Source: Deltaproteobacteria bacterium (GTDB lineage: Bacteria > Myxococcota_A > Polyangia > Polyangiales > JADJMO01). From it: DNA of 64,000 nucleotides. The DNA lies in assembly GCA_025363655.1 (NCBI GenBank), contig JANYDK010000036.1:1-64000 (forward strand), written 5' to 3'. Of the stretch, positions 1 through 64,000 are shown one piece after another. How positions within the stretch are numbered: the first letter of the stretch is position 1; the number at the start of each line of letters is the position of its first letter. A program made the translations under genes and the position numbers. The notes below the pieces were generated by a model. That model saw only the letters and a program-made list of their open reading frames with translations, did no database searches and had not been told where the DNA came from.

Positions 1-358
1 TCTGCGAGGCGAGGATCGTCGCGTCGATCGTCGCCGGCTCGCACGTGGTGCAGAGCTGGTCGTGCGGGCGCCAATCGGTGCGCGTGAAGCCGAGCCAGCG
101 GAGGAGGCCGTCGCGGGCGCGGAGGCCCATCGGTTGCGACGCGCCCATGTAGTGGGATTCGGGGGCGTCGATGCCTTGGAGGCGGAGTTGGAATGCGCCG
201 TCGCGACCGTGGTGGAGGCGGTGACCGCCGGGGAGGGCGGTGAGGTACGCGAGGGAGGACTCGTGCGAGCGCGGGATGAAGCGCAGTGAGTCGCCGTCGG
301 GGGAGTAGGTCGTGAGGACGATGCGGCCGGTGAGCGCGTGGTGGGGGATGCTCGGCAT
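1..358 (-). CDS. SNase-like (thermonuclease-family) protein, N-terminal part
   Basis: The minus strand is open from an ATG at 358 to the left edge, so only about 119 N-terminal residues are visible. The reading contains RLQGIDAPESHY near residues 56-67, which fits the conserved LxGIDAPE strand-turn of staphylococcal-nuclease-like domains. Later come a WLGF stretch and a CTTC pair. Many proteins of this family are small DNA or RNA hydrolases or use the fold for binding. The catalytic Arg/Glu residues would lie to the left of the window, so activity cannot be judged. No signal peptide is seen at this start. The family assignment rests on one motif. Confidence 0.6.
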   Translation of the reverse strand, partial: MPSIPHHALTGRIVLTTYSPDGDSLRFIPRSHESSLAYLTALPGGHRLHHGRDGAFQLRLQGIDAPESHYMGASQPMGLRARDGLLRWLGFTRTDWRPHDQLCTTCEPATIDATILASQ

Positions 359-450
359 GACGGGCGGGCACTTCGCAATGCGCGTGCCGGCGGCGGGGCG
401 AAGGGCGACCGTTGAGTTTCTCGGGAAATACGATTGGCGCCTGTTTCCGC

Positions 451-490
451 GAGTGTCCACGAATGTCCATGAATGTCCACGAACGTCCAT
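451..490. repeat. Four tandem copies of a 10-bp unit
   Basis: Four consecutive decamers of the form GA-R-YGTCCAY (units at 451, 461, 471 and 481) differ only at the third or fourth base and the last base. The block lies in the non-coding stretch between the SNase-like gene and the FG-GAP remnant. A 10-bp period would put each copy on the same face of the helix. A protein-binding array or simple slippage are both possible. Confidence 0.7.
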
Positions 491-514
491 GACTGTTCGA
501 TGGTTCCACGCAGA

Positions 515-690
515 CACGGGCACGCTCGATGCCGTGCTGAGCGTCGGGGCGCACTCCGAGGTGGCCGTCGCCGATCTCGACGCCGATGGTCGCCGTGACG
601 TTCTCGCCTGGTACGCGATGGCAATCAGTCGCGCGTGGTCGTCATGTGGAACGACGGGGGAGATCCGCAATCACCGCCGCGGCGATCAAC
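515..690 (+). pseudogene. Remnant of an FG-GAP/VCBS-repeat protein
   Basis: In one frame, about 525-610 reads AVADLDADGRRDVLAW, the Ca-binding core of FG-GAP/VCBS beta-propeller repeats. After a shift of one base near 605-612, the next frame reads RDGNQSRVVVMWNDGGDP, the expected second half of such a repeat, and then hits a TAG at about 722. No start, signal peptide or further repeats are visible. I read this as a scrap of a secreted propeller protein that has lost both ends and acquired a frameshift. The rest of 359-742 holds the decamer repeat and nothing else I can support. Confidence 0.45.
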
Positions 691-742
691 ACCGACGCGC
701 GTGATGCGGCGGCAGTCGCGGAGGTAGCCGGTGCTTGGGCGC

Positions 743-1126
743 CTATGGAGTCGTCAGCGGCTCGGCCTTGCCGTGAGCGGAGAACTTGAAGCACTGTCCT
801 TCCTTGCACTTGTCCGCCGCCTTTTGAATCGCCGGCCACCACGTCGCGAGCTTGACCAATTGTTGCCACTGATTGGAGTTTGCGAACGAATCGTGAAGGA
901 AGAGCGTGCGCAGCTTTGCGGCTCGACGAGCTTCACGCTCCTCGACGTTTCTCAAGATGCGGCCATCTACAGTCAGAGCGATGTAGCCCTTCGCTCCGAC
1001 CTCGGAGATCCACATGAGGTCGGCCGTGTCTGGCGCGTACTCGTCACGTAAGTGCAAGACCTCCGCACCCATGATCCTGAATATTCGTGCCAGCTTCGGC
1101 GAGATGCAGTTGTCGAAGAAGAACAA
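743..1126 (-). CDS. PIN-like (DUF5615/VapC45-type) toxin
   Basis: The predicted 127-residue protein begins MFFFDNCISPKLARIF, the acidic N-terminal motif of PIN-like proteins in which Asp5 would be the first metal ligand. It continues with HLRDEY near residue 26 and LTVDGRI near 51, matching the spacing of further acidic residues. Such proteins are predicted metal-dependent RNases. The start is a TTG at 1126, chosen because a strong GGGGAGG Shine-Dalgarno sits four bases upstream; no ATG fits. It begins 19 nt after the stop of the DUF433-containing gene, the usual antitoxin-toxin order. The C-terminal tail (KCKEGQCFKF) is not familiar. Confidence 0.7.
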   Translation of the reverse strand: MFFFDNCISPKLARIFRIMGAEVLHLRDEYAPDTADLMWISEVGAKGYIALTVDGRILRNVEEREARRAAKLRTLFLHDSFANSNQWQQLVKLATWWPAIQKAADKCKEGQCFKFSAHGKAEPLTTP

Positions 1127-1145
1127 CGAGCCTCCCCGGGGCGAA

Positions 1146-1841
1146 CTAATTCTTCGCCAATGACTTCTCGAAGGCGATGGAGGCCATCACCTCGGCACGC
1201 GGCACGTCGTACCAGTTGGAGATCTCCGCAATGCTCTGACCCGAGAGCTTCGCCGCGTAGATGATGCGTGTGGGGACACCGGTTGTTTGGGTGACGGGCT
1301 CGCCCATCGAGCGTGCTGGATCGATCACGACGGGCTTCTTCTTGCCCATGGGGAACCACGCTCGGGCCTGCTCGGTCGTTACGTCGTAGTCGAGCTGCGC
1401 CAGCAGTGGCTCGATGATCTTTCGAATCATCACCTGGTCGTCCACCATGTCCACGAGGTGTTCGCGACGACAGTCGTCCGCGACGCGCTCCATGATGGAG
1501 GTGCCGTCGGTCACCAGGCGATGAGTCGTGAGCGGATACGTGGGCGATTCGACTCGCGCGGCGATCTTCTCGATCACCTTGCGGATTGTATGAATGCTCA
1601 CCCCGTGCGCTAGGAAGGCCGACACGAAGCGGACCTCCACGAGGTCGAGGAAGTTGAGCGCGTGCTCGAAGCCAACCTCTCGCTTCACGAGCGGCTCCGC
1701 CCTACGCGTCACGCCAGAGGCAAGACGATACTCGTAGCCCTTGACCCAACGTCGAACGCGTTGTGGTTGGAGTCCGACAAGCCGTGCCGTCTCTGGGACC
1801 GAGTAGATGCCGGTACCGAGCGCCGAGGTGAGGTGGTCCAT
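1146..1841 (-). CDS. DUF433-containing antitoxin with MerR-like N-terminus
   Basis: The 231-residue protein starts with a helix-turn-helix-like segment (YSVPETARLVGLQPQRVRRW, residues 13-32), as in MerR-type DNA binders. It ends with a DUF433-type region (about 180-231: VTQTTGVPTRIIYAAKLSG, then SIAEISNWYDV). DUF433 proteins are frequent partners of DUF5615/PIN-like toxins and probably act as antitoxin and autorepressor. The order antitoxin then toxin, 19 nt apart on the same strand, supports a cotranscribed module. A -35-like TTTGACA lies around 1913-1919 upstream on this strand, without a convincing -10 box. The length is well above that of minimal DUF433 proteins because of the N-terminal domain. 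Confidence 0.7.
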   Translation of the reverse strand: MDHLTSALGTGIYSVPETARLVGLQPQRVRRWVKGYEYRLASGVTRRAEPLVKREVGFEHALNFLDLVEVRFVSAFLAHGVSIHTIRKVIEKIAARVESPTYPLTTHRLVTDGTSIMERVADDCRREHLVDMVDDQVMIRKIIEPLLAQLDYDVTTEQARAWFPMGKKKPVVIDPARSMGEPVTQTTGVPTRIIYAAKLSGQSIAEISNWYDVPRAEVMASIAFEKSLAKN

Positions 1842-1992
1842 GTTCGTTGGATGACGCCTTGGACGACCGAGGCGTCATGAACTGTAGCCCGTCGACCTCA
1901 CACTGGACAAAGAATGTCAAACCCCCGCGGGATCTAAGCCTACGGGCTGGAAGTACCATCCCCACAACGTGCCCCTGCACCTTTCAGGCGCG

Positions 1993-3383
1993 TCAGCCCT
2001 TGTCCCTACGAATCGCGTATCGCTCCATCAAATTGTAAAACGTCGACCGCTGCACCCCGAGCGCCTTCGCCGCCTGACTGACACTTCCCCCATTCATCCG
2101 CAGCGCTTCCACAACCTCGGCCTTGTTCCGACTCCCCCACGGCGTCACGAGCGGTTCCTCGCGTGCGGGGTTGGCTGGCGGGAGGTCGCTTGCCGGCAAG
2201 ATCGGCATTGGCGGGTCACTGAGCGCCCCAACGCGCGCAGGCGCGCCGGGCATGTCCTGATGCTGCAAATCACGCTTCTCAACGTGGGTCCCCTTTCTCG
2301 AACGCGCCGCCGCCGCCGCCCGGCTCACCGCCAGGAACAGCTCGCGGACGTTCCCGGCCCAGGGTCGCAACATGCAGCGCTCGACGAAGATGCCGGTCGG
2401 ATCGTTCTCGATCCCCTCCTTATCGAGTTGCATCTGGACGAGATAGGGAATCTCCTCCGGCCGGTCGTGGAGCGGCGGCACATGCACCTCGCGCTGCGCG
2501 AGGCGAGGCAGGAGGTCATGGCGAAAGCGGCCTTCTCCACCGCGCGACGAACGTCAGCATTCGTCGCCGAGCACACGAGCAATTCGACCCTTCTCGGCTT
2601 CGTTCCGCCGACCGCCACCAACTCGCGCTCCTGAAGCACGCTTAGGAGCTTGGCCTGCGCCGCGAGTGGAAGCTCGCCGATCTCGTCGAGGAACAACGTG
2701 CCGCCATCGGCGCTGGCGATTAGGCCTGGCCGCGTCGTTGTCGCTCCCGAGAAAGCGCCCTTCACAACACCGAACAGCTCGGCTTCGACGAGGTCGGCGG
2801 GAATCGCCGCACAGTTGACCGAGATGAAAGGGCCCTTGCGATGGGGACCGCGCCTATGAAACACACGAGCGAACTCTTCCTTGCCAGCGCCGCTCGGACC
2901 GGTGACGAGCAGAGAACACCGTTGCTCCGCTGCCTCGACGGCGCTGGCGATGGCCGGCCGCGTGCCAGGACCAATGACGTACTCGCCGACGCGAAGGTTG
3001 GCGATCCCGAAGTGGGGTGTGACGTCGGTGCGCAGGAGCAGGAGGGTCTTGCCGATGCGAATCACGCTAGGCGAGACGTTGCCGATGGAGTCGATCTGCT
3101 TGCCGTCGACGAACGTGTGGTTCGTCGAGCCGAGATCGCGAATCGACCATGCAGCGCCGTCACGATCGATCTGCATGTGTGCGCGCGAAGTTGCGTTGTC
3201 GTGGAGATCGACGGTGCAGTCGCTACCGCGGCCGACGATGGCAGGAATGCTGAAAGGGATGACCTGGTGGCAGGGAGCGCCGTCGGCGAAGACGACGACC
3301 AGCCCTGGCGCGAAGCGCGTCCGACGGGAGTCCGGGATGGCGGGAAGCTGATCGGTCGTGGCGTCGGCAGATGGGCCGGGCAT
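1993..3383 (-). pseudogene. FHA-domain sigma-54 activator, frameshifted near 2530
   Basis: The first frame gives an FHA domain (GRGSDCTVDLHD, then SRAHMQI and GSTNHTFVDG), then a sigma-54 AAA+ domain with Walker A GPSGAGKE, the loop KGAFSGA and Walker [14 protein letters not shown]. Just after SATNADVRRAVEK, near 2530, the protein jumps to another frame, which supplies FRHDLLPRLAQREVHVPPL, WAGNVRELF and a C-terminal Fis-type HTH (GSVSQAAKALGVQRSTFYNLM) ending at 1993. One missing G in an AAGGGCCGC-like run would explain it. Each half looks intact, so this could be a recent mutation or an assembly error. I prefer the ATG at 3383; a GTG at 3497 is the alternative. FHA activators of this type normally respond to Ser/Thr kinase signals, common in myxobacteria. 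Confidence 0.8.
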
Positions 3384-3653
3384 CTTGCGAGGATAGAGGG
3401 GATAGGGATGACGCTCCAGTCGAACGATCGAGCTCGCTTCTGTCGTGCTCGTGACGATGGTGCATGTCCTTTGGGGCCAGTCGTGCTCAGCGCCCACATG
3501 AAGCCATGACGAGCTCGCTCCCGTCGTCGAGACCTAGCCGCCAAAGGCGACTGACAGTGGGCGGCTCATGTCGTCACGGGGCGCTCGATCGTCTCGGCGC
3601 CGCCACGCTGAGCGCTTGCCCGTCGCTCGTGTTGGCGCATCGCGCCCCGAAAA

Positions 3654-3677
3654 TGGACAGATCGCGAGCCCTGTCCA
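3654..3677. promoter_or_regulatory. Palindromic operator candidate upstream of tetR
   Basis: A perfect inverted repeat, ATGGACAG and CTGTCCAT separated by 10 bases, contains the core TGGACA-N12-TGTCCA. It ends 61 bp before the TetR ATG. The same core with the same 12-bp spacer recurs after the gene at 4344-4367. Length and symmetry fit a TetR-family operator; autoregulation is inferred. Confidence 0.7.
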
Positions 3678-3738
3678 TCGTGTGTCGGTGACGCGCCCTG
3701 CACCGTGATACTTCGGAAGTCGTAGCGAGCAGCTCACC

Positions 3739-4320
3739 ATGGCGACGAAGTCCATCGACGACCGCACGACGCCGAGTCGCATCGCCGATCGGCGCGTGCG
3801 CAAGACGCGACGACAGTTGCGCGAGACATTGGTGTCGTTGGTCCTCGAGCACGGCTGGGATGCCGTCAGCGTGAAGGACGTCTGCGACCGAGCCGACATT
3901 GGTCGTTCGACGTTCTACGTCCACTTCGTGGACAAAGAAGACTTGCTCTTCAGTGCCTTCGATGAACTCCACGGCCTGCTCGTCGAGCGCGCGAACGAGC
4001 CGCCGGTTCCCTTCGCCTTTGCCGAAGCGCTCGTCGCCCACGCGAGCGAGAACGTGCGCCTGTATCGCGCGCTCCTTGGTCGCAAGAGCGGACACGCGAT
4101 GCAGCGTTGCTTTCGGGAGACGGTGGCGCGGTTGATCGCCGGCGAGCTCGAGCACCTCGGCGTTCCCCCCGACGGTCTCGGCATCGTCACGCAGTTTCTC
4201 ACCGGAGGCTTCGCCGAGATGCTCCTCGCTTGGCTCGATCGCCCTTCGCGCATCGAGCGAGGAGTGCTCGCGGCGAAATTTCGCGACTTCGCGCTCGGTG
4301 CGGTGCGCGCGGCTCGCTGA
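3739..4320 (+). CDS. TetR/AcrR-family transcriptional regulator
   Basis: The 193-residue protein has the TetR N-terminal HTH. Helices span about residues 20-65, with VSVKDVCDRADIGRSTFYVHFVDKED giving the turn and the FYxHF signature. The C-terminal ligand domain is of the kind found in AcrR-like regulators and ends in FRDFALGAVRAAR. The ATG at 3739 has only a weak ribosome site. Palindromes with one shared core lie 61 bp before and just after the gene, so it probably represses itself and the following operon (4473-7218). The ligand is unknown; the downstream exported cytochrome and propeller proteins suggest a redox or small-molecule trigger, but this is inference. Confidence 0.88.
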   Translation: MATKSIDDRTTPSRIADRRVRKTRRQLRETLVSLVLEHGWDAVSVKDVCDRADIGRSTFYVHFVDKEDLLFSAFDELHGLLVERANEPPVPFAFAEALVAHASENVRLYRALLGRKSGHAMQRCFRETVARLIAGELEHLGVPPDGLGIVTQFLTGGFAEMLLAWLDRPSRIERGVLAAKFRDFALGAVRAAR

Positions 4321-4343
4321 GTCTCGCGATGTCGCGGGCATGG

Positions 4344-4367
4344 TGGACAACTCGCTGGCGATGTCCA
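4344..4367. promoter_or_regulatory. Second TetR operator candidate
   Basis: The core TGGACA-N12-TGTCCA is repeated exactly, 24 bp in all, and 18 of 24 positions match the site at 3654-3677, including central TCGC and GC steps. It lies 24 bp after the tetR stop and about 105 bp before the lipoprotein gene, so it could control the downstream operon. Confidence 0.7.
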
Positions 4368-4472
4368 GTTCGGGGCACAAGGCGCTCGCTGTGGATGGTT
4401 CGCAACCCTCGCAATGACTACCAAACCTCGACGAGCGCTCGCACTTCGCGTGGCGCTCGCACGAGGTGATGC

Positions 4473-4976
4473 ATGCGCGACGCGATGACGATGATGATTC
4501 CGATTTCGATCGGGCTTCTGGGATGCGGAAGCTCGACCAGCGGCGGCAACGACCAGGACGCAGCCTCCGATGCCTTCGACGCAGCACCGGCCGAAGTCGC
4601 AAAGGCCGACGTTGCAACAGCCGATACTGCGACGGCCGACGTTTCGAGCATACCGGCGGTTTGCGTGGGGCAGTTGATGGCGATGACCGAAGCGTGCCGC
4701 ACCTGCATTGCCGATCAGTGCATGCGCGAAGCCTCCGACTGTTGCGCGGTGACCACGGCGAGCGATGGCGGCGCGGATGGTTGCTTGCCGCTTGCCGTGT
4801 GTGCGCTCCGCACCAAGTGCAAGCACGCGAGCTGCGCCGATCCCTCGACGTGCGGGAAGGAGGTCGACGGCGCGGGTGGCCCGTTCGGCGAAGCAACCAA
4901 CGTCGCTGCGGGGCTCGGCGCCTGCATCGAGACGTCCGCGAAGTCGATGGCCTCCTGCGCGGAGTGCCTGAAATGA
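4473..4976 (+). CDS. Cys-rich lipoprotein
   Basis: The 167-residue product has a short hydrophobic signal ending in the lipobox LLGC (Cys18), then a low-complexity Asp/Ala/Thr linker (about 25-60) typical of myxobacterial lipoproteins. The C-terminal part has many cysteines: CRTC, CMREASDCC, CLPLAVC, CKHASC and CAEC. They probably form disulfides outside the cytoplasm. A GAGG Shine-Dalgarno sits upstream. The stop overlaps the next start (ATGA), so it is translationally coupled to the propeller lipoprotein. No known enzymatic domain is recognised. Confidence 0.82.
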   Translation: MRDAMTMMIPISIGLLGCGSSTSGGNDQDAASDAFDAAPAEVAKADVATADTATADVSSIPAVCVGQLMAMTEACRTCIADQCMREASDCCAVTTASDGGADGCLPLAVCALRTKCKHASCADPSTCGKEVDGAGGPFGEATNVAAGLGACIETSAKSMASCAECLK

Positions 4977-6142
4977 AGGCGATTGCGCGCATTCGTCAGG
5001 GAGTATTCGTCGCGTTCCTCTTCGTCGTCGGATGTGCCGGCACCAAGACCGATGAAGCGGCGATCGATATGGACGCGCGCGCATCGTGTGCCGCACGCGC
5101 TGCCGTCAAAGGGACGGCGTGTGGTCTCGCCGGGCCAATGGTCACGAGCTCCGCGGCCAATTGGTGCGCCGTCGACGACGCCAAGACGCTCGGATGTTTC
5201 GAGAACCTCGGCTGCGGCGCGGCGGGGAGCGTCGTGCTCACGGGGCGCGACCCGTGTCGCTCGGAGAGCGGTGATCGGATCGATCTCCCGAAAGGATTCC
5301 AACCCGAGGGTTTCACCAAAGGCCCGGGCAATCTCGCCTACGTCGGCACGCTCACGCGTGGCGCCGTCGTCCGTGTCGATCTCGTCACGGGGCTCGCCGA
5401 CTTCGTCGTGCCACCGGGAGCGAAGACCGAACGAGCGATCGCGGGCGTCACCTACGACGCTGGGCACGACGCCATCTTCGCCTGCGGTGCATGGTTCGCC
5501 GATGGCTTCGTCTTCGATGCCACGACTGGAGCGACGCGCGCGCACATCGACTTTCCGAGAGGCCCCAAGGGCACGTTGATCAACGCGGTCGCCGTCGAAG
5601 CGGACGCCGCCTACTTCACCGACTCGGTCAATCCGTGGTTCTACCGAGTGCCAGTGGGCGTCGACGGGCTGCCCTCGGGTGCGCCCGTACGCGTGCCACT
5701 CGTCGGCGACTTCGTGATGGTTCCCGGGCTCGAGGTCGCCAACTCCAACGGCATCGTCGCGATCCCCGGAATCCACCGTCTGCTGGTTCTCAATTCGGCG
5801 AACGGCGTCATCTACAACGTCGACGCGGCGACTGGGGAAGCGAAAGCGGTCACCGGTGTCTCGGTGCCGCAGGCCGACGGTCTGCAGCTCGACGCGCAGC
5901 GCTTGGTCATCGTGCAGAACGCCCCGGAAAATCGGGTGACGGTCGTCAGGCTCGATACGACGATGTCGCACGGCACGGTGACGGCGACGCTGACCGATCC
6001 GCGCCTCAGCTCGCCGACGAACCCGGTCATCGTCGGCGACGCGCTGTGGATCGTCGACTCTCGTCTCGCCGACATCTTCCACGGCAACGCGCAGCCCAAC
6101 GACCGATTCGACGTCGTGCGGCTGCGGCTGCCGGCCGATTAG
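4973..6142 (+). CDS. SMP-30/NHL-like beta-propeller lipoprotein
   Basis: The ATG at 4973 overlaps the previous stop. The 389-residue protein has a signal peptide with lipobox VVGC (about residue 20), a Cys-containing N-terminal segment (about 35-85), then repeated strands of SMP-30/gluconolactonase or NHL type, for example GTLTRGAVVRVDLVTG, INAVAVEADAAYFTDS, IPGIHRLLVLNSANG and VPQADGLQLD. Such propellers bind or hydrolyse small molecules or act as scaffolds. No lactonase metal site could be confirmed by eye. It sits between a Cys-rich lipoprotein and a cytochrome lipoprotein, so a role in an extracytoplasmic redox complex is plausible. Confidence 0.8.
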   Translation: MKAIARIRQGVFVAFLFVVGCAGTKTDEAAIDMDARASCAARAAVKGTACGLAGPMVTSSAANWCAVDDAKTLGCFENLGCGAAGSVVLTGRDPCRSESGDRIDLPKGFQPEGFTKGPGNLAYVGTLTRGAVVRVDLVTGLADFVVPPGAKTERAIAGVTYDAGHDAIFACGAWFADGFVFDATTGATRAHIDFPRGPKGTLINAVAVEADAAYFTDSVNPWFYRVPVGVDGLPSGAPVRVPLVGDFVMVPGLEVANSNGIVAIPGIHRLLVLNSANGVIYNVDAATGEAKAVTGVSVPQADGLQLDAQRLVIVQNAPENRVTVVRLDTTMSHGTVTATLTDPRLSSPTNPVIVGDALWIVDSRLADIFHGNAQPNDRFDVVRLRLPAD

Positions 6143-6159
6143 CGCGAAAGGAGATTTCG

Positions 6160-7218
6160 ATGAAGAACACTCTTCTCCACGCCGGGTGTACGTTGCTCGC
6201 CCTCGGCGCCTGCAGCTCGAAGACCGAAGCGACCGCCCCGAGCGTCAGCTGTGACGGACCGCCCGGTCTCTACGAAGATGGTGCATGCACGGTGGTGGCA
6301 CGCGATCTTCGTCCCTATGCGCCGAAGTACCCATTGTGGGCTGACGGAGCCGAAAAGGAACGCCTCGTTCGCCTTCCCGAAGGGGCGACCATCGACAGCA
6401 CTGATCCCGACAACTGGGTCTTCCCCGTCGACACCACGCTCTACAAGACATTCTCGATCGGCGGCAAGCGACTGGAGACACGGGTGCTGCGAAAGCAGTC
6501 CAAGGGTACTGGCGTCGATGTTTGGTCGATGCGTGCCTACGCCTGGAACGAGGCGCAGAACGCGGTCGTGGACGTCACCAGCGACGAGGGGTGCCCCGGA
6601 TGCGCGGCCCTACGCGAGAACGTGCTCGGAACCGATCACGACATTCCAGATGGTACGGCGTGCCGACAGTGTCATCGTGGATCAGTGGATGCGGTCAACG
6701 GCTTCAGCGCGATTCAACTGCAGCACGGTGGGCTCGGCGTGACGCTGAAGGGGCTCATTGACGAAGGCCGATTGTCGAACGTCGGGACGCTTCCCATGGA
6801 CGCGGTCATTCCTGGGGACGACCTCACCCGCGAGACGCTCGGCTACCTGCACGCGAACTGCGGTCACTGTCATCGCTACGACACCTATCGAGGTCCTGAC
6901 CCGTCGAGCTGCCAATCGACCGCGTGCCTGACCGGGCTTCTGATGTGGATGCCCGTCGGCACCAAGTCCCCGGAAGCGTCACCCCTGTTCCAAACGGCGA
7001 TCGGTCACGAGGCGCTCTACGCGGGCTTCGCGCCTGCGGTGACCTGTCGGATTCTCCCGGGAAAGCCCGACCTCAGCGTGCTAGTTCGTCGCATGGAGGC
7101 GCGCAACGACGTCGACGCGATGCCGCGAATCGCCACCGAGCACGTCGATCCCGACGGCGTTGCGCTGGTGCGTCGATTCGTGGCGGGCTTGCCCGTCGGT
7201 GACGGGAGGTGCGACTGA
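6160..7218 (+). CDS. Two-heme c-type cytochrome lipoprotein
   Basis: The ATG at 6160 follows an AAAGGAG ribosome site. The product is 352 residues, with a signal ending in lipobox LGAC (about residue 15). Two heme c motifs are visible: CRQCH (about residue 170) and CGHCH (about 237). The region between the signal and the first heme (LRPYAPKYPLWADGAEK, then the Lys/Arg-rich strand segments) is characteristic of a group of exported cytochromes found beside propeller proteins in proteobacteria and myxobacteria. The probable role is electron transfer on the periplasmic side or outer membrane. It ends the TetR-associated operon; the electron donor and acceptor are unknown. Confidence 0.82.
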   Translation: MKNTLLHAGCTLLALGACSSKTEATAPSVSCDGPPGLYEDGACTVVARDLRPYAPKYPLWADGAEKERLVRLPEGATIDSTDPDNWVFPVDTTLYKTFSIGGKRLETRVLRKQSKGTGVDVWSMRAYAWNEAQNAVVDVTSDEGCPGCAALRENVLGTDHDIPDGTACRQCHRGSVDAVNGFSAIQLQHGGLGVTLKGLIDEGRLSNVGTLPMDAVIPGDDLTRETLGYLHANCGHCHRYDTYRGPDPSSCQSTACLTGLLMWMPVGTKSPEASPLFQTAIGHEALYAGFAPAVTCRILPGKPDLSVLVRRMEARNDVDAMPRIATEHVDPDGVALVRRFVAGLPVGDGRCD

Positions 7219-7311
7219 GCGAGTCGAGCGCCGTGACATCGGCGTAGCCCCGCACAGGCAAGTCATCGACAAGGGCGACCAAGGCACCGCTCCACGCAGA
7301 TGACCTCGGTT

Positions 7312-8346
7312 TCACTCGTGCTCGTGACGATGATGTAGGTCGGCGCCGTGCGCGTGCTCGTGCTCAGCGGGCACATGGAGATGAATGTGGCTGTGGGCGC
7401 CGACCATCGCGGGCTCATGGCGATGCGTGTGGTGGCCGTCGTCGTGGGTATGTGCGTGCTCGTGCGTCATCCGTGCGTGGCGGTGCCGGTGGCCGTGGCG
7501 CTCGGTCGCGTGCAACCACACGGCGACTCCGAACAGTCCGCCCGCAATGCCGACGAAGAGCGGAGCTCCTCGGTCACCGAGTCCGAAGGCGATCGCGGCA
7601 CCAACGAATGGTCCGAAGGCGAAGAGCGATCCGGTTCGCGCCGCGCCAAGCACGCGCTGAGCGTGGAGATAGAGCCGCAGGCTGAGCCCGTACCCCATGG
7701 ACCCGCACGCGAGGAGCACGCCCCACGCAAGCCCGGACGGCCAACGATTGCGCGCCGCCAACGCCGCGGCGCCCGAGAGCGTCGCGCCGAGAATGGATTT
7801 CCAGAACACGACCGCCCGCGGGTCGAGATCCGAGAGCGGTCGCGTCAGCGAGTTGTCGAGCGCCCACGCGAGGGTCGCCACCGAGACAGCGGCGACGCCG
7901 AGTAGACCGCCGCCACCGCCCGATCCCCGAAACGCGAGGAGCGCGCCGCCCCCGAGCATCAAGGCGCTCGCGAGGGCCACGCGACCGCCGACAGGCTCGC
8001 GGTAGAGCAACCACGCAAGCACGAGGGTGAGGACGGCCTCGAGGTTGAGAAGCAGCGAGGCAGTGAGCGCGCCCGCATGCTGAAGGCCCCACGCGAGGCA
8101 GGCCGGTGCGATCGCGGCGCCGAACAGCGCGACGAGCGCGAGTCGTCCGGCATGCGCGCGCTTCACGGGGCTCTCGTTGTCGCGACGTCGTGGCAACCCT
8201 GCGCCGAGCGTCGCGCCGGCGTAGAGAAGCGCGGCGGTCGCGAAGGGCCCGACGTTCTCGCCGAAGTGCTTCACCACCGGCGCGGTCAGGCCGAAGAGAA
8301 CGGCCGCCGCGACGGCGACGAGCGAGCCCCGGGCGATCGGCGTCAC
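7312..8346 (-). CDS. DMT/EamA-type transporter with His-rich tail
   Basis: The 344-residue protein has about ten hydrophobic segments in the two-repeat EamA arrangement, from ARGSLVAVAAAVLFGLTAPV onwards, with repeat boundaries such as LLNLEAVLTLVLAWLLYREP. After the last segment (about residue 280) it carries roughly 60 residues crowded with His and Glu (HGHRHRHARM, HEHAHTHDDGHHTHRH, HLHVPAEHEHAH), which should bind divalent metal in the cytoplasm. The GTG start at 8346 overlaps the stop of the CDF gene (GTGA), so translation is coupled. DMT proteins usually carry metabolites; the tail and operon suggest metal-linked transport here, which is inference. Confidence 0.85.
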   Translation of the reverse strand: MTPIARGSLVAVAAAVLFGLTAPVVKHFGENVGPFATAALLYAGATLGAGLPRRRDNESPVKRAHAGRLALVALFGAAIAPACLAWGLQHAGALTASLLLNLEAVLTLVLAWLLYREPVGGRVALASALMLGGGALLAFRGSGGGGGLLGVAAVSVATLAWALDNSLTRPLSDLDPRAVVFWKSILGATLSGAAALAARNRWPSGLAWGVLLACGSMGYGLSLRLYLHAQRVLGAARTGSLFAFGPFVGAAIAFGLGDRGAPLFVGIAGGLFGVAVWLHATERHGHRHRHARMTHEHAHTHDDGHHTHRHEPAMVGAHSHIHLHVPAEHEHAHGADLHHRHEHE

Positions 8347-9374
8347 TTTGGGCTCGCCTCCAGCGCACACGGATCCGGGCACAACCCCGACTCCTCCAAT
8401 TGGAGGGTCGAATGATGGATCTTGAAACGCGTCTTGAGCGTCGCTGTCACTCGTTGCACGAGCACCGCCTCGTACTCGTTGATCGCGAGATGTGCCGTTA
8501 GCGCGACCTCGGTCGAGCTCATCGACCAGATGTGGAGGTCGTGAACTTGTTCGACTCCCGGTTGCTCGGCGAGGAATTCGCGCACCTTGTCGGGATCGAT
8601 GTGCTCGGGCACCGCGTCCAGCGAAAGCGCGACGGACTTGCGGAGCAAGGACCACGTCCCGACGAACGTCGCAGCCGCCACGAGTAGGCTCACGACCGGG
8701 TCGAGCCACATCCAGCCCGTGAGCAACATTGCTCCGCCGGCCACGACCACTCCGAGCGCTGCGACTGCGTCGGATGCGAGGTGAAGGAACGCTGCGCGGA
8801 GGTTGACGTCGCTCTTGCTGCCGGCGACGAACAGCAGTGCAGATCCGCCATTGACGACGACGCCGATGGCCGCGATCACCATCACGGTCTTGCCCTGGAC
8901 CACGTCGGGATGTCGCAGCCGCAAGATCGCCTCCCAAGCGACACCGCCGAGCACGACGAGAAGCAACAGCGCGTTGGCGAGGGCCGACAGCACCGTGCTG
9001 CGTCGCAGGCCGTACGTGAAGCGCCGCGAAGGTTTCCGGCGTGCGAGCGCCATCGCCCCCCAGGCGAGCACGAGGCCGAGGACGTCGCTGAGGTTGTGGG
9101 CCGCATCGGCGACGAGGGCCATCGAGTGCGACGCGAGACCGTAGATGACCTCGATGACGATGAAGACCGAGTTGAGGCCCACCCCGACGAGGAAGGCGCG
9201 TCCGGTGGCTTGCGTTCCACGGTGCGCATGGTCGTGCCCACCGTGTCCGTGACTGCTGTGATCGTGGCTTTCGTGCTTGGCCTCGACATGGTCGTGAGCG
9301 GACTCGCGACCAACGAAGTCATCGTCACAGTGCCCGTGATTTTCGTCGTGATCGGTACCATGGTCATGCGGCAT
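8343..9374 (-). CDS. czcD: CDF cation-efflux transporter
   Basis: The 343-residue protein is a cation diffusion facilitator. Its N-terminus is His/Asp-rich (MPHDHGTDHDENHGH, then several DH and HGH pairs up to about residue 65). The membrane domain contains SHSMALVADAAHNLSDVLGL, with the His/Asp site that binds Zn, Cd or Co in TM2. Other TM segments follow, then a cytoplasmic C-terminal domain with HDLHIWSMSS. The ATG at 9374 overlaps the end of czcA by 11 nt. An ATG-like start 45 nt upstream is less likely. The typical role is export of Zn2+, Co2+ or Cd2+ from the cytoplasm, complementing the RND pump. Confidence 0.92.
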   Translation of the reverse strand: MPHDHGTDHDENHGHCDDDFVGRESAHDHVEAKHESHDHSSHGHGGHDHAHRGTQATGRAFLVGVGLNSVFIVIEVIYGLASHSMALVADAAHNLSDVLGLVLAWGAMALARRKPSRRFTYGLRRSTVLSALANALLLLVVLGGVAWEAILRLRHPDVVQGKTVMVIAAIGVVVNGGSALLFVAGSKSDVNLRAAFLHLASDAVAALGVVVAGGAMLLTGWMWLDPVVSLLVAAATFVGTWSLLRKSVALSLDAVPEHIDPDKVREFLAEQPGVEQVHDLHIWSMSSTEVALTAHLAINEYEAVLVQRVTATLKTRFKIHHSTLQLEESGLCPDPCALEASPK

Positions 9375-12300
9375 TGGAGCGTCCCACTTCTTTCGTAGGC
9401 TGCGGGCGGTGGCGAGCACCGCCGAGCGCGGCGTAAATTACGGGAAGAACGAGAAGTGTCAGCAACGTGGCGCTGATCAAGCCGCCGATGACCACCGTGG
9501 CGAGTGGCCGCTGCACCTCGCTGCCCGGCGCAGTCGACATCGCCATCGGCAAAAAGCCGAGTGAGGCGACCAAGGCGGTCATCAACACCGGGCGGAGTCG
9601 TCCCTCTGCCGCGCGACGTATTGCCTCGATGTGCTCGACGCCTTCTTGCTCGAGATGTCGCGCGAACGAGACGAGCACGAGCCCGTTGAGCACAGCCAGC
9701 CCGAAGAGCGCGATGAAGCCGATCCCGGCGGGGATGGAGAATGGAATACGTGTGACCGCGAGCGCGACGACGCCGCCAATGACCGCGAACGGTACGTTGA
9801 GGAAGATGATCGCTGCGCTTCGCGCCGAGCGAAACGCCATCCAGAGGAGGAGGCCGATCATCGCCAAGGCGATCGGCACCACGAAGAGCAGCCGCTCCTT
9901 CGCCTCGAGATAATGCTGGTACTGGCCGCCCCACTCGACGCGATACCCAATCGGAAGCGTCACCGCGCGCTGGACTGCTGCTTGGCTCTCGCGGACTACC
10001 GAGGCCAGGTCGCGACCCTGGACGTTGAACTCCACGGTCAGCCGACGCGACTGGCTCGATCGCGCAACTTCGGCCGGCCCGTCGACGAAGTCGAGCGCCG
10101 CGACGTCCCCGAGCGGCACGATCTGCCCGCTGACCGACTTCAGCGGCAATCCGAGGAGCACATCGAGATCGTCCTTGAAGCCGTGCAGCGTCTTCACGAC
10201 GATCCCGAAGCGCCTCTCGCCTTCGAGCACCACGCCGGTCGGAAAGCCGACGGCCATCGTCTGCGTGAGCTGATTGACGTCGGCGATCGAAAGTCCGTAG
10301 CGCGCGAGCTTGGCGCGATCGGGAGTCACGCGGAGGTACTTCAACCCCGCGACCTGCTCGACGCGCAGATCGGCCACGCCGGGAATGCCACGGATCGCCG
10401 ATGCGATCTTCTCACCGAGGTCCGCGAGCTGTTCGAGATCCGTGCCATACACGAGAATGCCGACGTCCGAGCGAATCCCTGCGACGAGCTCGTTGGTGCG
10501 CATCTCGATCGGCTGTGACATCGACCCGGAGATCTCCGGCACGGCCTCGTCGACCGCGGCCATGATGTCGGCGCCGAGCGATTCCTTGCTGACGCCGGCA
10601 GGCCACTTGGCAGGGTCTTCGAGCACGATGTAGATGTCGCTCGCCTCGATGCCCATCGGGTCGGTCGCGATCTCCGGCGAACCGGTGCGTGACACGACCG
10701 ATTTCACCTCGGGGAACTTCCGCACCACTCGCTCGACCCGGAGCGCCGTGTCGACCGATTCGCTGAGGGACGCCGCAGGCAGTCGCCTGGCCTCGATGAG
10801 TAGATCGCCTTCGTCGAGCTGCGGGACGAACTCGGCTCCGAGGTGCGTGAAGAGCGCGATCGTGCCCGCGAGCGCAGCGATGGTGAGCGTCACCGTCAGC
10901 CGCTTCCACGAGAGCGCGCCGCGCAGCATCGGGGCGTAGGCACGCTCAGCGAGACGCAGCAGGATGGTCTCGTGCGTCACGCGCTTCGGCCGCACGAGAT
11001 AGCTCGTCAGCACCGGCACGACCGTCAGCGACAGGATGAATGCGCCCCCGAGCGCCAGAAGCACCGTCGTCGCCATCGGCCGGAAGAGCTTTCCCTCGAG
11101 CCCACCGAGCGCGAGGATCGGTAGGTAGACGATGGCGATGATCGCTTCGCCGAATACGCTGGCCGCGCGTACCTCCATCGTTGCCTCGCGCACGACGTCG
11201 GTGCGCTCGTCGGCCGTCAGGTCTCTGCCCAGCGAACCCCGGCGCTCGGCGAGTCGCCGAACCGCGTTTTCGACGATGATCACGGCGCCGTCGACCAGCA
11301 GACCGAAGTCGATCGCGCCGAGGCTCATCAAGTTGCCGGATGCACCCGTCGCGTTCATCACCAGGACGGCGAAGAGGAGCGAGAGTGGAATCGTCACTGC
11401 CACGACGATGCCGGCGCGCACGTCTCCGAGGAGCAAGACGAGGATGACGATCACCAGCGCCGCGCCTTCGAGGAGGTTCTTTTCGACGGTGTGTACCGTC
11501 CGATCGACGAGGATGGAGCGGTCGTAGAAGGGCTCCAGCGTCGTCCCCGGCGGCAAGGTCGGCGCAATGGCCGTCAGCTTCTCCTTGAGCGCAATCGTCA
11601 CTGCGCGAGCGTTCTCGCCCATCAGCATCAATCCGACGCCGATGACTGCCTCGCCCCGACCATCGACGGTCGCCGCACCGCGTCTCAGCCGCGCGCCGAA
11701 TTGGACGTCGGCGACGGTCGCGATCGTGATCGGCACGCCCTGCGGCGTCGCACCGATGACCACCTGCCGGAGGTCGTCGAGGCTCGTGACCAGGCCCTTC
11801 GTGCCAATCACGAAGTGCTCGTCATGATGTTCGATGTATCCGCCGCCTGCATTCGCGTTCGACGTTTCGAGCGCTCTCACCACCTCGGCGACCGAAATTC
11901 CCGCGGCCTGCAGTCTCTTCGGATCGAGCACGACTTGGTACTGACGGTCTTCGCCGCCAAAGCTGTTCACCTCGACGATGCCCGGCACCATGCGTAGCTG
12001 GGGCGCGATCACCCAGTCGAGGAGCTCCTCGATCTGCATGAGCGTCATCGAGTCGTTGCGCACGACGAACTGGAAGATCTCGCCGAGCCCAGTCGTGATC
12101 GGTCCCATCTCGGGCTTGCCATAGCGCTCGGGGATTGCGTCCTGCGCCTCGCGCAACTTCTCGCCCACGAGCTGTCTCGCGAGATAGATGTCGGTGCCGT
12201 CGGCGAACACCAAGGTCACCACCGAAAGGCCGTATTTCGAGATCGACCGCACTTCCGTCATCTTCGGCGTGCCGGCCATCGCGCGCTCGACCGGGACGGT

Positions 12301-12501
12301 GACGTACTGCTCGATCTCGATCGGCGAGAGGGCAGGCGCGGCGGTGATCACCTGCACCTGGATGTTGGTGACGTCGGGTACTGCATCGACGGGCAAGGAC
12401 CTCGCAGCGCGGATGCCGGCGACGATGAAGATCAGCGTCGCGAAGACGACGATCGGTCGATTGCGGAGCGACCAGCTGACGATGAAAGCGAGGAGGCTCA
12501 T
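9364..12501 (-). CDS. czcA: Heavy-metal RND efflux pump, inner-membrane subunit
   Basis: The 1045-residue protein has the full HME-RND layout: TM1, a periplasmic porter domain, TM2-6, a second porter domain, TM7-12. The TM4 motif GAIDFGLLVDGAVIIVEN carries the proton-relay acids in the DFGxxVDG form typical of Zn/Co/Cd (Czc/Cnr) pumps rather than Cu/Ag (Cus) pumps. The conserved start SLPVDAVPDVTNIQVQV is also present. Length matches the family. It is encoded directly after czcB (2-nt gap) and overlaps the CDF gene. No czcC-type outer-membrane factor is adjacent, so it may use one encoded elsewhere, possibly that at 23638. Confidence 0.95.
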   Translation of the reverse strand: MSLLAFIVSWSLRNRPIVVFATLIFIVAGIRAARSLPVDAVPDVTNIQVQVITAAPALSPIEIEQYVTVPVERAMAGTPKMTEVRSISKYGLSVVTLVFADGTDIYLARQLVGEKLREAQDAIPERYGKPEMGPITTGLGEIFQFVVRNDSMTLMQIEELLDWVIAPQLRMVPGIVEVNSFGGEDRQYQVVLDPKRLQAAGISVAEVVRALETSNANAGGGYIEHHDEHFVIGTKGLVTSLDDLRQVVIGATPQGVPITIATVADVQFGARLRRGAATVDGRGEAVIGVGLMLMGENARAVTIALKEKLTAIAPTLPPGTTLEPFYDRSILVDRTVHTVEKNLLEGAALVIVILVLLLGDVRAGIVVAVTIPLSLLFAVLVMNATGASGNLMSLGAIDFGLLVDGAVIIVENAVRRLAERRGSLGRDLTADERTDVVREATMEVRAASVFGEAIIAIVYLPILALGGLEGKLFRPMATTVLLALGGAFILSLTVVPVLTSYLVRPKRVTHETILLRLAERAYAPMLRGALSWKRLTVTLTIAALAGTIALFTHLGAEFVPQLDEGDLLIEARRLPAASLSESVDTALRVERVVRKFPEVKSVVSRTGSPEIATDPMGIEASDIYIVLEDPAKWPAGVSKESLGADIMAAVDEAVPEISGSMSQPIEMRTNELVAGIRSDVGILVYGTDLEQLADLGEKIASAIRGIPGVADLRVEQVAGLKYLRVTPDRAKLARYGLSIADVNQLTQTMAVGFPTGVVLEGERRFGIVVKTLHGFKDDLDVLLGLPLKSVSGQIVPLGDVAALDFVDGPAEVARSSQSRRLTVEFNVQGRDLASVVRESQAAVQRAVTLPIGYRVEWGGQYQHYLEAKERLLFVVPIALAMIGLLLWMAFRSARSAAIIFLNVPFAVIGGVVALAVTRIPFSIPAGIGFIALFGLAVLNGLVLVSFARHLEQEGVEHIEAIRRAAEGRLRPVLMTALVASLGFLPMAMSTAPGSEVQRPLATVVIGGLISATLLTLLVLPVIYAALGGARHRPQPTKEVGRSNAA

Positions 12502-12503
12502 CG

Positions 12504-13736
12504 CTAGTCCTCCGCCATCGTGCTCTTGAGCGCGACGCTCTTGAGCGTGAAGACGCCCTCGACGACGACCAGCTCGCCGGCACGCAGACCTTTGACGATT
12601 TCGACTGTGCCTTGCGCGGCGCCGCCGAGCACCACGTCGTGCATCTCGAAATCGCCGTCCGGCTCCCGGACGAAGACGACCGACTTGCCAGCGATCTCGG
12701 TGATCGCCGAACGCGGTACGACGAGCACTGGCGGCGCAGACGGCGTGGGATCGTCGACCGCGACCGCGGCGGTCCCGAAGAGACCGATACGGAGCATGTC
12801 CGCGCGATTCTGCAGGACGATGCGCGCGGTCAGCGTGCGGGCGATGGGGTCGACTTCGCGCCCGACGTCGACCACGTTCCCGACGAAGACCTCTTTGGGA
12901 TACGCGTTGAGCACCACTTCGGTCTTCGCTCCCACCGCAATGTGGCCGAGGTCCTTCTCGAAGATTCGGGCGAGAAACCAGACTTCCGACAGGTCGACGA
13001 TTGCGCCGATCGCCTGGTCGGCCGTCACGGGCTGTCCCACGACGGCATGGCGACTGAGGACGAAGCCGGCCAGCGGCGCTTGCAACGAGAGGAGTCCAGG
13101 GCCTGCTCCGGCGCCGCCGCCGAGCGCGGCGAGCTGAGAGCCGAAGCCATCGGCCTCCGCCTGCGTGATCTCGGCGTTGGTCTTCGCATCGAGATATTCG
13201 CGCTGCGAAGTCGCGTGCGCTGCGAGCAGCTCGGCTTCACGGCGCTCGGTCACCTTCGCGGCCTTCGCGCGGGTAATGGCTTCGAGGTACGCCGCTCGCA
13301 ACTTTCCAAGCTCTGGGATCCGCACGACGGCGAGGACGTCACCTTTCTTGACGAAGGTCCCTTCTTTGAAGTCGACGCGCTCGAGACGTCCAGCAATCGG
13401 GGACGACACGCGCGAGCTGCGATCGGGATTGACCGAGACCTCGCCAGGGAGCGCGAGCACGGCAGCGAGCCTCTGCGCCGTCACCGGCTCAGTGCGTATC
13501 TTCGCGTCGACCACGACGCTTTCCGGCAGCTTGATCCGCCGGATGATTCCGCTGTGCTCTTCCTCATCGACGTGCGAACTGGTCGAGCTCGACGTGGATG
13601 TGGAGGGGGACGGCTCGTTGCGCCCAGAGCCACCACGTGGGCACGCGAGGAGGCCAGCCGCGCCGAGCGCGACCGCCAACATGGCGATGCAGGTCGATGC
13701 ACGCGAACGTGCACCGACGGAAAGGTCCGTCTTCAT
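12504..13736 (-). CDS. czcB: Heavy-metal RND pump, membrane-fusion adaptor
   Basis: The 410-residue lipoprotein has a signal peptide ending LLAC (about residue 32), a Ser/Thr-rich spacer with a short His/Glu patch (HVDEEEHSG), then the periplasmic adaptor domains. The lipoyl/barrel-sandwich half SPIAGRLERVDFKEGTFVKKG is followed by an alpha-hairpin (about 150-200, LRAAYLEAITRAKAAKVTERR), the second lipoyl half LQAPLAGFVLSR, and beta-barrel and membrane-proximal domains. It links the inner-membrane pump to an outer-membrane channel. It is the start of a tight czcBA-czcD-transporter operon, preceded by a small Cys-rich protein gene. Confidence 0.93.
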   Translation of the reverse strand: MKTDLSVGARSRASTCIAMLAVALGAAGLLACPRGGSGRNEPSPSTSTSSSTSSHVDEEEHSGIIRRIKLPESVVVDAKIRTEPVTAQRLAAVLALPGEVSVNPDRSSRVSSPIAGRLERVDFKEGTFVKKGDVLAVVRIPELGKLRAAYLEAITRAKAAKVTERREAELLAAHATSQREYLDAKTNAEITQAEADGFGSQLAALGGGAGAGPGLLSLQAPLAGFVLSRHAVVGQPVTADQAIGAIVDLSEVWFLARIFEKDLGHIAVGAKTEVVLNAYPKEVFVGNVVDVGREVDPIARTLTARIVLQNRADMLRIGLFGTAAVAVDDPTPSAPPVLVVPRSAITEIAGKSVVFVREPDGDFEMHDVVLGGAAQGTVEIVKGLRAGELVVVEGVFTLKSVALKSTMAED

Positions 13737-13819
13737 TTCGTCTCCTCGGATCGGCGTCTCGAGACGCCATTCGCTCGCGACTCGGAGTCACGGCCTGGGA
13801 GTGCCGCGAGCGAGTCGGC

Positions 13820-14212
13820 CTAGGCGGAGAGCGCGAGCGTTCGAGGTGGCCGGAAGAGGGACGGTAGATCGGGCCCCGAAGGCGCCGACGAGGCCGCGGT
13901 GATGGTCGTCAAGAGTAGGTCGAGCGCAGCGATCGGCACCGAGGCTGTAGTCGCTGCGGGAGGTATGGTGGCGATGGCGCCATGAGCGCAGTGGCAGGAC
14001 GGGCAGCCCGGCGGGCAGTCCAAGCCTTGCTTCTCGTCGGCGCAATCCTCTCCCTTCGCCGCCGACTCACAGCAATCGGGGAAGAGCGCGTCGCTGATCA
14101 CGTGCGTGACGCCCGTCAGTTGGACGAGGACCACGATCAGGAACGCGCGCAAGAGGCGCAACGCCGCCGGGGCGTAGCGTCGTCTATGGGTGGCCCTCAC
14201 GCTCACGCGCAC
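13820..14212 (-). CDS. Small membrane protein with Cys-rich periplasmic loop
   Basis: The 130-residue product has one N-terminal hydrophobic helix (about 20-45, LRAFLIVVLVQLTGVTHVIS), then a loop with seven cysteines in about 35 residues (DCCES, EDCADE, LDCPPGCPSCHC), then a hydrophobic stretch (about 90-110). The clustered Cys and His look suited to soft-metal binding. It lies 83 bp upstream of czcB on the same strand, so it may be the first gene of the efflux operon and act as a metal sensor or buffer. The start is a GTG at 14212, inside one arm of a large inverted repeat. Confidence 0.7.
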   Translation of the reverse strand: MRVSVRATHRRRYAPAALRLLRAFLIVVLVQLTGVTHVISDALFPDCCESAAKGEDCADEKQGLDCPPGCPSCHCAHGAIATIPPAATTASVPIAALDLLLTTITAASSAPSGPDLPSLFRPPRTLALSA

Positions 14213-14262
14213 AGCCTAGCGGCTGCTGCGCCCACTGGCCAGGGAGCCGCTCGTGGCTGTGC
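14209..14262. repeat. Two-step inverted repeat between divergent genes
   Basis: An outer perfect 8-bp pair (GCACAGCC at 14209-14216 and GGCTGTGC at 14255-14262) encloses an inner perfect 7-bp pair (AGCGGCT at 14218-14224 and AGCCGCT at 14245-14251), with a 20-nt loop and a small bulge. It covers the start codon of the leftward Cys-rich gene and ends 16 bp before the MBL-like pseudogene. It could be an operator or an RNA hairpin that hides the GTG start. Confidence 0.65.
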
Positions 14263-14278
14263 TAGCCTCGGCGCCGTC

Positions 14279-15528
14279 ATGCGTGTGACTCTGCTCGGAC
14301 ACTCGTCCGTCCTGATCGAGGCGCAAGGGCGCAACATCCTCGTCGATCCGGTCTTCAGCGAGCCCTTCGGCGAAGGCACTGTAATGACCTGCCCGGCCCG
14401 AAAGGTCGAGGTCGCGAACCTGCCCATGTGCGGACGCTCGGACCGGGCACCATCGTCGAGCACGGCGGCGCGCAAATTCTCACGACGTTCGCCGACATCG
14501 ACGCGATCGAGTTCGGCGTCGTCTTCAAGGATCGTACTGGCACTTTCTGGAACGAGGTCGATACCGTCGTCACGCCGAGCACGATCGAGCTCGCCAAGAT
14601 GCACTTCGGGGACATCGATCTGCTCTTCTCGGTCTACGCGAGTCAGAATCTGGGCTTCTTCGGCTCGATGCGCGCTGGCTATCCGCTCGACATTCCGAAG
14701 CGCAATCTCTCCAACGTCCGGCAAATCGCGCCAAAGCTGCTCGTCCCAGGCTCAGCGGGTTTTCGCTTCACCGGTGCGTTGGAATGGACGAATCCGTTTC
14801 TCTTCCCGATCTCGCGCGATCACTTCCTCGCCGACCTGCAACGCGTGGCGCCCGACATCCCCGCGGTGAACGCCAATTCCGGCGACGTCTTCGAGATCGA
14901 CTCGGGAAAAGTCACTCGGTTGCCCGCCGCCTCACCGGTCGCCCGGATGATCGAAGACGACACATATTCTCATCGAGTTCGACGCCACTGCGGCGATTCC
15001 ACCGCTCGAAGATCCGAATCTGCTCGGGTACGCGCCCTCGGTCATCCAAGAAAGCGTGTCCGCCTGTTTCGAGGGGATCGAGGCGTTCCTCGGATCCGCT
15101 GGTCTGCGAGATCCGCTCGTCGAAGATCATCGAAAGCGGTCGGTGACGTACGCGCTCGCTGTGCTCTTTCCTGACGGTGTCGGGCGCTGGCTCCATGTGT
15201 TCTTCGACCAGGCCGTGCCACGCGTCGTTCGGGCCGACGGTCCCTTGCGCGACGCCCGACGCCCGCGTCCCCCATCGCATCGCGGCCTCGGTGCCGACCG
15301 CGCGCCTGCGCTATGAAAAGAGCTACTGGTACTACCGAGGCTTCTCGCGTATGGCCGAAACGGCCGTCGGTACCGCCAGCGAAGCCGCCGGCGTCACGCG
15401 CGACGTGCAAAGGTGCCCGATCTGCTCGGGTACTACCTTCATCAGCGCGCGCCCGATCGATCAATGGCGCGTTTCGAAGGCTCGACTTCCAGTTGGAGAC
15501 CTTCTTCGCGAGCCAGCGGACGGGATAG
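14279..15528 (+). pseudogene. MBL-fold (UlaG-like) hydrolase, heavily degraded
   Basis: The start is clear: MRVTLLGHSSVLIEAQGRNI, then VDPVFSEPF, the first strands of a metallo-beta-lactamase fold. After EVANLP the frame changes and the sequence resumes at GTIVEHGGAQILTTF, so the segment expected to hold the HxHxDH metal motif is missing. The later stretch FKDRTGTFWNEVDT to DVFEIDSGKVTRLPAAS is well preserved. Then come further frame jumps: HILIEFDATAAIPPLEDPN near 14970, RLRYEKSYWYYRGFSRMAE near 15310, PDLLGYYLHQRAPDRSMARF near 15420, and LDFQLETFFASQRTG at the end. With at least four frame changes and a lost active site, the gene is dead unless the assembly is poor here. Confidence 0.85.
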
Positions 15529-15652
15529 CACGGCGCCTCTGGTGTCCCGCGTCGGCGTCTTGGGGTTGCGCCGGGTGTCACGCTCGAGACCGGAGCTGCC
15601 TAGACCAATTGGAGCCGTCGAACAGACCCTCGGCCCCGAAGGAGCTCGCCCC

Positions 15653-15790
15653 ATGCGCCGAATTTTCGCCAACCTCGCCGTCGTCCTCGCCGTCCTCTCC
15701 GTTCCCAGCGTCGCGCTCGCCGCCTCGCAGGCTTCGCAAGGTTGCCACTGCGGTCCGAGTTGTCCGTGCGGCGCCGACTGCGACTGCTGA
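15653..15790 (+). CDS. Secreted Cys-rich peptide, metallothionein-like
   Basis: A 45-residue protein with an AAGGAG ribosome site starts at 15653. Residues 1-23 form a signal peptide ending VALA. The mature part is only about 22 residues and finishes with six cysteines and a histidine in CHCGPSCPCGADCDC. Such a density of thiols suggests binding of a soft metal or a disulfide-rich fold outside the cytoplasm. Its stop lies 15 nt before the GTG of the sigma-factor gene and in the same frame. No family is recognised. It could be the substrate, sensor or buffer of the system encoded next. Confidence 0.7.
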   Translation: MRRIFANLAVVLAVLSVPSVALAASQASQGCHCGPSCPCGADCDC

Positions 15791-15805
15791 AGCATCAAAG
15801 GTCAC

Positions 15806-16351
15806 GTGAACTCGACCGCCCGGGCGCAGCTCAACGAGCACATGCGCCGGCTCGCCGACGGGGATCGCTCCGCCTTCGAGCCGGTCTACGCATCGCTGTG
15901 GGCGCCCGTGCGGGCGTTTTGTTCGCGTGCGCTCACCGGCCTCGATGGCGAGGACGCAGCCCAACAAGCGCTGCTCAAGATGTTCTCTCGCGCCTCGTCG
16001 TTCGATCCAAGCGGCGACGCCTTGACCTGGGCGCTCTCCTTCGCGGCCTGGGAATGTCGAACGGTACGTCGACGTCGGGTGCGAGCACGCATCGGCGACG
16101 TCGATGCGAATGGCGCTGTGGACGCACGCGTCGATGGGAATCCGACCCCGGAGGCCGCGGTCATCGAGGCCGAGCTCGAGGCCGCGGCCCTCGAAGTGCT
16201 CGGCGCGCTCTCGGAAGCCGATCGAGCGACTCTGATGACGACCATGTGCGACGAGGTGCCTTCCGACGTCGGCGCGGCGACCTTCCGAAAGCGGCGTGAG
16301 CGAGCGATGACACGACTGCGCGAAGCCTGGAGAAAAGTTTATGGAAGCTGA
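15806..16351 (+). CDS. ECF-type RNA polymerase sigma factor
   Basis: The 181-residue protein shows sigma region 2 (about 15-85: FEPVYASLWAPVRAFCSRAL, DAAQQALLKMF, then WALSFAAWECRTVRRRR) and region 4 (about 125-178: LSEADRATLMTTMCDEVPSD, TFRKRRERAMTRLREAW). Region 4 is slightly divergent around the turn. The GTG start at 15806 has AAAGG just upstream. The gene overlaps the next by 11 nt, the arrangement usual for an ECF sigma and its membrane anti-sigma. It probably drives this operon, but no repeated promoter motif could be fixed by eye. Confidence 0.8.
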   Translation: MNSTARAQLNEHMRRLADGDRSAFEPVYASLWAPVRAFCSRALTGLDGEDAAQQALLKMFSRASSFDPSGDALTWALSFAAWECRTVRRRRVRARIGDVDANGAVDARVDGNPTPEAAVIEAELEAAALEVLGALSEADRATLMTTMCDEVPSDVGAATFRKRRERAMTRLREAWRKVYGS

Positions 16352-16892
16352 CGTCGACGTGGCAAAAGAAGGAGCCCGGCGCGCCTACGAACGAGGCCGC
16401 GTGCGTGATGCGCTCGTCGGAATCCTGCCGATCGCCGTGATCATCGTGCTCGCGGGCTTCGTCGATCGCACCTGGACGCCGGTGATTTTCGCCGGACCAC
16501 CGCTCTTGGTGGTGACAGCGGTCTTGCTTTGGCGTGGTCGACACTTCGGACGCGCAGTGCTCCCGGGCGTCGCCGCCGGCGTAGTTCCGTTCGTCGCGAT
16601 GCAGATCGCGCGTGCGACCGGTCATGCGTGCGCGGGTTCTGCGTGCTACTCGGTGTGCGTGCCGGCGTGCGTGATCGGTGGCTCGTTGGCCGGTGTGTTA
16701 CTTGCGCAAATGGCGAAGCGCTCCACCGCACCTCTCACCTCGTGGGGTGCCGGTGGGGTCGTCGCTGCGCTCACGGGGGCGCTCGGTTGTGCATGTGTCG
16801 GCACCTTCGGCGTGCTCGGCCTCCTCGTCGGCTTGTTGGTTGGCTCGGCGCCGCTGGTGCTCTTGCAGTCGCGCGGACGCGTACAGCGATGA
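16341..16892 (+). CDS. Polytopic membrane protein, possible anti-sigma partner
   Basis: The 183-residue product has a charged N-terminal cytoplasmic segment (about 1-25) followed by five or six hydrophobic helices, for example LPIAVIIVLAGFVD, VIFAGPPLLVVTAVLLW and LGCACVGTFGVLGLLVGLLV. Cysteines cluster near membrane edges: CAGSACYSVCVPAC (about 97-112) and GCAC (about 150). It starts within the sigma gene and its stop overlaps the next start (ATGA). Position suggests an anti-sigma factor that senses thiol state or metal, but there is no zinc-binding ZAS motif and no sequence family is recognised, so this role is inference. Confidence 0.7.
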   Translation: MEADVDVAKEGARRAYERGRVRDALVGILPIAVIIVLAGFVDRTWTPVIFAGPPLLVVTAVLLWRGRHFGRAVLPGVAAGVVPFVAMQIARATGHACAGSACYSVCVPACVIGGSLAGVLLAQMAKRSTAPLTSWGAGGVVAALTGALGCACVGTFGVLGLLVGLLVGSAPLVLLQSRGRVQR

Positions 16893-17968
16893 AGACGTTC
16901 GTGGTCCTCACGCTCGGAGCTTCGGTGATCGCCGTCAGCCCGGTGGTCTCGGGTGGCGCCTGCGCGGCGTGAAGCAACCCCAACCTGCCGGTCGGCGGGT
17001 CGACGATGGGTGATGCGGCGCAGAGCACGTCGAGAGTCCATGCCAGCTACGAGGTCGCCGCTTCGGTCGGGCCGTTGCCACCGGGGCTGCTCTTGCTCGC
17101 GCTCTCGACCGACTTCACGCGCATGAAGTCGTCGCACGAAGACGACTGTCCCGATCTCGGGCCGACGTGCGGCACCGCGAAGCCACCGACGCCGTACAAC
17201 CACAACCTCGTCAACTACGCCTACGGCCTCACCCTCGACGCGCAGCTTGGCGTGCTCTCGTGGCTCACCCTCGCGACCAGCATCCCGTATCGCGCGATCA
17301 CGACCGACGTCCACTACACCGACCTCGCTGGTCGTGACTACGCGCCGGTGCCGCCCGACGTGCACCATCGCAACCGCACCATCACGGGTCTCGGCGATCC
17401 GACGTTGCTCGTCGTGATCGGACGCGCCCTCGGTCGGCTGGGTTTTTCGGTACGGCTGGGCGCCTCGTTGCCGTTCGGGCGGACGCTCGACGCTGATCCA
17501 TTTCGTCTCGGCGACGAGGGCTTGGCGCACGAGCACGTGCAGTTCGGCACGGGTACGTTGCGTCCGATCGCCGGAAGCGCAATCGGCTACGATTTCGGGC
17601 CCATCGGCGTCGATGCTTGGTTCGGCGCGACGCTGTCGCTCGCCGCAAATTCGATTGGCTATCGACCCGGTCAGCGCTTTTCCGGTGGCCTGCGCGTAAC
17701 GAGCGCGCTCGGTACGTCGGTCGCGCGATTCGGGCTCGGCCTCGAGGCCGCACGCGAATCGACCGAGACATGGAGCGGACTGCAACCGGGAGAAGGCAAT
17801 CTCGGACGCACCGACGTGCTAGCAGTGGCGAGCGCCCGCTGGTCAGCGGCCAAGCGCTGGGGGCTCTTCGGCACGGTGAAAATTCCAGCGTACGTAAACG
17901 CGATTGGAGCCCAGTTGACGTATCCGTTGATCGTGCAGCTGGGAATCGCCACTGGGTTCGATTTGTGA
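16889..17968 (+). CDS. Outer-membrane barrel selenoprotein with CxxU motif (candidate)
   Basis: An ATG at 16889 overlaps the previous stop and opens a signal peptide (residues 1-24, ending SGGA). This is followed by Cys25-Ala-Ala-TGA at codon 28, then SNPNLPVGG and 330 more residues in the same frame to 17968. The downstream part is a beta-barrel of the MetA/phenol-degradation type: alternating strands, for example LGVLSWLTLATSIPYR and GFSVRLGASLPFG, ending in FDL. A barrel needs the signal peptide that lies before the TGA, so read-through is the natural explanation. Sec at position 28 would complete a CxxU redox pair. A hairpin with a GGUC loop follows the TGA. The alternative, translation from an internal ATG at 17006, would give an unexported protein. 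Confidence 0.8.
16970..17000 (+). promoter_or_regulatory. SECIS-like hairpin after TGA codon 28
   Basis: After the TGA (16970-16972), bases 16983-16989 (ACCUGCC) pair with 16994-17000 (GGCGGGU), with one G-U pair, giving a 7-bp stem closed by the tetraloop GGUC at 16990-16993. The loop starts 20 nt after the U of UGA; in E. coli fdhF the GGUC starts at 21 nt. This is the expected place for SelB binding. Confidence 0.75.
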
Positions 17969-18020
17969 TGCTGTCGCGAGGAGCGATGGAGCCACCGACA
18001 TGGTAACGTCCGATATCAGG

Positions 18021-18683
18021 ATGAAACACAGCTTCATTTTCGGCACAGTGCTCTTGGGTCTTGGCTGCAGCAGCAGCACCGGCGCGGGTACGGGGTCATC
18101 CGCCGATAGCACCGTGAACGAGACCGGCTCCGTCGAGACCGGCGCGGAGGCAGCGACGGATGGTGAAGCCGACGCCGCTCTCGACGCACCGGTGCCTTGC
18201 GGCGTGACCGTCGGCGACAAGCTCTGCGACCTCCCTCTCCGCGGCTTTCTCCGCAACGAGACGTCGGGACTGGCAACGAGTGTCGATCTCACCGAGTTCA
18301 AGCTGTCCGACGCACTCGCGATGGGCACGCAGAAGTACGCCTTCGTCTTCGATGCCGCTTTCTGGTGAAGCCTTTGCAAAGCGGCCACCGGTCAGGTGGT
18401 CAAGACGCTTCCCAGCCACGCCGACAAGGCGATGTTCGTGGACTTGCTCACCGAGGGAACCACGCCCACGAGCCTGGCGACGGACGTGCAGGTCCGAGCA
18501 TGGGTGAACAGCCTGAAGGTGCCCTTCACCACGGCGCGCGATCCTGACGGCAGCGACTTCGCGATTCGCACGATCTATGGGGTCAAAGAGACCACGTACA
18601 TCGTCGATCGCGCGACGATGATCATCGTCGCGAAGGCCAAAACGCCGGAAGACGCCCTTACGGCGCTCGACGCGCTTCCTTGA
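18021..18683 (+). CDS. Thioredoxin-like lipoprotein selenoprotein with UxxC motif (candidate)
   Basis: The frame runs from ATG 18021 to 18683 (220 residues) with one TGA at codon 116. A signal with lipobox LGLGC (Cys16) and an Ala/Glu/Asp-rich linker precede a TlpA/AhpC-type fold. The segment is FDAAFW-U-SLCKAATG, so Sec116 takes the place of the first Cys of a WCxxC active site. The resolving Cys119, the VPFTTARD cis-Pro region and YGVKETTYIVDR follow the TGA and belong to the same domain. An upstream ATG at 18000 is possible. The SECIS-like hairpin overlaps the TGA. A nonsense mutation would hit this exact codon only by chance. It follows the barrel gene by 52 nt. Confidence 0.85.
18366..18411 (+). 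promoter_or_regulatory. SECIS-like hairpin after TGA codon 116
   Basis: The upper stem is GGCCACC (18383-18389) with GGUGGUC (18395-18401), seven pairs with one G-U, capped by GGUCA (18390-18394), 24 nt after the U of UGA. A lower stem GAAGC (18367-18371, including the GA of the UGA) pairs perfectly with GCUUC (18407-18411). Both the GGUC loop and the UGA-anchored lower stem match the known bacterial SECIS plan. Confidence 0.8.
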
Positions 18684-18699
18684 AGTGAGGAGACGACCC

Positions 18700-19674
18700 A
18701 TGCGTACCTCGATCGCCGGATTTCTCTGGCTCGTGCTGACGACGAGCTGCAGCAGTGGAAACGGCGGCTCGAGCGCGCCGGTCGATGGGGCCATACGCGA
18801 CTCTTCCGTATCGAGCGATACGGCGCTCGACGGAAACGACGACGCTGCGGAGCCTGACTGCTCCGAGCCGGTCGAGGATCGACCGCCTGGGGCCGTCTGC
18901 GTACACGACGTCAGAGGTCTCGTCGTTCAAGAGGCCGACGGAAAGACGCCGGTCGCAGGCAAGGTTGTCTCGGTATGTGGAAACGTCTGCTACTACGGCG
19001 GTACCAACGGCGCTGGCAACTTCTCCACGCACGTTGGCCACTACATCTCGATCGTCCAGTACCAAGTGCTGATTCATGGGCGCCCTGATCGCGCGAGTCT
19101 CTACGTGAAGCTCCCGGCGCCGAACAGTGACGGCGACATCGTGTTCGCGACGCCAATCGTGGTGCCGAGCTACGACTCGATGGGCCCGCCGCTCCCAGAG
19201 GATGATGCGCCAGGAGGCAAACTGACGGCCGGTGACGTCACCCTCACGGTTCCCGATGGCATCGAATACGACCTCGACCCCGAGGACGTCGCGCTCGGCT
19301 CCGACGGCCGCCTGTTGCGCTCGGTGCGATGGACCAGTGCGACGCTGCCCAGCTTCGTCGCGGGAAGCGACGTCGCCGCGCTCTACGCGCTCGCGCCCTT
19401 CAGCGTCCGCTTCTGCAAGTCGCGCCCGTGCCCCGACGCGGCCGAAAATCCGACGAGGATCCCTGTCTCCCTCAAGAACACCACCAGCCTCCCTGCTGGC
19501 ACGGCGGTCGAGTTCTTCATCCTAGGCACCGACCTCTACAGCGTTCCGAGGAACGCCGGTGTGCTCGTCGTCCAGGCCACGGGAAAGGTCTCTGCCGACG
19601 GCAAGACGATCGACACCGACGCCGGTCAAGGCATCAACGAGCTTTCGCTCATCGGCGTCCGAGCGAAGAAGTAG
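18700..19674 (+). CDS. Lipoprotein with carboxypeptidase-regulatory-like domain
   Basis: The ATG at 18700 has a GAGGAG ribosome site and starts 17 nt after the thioredoxin-like gene. The 324-residue product has a lipobox TSCS (Cys17), an acidic Asp/Ser linker, then a beta-sandwich segment (about 68-130: VRGLVVQEADGKTPVAGKVV, SVCGNVCYYGGTNGAGNFS) that resembles CarboxypepD_reg domains. A C-terminal all-beta region follows (about 170-324). Cys pairs occur at SVCGNVC and FCKSRPC. It contains no in-frame TGA. It probably sits on the outer or inner membrane with the two selenoprotein candidates. Enzymatic function is not evident. Confidence 0.78.
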   Translation: MRTSIAGFLWLVLTTSCSSGNGGSSAPVDGAIRDSSVSSDTALDGNDDAAEPDCSEPVEDRPPGAVCVHDVRGLVVQEADGKTPVAGKVVSVCGNVCYYGGTNGAGNFSTHVGHYISIVQYQVLIHGRPDRASLYVKLPAPNSDGDIVFATPIVVPSYDSMGPPLPEDDAPGGKLTAGDVTLTVPDGIEYDLDPEDVALGSDGRLLRSVRWTSATLPSFVAGSDVAALYALAPFSVRFCKSRPCPDAAENPTRIPVSLKNTTSLPAGTAVEFFILGTDLYSVPRNAGVLVVQATGKVSADGKTIDTDAGQGINELSLIGVRAKK

Positions 19675-19742
19675 ACGCGTCTCTCAGGTTCGAGAACGCC
19701 TCGAGATCCGCTCGCACCCGCTGCCGCCGGAAGAAAAGACGG

Positions 19743-20360
19743 TCAGGCACGTCGGCAGTAGCACCAGACGAACTGCTGGGCGCTGTCCCAAGGCGTCTTG
19801 TGCACTTCGACAAGGTGCTTCTCGAGCACGAACGGGCTCCCGAACTCTGCGTGAAGTTTGTCAGGCTCGTAGCGGGCGACCTCGAGCCCCGAGCAGCGCG
19901 TCGGCCCCTCCGGTCCGAACGTGCCGACGATCACATGACCGCCGACGCGCACGCTGTGCAGAACGCGTTGCACGTAGGCTGCGCGTTGAGCGGGCTCGGT
20001 GAGAAAGTGAAAGACGGCCCGGTCATGCCAAATGTCGTAGCGAGCAGGCGCGAACTCCATCTGTGTAACGTCGCCGCAAAGCCATTGGACCCGGGCCGCC
20101 GCCGTGCCGAGCCGTTCGCGGGTTGCCGCGAGGGCGGGCTCAGCGAGGTCGAGCACCGTGACGTCGGAATATCCCCGCGCCAGCAAGTCGTCGACCAAGG
20201 TGGACTCGCCGCCACCGACATCGATCACCGCTGCACTCGTGTCACGCCCAGTCGCTTCGATCAAGTTGAGCGAGGTCTCGAGGTGCGCGCGGTACCAGCT
20301 CACTTCGTCCTGGCGCTTGTCACGATAGACTTGCTCCCAGTGCGCTTGCGATTCGGACAT
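19743..20360 (-). CDS. Class I SAM-dependent methyltransferase
   Basis: The 205-residue cytosolic protein begins MSESQAHWEQVYRDKRQDEVSW, a start seen in a group of small methyltransferases related to thiopurine/tellurite-type enzymes. Motif I VIDVGGGESTLVDDLL binds SAM (about residues 45-60), with VTVLDLAE (motif post-I), DVTQMEF and DRAVFHFL following. The ATG at 20360 is preferred over an upstream ATG at 20381 because of a GGAA ribosome site. Its substrate cannot be told. Given the neighbouring selenoprotein candidates and metal genes, methylation of a chalcogen or metal compound is possible but unsupported by direct evidence. Confidence 0.8.
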   Translation of the reverse strand: MSESQAHWEQVYRDKRQDEVSWYRAHLETSLNLIEATGRDTSAAVIDVGGGESTLVDDLLARGYSDVTVLDLAEPALAATRERLGTAAARVQWLCGDVTQMEFAPARYDIWHDRAVFHFLTEPAQRAAYVQRVLHSVRVGGHVIVGTFGPEGPTRCSGLEVARYEPDKLHAEFGSPFVLEKHLVEVHKTPWDSAQQFVWCYCRRA

Positions 20361-20432
20361 TGTTCCAAAATAGCAGGGCACGACCCAGACACAACCTTGG
20401 TGCCTGATAGGACCTCGGCCGACGAGCTCCGC

Positions 20433-21959
20433 TCACGGCACGCCCACGTGCACCTCGGCCATCATCCCGCGCTCCGAGTGCTCGGGAACGTGGCAATGGA
20501 ACATCCATTTCCCAGGCCGGTCGAACGCGCCGACGATGGTCACCGAATAGCCGCTGCGCACAGTGATGGTGTCCTTCTCAGCCTGCGAGATCATCTCTTT
20601 GCGTAGCCCAAAGGGGTTGATCTTCGGATCGTAGAGGTCGTCCGTATCGACGATCTGGAAGAAGAAGCCGTGCAGGTGGAAGATGTGGATCTGGTGACTG
20701 ACGTTGTGAATGTGGAACGTGCGTAGCCCGCCGAGCGGAACGGCAATCGGCGGGACGTCCATCCCGGCCTTCTTGTTGATGGTGAAGATCGGATCGCCCT
20801 TCATCGGCGTCGACATCCCGTCCATCATCGGGAGCGTGTACCCCTCGATTCCTCCGACGGTGCCTTGATCGAGCTCGATTTCGGTCGGGTCGCCGGATGG
20901 CGGGACGAGACGCGCCACGCCGACGCCAGGCAAAGCATCCGGAAGAACGCGCCCGGTGATGGGCTTCTCGCCCGAGATGCGGAACGTCGCAACTTTGGTC
21001 GCGGGCTGGGGATCATCGTCGGCCCTCTGGTAGGCGTCGCTGGTCAGCGTCAGCGTCGTGCTGGGCGCGCCCTGCGGGATGAGCAGCGCGTCGTAGCGCT
21101 CGGCCGGACCGATGAGCAGATGATCGATGTCGTACGGCTTCTCGAAGAGGCTGCCGTCGGTGCCGATCACGCGCCACGTGTAGCCCGGTATCGCGAGATT
21201 GAAGTAACGGAGGTTGGCGGCGTTGACGAAGCGAAAGCGATGAATGGCTCCGGGCTGCAACTCGACTAGGCGATCGGACTTGCCGTTTACCAGGATCGTC
21301 GGCCCCCACCGGCCATGGAGCTTCTGATCCATCGCCAGCTGCGCATAGTCGTCGACGTCGGCGGGCAGCGCTCCATCCGCGCCGAGCGTCGCGTCGTCGA
21401 GGACCAGCACGTGCTCGTGATCGACCTTTGGCTCCATCGCCCCGCGTACCCGGATGACGCCGTAGAGGCCGTGTCGAATCTGCGAATCGGATCGGTAGTG
21501 TGGGTGGAACCAGTAGAGCCCGGCGTCGGTGAGCTTGAAGACGTAATCGAACGTGCCACCCGGAGGGACCGGCGCCTGCACGGCAGGCGCGCCGTCCATC
21601 TCGTTCGGAACCCTCAACCCGTGCCAGTGGATCGTCGTCGGTTCGGGGAGCGAGTTCTTGAAGTGAATGCGCAGCTCGTCTCCCACCTTCGCATCGATCA
21701 GCGGGCCGGGGACCGTGCTGTTGTAAGCCCATGAGGACGTCGAAAGCCCAGTGACGTAGGACACGACGGTGCCCTTCGCTTCGAGCGAGAATTCGAAAAC
21801 CGATGGGTCGGGATTGATGTCGACGGCAGCGGCCAGTCCAGGGCTTTCTTCGGACGGCATCGCGATAGGCGGGCTCTCACTCTCCGCCGAGTGACAGGCG
21901 CCCACCACGCAGCACGAGGCCCCGAGGAGCACCGGCAGCATCGACACGCGGCGCATCAT
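20433..21959 (-). CDS. Multicopper oxidase (CopA/CueO-like), lipoprotein
   Basis: The 508-residue protein has a signal with lipobox VVGAC (Cys22) and three cupredoxin domains. All four copper-binding motifs are visible: HWHG (111-114), FHPHY, HIFHLHGFFF and HCHVPEHSERGM, which includes the T1 Cys/His/Met set. These enzymes oxidise Cu(I) or organic substrates with O2 in the periplasm and protect against copper. A TTG at 21998 overlapping the upstream stop is a longer alternative start; I prefer ATG 21959. A Met patch (LPMMDGMSTPM) before domain 3 may bind Cu(I). It is in one operon with the NHL-type lipoprotein. Confidence 0.93.
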   Translation of the reverse strand: MMRRVSMLPVLLGASCCVVGACHSAESESPPIAMPSEESPGLAAAVDINPDPSVFEFSLEAKGTVVSYVTGLSTSSWAYNSTVPGPLIDAKVGDELRIHFKNSLPEPTTIHWHGLRVPNEMDGAPAVQAPVPPGGTFDYVFKLTDAGLYWFHPHYRSDSQIRHGLYGVIRVRGAMEPKVDHEHVLVLDDATLGADGALPADVDDYAQLAMDQKLHGRWGPTILVNGKSDRLVELQPGAIHRFRFVNAANLRYFNLAIPGYTWRVIGTDGSLFEKPYDIDHLLIGPAERYDALLIPQGAPSTTLTLTSDAYQRADDDPQPATKVATFRISGEKPITGRVLPDALPGVGVARLVPPSGDPTEIELDQGTVGGIEGYTLPMMDGMSTPMKGDPIFTINKKAGMDVPPIAVPLGGLRTFHIHNVSHQIHIFHLHGFFFQIVDTDDLYDPKINPFGLRKEMISQAEKDTITVRSGYSVTIVGAFDRPGKWMFHCHVPEHSERGMMAEVHVGVP

Positions 21960-21994
21960 TGTCGGTTTTCCACTGACCGGTCGAGGCGAAGGCG

Positions 21995-23173
21995 TCAAGG
22001 CTTGGTATCGATGCGCAAGACGCGGTCACCGAGCATGTCCACGAAGTAGAGCTTCTCGTCCGGGCCGAAGGCCATCCCGCCGAGCGAACCAGGGGGAAGA
22101 CCGGTTTCGATCCAGTTCACACGCTCGCCTTCCGCGGTGAATGCCGAGATGCGCCCGTTGGCGTTGTCGGAGACGTAGATGAGCTCGTTGCGGAGCTCGA
22201 GACCAGAAGGTGACGTGAGCATCCCGCTCTCCGCCGTGACGACGTCGGTGAGCGTTGCGTCGTTCATGCGGAAGTACGCGGCCATCGGCTCCATGCTGGT
22301 CAGCTTCGCGCCCTTCGTGCCCGAGGTGGTATCGAGCTGGACGATGCGTGCGTTGCCAGTGTCGGCGATGAGCAGCGCTGCATCCGCGTCGCGATACGCG
22401 AGATGGCTCGGGACACCTGCCACGTACTTCAAGAGGCCTCGCACGTACTCGTAAGACTCTCCATCGGAGTGATCGTCGTTGCCGACGTTGTGATCTCTGT
22501 GAAAGTCGTATTTCACGATCGCGTTCGACATGCCGCTGATCGTCCAATAGATGTTCGCCGACTGGTGCGCGATGCCCATGCAGAGCGGGCTGTTGTGGAG
22601 CATGTCGAGGTGCGAGCCTAGGCCGTGCGGGTTCTTCTTCGCGAAGATCGATAGGTCCGACGACCAGAGCGCAGGGCCCATGAAGTTGTCCGCTGGCATC
22701 GTGTCGTCGCGCGTGTTGTGTGACTCCCCGCAGCTCGCGAAAGTGCCCGGCACGCCGAACGAGGTCTCGTCGGCGCCGAACGCGAGGGCGGCTGGTTTCG
22801 CCATGAAGTGCGACGCATCGGCATCTTTGCGCCGCTCGGCGCTTCGCCCGGAGGTACTGGCGTCGTGCACGATCACCGCGCTCTCGTCGCGGAGGTTGAG
22901 CACCCACAGCTCATCGGGTCGCAGCGGATTGAACGCAAGGTCGCGCGGCGTCGCGAGCTTCTCTGCGGCGCCGGCGATTTCGGTGAAGACGACGCTGGTG
23001 GACGAGTGATCGCCTTTGCCGAGCTCGGGGGCGCGCACGAGCGGCGCGGGCGCATCCTCGACCGGTGGCTGGGAGTCTTCCGTGGATGCGGGCCCGGATG
23101 GCGAGCCACCACCTCCGCCGCAGGCGGCAAAGGCGAAGCAGGGGGAGAGGATGAGGAGGTGGGTCGTCTTCAT
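21995..23173 (-). CDS. NHL-repeat-like beta-propeller lipoprotein
   Basis: The 392-residue product has a signal with lipobox FAAC (about residue 19) and a Gly/Ser/Pro spacer. The rest is a propeller built of NHL-like repeats: ATPRDLAFNPLRPDELWVLN, SHLAYRDADAALLIADTGNA, SPSGLELRNELIYVSDNANG and GGMAFGPDEKLYFVDMLG. His- and Met-rich patches (LGSHLDMLHNSPLCMGIAHQ; DFHRDHNVGNDDHSDGE) may bind metal. It directly precedes the multicopper oxidase gene on the same strand, so it may deliver copper to the oxidase or form a complex with it. It is divergent from the cus-like operon across a 464-bp gap. Confidence 0.82.
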   Translation of the reverse strand: MKTTHLLILSPCFAFAACGGGGGSPSGPASTEDSQPPVEDAPAPLVRAPELGKGDHSSTSVVFTEIAGAAEKLATPRDLAFNPLRPDELWVLNLRDESAVIVHDASTSGRSAERRKDADASHFMAKPAALAFGADETSFGVPGTFASCGESHNTRDDTMPADNFMGPALWSSDLSIFAKKNPHGLGSHLDMLHNSPLCMGIAHQSANIYWTISGMSNAIVKYDFHRDHNVGNDDHSDGESYEYVRGLLKYVAGVPSHLAYRDADAALLIADTGNARIVQLDTTSGTKGAKLTSMEPMAAYFRMNDATLTDVVTAESGMLTSPSGLELRNELIYVSDNANGRISAFTAEGERVNWIETGLPPGSLGGMAFGPDEKLYFVDMLGDRVLRIDTKP

Positions 23174-23224
23174 ACGTGCCTTGGACGTCTGATGCCCAAC
23201 GGGTTGCTCGTCAAGCACGGCGGA

Positions 23225-23296
23225 GTGACTCGGGGAGCCACAAGGGGCCGCGACCAGTCCGCCAGCAATGACCACATTAGTATCCGAGCCGGTTAC
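23225..23296. promoter_or_regulatory. Two weak 17-bp palindromes in the cus/MCO intergenic region
   Basis: GTGACTCGGGGAGCCAC (23225-23241) and GTATCCGAGCCGGTTAC (23280-23296) resemble the GTGACC-N5-GGTCAC sites found near the two-component genes, each with mismatches. Their centres are 55 bp apart, close to the 54 bp between the pair at 33649 and 33703. The gap 23174-23637 otherwise holds only the CCCG run and no gene I can support. Confidence 0.45.
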
Positions 23297-23602
23297 TCCG
23301 ATGCGTTTGCCATGAGACGAACCCGCCACTGCGTTAAGCAGGTTTGCGCTACGCAGTCCGCGCTCTCGTCTCGGTAGGGACATTGTGGCTCCACTTCTTT
23401 GCTCGAGAGGGACACCCAATAGGCATTGCGCACATCGTATTTGGCGATTGTGACGACGGCCCGGTGCGCTCTGCCAGCGGCGCTGCTCAGACTTCGACTG
23501 GCGCAGGCGGCGCGTCGCGACGCACGAACTGCGTCGCGACGGCCAACGATCATCGCGCGCAGGCTGCGATCGACAGGTCTCGCGCTTGCACGTCCCCGGG
23601 CT

Positions 23603-23623
23603 CCCGCCCGCCCGCCCGCCCGC
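23603..23623. repeat. CCCG tetranucleotide repeat, five units
   Basis: Five consecutive CCCG units end 15 bp before the GTG start of the outer-membrane channel gene, directly upstream of its ribosome site. A tetranucleotide run here is prone to slippage and could change expression by altering spacing in the leader. Confidence 0.7.
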
Positions 23624-23637
23624 ATATGAGGAGTTCC

Positions 23638-24966
23638 GTGGCACTGTGGTCCTCCATCAACAAGAGCTCGCTTCGGAGCGCGCTGCACAGTTCGACGTGC
23701 CAGCGGCGCAGCCGGCATTGGCCGGGTGCGTTTGCAGCCACTGCCCTCGCCATCACCCTGCTGACGTCGACTGCGCGCGCGGCTCCACCGCTCCCGTCTC
23801 CCCTCCATGTCGACGATGCCCTGGCCTACGCGCGCCAACATCGCGCCGAGATCGAGAGCGCGAAGTCCAAGGCAGCGGCAGCCGAAAAAACGCCAGCCGT
23901 CGTCTCGGGCCTACCTGATCCGATGGTGATGGGCTCCATCGATCATCTCCCATTCAAAGGCGCGATGGGCGCGGACTGGAGCGTGATGGTGCAGCAAGAG
24001 TTCCCGCTCTCGGGAATTCTCGGCGCTCACCGACGCGCCGCCGAGGCCGACGCCAAAGCCGTCGCCTCCAACGTGTCGACTGTTTCGCTCGACGTGGAGC
24101 TCGAGTCGCTCACTGCGTTTCTCATGCGCGTCGAGATCGACCGCATGGGAACCGTGGTCGACGAGCAGGTGACCATTTCCCTGCAGGTGCTCGGCGTGAC
24201 ACGCGCTCGACTCGCCGGTGGGGAAGGAAGCGCAGCCGAGGTGATTCGCGCAGAGGCCGACGTCGCGCGACTCGAAGGGCAGAGAAAGCAGCTCGACGCC
24301 GAAGCGGTCGGCGCGAACGCGATGCTCAACGCAGCGCTCGCACGCCCGACCGCGGGAGCGCTGCCCCCGCTCGAAATGACGTTGCCGATAGCGGAGCCAC
24401 CTCCCGTGGCAAAGCTCGTTGCGCTCGCCCTCGAACGTCGCCCAGAGCTGGCGACGATGAAATCGTACGCGGTCGCGGCGAACGAAAAGGTCAGCGTGAT
24501 GGACGCGATGTACACGCCGATGGCCTTTGCCCGCGCCGGGATCGCCTACCGAATGGACACTGGCTACGGCGGGATGTTGCTCTTCGGCATCTCCATCCCT
24601 CTCTGGCGCGAGAAGCTCGCAGCGGGCGTCGACGAAGCCAAGTCGATGGTGGCGATGGCCGATGCCGATGTCGCTGCGATGGCGAAGATGATCGAGGGGG
24701 ACGTGGCCGTCGCGCGGGCTCGAGTCATGGCGGCGCGGGTTCGGGTCGCCACCAGCCACGACAAGGTCGTGCCGTTGTCGAAGAAGGCGGTCGAGCTGAC
24801 GGTCATCAACTATGCGAGTGGCGAATCGTCGCTCGTGGCCGTCCTGGACGCGACGCGAATGCTCCGCGAGGCGCGCATGGAAGAGATCGCTGCGGAGCTC
24901 GCCACGGCACGCGCCTGGGCGGCGCTCGGACGCGCCATCGGCGCCGTGAAGCTGGGGATCACGTGA
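23638..24966 (+). CDS. cusC: TolC-family outer-membrane efflux channel
   Basis: The 442-residue protein has a signal region ending TARAAP and two OEP repeats rich in long helices. Examples are LHVDDALAYARQHRAEIESA, AEVIRAEADVARLEGQRKQL, ALERRPELATMKSYAVAANE and VELTVINYASGESSLVAVLD. It forms the outer-membrane exit duct of a tripartite pump. I chose the GTG at 23638 because GAGGAG stands four bases before it; an ATG at 23626 lacks a ribosome site. Its stop overlaps the adaptor gene (GTGA). It is the only outer-membrane factor in the window, so it could also serve the czcBA pump. Confidence 0.88.
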   Translation: MALWSSINKSSLRSALHSSTCQRRSRHWPGAFAATALAITLLTSTARAAPPLPSPLHVDDALAYARQHRAEIESAKSKAAAAEKTPAVVSGLPDPMVMGSIDHLPFKGAMGADWSVMVQQEFPLSGILGAHRRAAEADAKAVASNVSTVSLDVELESLTAFLMRVEIDRMGTVVDEQVTISLQVLGVTRARLAGGEGSAAEVIRAEADVARLEGQRKQLDAEAVGANAMLNAALARPTAGALPPLEMTLPIAEPPPVAKLVALALERRPELATMKSYAVAANEKVSVMDAMYTPMAFARAGIAYRMDTGYGGMLLFGISIPLWREKLAAGVDEAKSMVAMADADVAAMAKMIEGDVAVARARVMAARVRVATSHDKVVPLSKKAVELTVINYASGESSLVAVLDATRMLREARMEEIAAELATARAWAALGRAIGAVKLGIT

Positions 24967-26165
24967 AGACGACGCGATGCTTGGGTTCGATCGTCGTCGT
25001 CTTCCTCATCGCCTGCGCGCATTCGCAGGAGGAACACGAGGGACACGGCACGCCAGCGCCGCCGAGCGCCATGGCCACGGATCATTCGGCGATGGATCAC
25101 GGCGCGGCAGCAAGCGCGGCCGTCCCGTCGGGGTACGCCGCAGTCACGATCGATCCCGCGACCGCAGCCGCACACGGCCTCACCACGGCGCGCGTCGAAC
25201 ATCGAATGTTCACCAAGGACCTCCGCACGGTGGGAATCGTCACGCTGGACGAGAGCAAGACCGCGCACGTGCACGCCAAGGTTCGTGGTTTCATCGAGGC
25301 CATTCAGGCCGATTTCGTGGGGAAATCGGTCTCTACCGGTGCCCCTCTCTGTGCCATCTACAGTCAGAGTGTCTATGCCGCCGAGCTCGAGCTCGTCGCG
25401 CTGCTCGATCAGAAAACTCCGCCGAGCGACAACGCACTCGTCGCCGACGCCGAGCAGAAGTCGTGGACCGTGATCACCGGTGCAGCGAAGAGACGGCTCA
25501 TGCTGTGGGACGTCCCGAAGGGCGAGATCGCCCGCCTCGAAGCCACCCGACTGCCGAGCCGGACCTTCACGCTCTTCGCGCCCCGCGGCGGCGTCATCAT
25601 CTCGAAGCAAGCCTTCGTCGGCAACTACGTCGATCAGAACACGGAGCTCTATGTCATCTCCGATTTGAAGACCTTGTGGGTGCAGCTCGACGTCTACGAG
25701 GCCGAGCTGGCGTACGTGCATGCCGGCGACGCGGTGCAGATCGCCATCGAGGGCATCGAGAAGCCCATCGACGCGAAGGTGAGCTTCATCGCACCCACCA
25801 TCGACGAGGCGAGCCGCACGCTGAAGGTCCGCGTCGACGTTCCCAACCCCGACGGTCTCATCCGGCCGGGCGCCTTCGCCAGCGCGACGATGCACCTGGC
25901 CATGGGCCACGGGCTGGGGCTCGCCGAGGACGCGGTGATTCACACCGGGCCGCGCGAAATCGTCTTCGTCGTCCACGGCGGCGCCCACATCATGCCTCGT
26001 GAGGTGAAGCTCGGGCCGCTGGTGAACGGGTACTACCGAGTGATCTCCGGGCTCGAAGAGAACGACCAAGTGGCGACCGGCGCACAGTTCCTCCTCGACT
26101 CCGAGAGCCGCCTCCGCGCGACGAGCGAAGGGGGCGGAGCTCATGACGGACACGCCGGACACTGA
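24963..26165 (+). CDS. cusB: Heavy-metal RND adaptor (CusB-like)
   Basis: The 400-residue lipoprotein (lipobox LIAC, about residue 18) starts with a His/Met-rich metal-binding stretch (EEHEGHGTPAP, MATDHSAMDHG, residues 22-46) and ends HDGHAGH. The body has adaptor domains: HAKVRGFIEAIQADFVGKSV and LFAPRGGVIISKQAFVGNYV as the lipoyl halves, around an alpha-hairpin, and a barrel near DLKTLWVQLDVYEAE. CusB-type adaptors receive Cu(I) or Ag(I) and hand it to the pump. The GTG start overlaps the channel stop. It overlaps the pump gene by 23 nt. Confidence 0.9.
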   Translation: MKTTRCLGSIVVVFLIACAHSQEEHEGHGTPAPPSAMATDHSAMDHGAAASAAVPSGYAAVTIDPATAAAHGLTTARVEHRMFTKDLRTVGIVTLDESKTAHVHAKVRGFIEAIQADFVGKSVSTGAPLCAIYSQSVYAAELELVALLDQKTPPSDNALVADAEQKSWTVITGAAKRRLMLWDVPKGEIARLEATRLPSRTFTLFAPRGGVIISKQAFVGNYVDQNTELYVISDLKTLWVQLDVYEAELAYVHAGDAVQIAIEGIEKPIDAKVSFIAPTIDEASRTLKVRVDVPNPDGLIRPGAFASATMHLAMGHGLGLAEDAVIHTGPREIVFVVHGGAHIMPREVKLGPLVNGYYRVISGLEENDQVATGAQFLLDSESRLRATSEGGGAHDGHAGH

Positions 26166-29100
26166 CCGGGCGGCGGTCGCGAAGTCGCCGGAGCTCGGCT
26201 TCATCGCCAAGATCATCGATTTCTCGGCGCGCAACCGCCTCTTCGTCGTCATTGGCGCGCTCCTGCTCACGCTCGCAGGAGCGTGGTCGGCGCAGAGGAC
26301 GCCGCTCGATGCGCTCCCCGACCTCTCGGATACGCAGGTCATCGTCGCTACCGAGTGGATGGGACGCAACCCCACGTTGATCGAAGATCAGGTCACGTAC
26401 CCGATCGTCACCACGTTCCTCGGCGCACCGAACGTGAAGAACGTGCGTGGCTTCACCATGTTCGGGATGTCTTTCGTCTACGTCATCTTCGAGGACGGCA
26501 CCGATCTCTATTGGGCACGTTCGCGCGTCGTCGAGTATCTCTCGAAGATTCGTGACAAGTTACCCCCAGGGGTGAATCCGCAGATTGGACCGGACGCGAC
26601 CAGCGTCGGCTGGGTCTTTCAATACGTCCTCGTCGACCCTACCGGAAAACTCGACCTGCAGCAGCTCCGATCGCTGCAGGATTGGAACGTGCGATACGCA
26701 CTTCAGGGCGTCGAAGGCGTCGCCGAGGTGGCGAGCATCGGCGGCTTCGAGAAGGAATACCAAGTCGAGATCGACCCGGTCCGGCTCAAGGCTCTCGGTC
26801 TCTCGGTCGGGCAGGTCGCAGCAGCGATTCGCGGCGCCAACGACGAGGTCGGCGGTCGCGTGCTGGAGATGGCGCAGCACGAGTTCTCGGTGCGCGGACG
26901 CGGCTACGTGAAGGGAAAGGAGGACCTCGAGCTCGCGGTCGTCTCCACCAAAGCCGATGGAACGCCGATTCGCATTCGCGACATCGCCACGGTGAGCATC
27001 GGTGGCAACATCCGCCGCGGGCTGGTCGAGCTCGACGGTCTCGGCGAGGTGGTGGGCGGAATCGTCGTCATGCGATCGGGGGAGAACGCGCTCGCGGTGA
27101 TCGATCGCGTCAAGGCGAAGCTCGTCGAGATGGAGGCCTCGCTCCCCCAAGGCGTGAAGGTCGTCGCCGTCTACGATCGAAGCAAGCTGATCAAAGACTC
27201 GGTCACCACGCTCGCCACCAACGTTGCGCAGATCATCGTCATCATCGTCGTCGTTCTCGCGATATTTCTCTTCCACTTTCGATCGTCGCTGGTGAGCTTG
27301 ATCACCCTGGTGGTCGCCACCGTCGCGTCGTTCATCGCCTTTTGGGCGCTGAAGATGACCATCAACATCATGTCTCTAGCGGGCGTCATCCTCGCCCTCG
27401 GCGACATGGTCGATTCGGGCGTGGTCTTGGTCGAGAACGCGCATCGAAAGATCGCCGACGCCGAGAAGACCAGCGCCAAGGTCGACCGCACCGAGCTCGT
27501 CATCGCCTCGGCACGCGAGCTGGGCCCGTCGATGTTCGGCGCGCTGATGGTGCTGACGATCGCCTTCCTTCCCGTCTTCGTGCTCGAAGGCGAGGAGGGG
27601 CGGCTCTTTCGACCGCTCGCGCTGGCGAAGACGGCTTCGATGGCGGTCTCGTGTGTCCTCGCGATCACGCTCGTCCCGGCGCTGATGGTCTGGTTCCTCA
27701 AGGGCAAGATTCGCCCGGAAGAGAAGAACCCGATCAACCGACTGTGCATGGCGATCTATCGGCCGGTGCTGCACTTCAGTTTGCGACATCGTTGGCTCGT
27801 CATCGCCGCCGCGACCGTCCTCACGCTCTCGGCCTACGTACCCTTCTCCAAGCTCGGCTCGGAGTTCATGCCGCCCCTCTACGAAGAGGACGTGCTGTTC
27901 ATGCCCATCACCGTCCCATCGATCCCGATCGAGGAGGCGAAGCGGCTGCTCGCCTGGCAGGACGCGCAGATCAAGACAATCCCCGAGGTTGCGATGGTGT
28001 TCGGAAAGGCCGGGCGGGCAGAGACCGCGCTCGATCCGGCGCCGCTCTCGATGTTCGAGACGGTGGTGCACCTCCTGCCCCGCGAGAAGTGGCGGCCCGG
28101 CATGACAATGGAGAAGCTCCTCGCCGAGCTCGACGCCAAGACCAAGTCGCTCGGCGTGCAGGGCGCCTGGACGATGCCGATCAAGGCGCGCATCGACATG
28201 CTCTCGACGGGCATTCGGACGCCGATCGGGGTGAAGGTCTTCGGGCCCGATTTGGCTGGCATCGCCGACATCGACGCGGAGCTCGAGCGCGTGCTCCGGA
28301 CCGTGCCGGGAACGCGCAGCGTCTACGCCGAACGCGAGCTCGGAGGCTTCTTCCTCGACGTCACCCCCGATCGAGAGGCGATCGCGCGCTACGGCGTCAG
28401 CGTGCGAGACGTGCTCGACGTCGTCGAGAGCTCGATCGGCGGCATGGACGTCGGGACCACGTTCGAGGGACGCGAGCGATATCGCATCAACGTCCGCTAT
28501 CCGCGCGAGCTGAGGAACGACGTGGCCTCGGTCGGCGCCATCCTCGTGCCCGTCAAGACGATGCCGGGGCCACGGCCCACCGGCCCAAAGCAGTCCGCGA
28601 TCGCACCCGCAGACGTCACCAGCGGCCCGGCGATGGGTGGTGGCCCCGCAGACGAAGCGGCGGGAATGCCGGTCGCCGGGGGCGGCGTGATGACCTCGCC
28701 ATCGTCCGCCGTCGCCTACGTCCCACTCGGCCAGCTCGCGAAGATCGAGACCGTGATGGGTCCACCGATGATCAAGAGTGAGATGGGTTCGCTCACCGGA
28801 TGGGTCTACGTCGACATCGAAGGGCGAGACATCGGGCGATACGTCGTCGATGCGAAGGCCGCCGTCGCCAAGTCGGTGAAGTTGCCGCCCGGCTATCGGC
28901 TCAAGTGGACCGGCCAATACGAGCTGCTCGAGCGCGTGCGCGCGCGGATGCTGGTGGTGGTGCCGCTCACCTTGGCGATCGTGTTCGTGATTCTCTATTT
29001 CAACTTCCGCGGCGTCACCCAATCGCTGCTGGTCATGGCCGCGGTGCCCTTCGCCGCCGTCGGCGCGATCTGGACGCTATGGGTGCTGCGGTTCAACACG

Positions 29101-29553
29101 TCGATCGCAGTATGGGTCGGAATGATCGCGCTCCTCGGAGTAGCCGCCGAGACCGCGAGCGTCATGGTGGTCTATCTCGACGAGTCGTGGGAGGCGGGTA
29201 TCAAGGCCGGCTCACTCCGCACGGTCGACGACCTCGTCCGCGCAGCCGTCGATGCTGGTACCAAGCGCGTTCGCCCGCTCCTCATGACGGTGATGACGAA
29301 CATCTTCGGTCTGCTCCCCGTGCTCCTCGACACTGGCGTCGGCTCCGACGTGACCAAGAGGATTGCTGCCCCCATGTGGGGCGGGCTGGTGTCGCTGACG
29401 TTGCTCACGCTTCTGGTGATCCCGGCAGCATGGATCGTCTGGCGGAAGGGCCAGTTGCCGGGAGCAACTCGGGTCGCCCTCACCTCTTCGGCGCCCGGAC
29501 CTTCCTCGGCAGCGTCCCTCGGGTTCGCGGCTGGCGTCTCGACCAAGGAATGA
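26143..29553 (+). CDS. cusA: Heavy-metal RND efflux pump (CusA-like)
   Basis: The 1136-residue pump has 12 TM segments and two porter domains. Signatures include PLDALPDLSDTQVIV at the N-terminus and TM4 ILALGDMVDSGVVLVENAH, the CusA (Cu/Ag) form of the proton-relay motif. The substrate-domain stretch MPPLYEEDVLFMPITVPSIP also fits. It is about 90 residues longer than typical CusA, mainly because of a Gly/Pro/Met/Ala-rich insert around 806-855 (begins TMPGPRPTGPKQ, contains GPAMGGGPADEAAGMP) in the second periplasmic domain. The insert looks disordered. Together with 23638 and 24963 it makes a complete cusCBA-type operon for Cu(I)/Ag(I) export. Confidence 0.94.
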   Translation: MTDTPDTDRAAVAKSPELGFIAKIIDFSARNRLFVVIGALLLTLAGAWSAQRTPLDALPDLSDTQVIVATEWMGRNPTLIEDQVTYPIVTTFLGAPNVKNVRGFTMFGMSFVYVIFEDGTDLYWARSRVVEYLSKIRDKLPPGVNPQIGPDATSVGWVFQYVLVDPTGKLDLQQLRSLQDWNVRYALQGVEGVAEVASIGGFEKEYQVEIDPVRLKALGLSVGQVAAAIRGANDEVGGRVLEMAQHEFSVRGRGYVKGKEDLELAVVSTKADGTPIRIRDIATVSIGGNIRRGLVELDGLGEVVGGIVVMRSGENALAVIDRVKAKLVEMEASLPQGVKVVAVYDRSKLIKDSVTTLATNVAQIIVIIVVVLAIFLFHFRSSLVSLITLVVATVASFIAFWALKMTINIMSLAGVILALGDMVDSGVVLVENAHRKIADAEKTSAKVDRTELVIASARELGPSMFGALMVLTIAFLPVFVLEGEEGRLFRPLALAKTASMAVSCVLAITLVPALMVWFLKGKIRPEEKNPINRLCMAIYRPVLHFSLRHRWLVIAAATVLTLSAYVPFSKLGSEFMPPLYEEDVLFMPITVPSIPIEEAKRLLAWQDAQIKTIPEVAMVFGKAGRAETALDPAPLSMFETVVHLLPREKWRPGMTMEKLLAELDAKTKSLGVQGAWTMPIKARIDMLSTGIRTPIGVKVFGPDLAGIADIDAELERVLRTVPGTRSVYAERELGGFFLDVTPDREAIARYGVSVRDVLDVVESSIGGMDVGTTFEGRERYRINVRYPRELRNDVASVGAILVPVKTMPGPRPTGPKQSAIAPADVTSGPAMGGGPADEAAGMPVAGGGVMTSPSSAVAYVPLGQLAKIETVMGPPMIKSEMGSLTGWVYVDIEGRDIGRYVVDAKAAVAKSVKLPPGYRLKWTGQYELLERVRARMLVVVPLTLAIVFVILYFNFRGVTQSLLVMAAVPFAAVGAIWTLWVLRFNTSIAVWVGMIALLGVAAETASVMVVYLDESWEAGIKAGSLRTVDDLVRAAVDAGTKRVRPLLMTVMTNIFGLLPVLLDTGVGSDVTKRIAAPMWGGLVSLTLLTLLVIPAAWIVWRKGQLPGATRVALTSSAPGPSSAASLGFAAGVSTKE

Positions 29554-29623
29554 TCGCGCCCCTCCTCGGGTTGCTGCTCGTGCGGGGGGACGAGAGGTCG
29601 AGCCCGCCATGAAGGAGGCCCAG

Positions 29624-30178
29624 ATGCGCGTTCACTTAGCGTGTGCGATCGGCTTTGCTCTGCTCGCTGGTTGCACGGAGGGTTTGGTCGCGAGCCATGC
29701 ACCGTTGCAATCATTCGCGGCACCACCCGCCGTGGCGATGGCTCCGCAGCCGATTCCGAGCGTTCCCGTCTACACGAGCGAAGAGCCGCCGTGGCCTTGC
29801 GAGGTCGTGGGCGTTCTCGACTTCCACACCGAGGAGACGAGTGAGGACAAGGGCTTCGATCAGCTCAAGATCAAGGCCAACGAGATGGGTGCCGAAGCGG
29901 TGATCTCCGCCGAGTTCGAGCACGGTGAGGAGGGCGAGAAGTCGCACCTCTCGGGCGTGGCGATTCGTCGCAAGATCTGGGACGAACGCAAATACGTCGA
30001 GCTCGGCAAGATCGACATCGCCACTCCCGAGGACGCCGACGACAAGGGCTTCGAGGCGATGCGGCAGAAGGCGCGCGCGATGGGGGCCGACAAAATCGTC
30101 GACGTGCGCTTCGAGCACGGAAAAGAGGGCGGCACCTCGCATCTCACGGGTACGGCGGTGAAGTACACGTCGTCGTGA
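29624..30178 (+). CDS. Lipoprotein with two YbjQ-like repeats
   Basis: The ATG at 29624 has a strong AAGGAGG five bases upstream. The 184-residue protein has a lipobox LLAGC (about residue 17), a Pro/Ala linker, and two tandem copies of a 40-residue unit. Copy one is VVGVLDFHTEETSEDKGFDQ with GAEAVISAEFEHG; copy two is LGKIDIATPEDADDKGFEAM with GADKIVDVRFEHG. The pattern recalls the heavy-metal-binding YbjQ/DUF74 family (GADAVVxVRF), though these copies are shorter. The same unit occurs once in the next gene. Immediately behind cusA, it is plausibly part of the metal operon. Confidence 0.75.
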   Translation: MRVHLACAIGFALLAGCTEGLVASHAPLQSFAAPPAVAMAPQPIPSVPVYTSEEPPWPCEVVGVLDFHTEETSEDKGFDQLKIKANEMGAEAVISAEFEHGEEGEKSHLSGVAIRRKIWDERKYVELGKIDIATPEDADDKGFEAMRQKARAMGADKIVDVRFEHGKEGGTSHLTGTAVKYTSS

Positions 30179-30212
30179 CGACGCTCGACGGCACTCGGAA
30201 GCGGAGGATGTG

Positions 30213-30656
30213 ATGCGACGAACGATCGCTCGCTGGAACGGACTCGTGATCGCGCTCCTGCTCATCTCGGCTTCGGCTGGTTGCATGGACGAGATCGTCC
30301 TTCGTACACACGAGCCGCCACGCCCGGAGGCGCACCCAATGGTCGCGACGAACACCGCCGGTGCCGAGTCGCACGGCGAAGGCGCCGAGATCGTGCTTCC
30401 GCCCCTCACCGAACCGCTGTCGAGCGATGCGGCCCGCGTTCAGGTCTTCACCAACAGCCACATTTCACAGATGAACGAAGTCGTCGGCGTCCTCGACATG
30501 CACACCAGCGCCGACAGTGAAGACAAGGGGTTCGACCTCCTGCGGTGGCGTGCAGCGCAGCTCGGTGCGGACGCAGTCATCGGTGCAGAGTTCGAGCACG
30601 GCCACGACGGCGAACCCTCGCACCTGTCGGGGATGGCGGTTCGGTTCGTCCGATGA
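30213..30656 (+). CDS. Lipoprotein with one YbjQ-like repeat, paralogue of the previous gene
   Basis: The 147-residue product has a signal with lipobox ASAGC (about residue 24), then a Pro-rich linker. One unit follows: EVVGVLDMHTSADSEDKGFD with GADAVIGAEFEHGHDGEPSH, close to the first repeat of the upstream gene, so the pair arose by duplication. GGAGG stands just before the ATG at 30213; a GTG three bases upstream is the alternative. It ends 118 bp before the sensor kinase. Function unknown; metal binding is suggested only by family resemblance and position. Confidence 0.75.
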   Translation: MRRTIARWNGLVIALLLISASAGCMDEIVLRTHEPPRPEAHPMVATNTAGAESHGEGAEIVLPPLTEPLSSDAARVQVFTNSHISQMNEVVGVLDMHTSADSEDKGFDLLRWRAAQLGADAVIGAEFEHGHDGEPSHLSGMAVRFVR

Positions 30657-30663
30657 GCCGCCG

Positions 30664-30678
30664 GGGCACGCCGCGTGC
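30664..30678 (+). promoter_or_regulatory. Possible sigma-54 promoter before the sensor kinase gene
   Basis: GGGCACGCCGCGTGC fits the -24/-12 pattern (TGGCAC-N5-TTGC), with GG and GC exactly 12 bp apart and two mismatches at the outer T positions. It lies about 100 bp upstream of the kinase ATG. High GC makes chance matches likely. Confidence 0.35.
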
Positions 30679-30748
30679 GTAGCGGCAGGCGTGGTAGCGC
30701 GCGCGAGCGAAGGATCGGCTGAGTTCGGCGATCGCCCAGACTCCGCGA

Positions 30749-30765
30749 GTGACCCAACGGGTTAC
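30749..30765. promoter_or_regulatory. 17-bp palindrome just before the kinase gene
   Basis: GTGACCCAACGGGTTAC is a near-perfect inverted repeat of the form GTGACC-N5-GGTYAC. It ends 9 bp before the ATG at 30775, so a bound protein would cover the translation start. The same arms and length recur at 33649-33665. Confidence 0.6.
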
Positions 30766-30774
30766 ACTCGAGCG

Positions 30775-32232
30775 ATGCGGAACCCTTGGTGGACCCGTCT
30801 GTCGGTCCGCCTCTCGCTCGGCGTGGCACTCCTCTATTCGGTGCTTGCCGTCGCTGTCGTGGTGGCTCTTGCGGCAGTCTGGACATCGTACCGAGCGCTG
30901 CGCGAGGTCGACGCACTGACCGGTGCCGAGCGCGAGGCCGCGGCCATCGGCGTCGCGGCGCGCGAGCAGTACATCCACGAGGCGCACGCGATTCTCACCG
31001 CCGATCCGGTCCACCTCGGTCACGATCGGCAGTGGGCCGCCGAGCTCGCCTCACGCGTCGCCAAGTTACGACCGATGGTCGGCCCCGAGGAGCAGGCCCT
31101 CCTCGACACCGTGCAGCGGAACGGCGAAGAACTCGGGAAGACCTTTGCGCAGGAGATCTTTCCCGCGGTCCAGTCCGGCGATCTCGCCCGTGTACGCCTC
31201 GGTCACATGCGCGCTCAGGCGCTCATGGACGCGATGATCACGGCCTCGAATCGCGCGGCTTCCGACTTGTCACAGCGAAATCTCGAAGCCGTGTCTGGCG
31301 CTCTATCGCGCGCGCGCCTGGCCGGCTTCGTCGCCGTCACGACGACATTGCTCGCAGCTGCGGTCGCGGTATCGCTCGGCATTTCCTTCGTGCGTCGGAT
31401 CGTCCGGCCGGTCGCGAGCCTCAACGAAGCAGCCGCCCGGATCGGTAAGGGCGACTTCGACGCCGTAGCGCCAGCGACGGGCGCCGCCGAGTTCGAGGAA
31501 CTGCGAACCGGCCTCGAAAAGATGGCGTCTGGACTCCGAGAGCGCGAGGCACGACTGCTGAAGTCGGAGCGACTCGCCGGCGTAGGCGCCCTGGCAGCCG
31601 GCGTCGCACACGAGCTCAACAATCCACTCGCAGTGATGATCGGCTACCTCAAGACCCTTCGCTCCGATCAGCTTCCGAGCGAGTTGGCCAATGATCTCCG
31701 CATCGTCGAAGACGAGGCGCACCAGTGCAGGCGCATCGTCGAGGACCTGCTCACATTCGCCCGCGAGCCGTCGCTCGATCGTGAGCGTGGTGACCTCGGC
31801 ATATGCGTGCGTTCGGTCGTCGATCGGCTCCAGCGTGCAGGCGAGCTGCGCGGGCGAATCGTCGACGTCGAAGCGACACAGGCCGTGTACGTTCTGGCCG
31901 ACGCTTCACGCATCGCGCAAGTCGTTCGCAACTTGGTCCTCAATTCGGTTGCCGCTTCGCCGCTCGACGGCAGCGTTCGCGTCCTCGTAGCGGAGGCAGG
32001 CGAGGCCGGTACGATCCGCGTGGTCGACGAGGGGACCGGGATCAGCCCGCGCGACCTACCGCACCTCTTCGAACCGTTCTTCACGCGTCGCGCCGGCGGG
32101 ACAGGTCTCGGATTGGCTCTCAGTCACGGCATCGTGCGCGCGCATGGGGGGACCATCGAAGTGTCGAGTGTCGAAGGTGAAGGAACGACTGTAGTGGTGC
32201 GCCTGCCTCTCGCGGAGCCGGTGCGAGCGTGA
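30775..32232 (+). CDS. Sensor histidine kinase, NtrB/ZraS-like
   Basis: The 485-residue membrane kinase has TM1 (about 15-38), a periplasmic four-helix sensor region (about 40-175), TM2 (about 182-205), a HAMP linker (RIVRPVASLNEAAARIGKGD), then HisKA with GVAHELNNPLAV (His279) and HATPase_c with NLVLNSVAAS, DEGTGI and GTGLGLALSHGI. The stop overlaps the regulator start (GTGA). Kinases of this layout with NtrC-type partners (ZraS, for example) often sense periplasmic metal or envelope stress. The genes around it suggest copper or another soft metal as the signal; this is inference. Confidence 0.92.
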   Translation: MRNPWWTRLSVRLSLGVALLYSVLAVAVVVALAAVWTSYRALREVDALTGAEREAAAIGVAAREQYIHEAHAILTADPVHLGHDRQWAAELASRVAKLRPMVGPEEQALLDTVQRNGEELGKTFAQEIFPAVQSGDLARVRLGHMRAQALMDAMITASNRAASDLSQRNLEAVSGALSRARLAGFVAVTTTLLAAAVAVSLGISFVRRIVRPVASLNEAAARIGKGDFDAVAPATGAAEFEELRTGLEKMASGLREREARLLKSERLAGVGALAAGVAHELNNPLAVMIGYLKTLRSDQLPSELANDLRIVEDEAHQCRRIVEDLLTFAREPSLDRERGDLGICVRSVVDRLQRAGELRGRIVDVEATQAVYVLADASRIAQVVRNLVLNSVAASPLDGSVRVLVAEAGEAGTIRVVDEGTGISPRDLPHLFEPFFTRRAGGTGLGLALSHGIVRAHGGTIEVSSVEGEGTTVVVRLPLAEPVRA

Positions 32233-33638
32233 GCGCCCGCATTCTCGTAGTCGACGACAAGCCGAACATCCGGCAACTCTTCGCCAAAATCCTCCGCGAG
32301 CTCGGCACGGTGGTCACTGCCGACGACGGCCGACTGGCCTTGGCGCTCTTGGAGGAGAGCCGCTTCGACGTCGTGCTCAGCGACATCCGCATGCCCGAGC
32401 TGGACGGTCACGCTCTACTCGCCGAGGTTCGTCGCCGAGCCAATCCACCCGAAGTGATCCTCATGACCGCCTACGCGACGGTCGAGAGTGCGGTGGAAGC
32501 ATTGCGGCATGGGGCGTTCGACTACCTCGCCAAGCCGTTCGATCCCGACGAAGCGCGGGCGGTGGTCGGCCGCGCGTTGGAGAAGCGCGGCATGGAGCCG
32601 CTCATCCCCTCGCCCGCGAGGGCGGCAGGTACTGGCGAGTGGCAAGGTCTAGTCGGAGACTCGTCGCAGATGCGTGAGCTATTTGCGCTCCTCGAACGCG
32701 TCGCACCGAGCGTGGCGCCAATTCTCCTGCTCGGAGAAAGCGGCACCGGCAAAGAGCTCCTTGCACGAGCCGTCCACGGCCGCAGCCCACGTGCCTCGAA
32801 GCGCTTCGTTGCGCTGAACTGCGCAGCAATTCCCGACAACCTGATGGAAGCCGAGCTGTTCGGTTACGCAAAGGGGGCCTTCACGGGCGCAAACCTGGCT
32901 CGTGCAGGTATCTTCGAAGAGAGCGACGGTGGGACTCTGTTCCTCGATGAAATCGGCGAGATGCGTCGGGAATTGCAGGCCAAGCTCACGCGGGCGCTGG
33001 AAGAACGCGCGATTCGTCGGATCGGCGAGTCCGAGGAACGTCCCGTCGATGTTCGGGTCGTCTCGGCCACGCATCGCGACTTGCCGGCCCTCGTCGCGCA
33101 GGGAGCGTTCCGCGAAGACCTCTTCTATCGATTGAACACCTGCATCGTGCGGGTCCCCCCGCTTCGTGAGCGAACGGGAGATCTTCGACTGATCGTCGAT
33201 CACGTCCTCAAGCAGCGCGCAGCCGGAGGTAAACCCTTCGAGGTGACGCCCGCTGCGATGGAGGCGCTGGCGGCACACACGTGGCCGGGCAACGTTCGCG
33301 AGCTACGCAGCGCGATTGAGCGCGCGGTGCTTCTCGCCGACGACGGTCGGATCGTTCGCGCGTCACTCCCGCCCGAGATTGCGACGCTCGGGGGCGATGG
33401 CGAACCCTCCCCGGTCGACTTTTCGGACTTGAGTTATCGCGATGCGATCGAACGGCTCCGTGTGGACGGGGTCCGTCGCTACGTCGAAGCGCTATTGCGG
33501 CGGTTTCAAGGAAACGTGGCCGCTGCCGCCGAGCACGCCGACGTCGAACGCGAGAGCTTCTACCGGCTGTGTCGTAAACACGGCGTCAGTCCGAACGACT
33601 ATCGATCGGACCGAGAGCCTCCCAAGAGCAAGCCGTGA
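32229..33638 (+). CDS. NtrC-family sigma-54-dependent response regulator
   Basis: The 469-residue protein has a receiver domain (Asp9/Asp10, phospho-acceptor Asp52 in VVLSDIRMP, Lys in LAKPFD) and a sigma-54 AAA+ domain. The latter shows Walker A GESGTGKE, loop GYAKGAFTGA, Walker [13 protein letters not shown] and the R-finger region REDLFYRL. A Fis-type HTH at about 420-455 (QGNVAAAAEHADVERESFYRL) completes it. All catalytic motifs are intact. The GTG start is coupled to the kinase gene. Such dimers bind ~17-bp palindromes; the GTGACC-N5-GGTCAC sites at 30749, 33649 and 33703 are good candidates for its targets. Confidence 0.94.
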   Translation: MSARILVVDDKPNIRQLFAKILRELGTVVTADDGRLALALLEESRFDVVLSDIRMPELDGHALLAEVRRRANPPEVILMTAYATVESAVEALRHGAFDYLAKPFDPDEARAVVGRALEKRGMEPLIPSPARAAGTGEWQGLVGDSSQMRELFALLERVAPSVAPILLLGESGTGKELLARAVHGRSPRASKRFVALNCAAIPDNLMEAELFGYAKGAFTGANLARAGIFEESDGGTLFLDEIGEMRRELQAKLTRALEERAIRRIGESEERPVDVRVVSATHRDLPALVAQGAFREDLFYRLNTCIVRVPPLRERTGDLRLIVDHVLKQRAAGGKPFEVTPAAMEALAAHTWPGNVRELRSAIERAVLLADDGRIVRASLPPEIATLGGDGEPSPVDFSDLSYRDAIERLRVDGVRRYVEALLRRFQGNVAAAAEHADVERESFYRLCRKHGVSPNDYRSDREPPKSKP

Positions 33639-33648
33639 CACGACCGAT

Positions 33649-33719
33649 GTGACCGAATGGGTCACTCGCTCGCACGATGATTGCCGTCTTTCCTTGGTCG
33701 CAGTGACTCCCTGGGTCTC
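33649..33719. promoter_or_regulatory. Pair of 17-bp palindromes upstream of the oxidase operon
   Basis: GTGACCGAATGGGTCAC (33649-33665) and GTGACTCCCTGGGTCTC (33703-33719) share arms and length; their centres are 54 bp apart. They lie 124 and 70 bp upstream of the lipoprotein ATG, a typical place for NtrC-type enhancer sites. I did not find a convincing -24/-12 promoter between them and the gene (TGGCGC-N5-TAGG near 33731 is weak). Confidence 0.6.
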
Positions 33720-33789
33720 TCGGCCGTCGTGGCGCCCAGATAGGTCCTGAGGCAAGAGGTCTCGAACGCAGTCATTCAGGAGACCTCCC

Positions 33790-34260
33790 ATGCGCACGAC
33801 CTACGCTATCGCCGCCCTTCTCATTTCGGCTTTCGGATGCTCGAGTAGCTCCGACGCACCGACCACGACCGCAGACTCGGGTGTACCCACCGACACTGCG
33901 ATGGCGGCGGACACGGCGCCGATGGACTCGGGCATGGACATGGGTGGAGCCGTCGACACCGGCATGGTCGATGACACTCCCGCAGGGAAGCCAGTGGCCC
34001 CCACCATGGCGGCAGTCGAGAAGATGGCCGGCTCGCTTCACCTGACGTGGAAACTCAACGATACGGGCTTGAGCAGCGTGCTGGTCTTCCGCAAGAAGGA
34101 TGGTGGGACCTACGCGAAGGTCTACACGCTTCCCGGCAGCGCGACGTCGCAGCACGACATGAGCGCGTCCACGACAGGTTCGACGTATTGCTACCAGGTG
34201 CAGACGGTGAAGGCTGGCGCGAGCTCCGATCTCTCCAACGAGTTGTGCGGAACGCCGTGA
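33790..34260 (+). CDS. Small lipoprotein with Fn3-like domain
   Basis: The 156-residue product has a signal with lipobox SAFGC (about residue 17). A Thr/Asp/Met-rich linker follows (about 20-70, with MAADTAPMDSGMDMGG), whose Met could bind Cu(I). A C-terminal fibronectin-III-like beta-sandwich is indicated by LHLTWKLNDTG, SVLVFRKKDGG and STYCYQVQTVKAG. Two Cys (CYQV and LCGTP) may form a disulfide. AGGAG precedes the ATG. It is the first gene of a three-gene operon with a multicopper oxidase and a di-heme enzyme; the stop overlaps the next start (GTGA). Confidence 0.8.
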   Translation: MRTTYAIAALLISAFGCSSSSDAPTTTADSGVPTDTAMAADTAPMDSGMDMGGAVDTGMVDDTPAGKPVAPTMAAVEKMAGSLHLTWKLNDTGLSSVLVFRKKDGGTYAKVYTLPGSATSQHDMSASTTGSTYCYQVQTVKAGASSDLSNELCGTP

Positions 34261-35180
34261 AGCTCCCCGGTCGCGCGCTGGCCCTTTCGTGCGCATTGCT
34301 CCTAGGTGCGTGCGACACCGAGACTCTCCCCGCCAGCGGCGGCGACGGCGGCCCGACCGAGTACCCACCGACGGGTCGGACCAAGACCTTCGAGCTGACC
34401 GTGAGCGAATTCGACTGGGAGGTCGCTCCGGGCGCGATCTACGACGCGATTGGATACAACCACGCGATACCTGGTCCCAACATCGAGGTCGACGCCGGCG
34501 ATCACGTCGTCATCCACTTGAAGAACGAGGCCAAGGAAGCGCATTCGGTTCATACGCACGTCGTTCGCTTCACCAACGCGAACGACGGCGTCTCCAATGG
34601 CGTCGCCAAACCGGGTGAAACGGTCACGGTCGAATGGGATGCCGTCTTTGCCGGGAGCTTTCCCTATCACGATCACGCCGACATGAACGACGAGGGAGGA
34701 GGAATCTCCGCCGGGCTCTTCGGCGCGTTGATCGTGCACGCTCCCGACGAACCCAAGGCAGCCAACGAAAACGTCGTGCTGCTCTCGGACTTCGACACGA
34801 CTCGCTTCAAGCAGTTGCCCGGCGTTGGCATCGGCGATGCGGGGCCGAGCGAGGTCGGCGAATACCGCGGCGGCCATCAGTACATGCACACCATCAACGG
34901 TCACGCGTATCAGGAATGGTCACCGCACTTCCAGGCGCGGGTCGGCGATCTCGTCCGCTGGCGCGTGATCAGCATTGGTCAGGAATTCCACACCTTCCAC
35001 GTGCACGGCCATCGTTGGGTAGCACCGGGTGGCGTACTTACGGACAACATCAACCTCGGGCCCGGTACGTATGCGACATTCGAATGGAAGGAAGATGCAC
35101 CGGGCGATTGGCTGTACCACTGCCATGTACCCACACACATGGAAGGTGGAATGGTCGGACTGTACAGCGTTGCACCGTGA
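34257..35180 (+). CDS. Two-domain multicopper oxidase lipoprotein
   Basis: The 307-residue protein (GTG start coupled to the Fn3 gene) has lipobox LLLGAC (Cys19). Two cupredoxin domains carry HSVHTH, PYHDHADM, FHTFHVHGH and HCHVPTHMEGGM, so both the trinuclear-type His pairs and a T1 site are present. The size matches two-domain laccases or nitrite-reductase-like oxidases, which act as trimers, rather than the three-domain enzyme at 20433. It probably oxidises Cu(I) or small organics in the periplasm. The neighbouring di-heme protein may accept or supply electrons. Confidence 0.9.
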   Translation: MKLPGRALALSCALLLGACDTETLPASGGDGGPTEYPPTGRTKTFELTVSEFDWEVAPGAIYDAIGYNHAIPGPNIEVDAGDHVVIHLKNEAKEAHSVHTHVVRFTNANDGVSNGVAKPGETVTVEWDAVFAGSFPYHDHADMNDEGGGISAGLFGALIVHAPDEPKAANENVVLLSDFDTTRFKQLPGVGIGDAGPSEVGEYRGGHQYMHTINGHAYQEWSPHFQARVGDLVRWRVISIGQEFHTFHVHGHRWVAPGGVLTDNINLGPGTYATFEWKEDAPGDWLYHCHVPTHMEGGMVGLYSVAP

Positions 35181-35197
35181 CGGCTAGGGGAGGCGAC

Positions 35198-36451
35198 ATG
35201 AGAGACATCATCACGAGCGCAGCGATTCTCGGGTCCGTGCTCCTCGGCGCGACGGCCTGCTCGTCCACGAGCGGGGGCTCGGCGAGCACGATGGAGGAAG
35301 CTGGCGTCGGTGACGTGCCCGGCAGCCTCGTCAATGCGGCGGACGTCCCGATCGACGGCGTGGACAAGGACACCGTTCATCTCTTCGACGACGGCGATCT
35401 TCTCTTCAATCTTCAGCTGCGCGAGCCCGACGGCCTTGGGCCGCTGTTCGTGCGCACCGCATGTGGCGCGTGTCACAAAGAGGGCTCGCGCGGTCCGGGG
35501 CTCGTGCAGAAGATGTCCGTCGTCGGCAGCGACGGCTTCACCGCTGCCGCCGATCAATCGAAGCTGGCATTCGGTCACACGATTCGACTCGGGCTCGCCG
35601 CGGGTGCAAAGACACCGATCAGCGCGCCTTCCGGCGACGCGACGGTGAAGATCTCTACGCGCCTCGGCCCGCCGGTCCTTGGCCGCGGCTTCATGGAGGC
35701 CGTCGCCGACTCCGAGATTCTTCGAGTCGAAGCCGAGCAGAAGGCGCGCACCGACGGCATCCATGGTCACGTCAACCGCGTGGTCTACGGCTCGGAGGCC
35801 AACGTCGACACCTCCTTCTTCGCCTACAAGAAAGGCGATGCCAATTTGATCGGCCGCTTCGGCGTCAAGGCGCGCGTGGCGACGCTCGACGACTTCGTCG
35901 CCGACGCCTATCAGGGCGACATGGGCATCACGACCCCGATGCGTCCCGTCGAGCTGCCAAACCCCGACGGCCTCACCGACGACAAGAAGCCGGGCATCGA
36001 CCTCGAGATCGATCACGTCAATCGAATTGCCTTCTACCTGCGGCGAATTGCAATTCCTCGCCGCGTCGGCTTGACCGATCGCGGCGTGGCACTCTTCGCC
36101 GCTGCAAAGTGCAGCGCGTGCCACGTCCCGACGATGAAGACGCGCGCCGACTACCCTATCGGCCTGATGGCCAACATCGACGCGCCTATCTATACGGACA
36201 TGCTTCTCCACGACATGGGCCCCGAGCTTGCCGATGGCATGACGGATGGCGCCGCCGGCTCGTCCGACTTTCGCACGGCGCCGCTCATTGGTCTGCGCTT
36301 CGCGAAGACCTACATGCACGATGGTCGCGTGACGGATCTCGTCGAAGCCATTCTCGCCCACGGCGGAGAGGCCAAGGTCTCGCTCGACGCGTTCCGTGCC
36401 CTCTCTTCGGCCGACCACGATGCACTGGTGGCGTTTGTTCAGGCGCTCTAG
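35198..36451 (+). CDS. Di-heme oxidoreductase (DHOR/CcP-like) lipoprotein
   Basis: The ATG at 35198 follows AGGGGAGG. The 417-residue protein has lipobox ATAC (about residue 18) and two heme c motifs: CGACH (about 89-93, in FVRTACGACHKEG) and CSACH (about 307-311, in AAAKCSACHVP). It also has the di-heme family segments PPVLGRGFMEAV, NRVVYGSE and LLHDMGPELADG. The family is related to cytochrome c peroxidase. It probably transfers electrons or reduces peroxide at the cell surface. It is the last gene of the operon headed by the Fn3-like lipoprotein. Confidence 0.9.
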   Translation: MRDIITSAAILGSVLLGATACSSTSGGSASTMEEAGVGDVPGSLVNAADVPIDGVDKDTVHLFDDGDLLFNLQLREPDGLGPLFVRTACGACHKEGSRGPGLVQKMSVVGSDGFTAAADQSKLAFGHTIRLGLAAGAKTPISAPSGDATVKISTRLGPPVLGRGFMEAVADSEILRVEAEQKARTDGIHGHVNRVVYGSEANVDTSFFAYKKGDANLIGRFGVKARVATLDDFVADAYQGDMGITTPMRPVELPNPDGLTDDKKPGIDLEIDHVNRIAFYLRRIAIPRRVGLTDRGVALFAAAKCSACHVPTMKTRADYPIGLMANIDAPIYTDMLLHDMGPELADGMTDGAAGSSDFRTAPLIGLRFAKTYMHDGRVTDLVEAILAHGGEAKVSLDAFRALSSADHDALVAFVQAL

Positions 36452-36478
36452 TCGGTAAGCCCGGCTCGACCAGCCCAA

Positions 36479-36979
36479 TCACCCAAAACACTTCCTCGCC
36501 ATGATCGCCATCGACGCCGCAATCACCACCAGAAACACCACCCGCAACCACCCCGGAATCGGCGGCAGTGGCGGTGCATCCTCCCGCGGCGTCGGCGGCT
36601 GATCATGATTCGGCCCTAAATACGCGACATTCTTCGTCGCCTCCGGCCCCACCGTCACGCGCACCAGCATCATCGCCGGCAGGCTCCCTGGCACCGGATT
36701 CGTCACCCGCAACGCCAGCACGTCATCCGTCACCCGCGGCAACGTGATCGCCACTGGCGCGCGCCCCTCGGGAAGTCGATACGCGCCACTCCGCGCACAC
36801 GCATCGCATCCCCCACCGCCGCAGTTGTCGCAACGAAGACGCGCCGGCAATTCGACGTTCAGTCGCGCCCCTTCACGCAGCCACGCCTTGGGCACCACGA
36901 TCGACACCAGCCCGCGCGGCTCGCCCTCGCGCTCATCGAGCCGATCGGGATCGAGCAGGCGCGGCAGCGGATCACTCAT
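36479..36979 (-). CDS. Tail-anchored protein with Cys4 zinc-finger-like motif
   Basis: The 166-residue protein has no signal peptide. It contains CDNCGGGGCDACARSG (about residues 50-65), two CxxC knuckles like a DnaJ-type zinc finger, inside a beta-rich domain (about 20-120). A Pro-rich spacer (about 125-143) and one C-terminal TM helix (WLRVVFLVVIAASMAIMA) complete it. It starts 12 bp after the hpt stop, so the two are probably cotranscribed. The resemblance to the zinc-finger and substrate-binding part of DnaJ suggests a chaperone-like role, which is a guess. Confidence 0.7.
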   Translation of the reverse strand: MSDPLPRLLDPDRLDEREGEPRGLVSIVVPKAWLREGARLNVELPARLRCDNCGGGGCDACARSGAYRLPEGRAPVAITLPRVTDDVLALRVTNPVPGSLPAMMLVRVTVGPEATKNVAYLGPNHDQPPTPREDAPPLPPIPGWLRVVFLVVIAASMAIMARKCFG

Positions 36980-36991
36980 CGCCGAGAGCCC

Positions 36992-37522
36992 TCAACCTTC
37001 GGCGCGCTGGAGCACCCCGAGGAACGGGAGGTTGCGGTATTTCTCGGCGAAATCGAGGCCGTAGCCGATGACGAATTTGTCTTCGATGGTGAAGCCCAAG
37101 TACTCGATCGGCACCTGGATGCGCGCGCGTGCGGGCTTGTGCAAGAGCGAGCAGACCTTGAGCGTGCGCGGCTTGCGCGTGTGCAGGAGGTCGAGCAGGT
37201 AGCTGATGGTCAATCCCGTATCGACGATGTCCTCGACGAGGAGCACGTCTTCTTCCTCGATGGGCTTCGAGAGGTCGTTGGTGATTTGGACGACGCCCGT
37301 CGACTCGGTGCCCTCGCCGTAGGAACGCACGCCGAGGAAGTCGATGCGCATGTGCGGAATTTCGATCGCTCGCACCAAGTCGGCGGCGAAGACGAACGAT
37401 CCTTTGAGGACGATGACGACGACGAGGCGGCGGTCCTTGTAGTCACGGCCGATCTGCGCGCCGAGCTCCTGGACGCGTTCGGCGATTTTGGCTTGGGAGA
37501 GGTACTCGACGATCTGCTCCAT
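36992..37522 (-). CDS. hpt: Hypoxanthine phosphoribosyltransferase
   Basis: The 176-residue enzyme matches the family in length and motifs: VVIVLKGSFVFAADL (PPi loop), LGVRSYGEGTESTG (flexible loop), VLLVEDIVDTGLTISYL (PRPP-binding signature, about 100-116), PIEYLGFTIEDKFVIGYGLD (purine-binding aromatic and Lys) and the NLPFLGVL tail. It converts hypoxanthine or guanine plus PRPP to IMP or GMP in purine salvage. The ATG at 37522 is chosen because the protein start MEQIVEYLS aligns with the usual N-terminus. Confidence 0.95.
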   Translation of the reverse strand: MEQIVEYLSQAKIAERVQELGAQIGRDYKDRRLVVVIVLKGSFVFAADLVRAIEIPHMRIDFLGVRSYGEGTESTGVVQITNDLSKPIEEEDVLLVEDIVDTGLTISYLLDLLHTRKPRTLKVCSLLHKPARARIQVPIEYLGFTIEDKFVIGYGLDFAEKYRNLPFLGVLQRAEG

Positions 37523-37664
37523 GACGCGGGGAGTTAGCGCGGCGCCCGAGGGCCGCCAACGGTGGAGAGAAATGACGCGGGCGCGCTCGCATGGGTGAGC
37601 GCAAGCGATGCAATTTTCCGGGCCCGTGCGTAGGTGCGGCGTGCCTGCTAGGTTGCGCGACTTC

Positions 37665-38828
37665 ATGCCGCTTTCCCTTCGCACCCTCGCGCTCGCGTCC
37701 CTCTCGTCCATCGCTGCTTCGGTCCTCTTCGCCTGCGGCACCTCGCCGGGCGACGTCGTCACGCAGACGGCGAAGACGCGCGATCCGATCATCCACGGCA
37801 TCGATTCGGACGCTTCGCAGGACGCGGTGCTCCTCGTCGAGCACGACGGCGGTGCGGCGGGCATCGACACCTGCACGGGGACGTTGATCGCGCCGAACCT
37901 CGTCCTCACTGCGCGACACTGCGTGAGCACGACGGGCGACGCCGGCTTCAGCTGTGGCGCCGATGGCGTCGGCTCCGTCGAAGGCGCCGTTGGGGCCGAT
38001 TTTCCTGTCGTTTCGCTGAAGGTCTTCATCGGCGTGAGGGCGCCGAGTCCGAGCGCGAAGCCGGCGGGTGTGGCCGCGAAGATCTTCCACGACAGCGCCA
38101 CCAACCTCTGCAACCACGACCTCGCGCTCATCCTTCTCAAGGCGCCCATCGCCGGCGCGCTGGTGGCGTCGATTCGACTCGAGAGCGACGTCAAGGTCGG
38201 CGAAAAGTTCACCGCGATCGGCTGGGGCGAGACCGACAAGACGTTCGATCCGACGGTTCGTCAGCAGCGCACGGGCATCCCCGTCGTCTTCAGCGGCATC
38301 GACAAGATCAACGACGTCCCCTCGAACCAGTTCAACGTCGGCGAGTCGATTTGCTCGGGCGACAGCGGCGGACCGGCCATCTCCGAGGTCACCGGCGCGA
38401 TCATCGGCATCGTCTCCAGCGGCGCCGGCCCGAACCCGTACGATCCGAGCAAGCCCGGCAACGACTGCATCGACGGCGACAACGACTACACCAAGATCGC
38501 GCCCTTCAAGGACACGATCATGGCCGCGTTCGGCGAGTCGGGTTACGCGCCAGTGGTCGAAGGCGCGACGCCGCCTGCCGACACCGGACCGACGACGGAC
38601 ACGGGCGCGACGGGAGACGACGCGACTGCAGCGGCCGACACTGCCGACACGGGCGTCATCACCACCACGCCGGGAACCCCGGAAAACAAGGGCAGCGGCT
38701 GCAGCATCACGACGCGCTCGTCGTCGCCCGAGCAAGGGTCGCCCGAGCAAGGGTCGCCCGAAGGCGTCGTCTTCGGTCTCGGCGCGGCGCTCGTCGCCGG
38801 TGCGCTCGTCACGCGGCGACGTCGTTGA
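37665..38828 (+). CDS. Trypsin-like serine protease with MYXO-CTERM-like tail
   Basis: The 387-residue protein has a signal ending in lipobox-like LFAC (about residue 24) and an S1 protease domain starting near IIHGIDS. The triad is visible: His in LTARHCV, Asp in NHDLALI, Ser in ICSGDSGGP. A Thr/Asp/Ala-rich linker (about 300-345) follows. The C-terminus has GSGCSITTRSS, a 15-bp tandem repeat (SPEQG twice), a TM segment and RRRR, the layout of MYXO-CTERM sorting signals. It should be exported and anchored at the surface. Its last 20 nt overlap the convergent hydrolase gene. Confidence 0.88.
   Translation: MPLSLRTLALASLSSIAASVLFACGTSPGDVVTQTAKTRDPIIHGIDSDASQDAVLLVEHDGGAAGIDTCTGTLIAPNLVLTARHCVSTTGDAGFSCGADGVGSVEGAVGADFPVVSLKVFIGVRAPSPSAKPAGVAAKIFHDSATNLCNHDLALILLKAPIAGALVASIRLESDVKVGEKFTAIGWGETDKTFDPTVRQQRTGIPVVFSGIDKINDVPSNQFNVGESICSGDSGGPAISEVTGAIIGIVSSGAGPNPYDPSKPGNDCIDGDNDYTKIAPFKDTIMAAFGESGYAPVVEGATPPADTGPTTDTGATGDDATAAADTADTGVITTTPGTPENKGSGCSITTRSSSPEQGSPEQGSPEGVVFGLGAALVAGALVTRRRR
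38724..38765 (+). repeat. 15-bp tandem repeat in the protease gene
   Basis: TCGCCCGAGCAAGGG occurs twice in full (38724-38738, 38739-38753), then partly. It encodes SPEQG units between the MYXO-CTERM Cys and the TM helix. A multiple of three keeps the frame, so copy number can vary without breaking the protein. Confidence 0.8.
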
Positions 38829-39660
38829 GGAAGCCGAGCACCGCGGCGGTGAAGGCGTCGTTCTCGTCGCCCACCACCATGTGACCGGCGTCGGCGACGT
38901 CGACGAAGCGTGCGTGCGGAACCAGCGCGAGGAACTCGTCGACGCCCCGTTGGCTCAGCAAATCGCTGCGTTTTCCGCGCACCAGCAGGGCGGGGACGGT
39001 GACGTTCTTCGACACCGCGCGGAGGAACTCGACCGTGGTCGACGCCTGCGGCACGCGCGGGCCTTGGAGAAAGCGCGGATCCCAATGCCAGCGAAGGCGC
39101 CCGTTCTCGCTGCGGCGGAGGTTCTTCGCGAGGCCGGACAAATCTTTCGGGCGCGCGCGATGAGGAAGGTATTCGGCGATGACGTCGGCGGCTTCTTCGA
39201 GCGACGCGAAACCCTCGGGGCGCGCCTTCATGAAGGAGACGATGCGCGTGACGCCTTCGGGCTCCATCGTCGGCGCGATGTCGACGAGCACCAGCGCGCT
39301 GCCGTGGTGGTACTCGGCTTCGGCGACCAGCGCGGAGAGACCTCCGAGCGACGCGCCGACGACGATCGGCTTCTTCGCGAAGCTCGCCGCGACGACGTGC
39401 ACGTCGGAGGCGAAGGACGTCAGCGCGTAGTCGCCCGAAGGAGACCAGTCGCTCTCGCCATGTCCGCGCAAATCGAGCGCGAGCACCGAGAAACCGTGCT
39501 TTCCGAGCGCCCGTGCCGTTTCGGTCCACGCGAAACGCGTCTGACCACCACCATGGAGAAGGAGCACCGGCGCGCCATCGTCGGGACCGAACGCGTCGCC
39601 GACGAGCGTGTTGCCTTCTTTCCCGACGAACGTGCGTTTGCCTGGCGTTTCGATGCTCAT
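38809..39660 (-). CDS. Alpha/beta hydrolase
   Basis: The 283-residue cytosolic protein has the fold signatures LLLHGGGQTRFAW (oxyanion loop), LALDLRGHGESDW, the nucleophile elbow VGASLGGLSA (Ser), ALVLVDIAPTM, and the catalytic His in VADAGHMVVGDE; PALLVRGKRSDLLS precedes the acid. The substrate is unknown; epoxide, ester and dienelactone hydrolases all share this frame. It begins with MSIETPGKRTFVGKEG and has no signal. It is convergent with the protease gene and divergent from the giant lipoprotein gene. Confidence 0.88.
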   Translation of the reverse strand: MSIETPGKRTFVGKEGNTLVGDAFGPDDGAPVLLLHGGGQTRFAWTETARALGKHGFSVLALDLRGHGESDWSPSGDYALTSFASDVHVVAASFAKKPIVVGASLGGLSALVAEAEYHHGSALVLVDIAPTMEPEGVTRIVSFMKARPEGFASLEEAADVIAEYLPHRARPKDLSGLAKNLRRSENGRLRWHWDPRFLQGPRVPQASTTVEFLRAVSKNVTVPALLVRGKRSDLLSQRGVDEFLALVPHARFVDVADAGHMVVGDENDAFTAAVLGFLNDVAA

Positions 39661-39771
39661 TGGAGGAAGACGACGTAGGGCCGGGCGGTCGTCTCGTCCA
39701 CCGACGGCAGACCGAGACCCCGCGGGGTGTCCGTGTTTACCAAGCGGTCAGTCCGGCTAGACTCGCCGAAC

Positions 39772-42700
39772 ATGCGCAAGCTCCTGCCGTTGGTGCTCTT
39801 GGTTGGTTGCGCGAGCCACCACGCCGCGACGTACTCGGATCCATCGCCGCCCCAGGAGACGAGCGCTGCGCCAGCGAGCGGCGAGCTCGGCGAGCTCGCT
39901 CTCGACGGCGGAGGCGCGCGGCTGCGACTCCGGCCCCGTCTTCCCGCGCCGACGAAGATCGGCAAGGCGGCTGGCGCGCGGGTCGAACGCGTGCGCGGCG
40001 AGGTCGTCGAGATCGTCGAGCGACGCCCCGAAGGGCTGGAAATCTCGTGGCGTTTCGAACGTCGCCCTTCGGATGGGAACGCCAGCGTCACGCTCGACGT
40101 CGCGGAAGGAAAGGTCCTCGGCCCCTCCGCCGACGGCGTGCGCGTGCAGCTCGACCGCACGACGTTCCGCATCGGTGACGGCGTCTTCATCGACGCCGAT
40201 GGCGTGCGCACGAAGGTGCCTGCGACGGTCGTCGATGGCGCCATCGCGTACGCGGTGCCTGCCGACGTGGTGAAGTCGTCGCGCTTTCCGGCCGTGCTCG
40301 ATCCCACGGTGAGCGCCGAGGTCGAAGTGGATGCGCCGCCGCTCGTCACGCTCGCGGCGAGCCCGCGCGGAGTCGACTTCGATGGTACGAACTTCGTCGT
40401 CGCGCTCGACGCGCTCGGGACGTCCATCGCCCGGGTGTCACCGGCCGGGGCGTTGGTCGACTCGTCTCCACTTCACGTGGCGAGCGGCAGTGTCATCGCC
40501 ATCGCCAGCGGCACGACCGAGTCGCTCGTGCTCTGGCAGGGCGATCCGACGACGAGCATCGGCTGCTTCGCGACCCGCGTGGGCAAGGACGGCAAGGTCC
40601 TCGACGCCACGCCGCTCGATGTCAGCGGCGGCCAGTGTTACGGCGGCGAGTCCTTGGCGTTCGACGGAGGGCGATACCTCGTCGCTTGGAGCGTCGGTCC
40701 GACGAGCTCGGGCACCACCGACTCCACGGTGCACCTGACCGCCATTTCTCCGGCAGGCGTCGTCAGTCACCTCCCCGACCTGCCGTCGACCTTCACGATC
40801 CCCGCCGCCATGGGAGCGCACGCCCGATTTCGCTGCGCCGGCGGGATCTGCGCGTTGCCTTCATCCGAATACGCTCCCACCGGCACCTGCGTGCTCGCGC
40901 TCATCGGTCCAGGCGCAGCGTCGAAGCTCGTCGGCTGCACGCTCGGCCAGCCCAGCTTCCCCCTGGTGGCGAGCAACGCCGCTGGGTTCGTCGCCGTCGA
41001 AGACGGGAGCCTCGGCGATCCGACGCCACTCGCCTTGAAGCGCATCTCGACGACCGACCTCGTCGGCTCCAGCGAGAAGCTGTCGATTTCGGGAGCGCGC
41101 ACGTTCACCGATTTCGTCGGCGACGGCTCTGGGTACCTCCTCGCCGAGAGCAGCGACGCTGGCTACGGCGTCGCGCGCATCGCTGGGACGACCCCGTTCA
41201 GCCTGGCGTGGAGCGCACCTGCGATCGTCCCGCGGACTCCAGAGCTCGGCACGGGTGGTTCGCCGTTGCTCGCCGTCTCGGGTGGGAAGGCGCTCCTCGT
41301 CTACGACGACCTCCGCTCGACGCCGCTCGGCGTGGTCTTCGACTCCGCCATCGCGCCGACCTCGCCCACGCCGCTGGTGCTCGCACACGGCGCGCCCACT
41401 CAAAGAGGCGTCGTCGTCGCCAGCGACGGAAAGAACTTCCTCGCGGCGTGGACGGAGCTCCGCGGCGACCAGTACCAACTCCGGGCGCGACGTCTCGATG
41501 CCACCGGCAAAGCGCTCGACGCCGCGCCGACCATGCTCGCGACCGCGAAGACGACCTACGCCCCCGAGGCCTTCGGCAACGAGCTCCGACTCGTCTGGGA
41601 CGGCGTTCGCTACGTCGTCGCGTGGCGTCCGTTCAGCGGCAGCGGCGGGCGTAGTCTCTCGCGCGTGCGCGTGGCGCAGGACGGCTCCGTGCTCGACGCC
41701 GTACCCGACGTGGTCGACGTCTCCGGCTACGTGTCCAATACGCCTGCCGTCGCCGGCGGCGGCGGGCGAACGCTGGTGGCTTGGGGTGACGTCGGTGCGC
41801 TCCTGATGCGGCGATACGACGCAACCGGTGCCGCGGTCGACGCGACGCCCGTTCCCCTGGGCGGAACCCTCGAGCTCTATGGCTACACGCCCATCTCCGC
41901 CTCGTACGACGGGAAGAACACCCTCGTCACCTGGCCGACTCCGGCCGGAGTCGCGACCGACCTGATGGGCGTCGTCGTCGGCGATACAGGCGCACCAGGG
42001 ACTCCGTTCGTCGTCTGCGGCGCGAGCGGGCGACAAGATCATCCCGCGAGCGCGTCGAACGGCACGGTTCATCTCGTGGCGTGGAGCGATGCGAACACCA
42101 GCCCCACGCGCATCCGCGCCGCTCGCGTCGATGCCAAGGCCGGCGTCGTCCTCGATGCGACGCCCATCGTCGTCTTCGCCGGCAGCGACGCCTACGATCT
42201 CCCCCGCGTGGTCTGGGACGGCAGCGTCTTCGTCGTCTCCGCCGCGCGCATCCTCAACGCGTACAGCGGCAGCGAGGTCGTGATCGGGCGCGTTCGTGCC
42301 GATGGCGTCGTCGTCGCTGAGCCCACTGCTTCGGCGACGAAGTCTGCGCGGGACTCGAGCCTCGCCTCTGACGGCAAAGGCACCACGATGGTCGCGTTCA
42401 CGCGCGACGTCGTCGAGCCTCCGTACGTCGCCGCGCGCGCACGGCTCGTCACGTACGTCGCCAAACATCCAGCCGGGAGCGCCTGCACCAGCGCCGCCGA
42501 ATGCGAGGACGGCAACTGCGCGGACGGCGTCTGCTGCACCAGCGCGTGCACGGGGCCGTGTCAGGCGTGCGACGTCGCCGGCTCGGTCGGCACCTGCGCG
42601 ACCGCCTCGGGAAGGCCGCACGGGACGCGCACCTGCGGTGGCGGGAGCGACGCTTGCTCGCTCGGCGCCTGCGACGGAAAAGACGGCACCAAGTGCGCGT

Positions 42701-45700
42701 CGTTCGCCATCGCGGTCGGCGGCGTGTGCGCGGCGCCCGTCTGCAGCGGCTCGACCTTCACGGCGCCGGGCATGTGCGGCGCCACCCGGTCGTGCGCGGT
42801 GCCATCTCCCACCGACTGTTCGCCTTACCGCTGCAGCTCGACTGGATGCCTGAAGACCTGCACCAGCGACGATCAATGCCAGAACGCGCATTGCGTCGAC
42901 GGAAGCTGCGTTCCGTCTCCGACCGGCGCGCGCTGCTCGGACGACAAGCTGAGCTCGGTGGTGACCGATGGAACGGTGCGTTCGTGCGCGCCCTTCCGCT
43001 GTGACACGAGCGGCGCGTGCGCGACGAAATGCACGGCCTCGGACGAGTGCGTCCCCGGCTTCGTCTGCGACGGGGCCGGCGCGTGCGCACCGCAAGTGAC
43101 CGACGGCGGAGGAAGCGGCGGATGCTCGGTCTCGCGGCCGGGCGCGAGTGGCGCGGCGATGGCTTGGCTCGTCGCGATCGGCGTCGTCTGGGGCGTTCGT
43201 CGTCGTCGCGCGGCGCTCGTAGTCGCGGCCGCGGCTACGCTCGGCGGCTGTCGCGCCAACGCCGAGCCCACGCCGAGAGAAGTCGTCCGCACGCACGTGG
43301 ACGCGCTCCATGTCGGCGTCGAAGGCACCACGGTCGATGCGACGAGCGCCGTCGACGTCGCCTCGGTGACGACGATCGGCTGCCACTCCGCGGGTTGCCT
43401 CGTCCTCCAGAAACGCAAGTGGTTGACCGCGGTTCGTCTCGGGTCGGATGGGAAGCCGCTCGACGTCGACGGCTTCCTCGTCGCGCACGGACCCGTCGGC
43501 GATCTCGACAGCGGAATGTCGGTGGGGTCCAACGGCACCGACTACCTCGTCTCGTGGTCGAGGCCCTCACGCGTGCCGATGTTGGTGCGCCTCTCGGGGG
43601 CCGGCGCGGTGCTCGGAGCCCCATTCGAGCTCGTGCCGGCGGCGCTCTTCGCGCAAGGCCAGGCGATCGGCTGGGACACCAAGAGCTACTTGGTCGTCTG
43701 GCAGGACTTCAAGAGCGGCACGGCGACGTTGATGGGCGCTCGCGTCCTCGCCGACGGAACGAAGCTCGATCCGGTCGGCTTCGCGATCTACACGTCGAGC
43801 GTCGGTGACGGCAGCGCGCACTTCCAGCCTCACCTCGCGTGCGACGGGAAGGGCTGCTTCGTCAGCCTCGCGCTCCCGGGCGGCGAAGGCTCGGGGAAAA
43901 TCGTCCGCGTCGAGGACGGCAAGACCGTGGGCGCGCCGACGTCGACGGCGTTCTCGCTCTCCGCGATGACCGTCGACGGGACCGACTTCATCCTCGGGGG
44001 TACCAACGTCACCGGCGCCGCGGGCGTGACGTTCGCGCGATACTCTTCCGCGCTCGCGCCGAAGAGCGTCGTGAAGTTGACCGAGACCAGCAACAGCCTG
44101 GTGCTCGGTCACGCCGGCGCCAACCTCGTCTCGATCGCCGGCGTCAACTTCGCGACGGGATTCTTCCTCAGCGCCGCCCGCCTCGATTCGTCGTTGACGA
44201 AGGTCGAGCACGTCGAGGTCGAACCGACCAATACGTTCGCGGGTGCCAGCCTCGGCAGCTCGTTCTTCTGCGGAACGGCAAGCGGTCTCTACGAGGTCAC
44301 GACGTCGCCCCTCGCGTTCTCGCGACGCGTCATCGAACACCACGCAGCACCGCATCAATTCCCGTCCGTCGCTACCGGTGGCGGGACCACGCTGACGGCC
44401 TTCGCGCGCCGCGCCGACGGTGTCGATGCCGTGCTCGTCGCCAAGACCGCGAGCGGCGCCTTCACGCCTTCGGCTGGGACGCTCGTCGCCAACGAATCCG
44501 CGCCGATTCGCGACGTCGCGATGACCTGGGACGGCAGCGGATTCGTCGTCGCGTGGCTGACCGATGCGCGCGTCGCCTTCGCGCGTGTCGACGCCTCGGG
44601 CGCCGTGACGGATGTAGGAGGTGTCAAGATTGGAGCCGTCTCCACGACCTCGCCGTGGACCAACGTGTCGCTCGGCGTCGGTAGCTCGGGCGCCATCGTC
44701 CTCCTCGGCGGCGATCAGTTGGGCACGATTCGTCTCAGCGGCGGCGCCGCTCTCGACACCACGCCAAAGCTCATTTCCCTGCGCAAGCCGCTCGACTCGC
44801 GGCTCGCGACGGCCGCCTCGGCGGGCACGTCCCTGGTCGCGTGGGCCGACGACGACGGCGTCGAGCTGCTTCGCATCGGTGGAGACGGCAAGCCGCTCGA
44901 TGCGGCGCCGCACCTCGTGCCGAAGTCGAAGGGCATCGCCTATTACCAGGCGGAGGCGACGCCGTCGGTCGCGTTCGACGGCAAGGGATGGACGTTGGTC
45001 TACCCGGCGACCGCCGGTGCGACGTCGGACACCGACATCTACCTCGCGCGCACCGCGTTCGATCTATCCGGCGTCCCCGACACCTGGGTCGTGAGCGCGC
45101 GCGACTATGTTCAGCTGTCTCCTGGCCTCGCCATCGACGGTGAGAAGGCCGTGGTCACGTGGTCGGAGGCCAGCAGCTACCGCTTCACGCCCGGCGACAC
45201 GCAAGAACTCCGCGCGTCGTGGGTCGATCTCTCCGCGAAGAAGAGCCTCGTCGACGCCGACCTCGTCGCCACCTACGGCTACGACGAGATCGAGCGGCCC
45301 TCGGTCGCATCGTTCTCGGGCACCAAGGCGGAGCTGGTCTACGTCCGCCACGATCCCGATCCGACCATCCTCAGCCCGCGCATCAAGACGCGCACCATCA
45401 CGTTCGATGGTCTCGGCGGCGCAACCTGCAAGGTCGACGCGGACTGCGAGCTCGGGCCCTGCGTCGACGGCACGTGCTGCGATCGAAAGTGCGACGGCAC
45501 CTGCGAGGCGTGCGACGTCGCCGGCTCCGTCGGCAAGTGTGTCACCATCGCGGGCAAGCCGCATGGGGCGCGCAGCTGCGCGACGGGCACCACCTGCGCC
45601 GAGGCGACCTGCGACGGCTTCGAGCCGAAGAGCTGTCAGAGGTTCGCACACGCGTTCGAGACGACGTGCGCCGCCGCGAAGTGCGACGGCGCGCTCTTCT

Positions 45701-46155
45701 CGGCCCCCGGCTTCTGCGACGGCAAGGGCGCGTGCGCGGTGCCGACCACGGCCTCGTGCGCGCCGTTCGCCTGCGACCCGAACGGTTGCTTGACCTCGTG
45801 CACCACCGACGCGAGCTGCGCCAAGGACTTTCTCTGCAAGGACAAGAAGTGCGTGGGGCCCGAGAACGGCGCGGTGTGCGTCGATGATGGGCTCGGTTCG
45901 AAGGCCGTCGACGGGAAAATCAAGGACTGCGCGCCCTATCGCTGCTCGAAGGACGGCACCTGCGGTCAGACGTGCGGATCGGCGGCCGAGTGCGCGCCCG
46001 GTGACAGCTGCGACGCGACGGGCGCCTGCGTGCCTCCGACGACCGCGAGCAGCGGCGGTTGCGACGTCGTCGCCTCCACGGACGCTCCGGTGACGGCGTG
46101 GGTGGTGCTGGCAGGTCTCGCCCTCGGCGGCGCGCTCCTGCGTCGTCGCAAATGA
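39772..46155 (+). CDS. Giant double lipoprotein: two fused paralogous modules
   Basis: One frame of 2127 residues encodes two similar modules. Module 1 (1-1152): lipobox LLVGC, propeller-like repeats (strands such as DGTNFVVALD and WDGVRYVVAW), a Cys-rich region (about 901-1110, with CCTSACTGPCQACDVAGSVG), then a MYXO-CTERM-like end GGCSVSRPG, TM helix and RRRR. Module 2 follows at once with a second signal-like stretch and lipobox TLGGC (about residue 1159), similar propeller repeats, a Cys-rich region (CCDRKCDGTCEACDVAGSVG) and a final GGCDVV, TM helix, RRRK. Normally these would be two genes. No stop separates them. Both modules look functional; a surface adhesin or scaffold role is likely. 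Confidence 0.85.
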   Translation: MRKLLPLVLLVGCASHHAATYSDPSPPQETSAAPASGELGELALDGGGARLRLRPRLPAPTKIGKAAGARVERVRGEVVEIVERRPEGLEISWRFERRPSDGNASVTLDVAEGKVLGPSADGVRVQLDRTTFRIGDGVFIDADGVRTKVPATVVDGAIAYAVPADVVKSSRFPAVLDPTVSAEVEVDAPPLVTLAASPRGVDFDGTNFVVALDALGTSIARVSPAGALVDSSPLHVASGSVIAIASGTTESLVLWQGDPTTSIGCFATRVGKDGKVLDATPLDVSGGQCYGGESLAFDGGRYLVAWSVGPTSSGTTDSTVHLTAISPAGVVSHLPDLPSTFTIPAAMGAHARFRCAGGICALPSSEYAPTGTCVLALIGPGAASKLVGCTLGQPSFPLVASNAAGFVAVEDGSLGDPTPLALKRISTTDLVGSSEKLSISGARTFTDFVGDGSGYLLAESSDAGYGVARIAGTTPFSLAWSAPAIVPRTPELGTGGSPLLAVSGGKALLVYDDLRSTPLGVVFDSAIAPTSPTPLVLAHGAPTQRGVVVASDGKNFLAAWTELRGDQYQLRARRLDATGKALDAAPTMLATAKTTYAPEAFGNELRLVWDGVRYVVAWRPFSGSGGRSLSRVRVAQDGSVLDAVPDVVDVSGYVSNTPAVAGGGGRTLVAWGDVGALLMRRYDATGAAVDATPVPLGGTLELYGYTPISASYDGKNTLVTWPTPAGVATDLMGVVVGDTGAPGTPFVVCGASGRQDHPASASNGTVHLVAWSDANTSPTRIRAARVDAKAGVVLDATPIVVFAGSDAYDLPRVVWDGSVFVVSAARILNAYSGSEVVIGRVRADGVVVAEPTASATKSARDSSLASDGKGTTMVAFTRDVVEPPYVAARARLVTYVAKHPAGSACTSAAECEDGNCADGVCCTSACTGPCQACDVAGSVGTCATASGRPHGTRTCGGGSDACSLGACDGKDGTKCASFAIAVGGVCAAPVCSGSTFTAPGMCGATRSCAVPSPTDCSPYRCSSTGCLKTCTSDDQCQNAHCVDGSCVPSPTGARCSDDKLSSVVTDGTVRSCAPFRCDTSGACATKCTASDECVPGFVCDGAGACAPQVTDGGGSGGCSVSRPGASGAAMAWLVAIGVVWGVRRRRAALVVAAAATLGGCRANAEPTPREVVRTHVDALHVGVEGTTVDATSAVDVASVTTIGCHSAGCLVLQKRKWLTAVRLGSDGKPLDVDGFLVAHGPVGDLDSGMSVGSNGTDYLVSWSRPSRVPMLVRLSGAGAVLGAPFELVPAALFAQGQAIGWDTKSYLVVWQDFKSGTATLMGARVLADGTKLDPVGFAIYTSSVGDGSAHFQPHLACDGKGCFVSLALPGGEGSGKIVRVEDGKTVGAPTSTAFSLSAMTVDGTDFILGGTNVTGAAGVTFARYSSALAPKSVVKLTETSNSLVLGHAGANLVSIAGVNFATGFFLSAARLDSSLTKVEHVEVEPTNTFAGASLGSSFFCGTASGLYEVTTSPLAFSRRVIEHHAAPHQFPSVATGGGTTLTAFARRADGVDAVLVAKTASGAFTPSAGTLVANESAPIRDVAMTWDGSGFVVAWLTDARVAFARVDASGAVTDVGGVKIGAVSTTSPWTNVSLGVGSSGAIVLLGGDQLGTIRLSGGAALDTTPKLISLRKPLDSRLATAASAGTSLVAWADDDGVELLRIGGDGKPLDAAPHLVPKSKGIAYYQAEATPSVAFDGKGWTLVYPATAGATSDTDIYLARTAFDLSGVPDTWVVSARDYVQLSPGLAIDGEKAVVTWSEASSYRFTPGDTQELRASWVDLSAKKSLVDADLVATYGYDEIERPSVASFSGTKAELVYVRHDPDPTILSPRIKTRTITFDGLGGATCKVDADCELGPCVDGTCCDRKCDGTCEACDVAGSVGKCVTIAGKPHGARSCATGTTCAEATCDGFEPKSCQRFAHAFETTCAAAKCDGALFSAPGFCDGKGACAVPTTASCAPFACDPNGCLTSCTTDASCAKDFLCKDKKCVGPENGAVCVDDGLGSKAVDGKIKDCAPYRCSKDGTCGQTCGSAAECAPGDSCDATGACVPPTTASSGGCDVVASTDAPVTAWVVLAGLALGGALLRRRK

Positions 46156-46174
46156 CTTCGCGTCGTCCATCCCA

Positions 46175-46972
46175 TCATGGTTTGACGATGATGTTCCAGG
46201 CCACCGCCTCTTCATACGCGCTCACGCTCCCGGTGACCGAGCCGCGCAAGAAGATGGTGTGCTGACCGACCGGCAGCGGCTTCAAGATCACCCAATACCC
46301 GTCCGAGAGCCCGCTCCGATCGCCCTCCGGCACCGAGCAATCGTTGGCCGCGACGGGGCCGGTGCAGGCGATGATTTGATCTTTCGCCGCGCTCGGCGCC
46401 TTCCAACTGAAGACGCCCGAAGGCACGCGGTAGAGCGCGAAGTCGGTCGTCGTCCCCAGCGTCTTGTCGTCGACGATGAGCTGCAACGTGTCGGCCGAGC
46501 CGAAAAAATCGGTCTGACATTTCTGCAGCTCTGCCGGCTTGATCGGCGTCGTGCACCCGTCGCTCTCCGGGCAAGGCATACAGAGGTTATGGATGATCGG
46601 AACGAGGATCGCCTTGTCCGAAGGGATGGTGCACGTGCGGGTGTTCGGTTTGAGGTTCACTCCGGGCGTGAGGAACCAGACGGCGCCGCTCTGACCTTGC
46701 GTGCAATCGCCGGCGCCGTACGGGCTCTGCGATTTCACGATCGGCAGGAGCCATTGCCAGTACGCCTTCGTCCATTCGCCATACGACTTCCCGAGCACCG
46801 TCGTTCCCGGCGAGTAGGCGAGCTCGGCGAGATCGGCGTTGCCGTTGATGACGTCGGCGGGACCGAACTCGGCGGCCGCATCGACCACCGTCACCGGCGC
46901 CGGGTCGCTGCTCTTGCTCGAGCAGGCAGACAGAAGGAAGACGAGCGCGACCGGGGCGAAGGATTTCGACAT
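46175..46972 (-). CDS. Hypothetical lipoprotein
   Basis: The 265-residue product starts at ATG 46972 with a signal and lipobox LLSAC (about residue 17). The mature protein is beta-rich: YGEWTKAYWQWLLPI near residue 60, CTIPSDKAILVPIIHN, CMPCPESDGC and a C-terminal PVGQHTIFLRGSVTG strand set. Seven or more Cys probably form disulfides. The pattern WTKAYWQW with a late HTIxxxG is found in secreted proteins of unknown function from several phyla. It is convergent with the giant lipoprotein gene. I see no enzymatic motif. Confidence 0.78.
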   Translation of the reverse strand: MSKSFAPVALVFLLSACSSKSSDPAPVTVVDAAAEFGPADVINGNADLAELAYSPGTTVLGKSYGEWTKAYWQWLLPIVKSQSPYGAGDCTQGQSGAVWFLTPGVNLKPNTRTCTIPSDKAILVPIIHNLCMPCPESDGCTTPIKPAELQKCQTDFFGSADTLQLIVDDKTLGTTTDFALYRVPSGVFSWKAPSAAKDQIIACTGPVAANDCSVPEGDRSGLSDGYWVILKPLPVGQHTIFLRGSVTGSVSAYEEAVAWNIIVKP

Positions 46973-47066
46973 CGAAGAGAGCGTCGCGCGAGACGGCGCC
47001 GCTGTAAACCGGTCGGCTCGTAGGTCGCCGATCTGCATTTCGTAGGCGTTCGGATATCTTCGGGGG

Positions 47067-48776
47067 ATGCGGAGCGAGACGATCGGTGCAGCGGCCTACT
47101 CGGTCGCCTCGCTCGTCCTCCTCGCCGGCTGCCGCGATCCCACGCAAATCACTGTCGAAATCACGACGGATGTGCCTTGCGATCAGACCAAGCGCACCGC
47201 GATCACCGTCGCCAGCCTCGAGGCCTTCGAGCGCGGCAAAGCCTCGGCGGTCACCACCACCACGAGTTGCCACGACGGGCGCGTCGGCTCGCTCGTCGTC
47301 ATCCCCAGCGGCGATCGTTCGGCCGACCTCTCGATTCGCGTCGTCACCGGCGTCGACCAAGACGTCGACACCTGCAGCGCCACGACCTCGTACGCGGGAT
47401 GCATCGTCGCGCGAAGGCACCTTCATTTCGTCGAGCACAGCTCCCTCAGCTTGCCCGTCGTGATGCGACGCAGCTGCCTCGATTTGCCCTGCGACGAGCG
47501 CCAGACGTGCGTGCAGGGGCACTGCGTCGGCTCGACCATCGTCGATCCGAAGAACTGCATCGGCAGCGGCTGCGACGAGGGCACGCTCACCGGCGACGGC
47601 GACGCAGGACCTCTCGATTCGAGCTTCGATTCGAGCTTCGATTCGAAGGTCGATGTACTCGCCGACACGGGCGTCGATTCGTCGCTCGACGTCGTCGACG
47701 CCGATGGCGCGGTCGTCGATCCGTTCGGTGATCGACGCGGGCTTCTCAGCGGTGCGCCCTGGCCGATGGTCAACGGCTCACCGACGCTGTGGAACCTCAG
47801 CAGCATGACGTTCCCCAAGACGAAGGCCTTGCGTTGGACCGCGCCGGCGACGACGTCGACCATCGCCAACCTCGTCGGCCCCGACGGCCTCAGTTACTAC
47901 GGCGATTTCAGCGGCTACTACGCCATTGATGAGGCGACGCACCTGCAAAAATGGGCCTTCGGTGGCAGCGGCTACGGCGATCCGGCGCTCGGCTCCGACG
48001 GCGTGCTCTACGGCGCGAGCACTGGGCTCCTCTTCGCGCTCGATCGCCTCACCGGCGCGAAGAATTGGGAGCTCCCCGTCGACGCGGTCGGTGACATCAC
48101 GCTCGGCCCAGGACCGATCGCATACATCGGTGGCCTCGGCGGCATCGCGGCCGTCGACGTGGTGGCGAAGAAGCAGCTCTGGTCGGTCCCGCTCGCCGAG
48201 CCGTTCGAACCTCCGTCGCTCGGCTCCGCGGGCAAGCTCTACATCGCGTCAGGCATCGGCGACGTGCGCGAGTTCGACATGAAGACCGGCACGGCGGGCT
48301 GGACCTTCCACGCCGCCGACGGCGTCTCTTCTCCCGTGATTTACGGCAACGACGGCGCCGTCTACTTCGCGACCGCCAATCCAACCGGTCTCGTCTATGC
48401 GGTCGAGGTCGCCACCGGACTCGAGCGCTGGAAGACGACGATCGACGGCGGCGTCTACTACGCGCTCGCCCGTGGCGCCGACGGCACGCTCTACGTCGGC
48501 AGCAGCGCCGGAACGCTTTACGCGATCGAGACGAGCAAGGGCGGCATCCTCTGGTCGACGCCGCACCCGTCGATCACCTATCGCCATCTCCTCGTCGATC
48601 GCACCAACGTCCTCGTCGCCGTCACCACCCTCACCGTCGAGGCGATGGACGCCACCAAAAAAGGCGCCTCGGTGTGGAGCTACATGCCGAGCGTCAAACC
48701 CGTCACCGTCGCGCCCGGCGGCGATGGGCTGCTCTACGTGCTCACCGACAGCTCTCTCGACGCGCTCGGGCCGTAG
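47067..48776 (+). CDS. PQQ-like beta-propeller lipoprotein
   Basis: The 569-residue protein has lipobox LLAGC (Cys22). An N-terminal beta domain (about 25-150, TQITVEITTDVPC, SCHDGRVGSLV) is shared with the cut-off gene at 63711. A Cys knot-like segment (CDERQTCVQGHC) and a low-complexity linker with a 12-bp repeat (DSSFDSSFDSK) follow. A PQQ-type propeller (about 230-569) shows LQKWAFGGSGYGDPALGSDG, LFALDRLTGAKNW, GTLYVGSSAGTLYAIETSKG and ILWSTPHPSI. Such propellers usually serve as outer-membrane scaffolds (BamB-like) or dehydrogenases; no dehydrogenase site is visible, so scaffolding is more likely. Confidence 0.82.
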   Translation: MRSETIGAAAYSVASLVLLAGCRDPTQITVEITTDVPCDQTKRTAITVASLEAFERGKASAVTTTTSCHDGRVGSLVVIPSGDRSADLSIRVVTGVDQDVDTCSATTSYAGCIVARRHLHFVEHSSLSLPVVMRRSCLDLPCDERQTCVQGHCVGSTIVDPKNCIGSGCDEGTLTGDGDAGPLDSSFDSSFDSKVDVLADTGVDSSLDVVDADGAVVDPFGDRRGLLSGAPWPMVNGSPTLWNLSSMTFPKTKALRWTAPATTSTIANLVGPDGLSYYGDFSGYYAIDEATHLQKWAFGGSGYGDPALGSDGVLYGASTGLLFALDRLTGAKNWELPVDAVGDITLGPGPIAYIGGLGGIAAVDVVAKKQLWSVPLAEPFEPPSLGSAGKLYIASGIGDVREFDMKTGTAGWTFHAADGVSSPVIYGNDGAVYFATANPTGLVYAVEVATGLERWKTTIDGGVYYALARGADGTLYVGSSAGTLYAIETSKGGILWSTPHPSITYRHLLVDRTNVLVAVTTLTVEAMDATKKGASVWSYMPSVKPVTVAPGGDGLLYVLTDSSLDALGP

Positions 48777-48794
48777 ACGTGCAGCGATCGAGGC

Positions 48795-49235
48795 CTATTT
48801 TCCTGCCGTCGTATTCACTGCCATCGCCTCGCAGCTGGCGCTGTCGACGCCCTTCGCTTCGCTGAGCGCGGTCGTCTTGCGGGAGATGACGACGCCGTCG
48901 ACCTGCACCTCGCAGGTGATGGTGCCGCACGAGGCGTCGCCGTAGACGCGGAAGTGGACCATCTGGCCTTCCTTGGCCTCGAAGCCCTTCTCCCACGGCG
49001 TCACCACGCCCGTCTGCTGCTCGATCGGATCGAGCTTCGGCGCCGGATCGCCCTGCAGACGGATGCGACACGTCTCGCCGGAGAGCGCGCGATAGACGAT
49101 GGCGTGGACGCGGCTCTCCTTCCACTGCTTGAACGCCCAGAAGGCGATGACGACGACGAGGAGCACGAGCGCGACCATCGGTCCCGAGGGCCCAGACGGC
49201 TTCTTCTTCGGCGCTTCACCCACGCGATCGCTCAC
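48795..49235 (-). CDS. Single-pass membrane protein of unknown function
   Basis: The GTG at 49235 gives 146 residues: a short Lys/Pro-rich cytoplasmic head (about 1-18), one TM helix (MVALVLLVVVIAFWAFKQW, 20-38) and an extracytoplasmic beta domain with Cys pairs (GETCRIRL, DASCGTITCEVQVDG, SASCEAM). The strand pattern near VHFRVYGDASCGTITCEVQV is vaguely like MmpS-type accessory proteins, but this is not secure. It is convergent with the PQQ-propeller gene and divergent from the lipoprotein at 49351. Confidence 0.7.
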   Translation of the reverse strand: MSDRVGEAPKKKPSGPSGPMVALVLLVVVIAFWAFKQWKESRVHAIVYRALSGETCRIRLQGDPAPKLDPIEQQTGVVTPWEKGFEAKEGQMVHFRVYGDASCGTITCEVQVDGVVISRKTTALSEAKGVDSASCEAMAVNTTAGK

Positions 49236-49350
49236 GGAAACCCTATAGCGCGAAGCCTGACGCGGGACACGACTCCCGGGCGGAGGTGCGGTAGGTAGCC
49301 TCGGCGATCTCGACCAGAGCTCGCAGCCCCCGCACAAGGAGCCGTTCTCG

Positions 49351-50322
49351 ATGCGTCGTTCTTCCCTCTCCGTCGTCCTCTTCGCGCTCGCGATCGGTCC
49401 CGCCGTGTCGATCGTCGCCTGCGGTGACGACACGCCGCAGCCGAAGTCTCCGAGCGACTTGGCTTCGGCCACGCCGACGACGACGAGCTCCGATCCCGGT
49501 CCGGGGATGGCAACCTCCGTCCCCGAGCCCCCGACCGCCGCGAGCAGCGCGCCGCCGCCGCCGAAGCCGCCGCCGCCGACCATCGAAGACGTCACCGCCG
49601 CGGCCGATCCGAAGCCGCTCCCGTCGATCAAGCTCACCGGCATCGCCAACGAAGCGAGCCTCGATCCGGCGAAGGCCAAGGACACCGAGCTCAAGCTCGA
49701 CCTCAAGAACTGGGAGCTCGGCAAAGACGGCCAGCACGTGCACGTCATCCTCGACGGCATGCCCTACAAGAAGGTCATGGACGCGAAAGCGCCCTTGAAA
49801 TTGGGCGATTTGCTCGCCGCCGGCACCGAGCTCACCGAAGGGCAGCACTACCTCGTCGCCTTCGCCAGCCGCGGCACGCACGAGTCGGTGAAGGGCAAGG
49901 GCAGCTCCTCGTTCCTCACCTTCTGGGTCGGCAAGAAGGGCAAGACCCCGACTTACGACGGCAAGAAGCCGCTCCTCGTCTACAGCCGTCCCAAGGGCGA
50001 CAACTTCGGCGGCATGGGCAAGGCCCTGATGATCGACTTCTACCTCCACGAGACGACGCTCGAGAAGGGCGAGAAGGTCCGCTTCACCGTCAGCTCCGAC
50101 AAGCTCGACGCGCCGGTCACCGGCGAGTTCACCAAGTGGGCGCCGAAGCTCGTCAAAGGCCTCCCCGCCGGCAACTACGAAGTGAAGCTCGAGCTCCTCG
50201 ACAAAGAGGGCAAGGTCAGCGACCTCGCGTGGAACACCACCACGCGCAAGATCGTCGTCGACGCCGACAAGCCGATGGATCCGGCGATGGGCATGTCGAT
50301 GGACATGCCGATGCCGAAGTGA
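49351..50322 (+). CDS. Hypothetical lipoprotein with Pro-rich linker
   Basis: The 323-residue product has lipobox SIVAC (about residue 24), a Thr/Ser/Pro-rich linker (about 30-80, with PPPPKPPPP), then a beta-sandwich-like domain (about 90-300: LKLDLKNWELGKDGQHVHV, LTEGQHYLVAFASRGTHES, GNYEVKLELLDKEGKV). It ends in a Met-rich tail (MDPAMGMSMDMPMPK), which could bind Cu(I). CAAGGAG lies before the ATG. It is directly followed by the sulfatase-like gene (22-nt gap). The function is unknown. Confidence 0.78.
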   Translation: MRRSSLSVVLFALAIGPAVSIVACGDDTPQPKSPSDLASATPTTTSSDPGPGMATSVPEPPTAASSAPPPPKPPPPTIEDVTAAADPKPLPSIKLTGIANEASLDPAKAKDTELKLDLKNWELGKDGQHVHVILDGMPYKKVMDAKAPLKLGDLLAAGTELTEGQHYLVAFASRGTHESVKGKGSSSFLTFWVGKKGKTPTYDGKKPLLVYSRPKGDNFGGMGKALMIDFYLHETTLEKGEKVRFTVSSDKLDAPVTGEFTKWAPKLVKGLPAGNYEVKLELLDKEGKVSDLAWNTTTRKIVVDADKPMDPAMGMSMDMPMPK

Positions 50323-50344
50323 GCTGAACAGGCTCAGTTTCGCG

Positions 50345-52273
50345 GTGAATTCGAATCATTGGTTCCACAAGACCATGCGCGTGCTCTTCGGTGAGCGCCC
50401 CCGCATGGTCTTCTGGTTTCTCGTCCCCACGCTCGTCGCCGTCGCCATCGATCTCACCGTCCGTGCGCGCCTGATGGTGGCGTACTCGTGGCTCGACCGC
50501 CTCAACTACATCGGCTCGTCGTTCGCGAGCGCCGGCTTCTGGGTAGGGCCGATCTGGCTGACGTCGCGGCTCTTCGTCGTCCGCGAAGGACGCGCGCGTC
50601 TCCCTGCGCGCATCGCCCTCGCGCTCTTCTACGCGTTCTGGGTCTTCCCCTTCGCGTTCTTCTGCTTCGGCGGGCAGCTCATCTACCACCGCGTCTTCGG
50701 CAGCTACATGGCGCGCGACACGGTGCGCCTCGGCATCAAGCTGCGCGGCACGCTCGGTGATTGGCTCGTCGCCTGGGGCGGAACGACGGCGGCGCTGTGG
50801 ATGATCGTCCCCGGCGTCCTCATCACGCTCGCCATCGCCGTGGCTGCGCGCAAGGCCGCTCCCAGCGTTTCGCGCGCGTGGCCGATCGTGCCGGTGCTCA
50901 CGTTCGTCGCCTCGTCGACCGCGTTCTGGAACGACTTCGTCGAGAGCCGCTCGCTCCAAGCCGCGCCGCCCGACACCTGCTTCGTCCACGGCGTCGCACA
51001 TGCGCTTCGTGATGCGATCACTGGAAAAGGCTTCGTTCGCCGAGGTATTTCTCTTCGCACGCCCGATCCGCTCCCGCCGTTGCCGATCGCCGCAAACCGG
51101 CCGAACGTGCTCCTGGTCATCACCGAGAGCGTGCGCGCCGAAGCCCTCTGCTCCGATCCGAATCGCTGTCAGGCGACGTTCCTCGACGCCGTCGCGCCCG
51201 ATCGCATCCCTCTTGGTCGGCTCACCTCACAGTCGTCGGGCACCTTCACCTCCTGCATGATGCTCTGGACGGGGCTCTCGCCGGCCGCCGATTTCGTCAC
51301 CGCGCATCGCGCCGCGCTCCTCTGGGAGATCGCCCGCTCGGTCGGCTACGGCACCGCGTACGTCACCTCACAGAACCTTCGCTACGACGATTTCGGCGCC
51401 TTCACCCAGGTCGGCGGCATCGACGTCCGGGTCAGCGCGTCCGAGCTCGGCGCGGTGATCGACGCGCAAATCGGCGCTCCCGACGAGCGAGCGACGGCGC
51501 GCATGCTCGAGTACGTGAAGAGCGTCCCCGAAGGCAAACCGTACTTCGCGGTGCTCCACTTCTCGAACACCCACGCGCCCTATCGCGTCGAGCCGAGCTT
51601 GCAGCCGTTCTCACCGCACTCGAGCGATCCGCTGGGCGACATCAATCTTTTCTACAACCACTATCGCAACAGCGTCGCCCTCCAAGAGCGCACCTTCGCC
51701 AACTTCCTCCAAGAGCTGCGCGCGCTCCCCAGCTTCGCCGACACCGTCGTCATCTTCGTCTCCGATCACGGCGAACAATTCGGCGAGCACGGCGGGCTGT
51801 ATCACCTGAGCGCGCTCTTCGACGAGCAGGTGCGAACACCAGGATTTCTCGTGGCGGGCGAGCGCGCGCTCTCGAGGCGGCAGCGGACCTTCCTCGGGCT
51901 CTTCGGCAATCGACGTTCGTTCTCGCAAGACGTCACCGCCACCATCCTCGATCTTTTCGGCGTCTACGAAGCGCGCCCGACGCTCCCGTTCGCGTCGCTG
52001 CTCACCGGTCGATCGCTCGTTCGCGGCGTCGAGACCACCGAGCCGATTTTCTTGATGTCGACCGCGTCGGGCGTGTGGGAGCCGAACGAGCCGCAATACG
52101 GCGGCATGCAGGGCGATCGTTTGATCGTCGGCGGCGAGGCCTGGCCCTACCACTGCTACGACACGCTCCGCGATCCGACGCAGAGCACGTGGACCGACCC
52201 GGCCGACTGCGGCGCGGTGCTCTTCGCCACGGTGAAGACGGCGTTCGCGGCGATGGGCGTCCCGGCGAAGTGA
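50345..52273 (+). CDS. Membrane-anchored sulfatase/phosphoglycerol-transferase-like enzyme
   Basis: The 642-residue protein (GTG start) has five N-terminal TM helices (about 20-195), then an extracytoplasmic alkaline-phosphatase-superfamily domain. RPNVLLVITESVRAEALCS supplies the first metal Glu. SGTFTSCMM holds the Thr in place of the modified Cys of true sulfatases. YFAVLHFSNTHAPYR and VIFVSDHGEQFGEHGG supply further metal ligands. This is the layout of lipoteichoic-acid-synthase and phosphoethanolamine-transferase enzymes, which transfer head groups using a nucleophilic Thr. It may modify lipid A or another envelope glycolipid; the donor is unknown. Confidence 0.85.
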   Translation: MNSNHWFHKTMRVLFGERPRMVFWFLVPTLVAVAIDLTVRARLMVAYSWLDRLNYIGSSFASAGFWVGPIWLTSRLFVVREGRARLPARIALALFYAFWVFPFAFFCFGGQLIYHRVFGSYMARDTVRLGIKLRGTLGDWLVAWGGTTAALWMIVPGVLITLAIAVAARKAAPSVSRAWPIVPVLTFVASSTAFWNDFVESRSLQAAPPDTCFVHGVAHALRDAITGKGFVRRGISLRTPDPLPPLPIAANRPNVLLVITESVRAEALCSDPNRCQATFLDAVAPDRIPLGRLTSQSSGTFTSCMMLWTGLSPAADFVTAHRAALLWEIARSVGYGTAYVTSQNLRYDDFGAFTQVGGIDVRVSASELGAVIDAQIGAPDERATARMLEYVKSVPEGKPYFAVLHFSNTHAPYRVEPSLQPFSPHSSDPLGDINLFYNHYRNSVALQERTFANFLQELRALPSFADTVVIFVSDHGEQFGEHGGLYHLSALFDEQVRTPGFLVAGERALSRRQRTFLGLFGNRRSFSQDVTATILDLFGVYEARPTLPFASLLTGRSLVRGVETTEPIFLMSTASGVWEPNEPQYGGMQGDRLIVGGEAWPYHCYDTLRDPTQSTWTDPADCGAVLFATVKTAFAAMGVPAK

Positions 52274-52307
52274 TCGTCGCCCGTTGCGAACCGCGAGTGA
52301 CCGACGG

Positions 52308-52787
52308 CTAGTCGACCGCGAGCTTGGTGATCAAGACGACGATCGGACGATGATGGTGCGCGGTGAACTCGGCGAAGGGCTCGCCCTCGATCCGCACGTG
52401 TTTGTGGAAGTATGCCTTGAAGTCGTTGGTGTCGTCGTACACCTGGATTTCGGGCACGGGAGCGCCTTCGGGGTCACACGATGCCTTGTCGAGCGTGAGG
52501 ACGTAGTAGGTCTCCGTCGTCCCGTTGGGCAGGCCGCCCATCCCCTCGGAGATGACGCCGCCGAAGGTCGCCTTGGCGGCGTTCATTTTGTCGGCATCCC
52601 ACACGAGCGCGTTGCAACTGGCGACGGCCGATGGCGTCGATATCGGGCTCGGCGCGGGCGGGGGCGGCTTCTTCTCGACGACCGGATCCTTCTTCGCCTC
52701 GGGCGCCGACGGGCGGCTGCATGCGGCGACGAGGCAGAGGCAGAACGAGACGATGCATCCAGCGAGCCTAGTGTGAGCGTCGGACAT
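52308..52787 (-). CDS. DUF4431-like lipoprotein
   Basis: The 159-residue product has lipobox LVAAC (about residue 23), a Lys/Pro-rich spacer (about 30-50) and a small beta domain. The latter has YYVLTLDKASCDPEG near 95-110 and FKAYFHKHVRIEGEPFAEF with AHHHRPIVVLI at the end. This ending, a charged strand then a His cluster before a hydrophobic strand, is that of DUF4431. Function unknown. It is leftward and lies downstream of the S1-like gene with a 336-nt gap. Confidence 0.75.
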   Translation of the reverse strand: MSDAHTRLAGCIVSFCLCLVAACSRPSAPEAKKDPVVEKKPPPPAPSPISTPSAVASCNALVWDADKMNAAKATFGGVISEGMGGLPNGTTETYYVLTLDKASCDPEGAPVPEIQVYDDTNDFKAYFHKHVRIEGEPFAEFTAHHHRPIVVLITKLAVD

Positions 52788-52877
52788 GTGCGGGCACCCT
52801 AGCGCAGACCGATCAAGGGAGGTTGCTGGCCGGGCTCGATTCGACCGCGGCGGGCGAAGGATTCTTCGACGGCCGCA

Positions 52878-53050
52878 GCGAGAGCTTGGGAGAGGTCGGC
52901 GAGAGCTTGCGAGGCGCGCTTCAGCTCTTGGGAGGGGTTGCCGAATGCTTGGCGGTCATCCTTCAGCTTTGAAGAACGAGCTGCGAGAGCTTGGGAGAGG
53001 CTGCCGAGAGCTCGAGGACGATGGGAGAGCATTCGGCGACGACCCCGAAG
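52878..53050. repeat. 21-bp-periodic region coding for heptads on either strand
   Basis: An 18-bp block, GCGAGAGCTTGGGAGAGG, occurs twice exactly (52878-52895 and 52983-53000), 105 bp apart, that is five times 21. Degenerate copies fill the space at 21-bp steps. Leftward, an open frame 53053-52799 reads heptads such as SQELKRA, SQALADL, SQALAAA; rightward, 52786-53070 reads RELGRGC-type heptads. Neither has a good ribosome site. It could be a small coiled-coil gene or a remnant. The rest of 52788-53123 shows nothing else. Confidence 0.6.
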
Positions 53051-53123
53051 CATTCGCCGGCGGCGGGTGAGTGCTGGGCGCAGCTTGCCTGGCGACCGAC
53101 ACGTCCGCCGCCATTGCTCGGGG

Positions 53124-54635
53124 CTACTTCTTCTTCGATTTGCCCTGCGCGCCGAGGAGGCCGGCCTGCTTCAGCTTCTGACCGAGGGCGCCCATCGCGC
53201 CTCCGCTGCGCTCGTACTCTTTCGCACGGTAGTCGTCGAAGGTCGCGCGCTCTTCGTCGTCCTTGGCGGCGTTGATCGAGAGACGAATCTTCCCCGAGCC
53301 GTCGACCGAGACCACCTTGGCGCGCACGTCGGTGCCGATCGGCCATGTTTTGTGGAGATCGCCGGCCTTGAGGCGCTGCAGCTCTTGTGCGGGAAGAAGG
53401 CCACGCGCCTGAGCGCCGTCGATCTGCACGAAGACGCCGAACGGCTCGATGCGTGAGATCTTGCCGGTGACGATCGCGCCTTGGGTGATGCTCGATGCAG
53501 TGGCGCCACGCGCAGGACGCCCGGGCTTGGCCGGCGCATCCGAGGGCGCGAGACCGATGCGGCGCTGCGCGCTGTCGACCTTGAGGACCCGCACCGAGAT
53601 CGCGTCGCCGACCTTCGGCATCACCGGCGCGCCATCGGGGCCCATCTCGCCCGACATCTCGCTGACGTGAAGGAGCCCATCGAGCCCCGGCGCGAGCTGC
53701 ACGAACGCACCGAACGCCGCCAGACGCATGACGCGACCTTCGTGGATGCTCCCCTCGGGCAGCTTCGTCGCCGCGGTCTCCCACGGATCGCCGGCCAGCG
53801 CCTTCAGCGACAGCGTCAGCTTCTGTTGATCGGGCCGCTTCGGATCAGGCTCGATTTTCAGCACTTGGACGTCGATCTCGTCGCCGACCTTGACCACGTC
53901 GTCGGGGCGCAGCGCGCGATCGTGCGAGAGCTCGCTCGCCGGGAGGAGCCCTTCGACGCCGCCGAGATCGACGAACGCACCGAACTCGCGCGTCGAGCTG
54001 ACGCGACCGCGCAGGACCGCGCCGACCACCAGCTTGTCTTGGATCTTCGCGCGCGCCTCTTGCTGCTCTTGCTCGAGCACCGCGCGACGCGAGAGCGTGA
54101 CCTCGCGACCACCCTCTTTCACCGCGGTGACGATGAACTTGAGGCGCTGTCCGACGTAGGTCTCGAGATCGCTGACGAAGCGCGTGTCGACCGCGCGCGA
54201 CGGGCAGAAGGCGCGCATGCCGTCGACCGTGACCTCGAGCCCGCCCTTGTTGACGCCGGAGACGACGCCTTCGACGGGGAGCCCGGACTCCTTGGCGCGC
54301 ATGAGCCCTTCGGCGCCCTGTCCCTTCGGCGCCGATTTGCCGAGGCGGATCACGCCGCCGTCGCTGCTGCGCTCGACGACCACCGCGCGGACGGTGTCGC
54401 CCATCTTCACGGTGAGCTGGCCGTCGGCATCCTTCAGCTCGACGTCCTCGATGTAACCCTCGGCCTTGCCGTCGAGCTCGACGAAGACGGCGTCCTTGCC
54501 GATGCGGAAGACGACGCCTTGCACCGACTCGCCGACGTTGTAGGTGCGCGCGCGCCCGCGTTTCGGATTTTGCTTTTGCTCGGTCTCGAAGAGGGAGGCG
54601 AAGGACTCGGAGGGGGTCTCGGGCTCGGTCGACAT
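53124..54635 (-). CDS. Multi-S1-domain RNA-binding protein (ribosomal protein S1-like)
   Basis: The 503-residue protein carries about five S1 OB-fold repeats, for example VGESVQGVVFRIGKDAVFVE (about 32-51), VVGAVLRGRVSSTREFGAFV, GSIHEGRVMRLAAFGAFVQL and GAIVTGKISRIEPFGVFVQI. It ends with a basic KSKKK tail after a Gly/Ala hinge. The first repeats are divergent, as in bacterial S1, where they bind the ribosome rather than RNA. Start MSTEPETP at ATG 54635; a longer start at 54689 is less likely. It probably acts in translation initiation or as a paralogue of rpsA. Six-domain classical S1 is slightly longer. Confidence 0.85.
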   Translation of the reverse strand: MSTEPETPSESFASLFETEQKQNPKRGRARTYNVGESVQGVVFRIGKDAVFVELDGKAEGYIEDVELKDADGQLTVKMGDTVRAVVVERSSDGGVIRLGKSAPKGQGAEGLMRAKESGLPVEGVVSGVNKGGLEVTVDGMRAFCPSRAVDTRFVSDLETYVGQRLKFIVTAVKEGGREVTLSRRAVLEQEQQEARAKIQDKLVVGAVLRGRVSSTREFGAFVDLGGVEGLLPASELSHDRALRPDDVVKVGDEIDVQVLKIEPDPKRPDQQKLTLSLKALAGDPWETAATKLPEGSIHEGRVMRLAAFGAFVQLAPGLDGLLHVSEMSGEMGPDGAPVMPKVGDAISVRVLKVDSAQRRIGLAPSDAPAKPGRPARGATASSITQGAIVTGKISRIEPFGVFVQIDGAQARGLLPAQELQRLKAGDLHKTWPIGTDVRAKVVSVDGSGKIRLSINAAKDDEERATFDDYRAKEYERSGGAMGALGQKLKQAGLLGAQGKSKKK

Positions 54636-54753
54636 GGGGCCGGGAGCTTTAGCGCCGAGTGCGACGGAGCGCACCTGGTCGGACATCACATTCTTTCGTT
54701 ATGCACTTCGCACGGAAAATGCCGTTGCCACGCTGCCGTACTACAGTGACGAG

Positions 54754-55149
54754 GTGAGCGACGCCGAAGGCGACGAGCCCGAACGTCCAGGTGACTTCGT
54801 GCCGATGACGAACGCCGACCTGGTCGTCTTCGACGCGCTCTGGAGCGGCGTCATCAACGATTGGGACTCCGCCGATCGCCACGGCAAGTTCCTCGACCAC
54901 GCCAACGGCGCCGGCGCGCTGCTCGAAGCGGCCAAACGCTACGGCACCCTCAAGGACGACGAAGGTCGCGGCGAAGAAGCGAAGAAGCGCCTGAAGGCGA
55001 TCGCGATGCTCGCGACCAACGAGCTCTTGATGACGAAGACCGAGCCGCCGCGAAGGTCGCCGACGTGGCTCTACCTGCTCGCGTTCGCCGTCTGCGCGAG
55101 CTTGGTCGGCGTGGCGCTGTACTGGGGCTGGGGAATGACGAAGCGGTAG
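54754..55149 (+). CDS. Small protein with C-terminal membrane anchor
   Basis: The GTG at 54754 gives 131 residues. The N-terminal part is acidic and helical (DAEGDEPERPGDF, then NADLVVFDALWSGVINDWDS and RHGKFLDHANGAGALLEAAK), predicted cytosolic. One TM helix lies near the end (WLYLLAFAVCASLVGVALYWG), with MTKR after it. The central HGKFLDHA to RYGTLKDD segment resembles a TPR-like helical pair but is too short to be sure. It is divergent from the S1-like gene. No function can be assigned. Confidence 0.7.
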   Translation: MSDAEGDEPERPGDFVPMTNADLVVFDALWSGVINDWDSADRHGKFLDHANGAGALLEAAKRYGTLKDDEGRGEEAKKRLKAIAMLATNELLMTKTEPPRRSPTWLYLLAFAVCASLVGVALYWGWGMTKR

Positions 55150-55184
55150 CCTCTGACCAAGGCAACCGATTCTTCGACGGCTCT

Positions 55185-56507
55185 TCAGCCGACGATTCGC
55201 TGCGGATCGAGCGTGTGGATCGTCATCCCCGTCAGCACCTTGGGATAGAAGTACGTCGCCTTCTGCGGCATCACTTCGCCCTCTTCGGCCACCGCGCGCA
55301 CCTGGGCGACGGGGGTCGCGTTCATGAGGAAGAGCACGTCGCCCTCGCCGGCAGAGATGCGTCGCACGGCGTCGTTCGCGTCCTTGAGATAGGCGAGGTT
55401 GGTCTGGCTCGCTTGCGCTTCGAGCGAGATGCCGAGCGCGTGCTCGAGGACGACCGCGTGGAGGATGGCGACGTCGGTGCCACGGAGCGCCGACGGACGT
55501 TGACCGAGCGTCGGGTGCTTCGCCGCGTCGAACGAACCTTTGCGTGAGAGGAGCACCGCGCGCTCGCCACCTTTGAGCACCGCCACGAGCGAAGGAGCCT
55601 TTTTTCCAGCTTCGCCGAGCGCGCGCATGTACGAGGCGCCGTCGCCCTTGGGCAGCGGGGTCACGTCGAAGGCGTCGCCGATCTTCCCGAGCAAATCGTC
55701 CAGCAAAAGCGACGCGAGGCCGTGCACGAGGCGATGCGTGGGGAAGACGAGGAGGTTCGGGTCGTCCTCGTTGGCGAAGAAGACCATGAAGAACTTGTGC
55801 TCGGCGTTCGCCGGCGTCGCGCCCGTGGCCTCGATCTCTCGTGAGTAGTGCAGGGCCGTCTCGTAGCGATGGTGACCATCGGCGATGAGGAGCGAGCGCT
55901 CCGCGAGGTGCGCGCTGATCGCCGCGACCGCTTCTTTTCCAGCAATTTTCGTGAGCACGTGCTCGATCGGGCTCGGCTCGGTCGCCGCTTGCACCGAGAA
56001 GCGCGCCAGCTCGTTCCCGCCCGCGAGCGCCTGATCGAGCGCGCGCTGCGGATCGCGATAGAGCATGAAGCCGGGCGAGAGGTTGGTGCGCGTCGCGCGG
56101 AAGAGCTTGAGGCGATCTTCCTTCGGCCCCGAGAGCGTGCGCTCGTGCGGGAGGACGATGCGCTCGGAGAAGGGGACCAGCTTCACGAGGCCGAGGAAAC
56201 CGGTGCGCGTCACCGCAGCGCCTCCGCCCGGGGGTGCGAACGTTTGATCGTAGCGATAGAAGGCCGGCTCTTCGTCGCGGACGAGCGCGCCTTCCTTGCG
56301 CCACGCGCCGAACAGCTCGGCCGCGTTGCCGTACTTGGCGTCGCCTTCCCCGCGCGGGAGGATCAGCTTGACGACGTTGCGTCCGTGCTTCGCCTCGAGC
56401 GACGCGCGCTCGGCCTCGCTGATGACGTCGTAAGGCGGCGCGACGAGCGCGGAGAGCGCAGAGACGTCAGCGAAACGAAGCGGCTTGAGCGGAGCGACGA
56501 CGGCCAT
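55185..56507 (-). CDS. DUF1015 family protein
   Basis: The 440-residue protein matches DUF1015 throughout: PLKPLRFADVSALSALVAPP with YDVIS (about 6-30), NVVKLILPRGEGD, AFYRYDQTF, ERIVLPHERTLSGPKEDR, LIADGHHRYETAL (central His/Arg motif, about 225-237), FFANEDDPNLLVFPTHR and a C-terminal VGLF-like end (ATPVAQVRAVAEEGEVMPQK, STYFYPKV-like). The function is not established; in some bacteria it lies beside serine-biosynthesis genes. No such neighbour is seen here. Confidence 0.9.
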   Translation of the reverse strand: MAVVAPLKPLRFADVSALSALVAPPYDVISEAERASLEAKHGRNVVKLILPRGEGDAKYGNAAELFGAWRKEGALVRDEEPAFYRYDQTFAPPGGGAAVTRTGFLGLVKLVPFSERIVLPHERTLSGPKEDRLKLFRATRTNLSPGFMLYRDPQRALDQALAGGNELARFSVQAATEPSPIEHVLTKIAGKEAVAAISAHLAERSLLIADGHHRYETALHYSREIEATGATPANAEHKFFMVFFANEDDPNLLVFPTHRLVHGLASLLLDDLLGKIGDAFDVTPLPKGDGASYMRALGEAGKKAPSLVAVLKGGERAVLLSRKGSFDAAKHPTLGQRPSALRGTDVAILHAVVLEHALGISLEAQASQTNLAYLKDANDAVRRISAGEGDVLFLMNATPVAQVRAVAEEGEVMPQKATYFYPKVLTGMTIHTLDPQRIVG

Positions 56508-56554
56508 CCGTCGCCTCTAACACAGGCGAAACGAGACGGCTTCGGCAACGATGG

Positions 56555-57964
56555 TCACGGAGTCGGCTCGGCGCCGGTGCCCGAGCTCGGCTCGGTCGGT
56601 TCGTCGACGTCGCCGATCATCTTCGAGTCGGTGGTCGCCTTCACGTCGCCGTCCGTATCCGTGTCACCCTCGACCGGCTTCGGCGTCTTCGCGGTCGGCA
56701 GCTGCGGAAGGGCCGACTTCACCGGCCACGTCTTGACGTACACCGGCTTCTCGCCCGGCCCGCTGATGTCGATCCAGAAGACGTGCCCCGTGCCCTCGGG
56801 CCGCACGTCGACGTGGACGAAGTACGAGTTCGGGTAGTAGCCGCAGCCCGTATTTTTCAGCGTCTTGCAGAAGGCGACCAGCGTCTCGTTGGTGACGCCG
56901 TCGAGGCGGATGTCGAACGCGTGCCCCGCCTGGTGCGGACTGCCGTTCGACTTCGGGCGATACCCGGAGACGAGCGTGATCGTCTTGCCCGGGAAGTGAT
57001 CGGAGATCTCTTGCAGGCGCAGCACGAGGCCGTCGTCGAGGCGCTTGATGCCGGGCGCGACCTCGGTCTTGCCCTTCTTCGTCGGCTCGAACGCCTTGCC
57101 GATCTTCGCGGAAATCTGCTGCGAGGGAAGGTTCGCGATCACGCTCGGCTTCATCCACGCCGGCGGCGGCAGGTCGTACGGACGACCGAGGATGCTCAGG
57201 TACTCGGTCGCGTTCGGCGCCACCTTCCCCTTGCACGTGGTGAGCGCGAACGAGATGTCGGTCGGCTGTCCGAGACGCGCGAAGGTCACCGCCGGGTTGA
57301 GGCAGGTCTTGATCTTCGGCTTCTTGCTCTCGTTCTTCTCGACGCCACCGAACTCGGGCGTGACGTCGGCAGCCGGCGTCGCCTTCTTCTTCGCTTCCTC
57401 GATCTTCTTCTCGAGCTTCTCGGCCTTCTCGGTTTTCTCGGCCTTCTCGCTCTTGGTCGTCGTCTTCTTCGCGACCTTCTTGTTCTTGCCCGCCTTGGCC
57501 TCGACCTTGTCGGCCGTCTTCTTCGAGCCCTTCTTCGCCTTGCCGGTCTTCTCCGACTTCTCGGATTTTTCGGCCTTCGCGTCGTCGGTCTTCGCGACCT
57601 TGTCGGTCTTGTCGGTCTTGTCGGACTTGTCGAGCTTCTTCTTCTTGTCGACGAGCTTCGCCTGCGGCAGCGCGCCGGTGAGCTCGACGGGCGGCTGATC
57701 TTCGACCGGGACGACGATGACCGTGCCCTGCTTGTCGACGATGTAGCCGTCGGCGTTCTTCTTCAGCGCCTTCGCGTCCTTCTCACTGTCGGGCAGCGGC
57801 GGCAGCTTCTTCTTCGTCTTCTCGCTCGACGCAGTCGCCTCCTTGGGCGCTGCCGAGGCGTCGAAGGCGACGACCGTGGCGACGACCGTGGCGACGACCG
57901 TGAGCGGCGCGACGAGGGAAATGAGCTTTCCGAGAGAGCGCGAGAGAAGACGCGGCAGACGCAT
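56555..57964 (-). CDS. Secreted DUF882/M15 peptidase-like protein with Lys-rich linker
   Basis: The 469-residue product has a signal peptide with a triple VVAT repeat (12-bp tandem units near 57865-57903). A long Lys/Glu/Asp/Ser linker (about 45-205, many DKTDK, EKSEK and KKAT units) follows. The C-terminal domain (about 290-430) contains SGYRPKSNGSPHQAGHAFDI, then CGYYPNSYFVHVDV, the zinc ligands (His, Asp, His) of YcbK/DUF882 and M15 D-Ala-D-Ala peptidases. It probably binds or trims peptidoglycan in the periplasm; the basic linker could bind anionic envelope polymers. Start ATG 57964 is preceded by GGAGG. Confidence 0.82.
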   Translation of the reverse strand: MRLPRLLSRSLGKLISLVAPLTVVATVVATVVAFDASAAPKEATASSEKTKKKLPPLPDSEKDAKALKKNADGYIVDKQGTVIVVPVEDQPPVELTGALPQAKLVDKKKKLDKSDKTDKTDKVAKTDDAKAEKSEKSEKTGKAKKGSKKTADKVEAKAGKNKKVAKKTTTKSEKAEKTEKAEKLEKKIEEAKKKATPAADVTPEFGGVEKNESKKPKIKTCLNPAVTFARLGQPTDISFALTTCKGKVAPNATEYLSILGRPYDLPPPAWMKPSVIANLPSQQISAKIGKAFEPTKKGKTEVAPGIKRLDDGLVLRLQEISDHFPGKTITLVSGYRPKSNGSPHQAGHAFDIRLDGVTNETLVAFCKTLKNTGCGYYPNSYFVHVDVRPEGTGHVFWIDISGPGEKPVYVKTWPVKSALPQLPTAKTPKPVEGDTDTDGDVKATTDSKMIGDVDEPTEPSSGTGAEPTP

Positions 57965-58097
57965 GGGGACGGACCTCCGGCGCGCAGGCGAGCGCGCGCG
58001 CCCCGATAAAGCGCACACCCGTGTGCGGACGGCCAAATTCCCTGTCGAATGCCGCGAAGCCGATGATCAAATCCGGCTCTGCCCGACATATCCCGAG

Positions 58098-58691
58098 ATG
58101 AAGCGCACTTTCTTGCTGGTGATGACGACGCTCTCGATGGCATGTGGCGGCAAGGTCGAAGGGACTGAAGGGACGACCTCCGGAAGAGGCCCTGGCGCCG
58201 GCGGCGGCTCGAGCGGGTCCGGTGGCTCAGCCGTCGACCTCCCTTTCGTCGAGCACTTTTGCGATGTCGCCGCTGCCTCGGGCTGCGGCTCCCCGGATGC
58301 CCCGTTCGACGTCCACGCCTGCAAGCTCGAAGCACCCTGCGCCCTCGACACGTATTCAGCCGACGGAATCCGTGCGTTCGCCACCTGCCTCGGCGAAAAG
58401 CGTTGCGCCGGTGACCCCGGAGCGTGCCTCGACGCCGAGTCCGCCAAGATTGCGCCTACGAGCAGCCTGGTCCGGTTCGTCGACACCTGCGACAAGGCCT
58501 GGAGACGATGCGGTCGTCTGGTCGGCGCCAGCTTCTGTCCCGACACGTCGGGCTCGTCGTCGTTCCAGATCAACTTCCTGCGCGACGAGGTCCTCGACGC
58601 GCTGGACGTCTGCCTCGACGGCGCCGATTGCAGCCTGATCGACGTCTGCACGCAGAACTTGATCGAGAAAAAGTTCGCCGTCTGCCACTGA
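58098..58691 (+). CDS. Cys-rich lipoprotein
   Basis: The 197-residue product has lipobox LSMAC (about residue 15) and a Gly/Ser/Thr linker (about 18-45). A small globular domain holds a dozen Cys, with repeated pairs CDVAAASGC, CKLEAPC, CLGEKRC, CDKAWRRC and CTQNLIEKKFAVC. No catalytic residues are evident. The fold may be a disulfide-stabilised helical bundle, as found in many secreted myxobacterial proteins. The next gene, a sensor kinase, begins 18 nt later, so co-transcription is possible. Confidence 0.78.
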   Translation: MKRTFLLVMTTLSMACGGKVEGTEGTTSGRGPGAGGGSSGSGGSAVDLPFVEHFCDVAAASGCGSPDAPFDVHACKLEAPCALDTYSADGIRAFATCLGEKRCAGDPGACLDAESAKIAPTSSLVRFVDTCDKAWRRCGRLVGASFCPDTSGSSSFQINFLRDEVLDALDVCLDGADCSLIDVCTQNLIEKKFAVCH

Positions 58692-58709
58692 CGCTGCCCC
58701 GCGGCTCCG

Positions 58710-60368
58710 GTGATACCATCGCTCCTCGATCGGGGATCGGGGGCAACCGTGGGCGAAGCAGAGCGAATCAGTGTTCGTCCGGACGATCACGAGCGCGCGC
58801 GCCGGCTCGAGCGGCAACTCGAGGTCGCGCAACAAATCACGCACATCGGCAGCTGGGAGTGGCTCGTCGCCACCGGCACCGTGACGTGGTCCGACGAGCT
58901 CTACCGCATCTACGGTTTCGAGCCCGGCTCGGTCGCCATCACCTTCGAGTTCTTCCTCGGCAAGCTCCATCCCGACGATCGCGCGCGCGTCCAGAGCCTG
59001 GTCGGCCAAGCACTGAGCAAGGGCGAACGCTTTGCCTATCCCGAGCGTATTTTTCGGCCCGACGGCTCGATGCGCCACCTCGACACCGTTGGTTGGCCGG
59101 CCCGTAGCGAAGGCGGCGAGGTCATCGGGCTCATCGGCACCTGCCGTGACATCACAGAAGAGGTCCGCGCGCGCGTCTTCCAACGAGGCGAGCAGCGCGT
59201 CCTCGAGATGATCGCCTCCGGCCACCCGCTCGCCGAGACGCTCGAGACCTTGATCCGCACGGTCGAAGCGCACGCGCCGCCGATGATCGGCTCCATCCTC
59301 CTCCTCGAAGGCGGAAAGCACGTTCGTCATGGCGCGGCGCCGAACCTCCCTCCGGCGTTCGCGCGGGCCATCGATGGTCTGCCGATCGGCCCGCAGGCAG
59401 GCTCGTGCGGCACCGCGCTCTTCCGCCGCGCGCCGGTGTTCGTCGAAGACATCGAGACCGATCCGCTCTGGGAGCCCTATCGCGCGCTCGCCCGCGAGCA
59501 TGGTCTGCGCGCTTGTTGGTCGACGCCCGTGCTCGGCGAGGGCGCGCGCCCACTCGGCACGTTTGCCGCCTATTTTCGTGAGCCGCGGTTGCCGACGAAG
59601 GAGGACGAGCAGCTCCTCGCGCGCGCCATCCACCTCGCAGGCATCGCCATCGAAAGGCGGCAGCTCGAAGACCAACTGCGCGCGCTCACCGCCCGCGTCG
59701 AGTCGGTGCGTGAAGAAGAGCGCACCGGAATCGCGCGCGAAATCCACGACGAGCTCGGCCAGTCGCTGACCGCGCTGAAGATGGACCTCGCGTGGCTGAT
59801 GCGACGTTGCGCCCAAGGCACCCTCGCGCCGGACGTCGCGAACGAGCGACTGGGGCAGATGTCGGAGATGACGGACGGCATCATCCAAGTCGTCCGTCGC
59901 ATCTCCGCCGAGCTGCGTCCGGGCGTGCTCGACGATCTCGGCCTCGTCGCCGCGGTCGAGTGGCAGCTCCAGGAGTTCGAGAAGCGCACCGAGTCGACCT
60001 GCATCCTCGAAGAGCACCTCGGCGAGCTCGAGCTCGATCGCGCGGTCTCCACCGCTGTCTTTCGAATCTTCCAGGAGGCGCTGACCAACATCGCGCGGCA
60101 CGCGGAGGCGAGGCGCGTCGACGTCGGCTTGCGCTCCGACGGCGTCTCTCTCGTCCTCGAGGTCTGCGACGACGGCCGCGGAATCACCGAAGCCGAGGCG
60201 AAGGGCCCGAGCTCCCTCGGCCTCCTCGGCATCCGCGAGCGCGCGCGTCGGCTCGGTGGTGACGTGGTCATCGAACGGCGCGAGCCCCGCGGCACGCGTC
60301 TCCGTCTCCAGCTCCCGATCGAGCGCTCTTCGCCGTTGCCGTCAGCATCGCCGAGAGACCTCGAATGA
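58710..60368 (+). CDS. PAS-GAF histidine kinase, NarL-type partner
   Basis: The 552-residue protein has no TM helix. A PAS domain (about 30-145, HIGSWEWLVATGTVTWSDEL, FRPDGSMRHLDTVGW) is followed by a GAF domain (about 160-325, AGSCGTALFRRAPVFVEDI). HisKA_3 comes next, with REIHDELGQSLTALKMDL (His346), then a HATPase_c domain with FQEALTNIARHA, DDGRGI and GLLGIRERARRLGG. It belongs to the NarX/DegS group. The stop overlaps the response-regulator start (ATGA). A GTG at 58749 is an alternative start. The signal is cytoplasmic and unknown; PAS heme or flavin residues cannot be judged. Confidence 0.9.
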   Translation: MIPSLLDRGSGATVGEAERISVRPDDHERARRLERQLEVAQQITHIGSWEWLVATGTVTWSDELYRIYGFEPGSVAITFEFFLGKLHPDDRARVQSLVGQALSKGERFAYPERIFRPDGSMRHLDTVGWPARSEGGEVIGLIGTCRDITEEVRARVFQRGEQRVLEMIASGHPLAETLETLIRTVEAHAPPMIGSILLLEGGKHVRHGAAPNLPPAFARAIDGLPIGPQAGSCGTALFRRAPVFVEDIETDPLWEPYRALAREHGLRACWSTPVLGEGARPLGTFAAYFREPRLPTKEDEQLLARAIHLAGIAIERRQLEDQLRALTARVESVREEERTGIAREIHDELGQSLTALKMDLAWLMRRCAQGTLAPDVANERLGQMSEMTDGIIQVVRRISAELRPGVLDDLGLVAAVEWQLQEFEKRTESTCILEEHLGELELDRAVSTAVFRIFQEALTNIARHAEARRVDVGLRSDGVSLVLEVCDDGRGITEAEAKGPSSLGLLGIRERARRLGGDVVIERREPRGTRLRLQLPIERSSPLPSASPRDLE

Positions 60369-60985
60369 TCAGGGTCATCGTCATCGACGATCACGCCATC
60401 GTGCGGCGTGGGCTCCGGCAGATCCTCGCCGAGACGAGCGACATCGAGCTCACCGCCGAGGCAGGCAGCGCCGCCGATGCCCTCACGCTGGTGCGCGAAA
60501 AGCGCTTCGACGTCGCCATCCTCGACCTCAGCCTCGGCGGCGGCAGCGGCCTCGAGCTCCTCGCCGAGCTGCGCCGCGAGAGGCCGACCCTCCCGGTGCT
60601 CATCCTCACGGTGCACCCCGAAGATCAGTACGCGGTGCGCGCGATCAAGGCCGGCGCCGCCGGCTTCCTCAACAAGGAGAGCGCGCCCGAGAAGCTCATC
60701 GACGCCGTCCGCAAGGTCGCCGCGGGCGGTCGTTGGGTGAGCGCCGAGCTCGCCGAGACGCTCGCCGGCGCGTCGACCGGTCCCATCCACGAGCGCCTCT
60801 CCGATCGCGAATTCGAGATCCTCAAGGCGCTCGCGTCGGGCAAGACGGTCTCGCAAATCGCGCAGTTCCTCGCGCTCAGCGTCAAGACGGTGAGCACCCA
60901 TCGCACACGAATCCTGCGGAAAATGGAGATGCAGACCAACGCCGAGCTGATGCACTACGCGGTCCGCAACGGGCTCGTTCAGTAG
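60365..60985 (+). CDS. NarL/LuxR-family response regulator
   Basis: The 206-residue protein has a receiver domain (Asp8/Asp9, phospho-acceptor Asp54 in VAILDLSLGG, Thr in LILTVH, Lys in FLNKES) and a LuxR-type HTH (about 142-205, LSDREFEILKALASGKTVSQ, LSVKTVSTHRTRILRKM). It is translationally coupled to the kinase gene by a 4-nt overlap, so the two form a pair. Its targets are not known. The next gene is a stand-alone receiver 92 bp later. Confidence 0.94.
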   Translation: MIRVIVIDDHAIVRRGLRQILAETSDIELTAEAGSAADALTLVREKRFDVAILDLSLGGGSGLELLAELRRERPTLPVLILTVHPEDQYAVRAIKAGAAGFLNKESAPEKLIDAVRKVAAGGRWVSAELAETLAGASTGPIHERLSDREFEILKALASGKTVSQIAQFLALSVKTVSTHRTRILRKMEMQTNAELMHYAVRNGLVQ

Positions 60986-61077
60986 GACGGACACCGACGG
61001 CGCGCGTCTCCACGTCCTACGAGCCGAACGCGTGGCCGCCGATGGTTCGACGTGGCGCGGCACGTAGGCTGGTCGGA

Positions 61078-61455
61078 GTGCGAGTCCTCGTCGTCGATGA
61101 TTCCTTCGCCGTCCGCGTGCGTGTTTGCGCGATGCTCCGCGAGTATTCGTTCGTGTCGATCGTCTGGGAGGCGGGCAGCGCGCGCGATGCGTTGACGATC
61201 GCCCGCGAAAACCAGCCCGACATCGTCGTCCTCGACGTCCACATGCCCGACGCCAGCGGTCACACGATCATCGCAGAGCTCGTCGCCCTCGACGCTCGCC
61301 CCGCGATCATCGTCATGACCAACGACCCTTCGCGTGCACACCAACGCGAGAGCCTGTCCCTCGGCGCCCATCACTTCCTCGACAAGTCGCGTAATTTCGG
61401 CGAGCTCGGCGCGATCATCGCGGCCATCGCCGTCGTCCGACGACCGGGGGCGTAA
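61078..61455 (+). CDS. Stand-alone receiver-domain protein
   Basis: The GTG at 61078 gives 125 residues, a full receiver domain and nothing else: VRVLVVDDSFAVR (Asp7/Asp8), phospho-acceptor Asp53 in IVVLDVHMPD, VMTNDPS and Lys in FLDKSRNF. Single-domain regulators act by protein-protein contacts, for example in phosphorelays or with motility systems. It lies between a NarL pair and an NtrB-like kinase that lacks its own regulator nearby, so it may receive phosphate from that kinase. A longer start at 61042 is possible. Confidence 0.88.
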   Translation: MRVLVVDDSFAVRVRVCAMLREYSFVSIVWEAGSARDALTIARENQPDIVVLDVHMPDASGHTIIAELVALDARPAIIVMTNDPSRAHQRESLSLGAHHFLDKSRNFGELGAIIAAIAVVRRPGA

Positions 61456-61521
61456 CGTCCTACGGGAGAAAGCGGATGTGGCCGACGGCGCCATCCCGCG
61501 CCGAGCCGTACCTATCTCGCC

Positions 61522-61542
61522 ATGGTGAACGCTCCATGGTGA
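61522..61542 (+). other. Six-codon reading frame overlapping the kinase start
   Basis: ATG GTG AAC GCT CCA TGG TGA (MVNAPW) ends two codons inside the kinase gene, whose ATG is at 61536. It arises because CCATGGTGAACG is duplicated (61520-61531 and 61534-61545). It could act as a tiny coupled leader or be an accident of the duplication. Confidence 0.35.
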
Positions 61543-62660
61543 ACGACGCGCTGCAGCCCGACGATCTCGGGCGACTCCTGTTCGAGACCTCGCACGATGG
61601 CATCATCCTCGTCGACGATCGCGGCGCGCCGCGCCTGATGAACGAAGCGGCCCGCGCGATGGGCACGGCGCTGGAGAGTCTGCTCTCCGCGCGCGACTCT
61701 CACGAGCCGGAGGTGGTCCTCTTCCACCGCGAGCTCCGCACCCGTGGCCAGGCGAACCTCGAGCTGGCGATCGCCGACGAGGGCACACGTCGTCGGTTCG
61801 CGATCTCGGGTCGTCGTCATGGCGTCCAATCGGTGCTCGTCGTTCGCGAGCTCGCGCCACCCGGTAGTTTGGTTGAAGGCCTCGCGGAGGCCTCGCGGCT
61901 CGAGTCGCTCGGTCAGTTCGCCGGGGGCCTGGCGCACGACTTCAACAATCTCCTCGCGCCCATCGCCTACCTCGCGCACGCGCTCGTCGAAGAGCTTCCC
62001 GAAGGTTCACGCCCGCACGAGCTTGCCACCGAGATCGACAGCCTCGCCGAGCGCGGCGCCGCCCTCGTGCGACAGCTGCTCGCCTTCGTTCGTCGCGAAC
62101 CGAGCGAGCCGCGACCGATCCGCGTCGGCGAGGTCCTCGGAGAACTGCGCCCGCTCCTCTCCCGCCTCGTCGGCGGGACCATCCAACTCGACCTCGTCGC
62201 CGACGACGATCGCGCGGAAACACTCGTCGATCGCGTGCACCTCGAGCACGCCGTCCTCAACCTGGTCGCGAACGCCCGCGACGCCCTCGTCGATGGTGGT
62301 CGCATCATCGTCCGCACCTCGAGCGTCCTCATCGGCTACACCCCCGTCGACGCCGATGCCGCCCTCCCACAAGGCGCCTACGTCGCCCTCACCGTCGTCG
62401 ACGACGGCTCCGGCATGCCCGCCCACGTCCGCGAACGCGCGCTCGACCGATTCTTCACCACCAAAGGATCGAGCGGCACCGGCCTCGGGCTGACCAACGT
62501 GCAACGGTTCGCCACGAGGAGCGGCGGGAGCGTGGCGATTCGAAGCGAGCCTGGGGAAGGGACGGCGGTGACGATTTATCTGCCGAGGTTGCGGTCGCAT
62601 GACGAGCGCGCGTTGACGGAGGCGCCTGGGGCGGGGGAGTGCAATTACGACGCGACGTGA
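61536..62660 (+). CDS. NtrB-like PAS histidine kinase
   Basis: The 374-residue cytosolic kinase has a PAS domain (about 12-115, FETSHDGIILVDDRGAPRLM). HisKA follows with GLAHDFNNLLAPIAY (His134, the HDFNN form typical of hybrid and NtrB-like kinases). HATPase_c has NLVANARDAL, DDGSGM and GTGLGLTNVQRF. No receiver is fused. It follows a stand-alone receiver gene by 80 bp. The ATG at 61536 lies in one copy of a 12-bp duplication; the start is uncertain by a few codons. The signal is unknown. Confidence 0.88.
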   Translation: MVNDALQPDDLGRLLFETSHDGIILVDDRGAPRLMNEAARAMGTALESLLSARDSHEPEVVLFHRELRTRGQANLELAIADEGTRRRFAISGRRHGVQSVLVVRELAPPGSLVEGLAEASRLESLGQFAGGLAHDFNNLLAPIAYLAHALVEELPEGSRPHELATEIDSLAERGAALVRQLLAFVRREPSEPRPIRVGEVLGELRPLLSRLVGGTIQLDLVADDDRAETLVDRVHLEHAVLNLVANARDALVDGGRIIVRTSSVLIGYTPVDADAALPQGAYVALTVVDDGSGMPAHVRERALDRFFTTKGSSGTGLGLTNVQRFATRSGGSVAIRSEPGEGTAVTIYLPRLRSHDERALTEAPGAGECNYDAT

Positions 62661-62808
62661 GTGGGGCAGGGGGAGAGCGATCGTCGACCAAGAATCACGA
62701 GCGAACAACGCGTCGAATACGACGTCGACGACGGCGCACCGTGATGGCTCGATGTCGACGTCGCCGTTGCTCATCGTCGGGCCCTCGTGACGACGCTATA
62801 TCTGCCCT

Positions 62809-63633
62809 ATGTACCGCGAGCGACGCCTCTCCCCGAGCGAAGCGCAGCGAATCCTCGGTCGTGCGCTCGAGCTGCAGCGGGCGCAGGGGGGCGGGCGCGA
62901 GCTCGGCGACGAGGAGCTGACCCGCACGCTGCGTGACCTCGGCGTCGAGGAGCGGTTCGTCCAGCAGGCGCTGAACGACGACATGGTCGCGTCGACGGAC
63001 GTCGGCGAAAAGTCGCACGGGTTCGTCGGCTCACCGCTCCGCGTCGTGGTCCAGCAACGCAGCCCGCGGGTCATCGACGCTTCCGATCATCCGCGTCTGG
63101 TGAAGACGTTGCGTCGCGTGGTCGGCGAGGATGGTCAGGCCGAGATCGTCGGCGACGACGTCGGCTTCACGCTGCACACGGGACGCCGCTCGCGAAAGTT
63201 CCTGCGCGTGACGCTGAGCCCGTCGCCCGAGGGCACGACGATGCGCGTGGAGGAGAACCTGCGTCCGGTCGCGGGCGGCCTCTTCGGCGGCATCCTCGGC
63301 TCACTAGGCATCAATGCGCTCACGTGGGCGGTGCTCGGTCCGTTGGTGTTCCACGCGCCGTTCTGGCTCCCGATGCTGCTCATCGGCACGTGGCTCGGCG
63401 TCTGGATGATCCTTCGCGTGGCGTTCGGCGCGTACGTCCGCTCTCGTCGTCGGCACTTGACCGAGATCGCGGAGAAGATCGCGGCGGAGGTGGCGGCGCA
63501 AAGCGGGCGCGCGCCGATGCGCGTCGAGGCAGCCGCGCCCACGCGTCTCGCGAGGGACGACGACGACGAGGCGGAGGCCGAACGCGATGCTGCCGAGGGT
63601 GAAGACGAATCGCGTGCCCGCCGCTTGGAGTGA
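62809..63633 (+). CDS. Membrane protein with N-terminal helical domain
   Basis: The 274-residue protein begins with a soluble helical segment (about 8-65, LSPSEAQRILGRALELQ, ELGDEELTRTLRDLGVEERF) of the kind found at the front of some bacterial 2TM proteins. A beta-rich region (about 75-150) is followed by two TM helices (about 158-205, GGLFGGILGSLGINALTWAV, FWLPMLLIGTWLGVWMILRV). A charged coiled-coil-like tail ends in acidic repeats (DDDDEAEAERD). No function recognised. The 148 bp before it hold no feature I can support. Confidence 0.72.
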   Translation: MYRERRLSPSEAQRILGRALELQRAQGGGRELGDEELTRTLRDLGVEERFVQQALNDDMVASTDVGEKSHGFVGSPLRVVVQQRSPRVIDASDHPRLVKTLRRVVGEDGQAEIVGDDVGFTLHTGRRSRKFLRVTLSPSPEGTTMRVEENLRPVAGGLFGGILGSLGINALTWAVLGPLVFHAPFWLPMLLIGTWLGVWMILRVAFGAYVRSRRRHLTEIAEKIAAEVAAQSGRAPMRVEAAAPTRLARDDDDEAEAERDAAEGEDESRARRLE

Positions 63634-63710
63634 ACGGCACGTTCTGCGCTAGTGCGCGCGGTCAGCCTGACGGTAGACTACGATCGAGGCGACGCGGGCG
63701 CGGCCGGTCG

Positions 63711-64000
63711 ATGACGAAGCTGACGAACAAGGCCCACCCGACCCCCCCGAACGACCCGCTCCACCGGACCAAGCCGAGGGGCAAAACCGCGCCTCTGCGT
63801 GCTCTCGCCTGTGCAGGTGCGCTCGCGCTCGTGGCGGCCCCCAGTTGTCGCGCGCCGACGCAAGTCACGGTGACGATCTCCACCGACATCCCGTGCGCAG
63901 CGCCGCCCGAGACCGTCGTCCGCATCGGTCCGCTCGACGGCTCGTTGCGCGGTCGCGAGCCGGTGGTCACGACCACGCGCTGCAAGGACGGCCGCGTCGG
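63711..64000 (+). CDS. Lipoprotein, 5' part, paralogous to the 47-kb propeller gene
   Basis: From ATG 63711 the frame is open to the right edge (96 codons). A basic/Pro-rich head precedes a hydrophobic signal and lipobox APSC (about residue 45). Then comes CRAPTQVTVTISTDIPC, and further on VVTTTRCKDGRVG, nearly the same as CRDPTQITVEITTDVPC and TTTTSCHDGRVG in the gene at 47067. The two are clear paralogues over this domain; whether a PQQ propeller follows here cannot be seen. A seven-C run lies at about 63741, inside the leader part. Confidence 0.82.
   Translation, partial: MTKLTNKAHPTPPNDPLHRTKPRGKTAPLRALACAGALALVAAPSCRAPTQVTVTISTDIPCAAPPETVVRIGPLDGSLRGREPVVTTTRCKDGRV

What the first reader, a model, noticed from the sequence alone, without database searches (positions are those of the whole stretch)
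16889..18683. Two adjacent candidate selenoproteins forming a periplasmic/outer-membrane redox system
Two neighbouring frames each contain exactly one TGA at a redox motif: CAA-U after a signal peptide in a beta-barrel protein, and W-U-SLC in a thioredoxin-like lipoprotein. Both TGAs are followed at 20-24 nt by a stem capped with GGUC, the loop bound by SelB in known bacterial SECIS. Barrel and thioredoxin fold each need residues on both sides of the TGA to make sense. A CxxU barrel next to a UxxC thioredoxin suggests an electron or thiol relay across the envelope. I know of no described system with this pairing.
Basis: partly seen in the sequence, partly recalled or inferred. Interest (0 to 1): 0.96.

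Follow-up and report, generated by a model that had tools for sequence, protein, structure and literature searches.

The report
Selenium-bearing outer-membrane channel with thioredoxin partner
Two neighbouring genes in a soil myxobacterium use selenium in place of sulphur at their redox-active amino acids; one belongs to a large, apparently undescribed family of outer-membrane channels that in most relatives begins with a pair of selenocysteines and is encoded next to, or fused to, a thioredoxin, which points to selenium chemistry at the mouth of an outer-membrane pore.

Summary
Both in-frame TGAs (16970-16972, 18366-18368) sit at redox motifs and both best fit selenocysteine (Sec).

The barrel belongs to a family not named in Pfam, NCBIfam 20.0 or a 119-family selenoprotein catalogue. 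I read 62 members from Myxococcota genomes: 50 carry UxxU, 3 CxxU (window, its paralogue, one other) and 9 only Cys, all before xNPNLP. A second scan adds Acidobacteriota and cultured isolates. A SECIS hairpin (loop about 17 nt after the last UGA) is present in Sec members beyond what synonymous codons give, and mostly absent from Cys members. SelA or SelB occurs in 50 of 51 Sec-barrel genomes but 2 of 8 Cys-only ones. The window's genome has SelB, SelD and tRNA-Sec; SelA was not found.

The barrel models as a COG4313-like channel. The dyad follows a signal-peptidase-like site, so it probably starts the mature protein, on the segment that plugs the lumen in COG4313. Of 62 barrels, 53 are paired with a thioredoxin: 44 upstream (often with a heavy-metal domain), 9 fused.

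The exact CxxU/UxxC pairing is local. Function (Trx-reduced, metal- or redox-switched plug) is inferred.

The parts
16889..17968 (+). Barrel selenoprotein gene (359 aa): signal peptide, CAAU dyad, COG4313-like outer-membrane beta-barrel
   Evidence: Translation with TGA=U; 61-row family alignment; AlphaFold2 pLDDT 86, pTM 0.84; Foldseek best 4rl8, E 6e-11
16970..16972 (+). Sec-encoding TGA (U28); U or C in all 62 homologues read
16983..17000 (+). SECIS-like hairpin, 7-bp stem with GGUC loop at 16990-16993
   Evidence: model constraints from PMC13188914
18021..18683 (+). Thioredoxin-fold Sec protein, probable lipoprotein (220 aa), WUSLC
   Evidence: Translation; 29-row alignment with U/C and C invariant; AlphaFold2 pLDDT 86; Foldseek to ResA/TlpA-type thiol-disulfide oxidoreductases
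18366..18368 (+). Sec-encoding TGA (U116) of the thioredoxin-like protein
18383..18401 (+). SECIS-like hairpin, loop GGUCA at 18390-18394, 21 nt after the TGA
16341..16892 (+). 183-aa membrane protein; its stop overlaps the barrel start (ATGA), suggesting translational coupling
   Evidence: no Pfam hit
15806..16351 (+). ECF-like sigma factor heading the same-strand gene run
   Evidence: Sigma70_r2, 21.5 bits, below the curated cut-off of 24
18700..19674 (+). 324-aa putative secreted/lipoprotein, last gene of the run
   Evidence: no Pfam hit

Best explanation
Shown by sequence comparison: the window carries a barrel gene and a thioredoxin-fold gene, each with one UGA that is best read as selenocysteine. 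The barrel is a derived CxxU member of a family whose usual form is UxxU. Strongly inferred: the barrel is a 12-strand-type outer-membrane channel of COG4313 fold, and signal peptidase I cleavage leaves the dyad at, or within two residues of, the mature N-terminus, in the periplasm or the lumen plug. Inferred (about 0.4): the dyad on the plug is kept reduced by a periplasmic thioredoxin (usually HMA-Trx; in this operon the Sec lipoprotein may take its place). The chalcogenol pair, with conserved histidines of the barrel, binds a soft metal ion or is oxidised by an extracellular oxidant; this opens, closes or loads the channel, and thioredoxin resets it. Probability that both genes are selenoproteins and the family is as described: about 0.95. 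Probability of the metal- or redox-switched plug mechanism: about 0.4.
For: Sec/Cys alternation: 50 UxxU, 3 CxxU, 9 Cys-only; 64/5/10 in a second, partly overlapping scan; at least 3 Sec/Cys changes on the tree, the window's CxxU pair nested among UxxU members. SECIS against synonymous null; loop position and first loop bases fit the published bacterial model. One hairpin lies about 17 nt after the second UGA and about 26 nt after the first, both within 16-37 nt. Machinery: tRNA-Sec, SelB, SelD with its own TGA; SelA or SelB in 50 of 51 Sec-barrel genomes against 2 of 8 Cys-only, p = 4e-6. Thioredoxin directly upstream in 44 and fused in 9 of 62; HMA and cupredoxin domains; CzcA/CusA-like genes within 6 kb in 4 neighbourhoods including the window. 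Fold; plugged N-terminus of COG4313 in PMC4493636. AxA-like site directly before the dyad in 47 of 60, within two residues in the rest. Near-invariant His83, 105, 159, 160, 214, 216.
Against: SelA not found in the window's genome. No HMA-Trx beside the window's barrel, nor a convincing one in its genome. The paralogue L049 has no thioredoxin neighbour. Nine of 62 barrels, the window's included, lack an adjacent HMA-Trx-type partner (one lies at a contig end). Dyad region modelled at low confidence (pLDDT about 40-60), so the plug position is by analogy. Metal-efflux neighbours are few outside the Trx partner. No experiment.
Confidence: 0.6

Rival explanations
1. The barrel is mainly an anchor: an outer-membrane oxidoreductase whose dyad passes thioredoxin electrons to disulphides, peroxides or methionine sulphoxides at the surface, with no transport role.
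For: Thioredoxin operon partner or fusion; UxxU and UxxC motifs are typical of redox enzymes; C-terminal Trx fusions would be periplasmic, like the N-terminus.
Against: Channel fold with best match to COG4313; HMA domains and metal-efflux neighbours are not explained; a diselenide would be a hard-to-reduce electron carrier in the periplasm (general knowledge).
Confidence: 0.33
2. Soft-metal (Cu, Hg, Ag) sequestration or export: the selenol pair is a metal-binding site fed by the HMA-Trx partner, and the barrel lets the metal out.
For: HMA domain in several upstream Trx proteins; MerT-HMA gene in one cluster (L101); CzcA/CusA in four neighbourhoods and CDF, CzcB, multicopper oxidase around the window; His-rich linkers and cupredoxin in fusions.
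Against: 15 of 44 partner proteins lack a CxxC in the N-terminal domain; RND genes are in few neighbourhoods; metal identity untested.
Confidence: 0.22
3. The TGAs are ordinary stops or sequencing errors and the downstream frames are remnants.
For: SelA not found in this assembly.
Against: TGA conserved across many genera with Cys at the same site in Sec-lacking genomes; SECIS; Sec machinery.
Confidence: 0.02

Closest known systems
COG4313 / Phenol_MetA_deg outer-membrane channels (Pput2725, PDB 4rl8)
   Same: Best Foldseek match (E 6e-11, TM 0.74 by target); in Pput2725 about 14 N-terminal residues fold into the lumen (PMC4493636)
   Different: 13% identity; no chalcogenol dyad, Sec or thioredoxin partner reported in the parts of that paper read; window protein gives no Pfam hit
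TonB-dependent receptor, FCYXU type (NF049945)
   Same: A barrel selenoprotein with CxxU in the published catalogue
   Different: Different family: no NCBIfam hit for our barrels
GSU2204 / MtrB-PioB-type outer-membrane selenoprotein (NF041027)
   Same: Sec in an outer-membrane barrel
   Different: No NCBIfam hit; MtrB/PioB-type barrel, whereas ours has the dyad before xNPNLP and a thioredoxin partner
Rcas_1661 family thioredoxin-like (seleno)lipoprotein (NF041057) and Prx-like UxxC proteins (PF00578)
   Same: Thioredoxin fold, UxxC, lipoprotein
   Different: P0002 has no NF041057 hit up to E = 1; PF00578 at 21.9 bits is below its cut-off of 26
SAO and Tso multi-selenoprotein operons (named in PMC13188914)
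   Same: Neighbouring selenoprotein genes presumed to share a pathway
   Different: Different proteins; none is an NPNLP barrel

Membership tests
Bacterial selenoprotein (both genes) | In-frame UGA aligned with Cys in homologues | tested here: met
   Barrel 53 Sec / 9 Cys; Trx 23 Sec / 6 Cys
[quoted passage not shown]
   Barrel loop at 17 nt, GGUC, -11.8; Trx loop at 21 nt, GGUCA, -14.2 for the 42-nt fold. Family-wide support strong for barrel, weak for Trx (mean z -0.83)
Bacterial selenoprotein (both genes) | SelA, SelB, SelD and tRNA-Sec in the genome | tested here: inconclusive
   SelB, SelD, tRNA-Sec found; SelA not found
Bacterial selenoprotein (both genes) | Selenium in the protein | not testable with these tools
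   Needs 75Se or mass spectrometry
COG4313 / PF13557 outer-membrane channel | 12-stranded barrel fold | tested here: met
COG4313 / PF13557 outer-membrane channel | Sequence match to PF13557 | tested here: not met
   Window protein 0 families; 7 of 61 members weakly, best 2.3e-5. Not filed as a member
COG4313 / PF13557 outer-membrane channel | N-terminus inside the lumen | not testable with these tools
   N-terminus low confidence; coordinates not available
TonB-dependent receptor FCYXU (NF049945) or GSU2204 (NF041027) | Profile match | tested here: not met
   No hit up to E = 1 for five barrels without a fused Trx; the fused barrel L097 hits only in its Trx/linker part
Thioredoxin-like / TlpA-ResA type (P0002) | Thioredoxin fold with CxxC-type active site | tested here: met
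AhpC-TSA PF00578 (P0002) | Score over the gathering cut-off | tested here: not met
   21.9 against 26 bits

The most novel reading that the evidence does not exclude
A widespread class of outer-membrane channels whose lumen plug begins with a genetically encoded diselenide or selenol pair, switched by a dedicated periplasmic thioredoxin and/or soft metals, with two UGAs nine nucleotides apart decoded from a single SECIS hairpin.
Probability: 0.35. Interest if true: 0.92.

Novelty: new variant of a known kind. Interest (0 to 1): 0.8.

Why it matters
It adds a large selenoprotein family (dozens of Myxococcota genera, also Acidobacteriota) absent from the May 2026 catalogue and from NCBIfam 20.0, mostly with two Sec residues at the likely mature N-terminus of an outer-membrane channel. 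Standard annotation is expected to truncate it at the UGA. It makes concrete questions testable: why put selenium at a pore mouth, how a periplasmic thioredoxin serves an outer-membrane protein, and whether one SECIS can serve two close UGAs. Cultured carriers exist.

Tried and rejected
Barrel search in the 55 nearest genomes with a single query found only the paralogue; a two-row profile over the phylum was needed. Rfam found no RNA family in the window. PDB sequence search gave nothing for the barrel. A first neighbour clustering dropped upstream genes overlapping the barrel start and was redone. A simple count of neighbour Pfam families gave few families beyond Trx and HMA. The Trx-family SECIS energy test alone was weak (mean z -0.83), so the case there rests on the U/C alignment and machinery. 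Considered and rejected: stop codon or pseudogene, TGA as Trp (Cys, not Trp, at the site in homologues), membership of known barrel selenoprotein families. Paper searches for selenoproteins in myxobacteria found nothing relevant, but only open-licence papers are held.

Full report
Observation. Both frames are as described. The barrel frame 16889-17968 has a single internal TGA at codon 28 in SGGACAA-U-SNPNLPVGG; the next frame, 18021-18683, has a single internal TGA at codon 116 in FW-U-SLC. The barrel start overlaps the stop of a 183-aa membrane protein (ATGA), which overlaps an ECF-like sigma factor; a further putative lipoprotein follows 17 nt after the thioredoxin-like gene. Five closely spaced genes on one strand suggest an operon (inference; no promoter evidence).

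Sec machinery. The window's genome (9.0 Mb, 150 contigs, 96% complete) has a tRNA-Sec above the Rfam cut-off with a UCA anticodon, a full-length SelB frame and a SelD which itself contains an in-frame TGA. SelA was not found even at relaxed threshold, although four genomes of the same family have it. An assembly gap is the likely cause, but that is inference.

Thioredoxin-like protein. In 56 related genomes 16 have relatives, mostly with exactly one TGA. Aligned, the position is U or C in all 29, with the second Cys invariant; Cys forms read WCSYC, WCSPC, WCVPC and WCGPC. AlphaFold2 gives a confident thioredoxin fold whose nearest solved structures are ResA- and TlpA/DsbE-type proteins. There is no NCBIfam hit, and PF00578 falls below its cut-off. 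In a panel of 20 genomes, SelD exceeds its cut-off in the 14 that include the window's genome and its close carriers, with SelA over its cut-off in 13 of them (all but the window's); the other six (G005, G006, G008, G015, G017, G027), none of which has a TGA-bearing member, have neither. It is a new subfamily of a known kind of selenoprotein.

Barrel family. A paralogue at 70% identity in the same genome keeps the TGA and its surroundings nearly base for base. A two-row profile over 377 genomes of the phylum found matches in 67. Reading 62 members in full showed a shared signature just before the barrel: [UC]xx[UC]xNPNLP. Counts are 50 UxxU, 3 CxxU, 7 CxxC and 2 with only the second Cys. A scan of named genomes, partly overlapping, gave 64 UxxU, 5 CxxU, 6 CxxC and 4 single-Cys, including Polyangium fumosum DSM 14668, Archangium violaceum, Pyxidicoccus caerfyrddinensis, Paraliomyxa miuraensis and several Acidobacteriota MAGs.

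SECIS. Sec members have a hairpin directly after the motif with loop usually GGUC, AGGCU, AGGUU or CGGGU, starting 16-17 nt after the second UGA. Because the encoded LPVGG favours pairing, I compared with synonymous codon draws: 48 of 53 Sec members are fully paired over five base pairs against 17.9 expected, none of 400 simulated sets above 28; Cys members 1 of 9 against 0.4. Energies agree (mean z -1.9 against -0.6). The loop also lies within the published 16-37 nt of the first UGA, so one element may serve both. The members are related, so these counts are not independent.

Machinery against family. SelA or SelB is over its cut-off in 50 of 51 genomes with a Sec barrel and in 2 of 8 with only Cys barrels (Fisher p = 4e-6, not corrected for phylogeny; one genome whose motif could not be read is left out). 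tRNA-Sec calls were less clear-cut.

Fold and position of the dyad. AlphaFold2 gives a confident barrel (pLDDT 86, pTM 0.84) whose best solved match is the COG4313 channel 4rl8. In that structure about 14 N-terminal residues fold into the lumen from the periplasmic side (PMC4493636). In 47 of 60 family members an AxA-like signal-peptidase site lies directly before the dyad and in the rest within two residues, so the mature protein probably begins with the dyad. Together these suggest, but do not show, that the dyad is on the channel plug. Six histidines in the barrel are near-invariant.

Partner. A thioredoxin gene ends at or near the barrel start in 44 of 62 loci and a thioredoxin domain is fused behind the barrel in 9; some fusions add a His-rich linker and a cupredoxin domain. 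Several partner proteins carry an HMA domain, and 28 of 44 have a CxxC in the region before the Trx motif. One cluster (L101) holds a MerT-HMA protein. CzcA/CusA-type genes lie within 6 kb in four neighbourhoods, the window's among them; around the window are also CzcB, a cation diffusion facilitator and a multicopper oxidase (the Czc and CDF names rest on sequence reading and recall, not on a profile scan). The window itself has no HMA-Trx beside the barrel and its genome has no convincing one; the Sec thioredoxin lipoprotein may be its substitute (inference).

Novelty. The barrel has no Pfam or NCBIfam name (Pfam hits of members are weak or to fused domains) and does not appear among the 119 families of the 2026 review, which does list two other barrel selenoproteins (NF049945, NF041027). 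Paper searches found no description; only open-licence papers are held and supplements were not read. I rate it a new variant of a known kind: selenoproteins and Sec in outer-membrane barrels are known; a UxxU dyad at the mature N-terminus of a thioredoxin-coupled channel appears not to be.

Verdict. Selenocysteine in both genes: about 0.95. Barrel-thioredoxin functional link across the family: about 0.9. Specific mechanism: about 0.4 for a metal- or redox-switched plug.

Noticed in passing
L048/L049 (G000:C124:10651-11712): Second CxxU barrel, 70% identical, directly downstream of an adenylate-cyclase-domain protein and without a thioredoxin neighbour.
   Followed up: partly
L001:1501-3012: The tRNA-Sec 3' end overlaps the end of a convergent tyrosine-recombinase-like integrase gene: an element appears to be inserted at tRNA-Sec.
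   Followed up: no
window:15653-15790: 45-aa secreted-looking peptide ending CHCGPSCPCGADCDC just before the sigma factor; metallothionein-like. Its TGA is in frame with the sigma gene but an SD-like AAAGGT precedes the GTG, so it is probably a true stop.
   Followed up: partly
window:8343-13736: CDF, CzcA-like RND and CzcB-like genes (minus strand), a heavy-metal efflux cluster about 3-8 kb from the barrel.
   Followed up: partly
L099, L103 (and L087, L097, L098, L104, L132): Barrels fused through a His/Asp-rich linker to a thioredoxin domain, two of them followed by a cupredoxin domain.
   Followed up: partly
G000:C90:12973-13932: SelD of the same genome itself contains one in-frame TGA.
   Followed up: no
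   Followed up: no

Follow-up and report, generated by a model that had tools for sequence, protein, structure and literature searches.

An in-frame UGA that very probably encodes selenocysteine, followed by a conserved SECIS-like hairpin, in a family of lipoprotein-like thioredoxin-type proteins of Myxococcota

We analysed a stretch of 64,000 nucleotides, hereafter called the window, from the draft genome of a Deltaproteobacteria bacterium placed among the Myxococcota (contig JANYDK010000036.1, positions 1 to 64,000 of the forward strand). A gene at positions 18021 to 18683 is interrupted by one internal TGA, and a short hairpin lies downstream of this triplet. The features of the locus are listed below.

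18021..18683, + strand: predicted selenoprotein gene (lipoprotein-like, thioredoxin-fold, 220 residues, Sec as residue 116); the frame is open when the TGA is read as U
18366..18368, + strand: UGA, putatively read as Sec, the first residue of U-S-L-C in W-U-S-L-C; the column is shared by 36/36 TGA members and is Cys in the Cys relatives
18367..18371, + strand: 5' arm (GAAGC) of a reported lower stem, overlapping the UGA; probably coincidental
18375..18377, + strand: Cys codon TGC, predicted second redox residue of UxxC; invariant column C79 in 36/36 (alignment of TGA members)
18383..18401, + strand: predicted SECIS upper stem-loop, GGCCACC (18383-18389) with GGTGGTC (18395-18401), 7 bp including one G-U, loop GGUCA (18390-18394); from the bSECIS-model scan, synonymous recoding and covariation
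18407..18411, + strand: 3' arm (GCTTC) of the reported lower stem, exactly 40 nt on; probably coincidental
18681-18683, + strand: normal stop TGA of the gene, from the open-frame translation
18685..19674, + strand: lipoprotein-like neighbour gene; its counterpart in L128 (38% identity, 171 bits) adjoins the Sec gene there
20433..21998, - strand: multicopper oxidase (Pfam Cu-oxidase_3, Cu-oxidase_2, Cu-oxidase), 62-63% identical to neighbours in L128 and L129

The TGA at 18366-18368 is the single internal in-frame stop of the gene and falls within a W-U-x-x-C redox motif. An in-frame ATG at 18000 is an alternative start to ATG 18021. The coding pattern of GC by codon position was seen on both sides of the TGA, and the relatives of the protein align upstream as well as downstream of the Sec site. 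The predicted protein begins with a lipoprotein-like signal (LGLGC; the lipobox was judged by eye and is imperfect), followed by a variable linker and then by a domain with a weak match to Pfam AhpC/TSA. AhpC-TSA (PF00578) was the best family for the window protein, at 22.7 and 21.9 bits, which is under the gathering cut-off of 26 bits, and it was matched by 19 of the 36 family members at E 0.01. The NCBIfam models gave no match to the window protein, and the ResA model of NCBIfam was matched by one of the 36 Sec members. From AlphaFold on 36 family members, a confident thioredoxin-like fold was obtained (pLDDT 93.5, pTM 0.86), in which the Sec site is model residue 76, immediately ahead of helix 77-93. 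The top structural matches of this model were thiol-disulfide oxidoreductases, DsbE-like proteins, the AhpC and BCP peroxiredoxins, ResA and deiodinase cores; for ResA, the comparison gave Z 15.0 and an rmsd of 2.4 over 130 residues. In a sequence search of solved structures, tryparedoxin matches at E 0.008 were consistent with the fold, and WD-repeat matches, which were summed from weak stretches, were set aside. The window protein shares the predicted fold and the CxxC-type active site with the ResA/TlpA/DsbE oxidoreductases, but would have Sec for the first Cys. A common fold by itself does not show the function of the modelled protein.

Table 1 of PMC13188914 contains a Prx-like thiol:disulfide oxidoreductase (PF00578, UxxC) and a redoxin family (PF08534, UxxC) as selenoproteins. 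Compared with these by their description in that table only, the window protein shares a predicted AhpC/TSA-like thioredoxin fold with UxxC, as well as AhpC-TSA as its best Pfam family, but it is under the Pfam cut-off, has a lipoprotein-like N-terminus and gave no NCBIfam match. By its predicted sequence, it belongs to a known kind of protein, the UxxC thioredoxin-fold selenoproteins, within which it represents a branch for which no NCBIfam model was found.

The search for the family in the order gave 70 matches, the window gene included, in 45 of 183 genomes. Exactly one TGA, and never TAA or TAG, was present in 36 of the 70 matches, and the other 34 were stop-free. In all 36, the TGA precedes two residues and an invariant Cys, and it falls in a single alignment column (41 TGA-x-x-C occurrences were found, from which 5 outside the family motif were subtracted). 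At the same column, the 27 Cys matches that were fetched from the 34 have Cys, so that the site there is CxxC. By an alignment-based search of the phylum, matches were obtained in 115 of 377 genomes, and at least 10 further TGA members share the same motif column; 46 TGA members were used, and the phylum holds at least 46. The source genome contains three TGA members (the window gene and those of C89 and C3) plus Cys members. Seven TGA members were observed in the single genome G051 (L021, L054, L055, L057, L061, L068 and L072), which is many for one selenoprotein family. In a quick tree of 86 rows, which has very long branches (L118, L079, L120, L035) and a join of L079 with L120 that may be false, the Sec and Cys members interleave, most simply by 10 changes, at least 7 being forced by the starred branches. 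A Sec member (L101) is 74% identical to a Cys member (L097). In the literature searched on selenoproteins of myxobacteria and Myxococcota (titles and abstract openings), no account of this family was found.

The decoding machinery for Sec was looked for in the source genome. SelB was found as a 651-aa frame scoring 296.4 bits, over the cut-off, and tRNA-Sec was detected at 62.5 bits with Rfam and also by ARAGORN. The SelD gene (L131, G000:C90:12973-13932) has an in-frame UGA in AHGAG-U-ACKI, at a position known to hold Sec in SelD, and the SelD of this genome is itself predicted to be a selenoprotein. A 6-bp hairpin with the loop GGUGC was observed 32 nt downstream of the UGA in this gene. For selA, no match was obtained in the source draft genome with TIGR00474 or PF03841, nor by synteny; SepSecS (PF05889) was not found in this draft genome either, and selA was present in 7 of 7 relatives tested. 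Because the draft is 96% complete and lies in 150 contigs, a gap, a move or a loss of selA are all possible. Next to selA in G050 is a gene whose counterpart in the source genome is 66% identical. At the place that selA takes in G050, the source genome has type I restriction-like genes (L140, G000:C33:1-16000, 3907-9952; by eye). Across the genomes with family members, tRNA-Sec (E 1e-8 or better) was found in 18 of the 21 that bear TGA members versus 2 of the 24 whose members all have Cys, and the Fisher p of 1.2e-7 is only a guide since related genomes are not independent. The three TGA-bearing exceptions, which gave no tRNA-Sec match (G004, G049 and G115), have SelB above the cut-off. Of the properties by which a selenoprotein gene is recognised, an in-frame UGA aligned with the Cys of homologues and a frame open beyond it were found at the gene, and SelB, tRNA-Sec and SelD in the host genome.

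A sequence-only reading of this DNA had described a 7-bp upper stem with a GGUCA loop downstream of the TGA, and a perfect pairing of GAAGC around the TGA with GCUUC 40 nt later. Both are present, at 18383-18401 and at 18367-18371 with 18407-18411, respectively. With RNAfold, the upper and lower stems both form in 18366-18413 (48 nt; -16.8 kcal/mol), and the hairpin region alone gave -14.1 kcal/mol. The fold of 18366-18413 is unexceptional (z -1.32; 20 of 200 shuffles were as stable). The chance background was taken from the 1389 TGA triplets on both strands of the window. A 7-bp hairpin (7 bp or more, no more than one G-U, within the SECIS range) follows 54 of these triplets, and such a hairpin with GGU in its loop follows 4, while some 5-bp lower stem was found for 203 and both stems together for 10. 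When the window gene was recoded synonymously, the 7-bp hairpin appeared in 9.5% and the lower stem in 1.3% of the recodings. The Rfam scan detected no SECIS family here and gave two chance-level matches only, and no SECIS-like hairpin follows the normal stop TGA 18681. Taken alone, the window sequence is suggestive of a SECIS and not decisive.

The bSECIS model given in PMC13188914 has an apical loop of 3-9 nt, an upper stem of 4-16 bp, G in the first two loop positions, mostly followed by G or U, a distance of 16-37 nt from the UGA to the apical loop, and a minimum free energy of -7.5 kcal/mol or lower. The window element agrees with all of these, with the 5-nt loop GGUCA, the 7-bp stem, a spacing of 21 nt from the UGA to the apical loop and the two energies given above. 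It breaks no constraint of the model as printed, and a lower stem is outside those constraints.

The hairpin was then compared across the family by using this model and requiring an uninterrupted stem of 6 bp or more, and the expectation was calculated by redrawing the codons synonymously. Of the 46 UGA sequences, 43 distinct ones entered the count, as did all 40 Cys sequences. The model hairpin was found in 31 of the 43 UGA genes, as compared with 11.6 expected, and in 4 of the 40 Cys genes, as compared with 5.0 expected. The 12 UGA genes that fail the contiguous 6-bp criterion are L026-L030, L055-L057, L069, L074, L099 and L119, in several of which the stem is interrupted by a mismatch or bulge. 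An earlier measure, the hairpin energy against synonymous recoding, gave a mean z of -0.84 for 36 Sec genes and -0.01 for 27 Cys genes, with p of 0.05 or less in 5 of the 36 Sec genes, and separated Sec from Cys less sharply than the model-based count.

The pairing itself was followed in the alignments. In the window's own group of five related rows, 34 of 35 stem cells are paired (97.1%) and three pairs show double changes, the exchanges being G-C/C-G and A-U/G-C; the shuffle control for these five related rows was modest, the covariation score being reached by 15 of 500 shuffles. In the 32 UGA sequences outside this group, the 3' arm lies three bases further on, 84.4% of the cells are paired, four pairs have changes on both sides, and the covariation score was reached by none of the 500 shuffles. 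Helices slid along these sequences were 28-44% paired. These 32 were taken from 38 UGA sequences outside the window's group, with L061, L074, L101, L118, L119 and L120 omitted because their stems are placed or interrupted differently. At the two sets of stem positions, the Cys genes have 118 or 120 of 280 cells paired. In L061, L101, L115 and L118, the hairpin is made of quite different sequence and has AGGUC, GUC or GGU in the loop. Covariation across orthologues, which had been proposed as a check, was found for the upper stem. Given this comparison with the relatives, the upper stem is beyond chance, and the upper hairpin is, as judged from the alignments, a SECIS under selection. The proposal of a SECIS in a thioredoxin-like WUxxC gene was borne out, with the UGA at the Cys column and an upper stem-loop that is conserved and covarying.

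For the lower stem, any 5-bp Watson-Crick stem between nt 1-9 and nt 37-62, numbered from the U of the UGA, was counted. It was found in 2 of the 43 distinct UGA genes, one of them the window gene, as compared with 5.9 expected, and in 8 of the 40 Cys genes. Five of five pairs at the exact position occur in the window gene alone among the UGA genes, and L021 and L054, whose proteins are 50-54% identical to the window protein, keep the TGA and the upper stem and do not have the lower stem. Because it is rare in the UGA genes and exact only in the window gene, the lower stem is counted as probably coincidental, at most a local extra. The sequence-only reading had regarded the lower stem anchored at the UGA as a telling feature, and this was not supported; its two-stem plan, held to be unlikely by chance, survived in its upper half only. 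The result that it had named as refuting, a stem missing from orthologues in which the TGA is retained, was seen for the lower stem but not for the upper one. It had further suggested folding and a comparison with the fdhF-type SECIS. The fdhF-type SECIS of E. coli has a bulged U in its upper stem. Like this type, the window element has, downstream of the UGA, an upper stem whose loop contains GGU, but this stem is continuous, without the bulge, and the lower stem on the UGA side is unconserved in the family. By the published model, the element is predicted to be an ordinary bacterial SECIS, not fdhF-like in its details. A correct Sec reading combined with a two-stem SECIS, in which a UGA-anchored lower stem is functional as in the fdhF-like plan, would suit the existence of the 5-bp stem, its participation in the RNAfold structure and its appearance in so few synonymous recodings of the window gene. 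The shortage of such stems among the UGA genes, the confinement of all five pairs to the window gene and the frequency of some 5-bp lower stem after the TGA triplets of the window make this reading unlikely.

The upper hairpin could instead be a by-product of protein and GC constraints, with Sec inserted by the aid of little or no RNA structure. The protein sequence alone accounts for 11.6 of 43 hairpins, and many members have Ala-rich sequence downstream of the motif, which makes a stem more likely; against the 31 seen, the 4 of 40 in the Cys relatives, the exchanges of G-C to C-G and A-U within the stem, and the stems of very different sequence that L061, L101, L115 and L118 form around GGU or GUC loops, we regard this as highly improbable. 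The TGA could also be a true stop, either in a pseudogene or as the end of a gene at 18366, perhaps with a second frame from GTG 18396. Such a stop would be in keeping with the lack of a selA match in the draft genome and with the 95-aa ORF that starts at this GTG, but the shortened product would have neither the second redox Cys nor most of the fold. Furthermore, TGA alone among the stops occupies the same active-site column in 36 of 36 stop-bearing members from many genera, and a conserved hairpin, conserved residues and a coding pattern follow it, which leaves a true stop with only a very slight probability. Translation of the TGA as another amino acid without a SECIS, either Trp or, by suppression, the Cys that relatives without TGA have at this column, is close to negligible, because TGA 18681 serves as the normal stop of the same gene without a SECIS-like hairpin, and because the link with tRNA-Sec and the excess of hairpins in UGA but not Cys genes fit Sec. 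A split-gene reading of the window gene was rejected along with the pseudogene and other-amino-acid readings.

We conclude that UGA 18366 very probably encodes Sec in a lipoprotein-like thioredoxin-type oxidoreductase, aided by a SECIS hairpin. The observations are a UGA kept where relatives have Cys, the conservation of the hairpin, the decoding genes apart from selA, and the predicted fold. From these we infer read-through, binding by SelB, lipid anchoring, the redox direction and the partners. The gene product would be a Sec-containing lipoprotein-like thiol:disulfide oxidoreductase with a thioredoxin/TlpA-AhpC fold. SelB carrying Sec-tRNA-Sec would bind the upper stem-loop (7 bp, GGUCA), and the Sec delivered by SelB would be inserted by the ribosome at UGA 18366. 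In the protein, Sec would be the attacking residue of U-x-x-C at the helix start and would be partnered by the Cys three positions later; the exchange of disulfides would be extracytoplasmic and might involve proteins encoded around the multicopper oxidase.

The neighbouring genes recur near other Sec members. In G051, counterparts of both the lipoprotein-like gene (38%) and the oxidase (62%) are found close to the Sec gene L021 (in L128), and the Sec gene L054 (in L129) adjoins a counterpart of the oxidase (63%). Pfam gave no family for the product of 18685..19674. At 454-2340 of L128 (G051), near the Sec gene, is encoded a protein that combines a CxxC segment with a di-haem peroxidase domain of the MauG type. 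The locus is flanked in the window, at 8343-13736 and 24963-29553, by a cation efflux gene and two sets of RND efflux genes, in which AcrB-type pumps are combined with CusB/HlyD-type partners, and because of these the region looks like a metal-resistance cluster. Other genes of the window were also noted. A Cys-rich, exported-looking peptide of 45 residues (15653-15790), ending CHCGPSCPCGADCDC, directly precedes an ECF-type sigma factor (15806-16351); it gave no match in Pfam and could, from its sequence, be a metal binder. A metallo-beta-lactamase-like gene at 13982-15316 appears to extend over more than one frame (13982-14869, 14428-15174 and 15056-15316), as if frameshifted.

The gene neighbourhood suggests a possible role in exported metal or copper redox work. 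Sec copies of the family number up to seven per genome, with three in the source genome. It is a tentative idea, with the odds rather against it, that the Myxococcota of this order multiplied exported Sec thioredoxin-like lipoproteins for extracytoplasmic redox work on copper or other metals, with Sec and Cys swapped repeatedly; as an example within the same tentative idea, the copper-site cysteines might be kept reduced for the multicopper oxidases.

A standard gene caller would end the gene at the TGA, and the redox lipoprotein family would thereby be truncated or overlooked in many genomes of the group. The hairpin offers a GC-rich SECIS in which selection is visible on the upper hairpin alone. 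As a multi-copy family with interleaved Sec and Cys forms, these proteins are a good natural experiment on Sec versus Cys, and if the copper and metal redox idea is true, the repeated swaps could give direct evidence of the circumstances in which selenium benefits an exported oxidoreductase.
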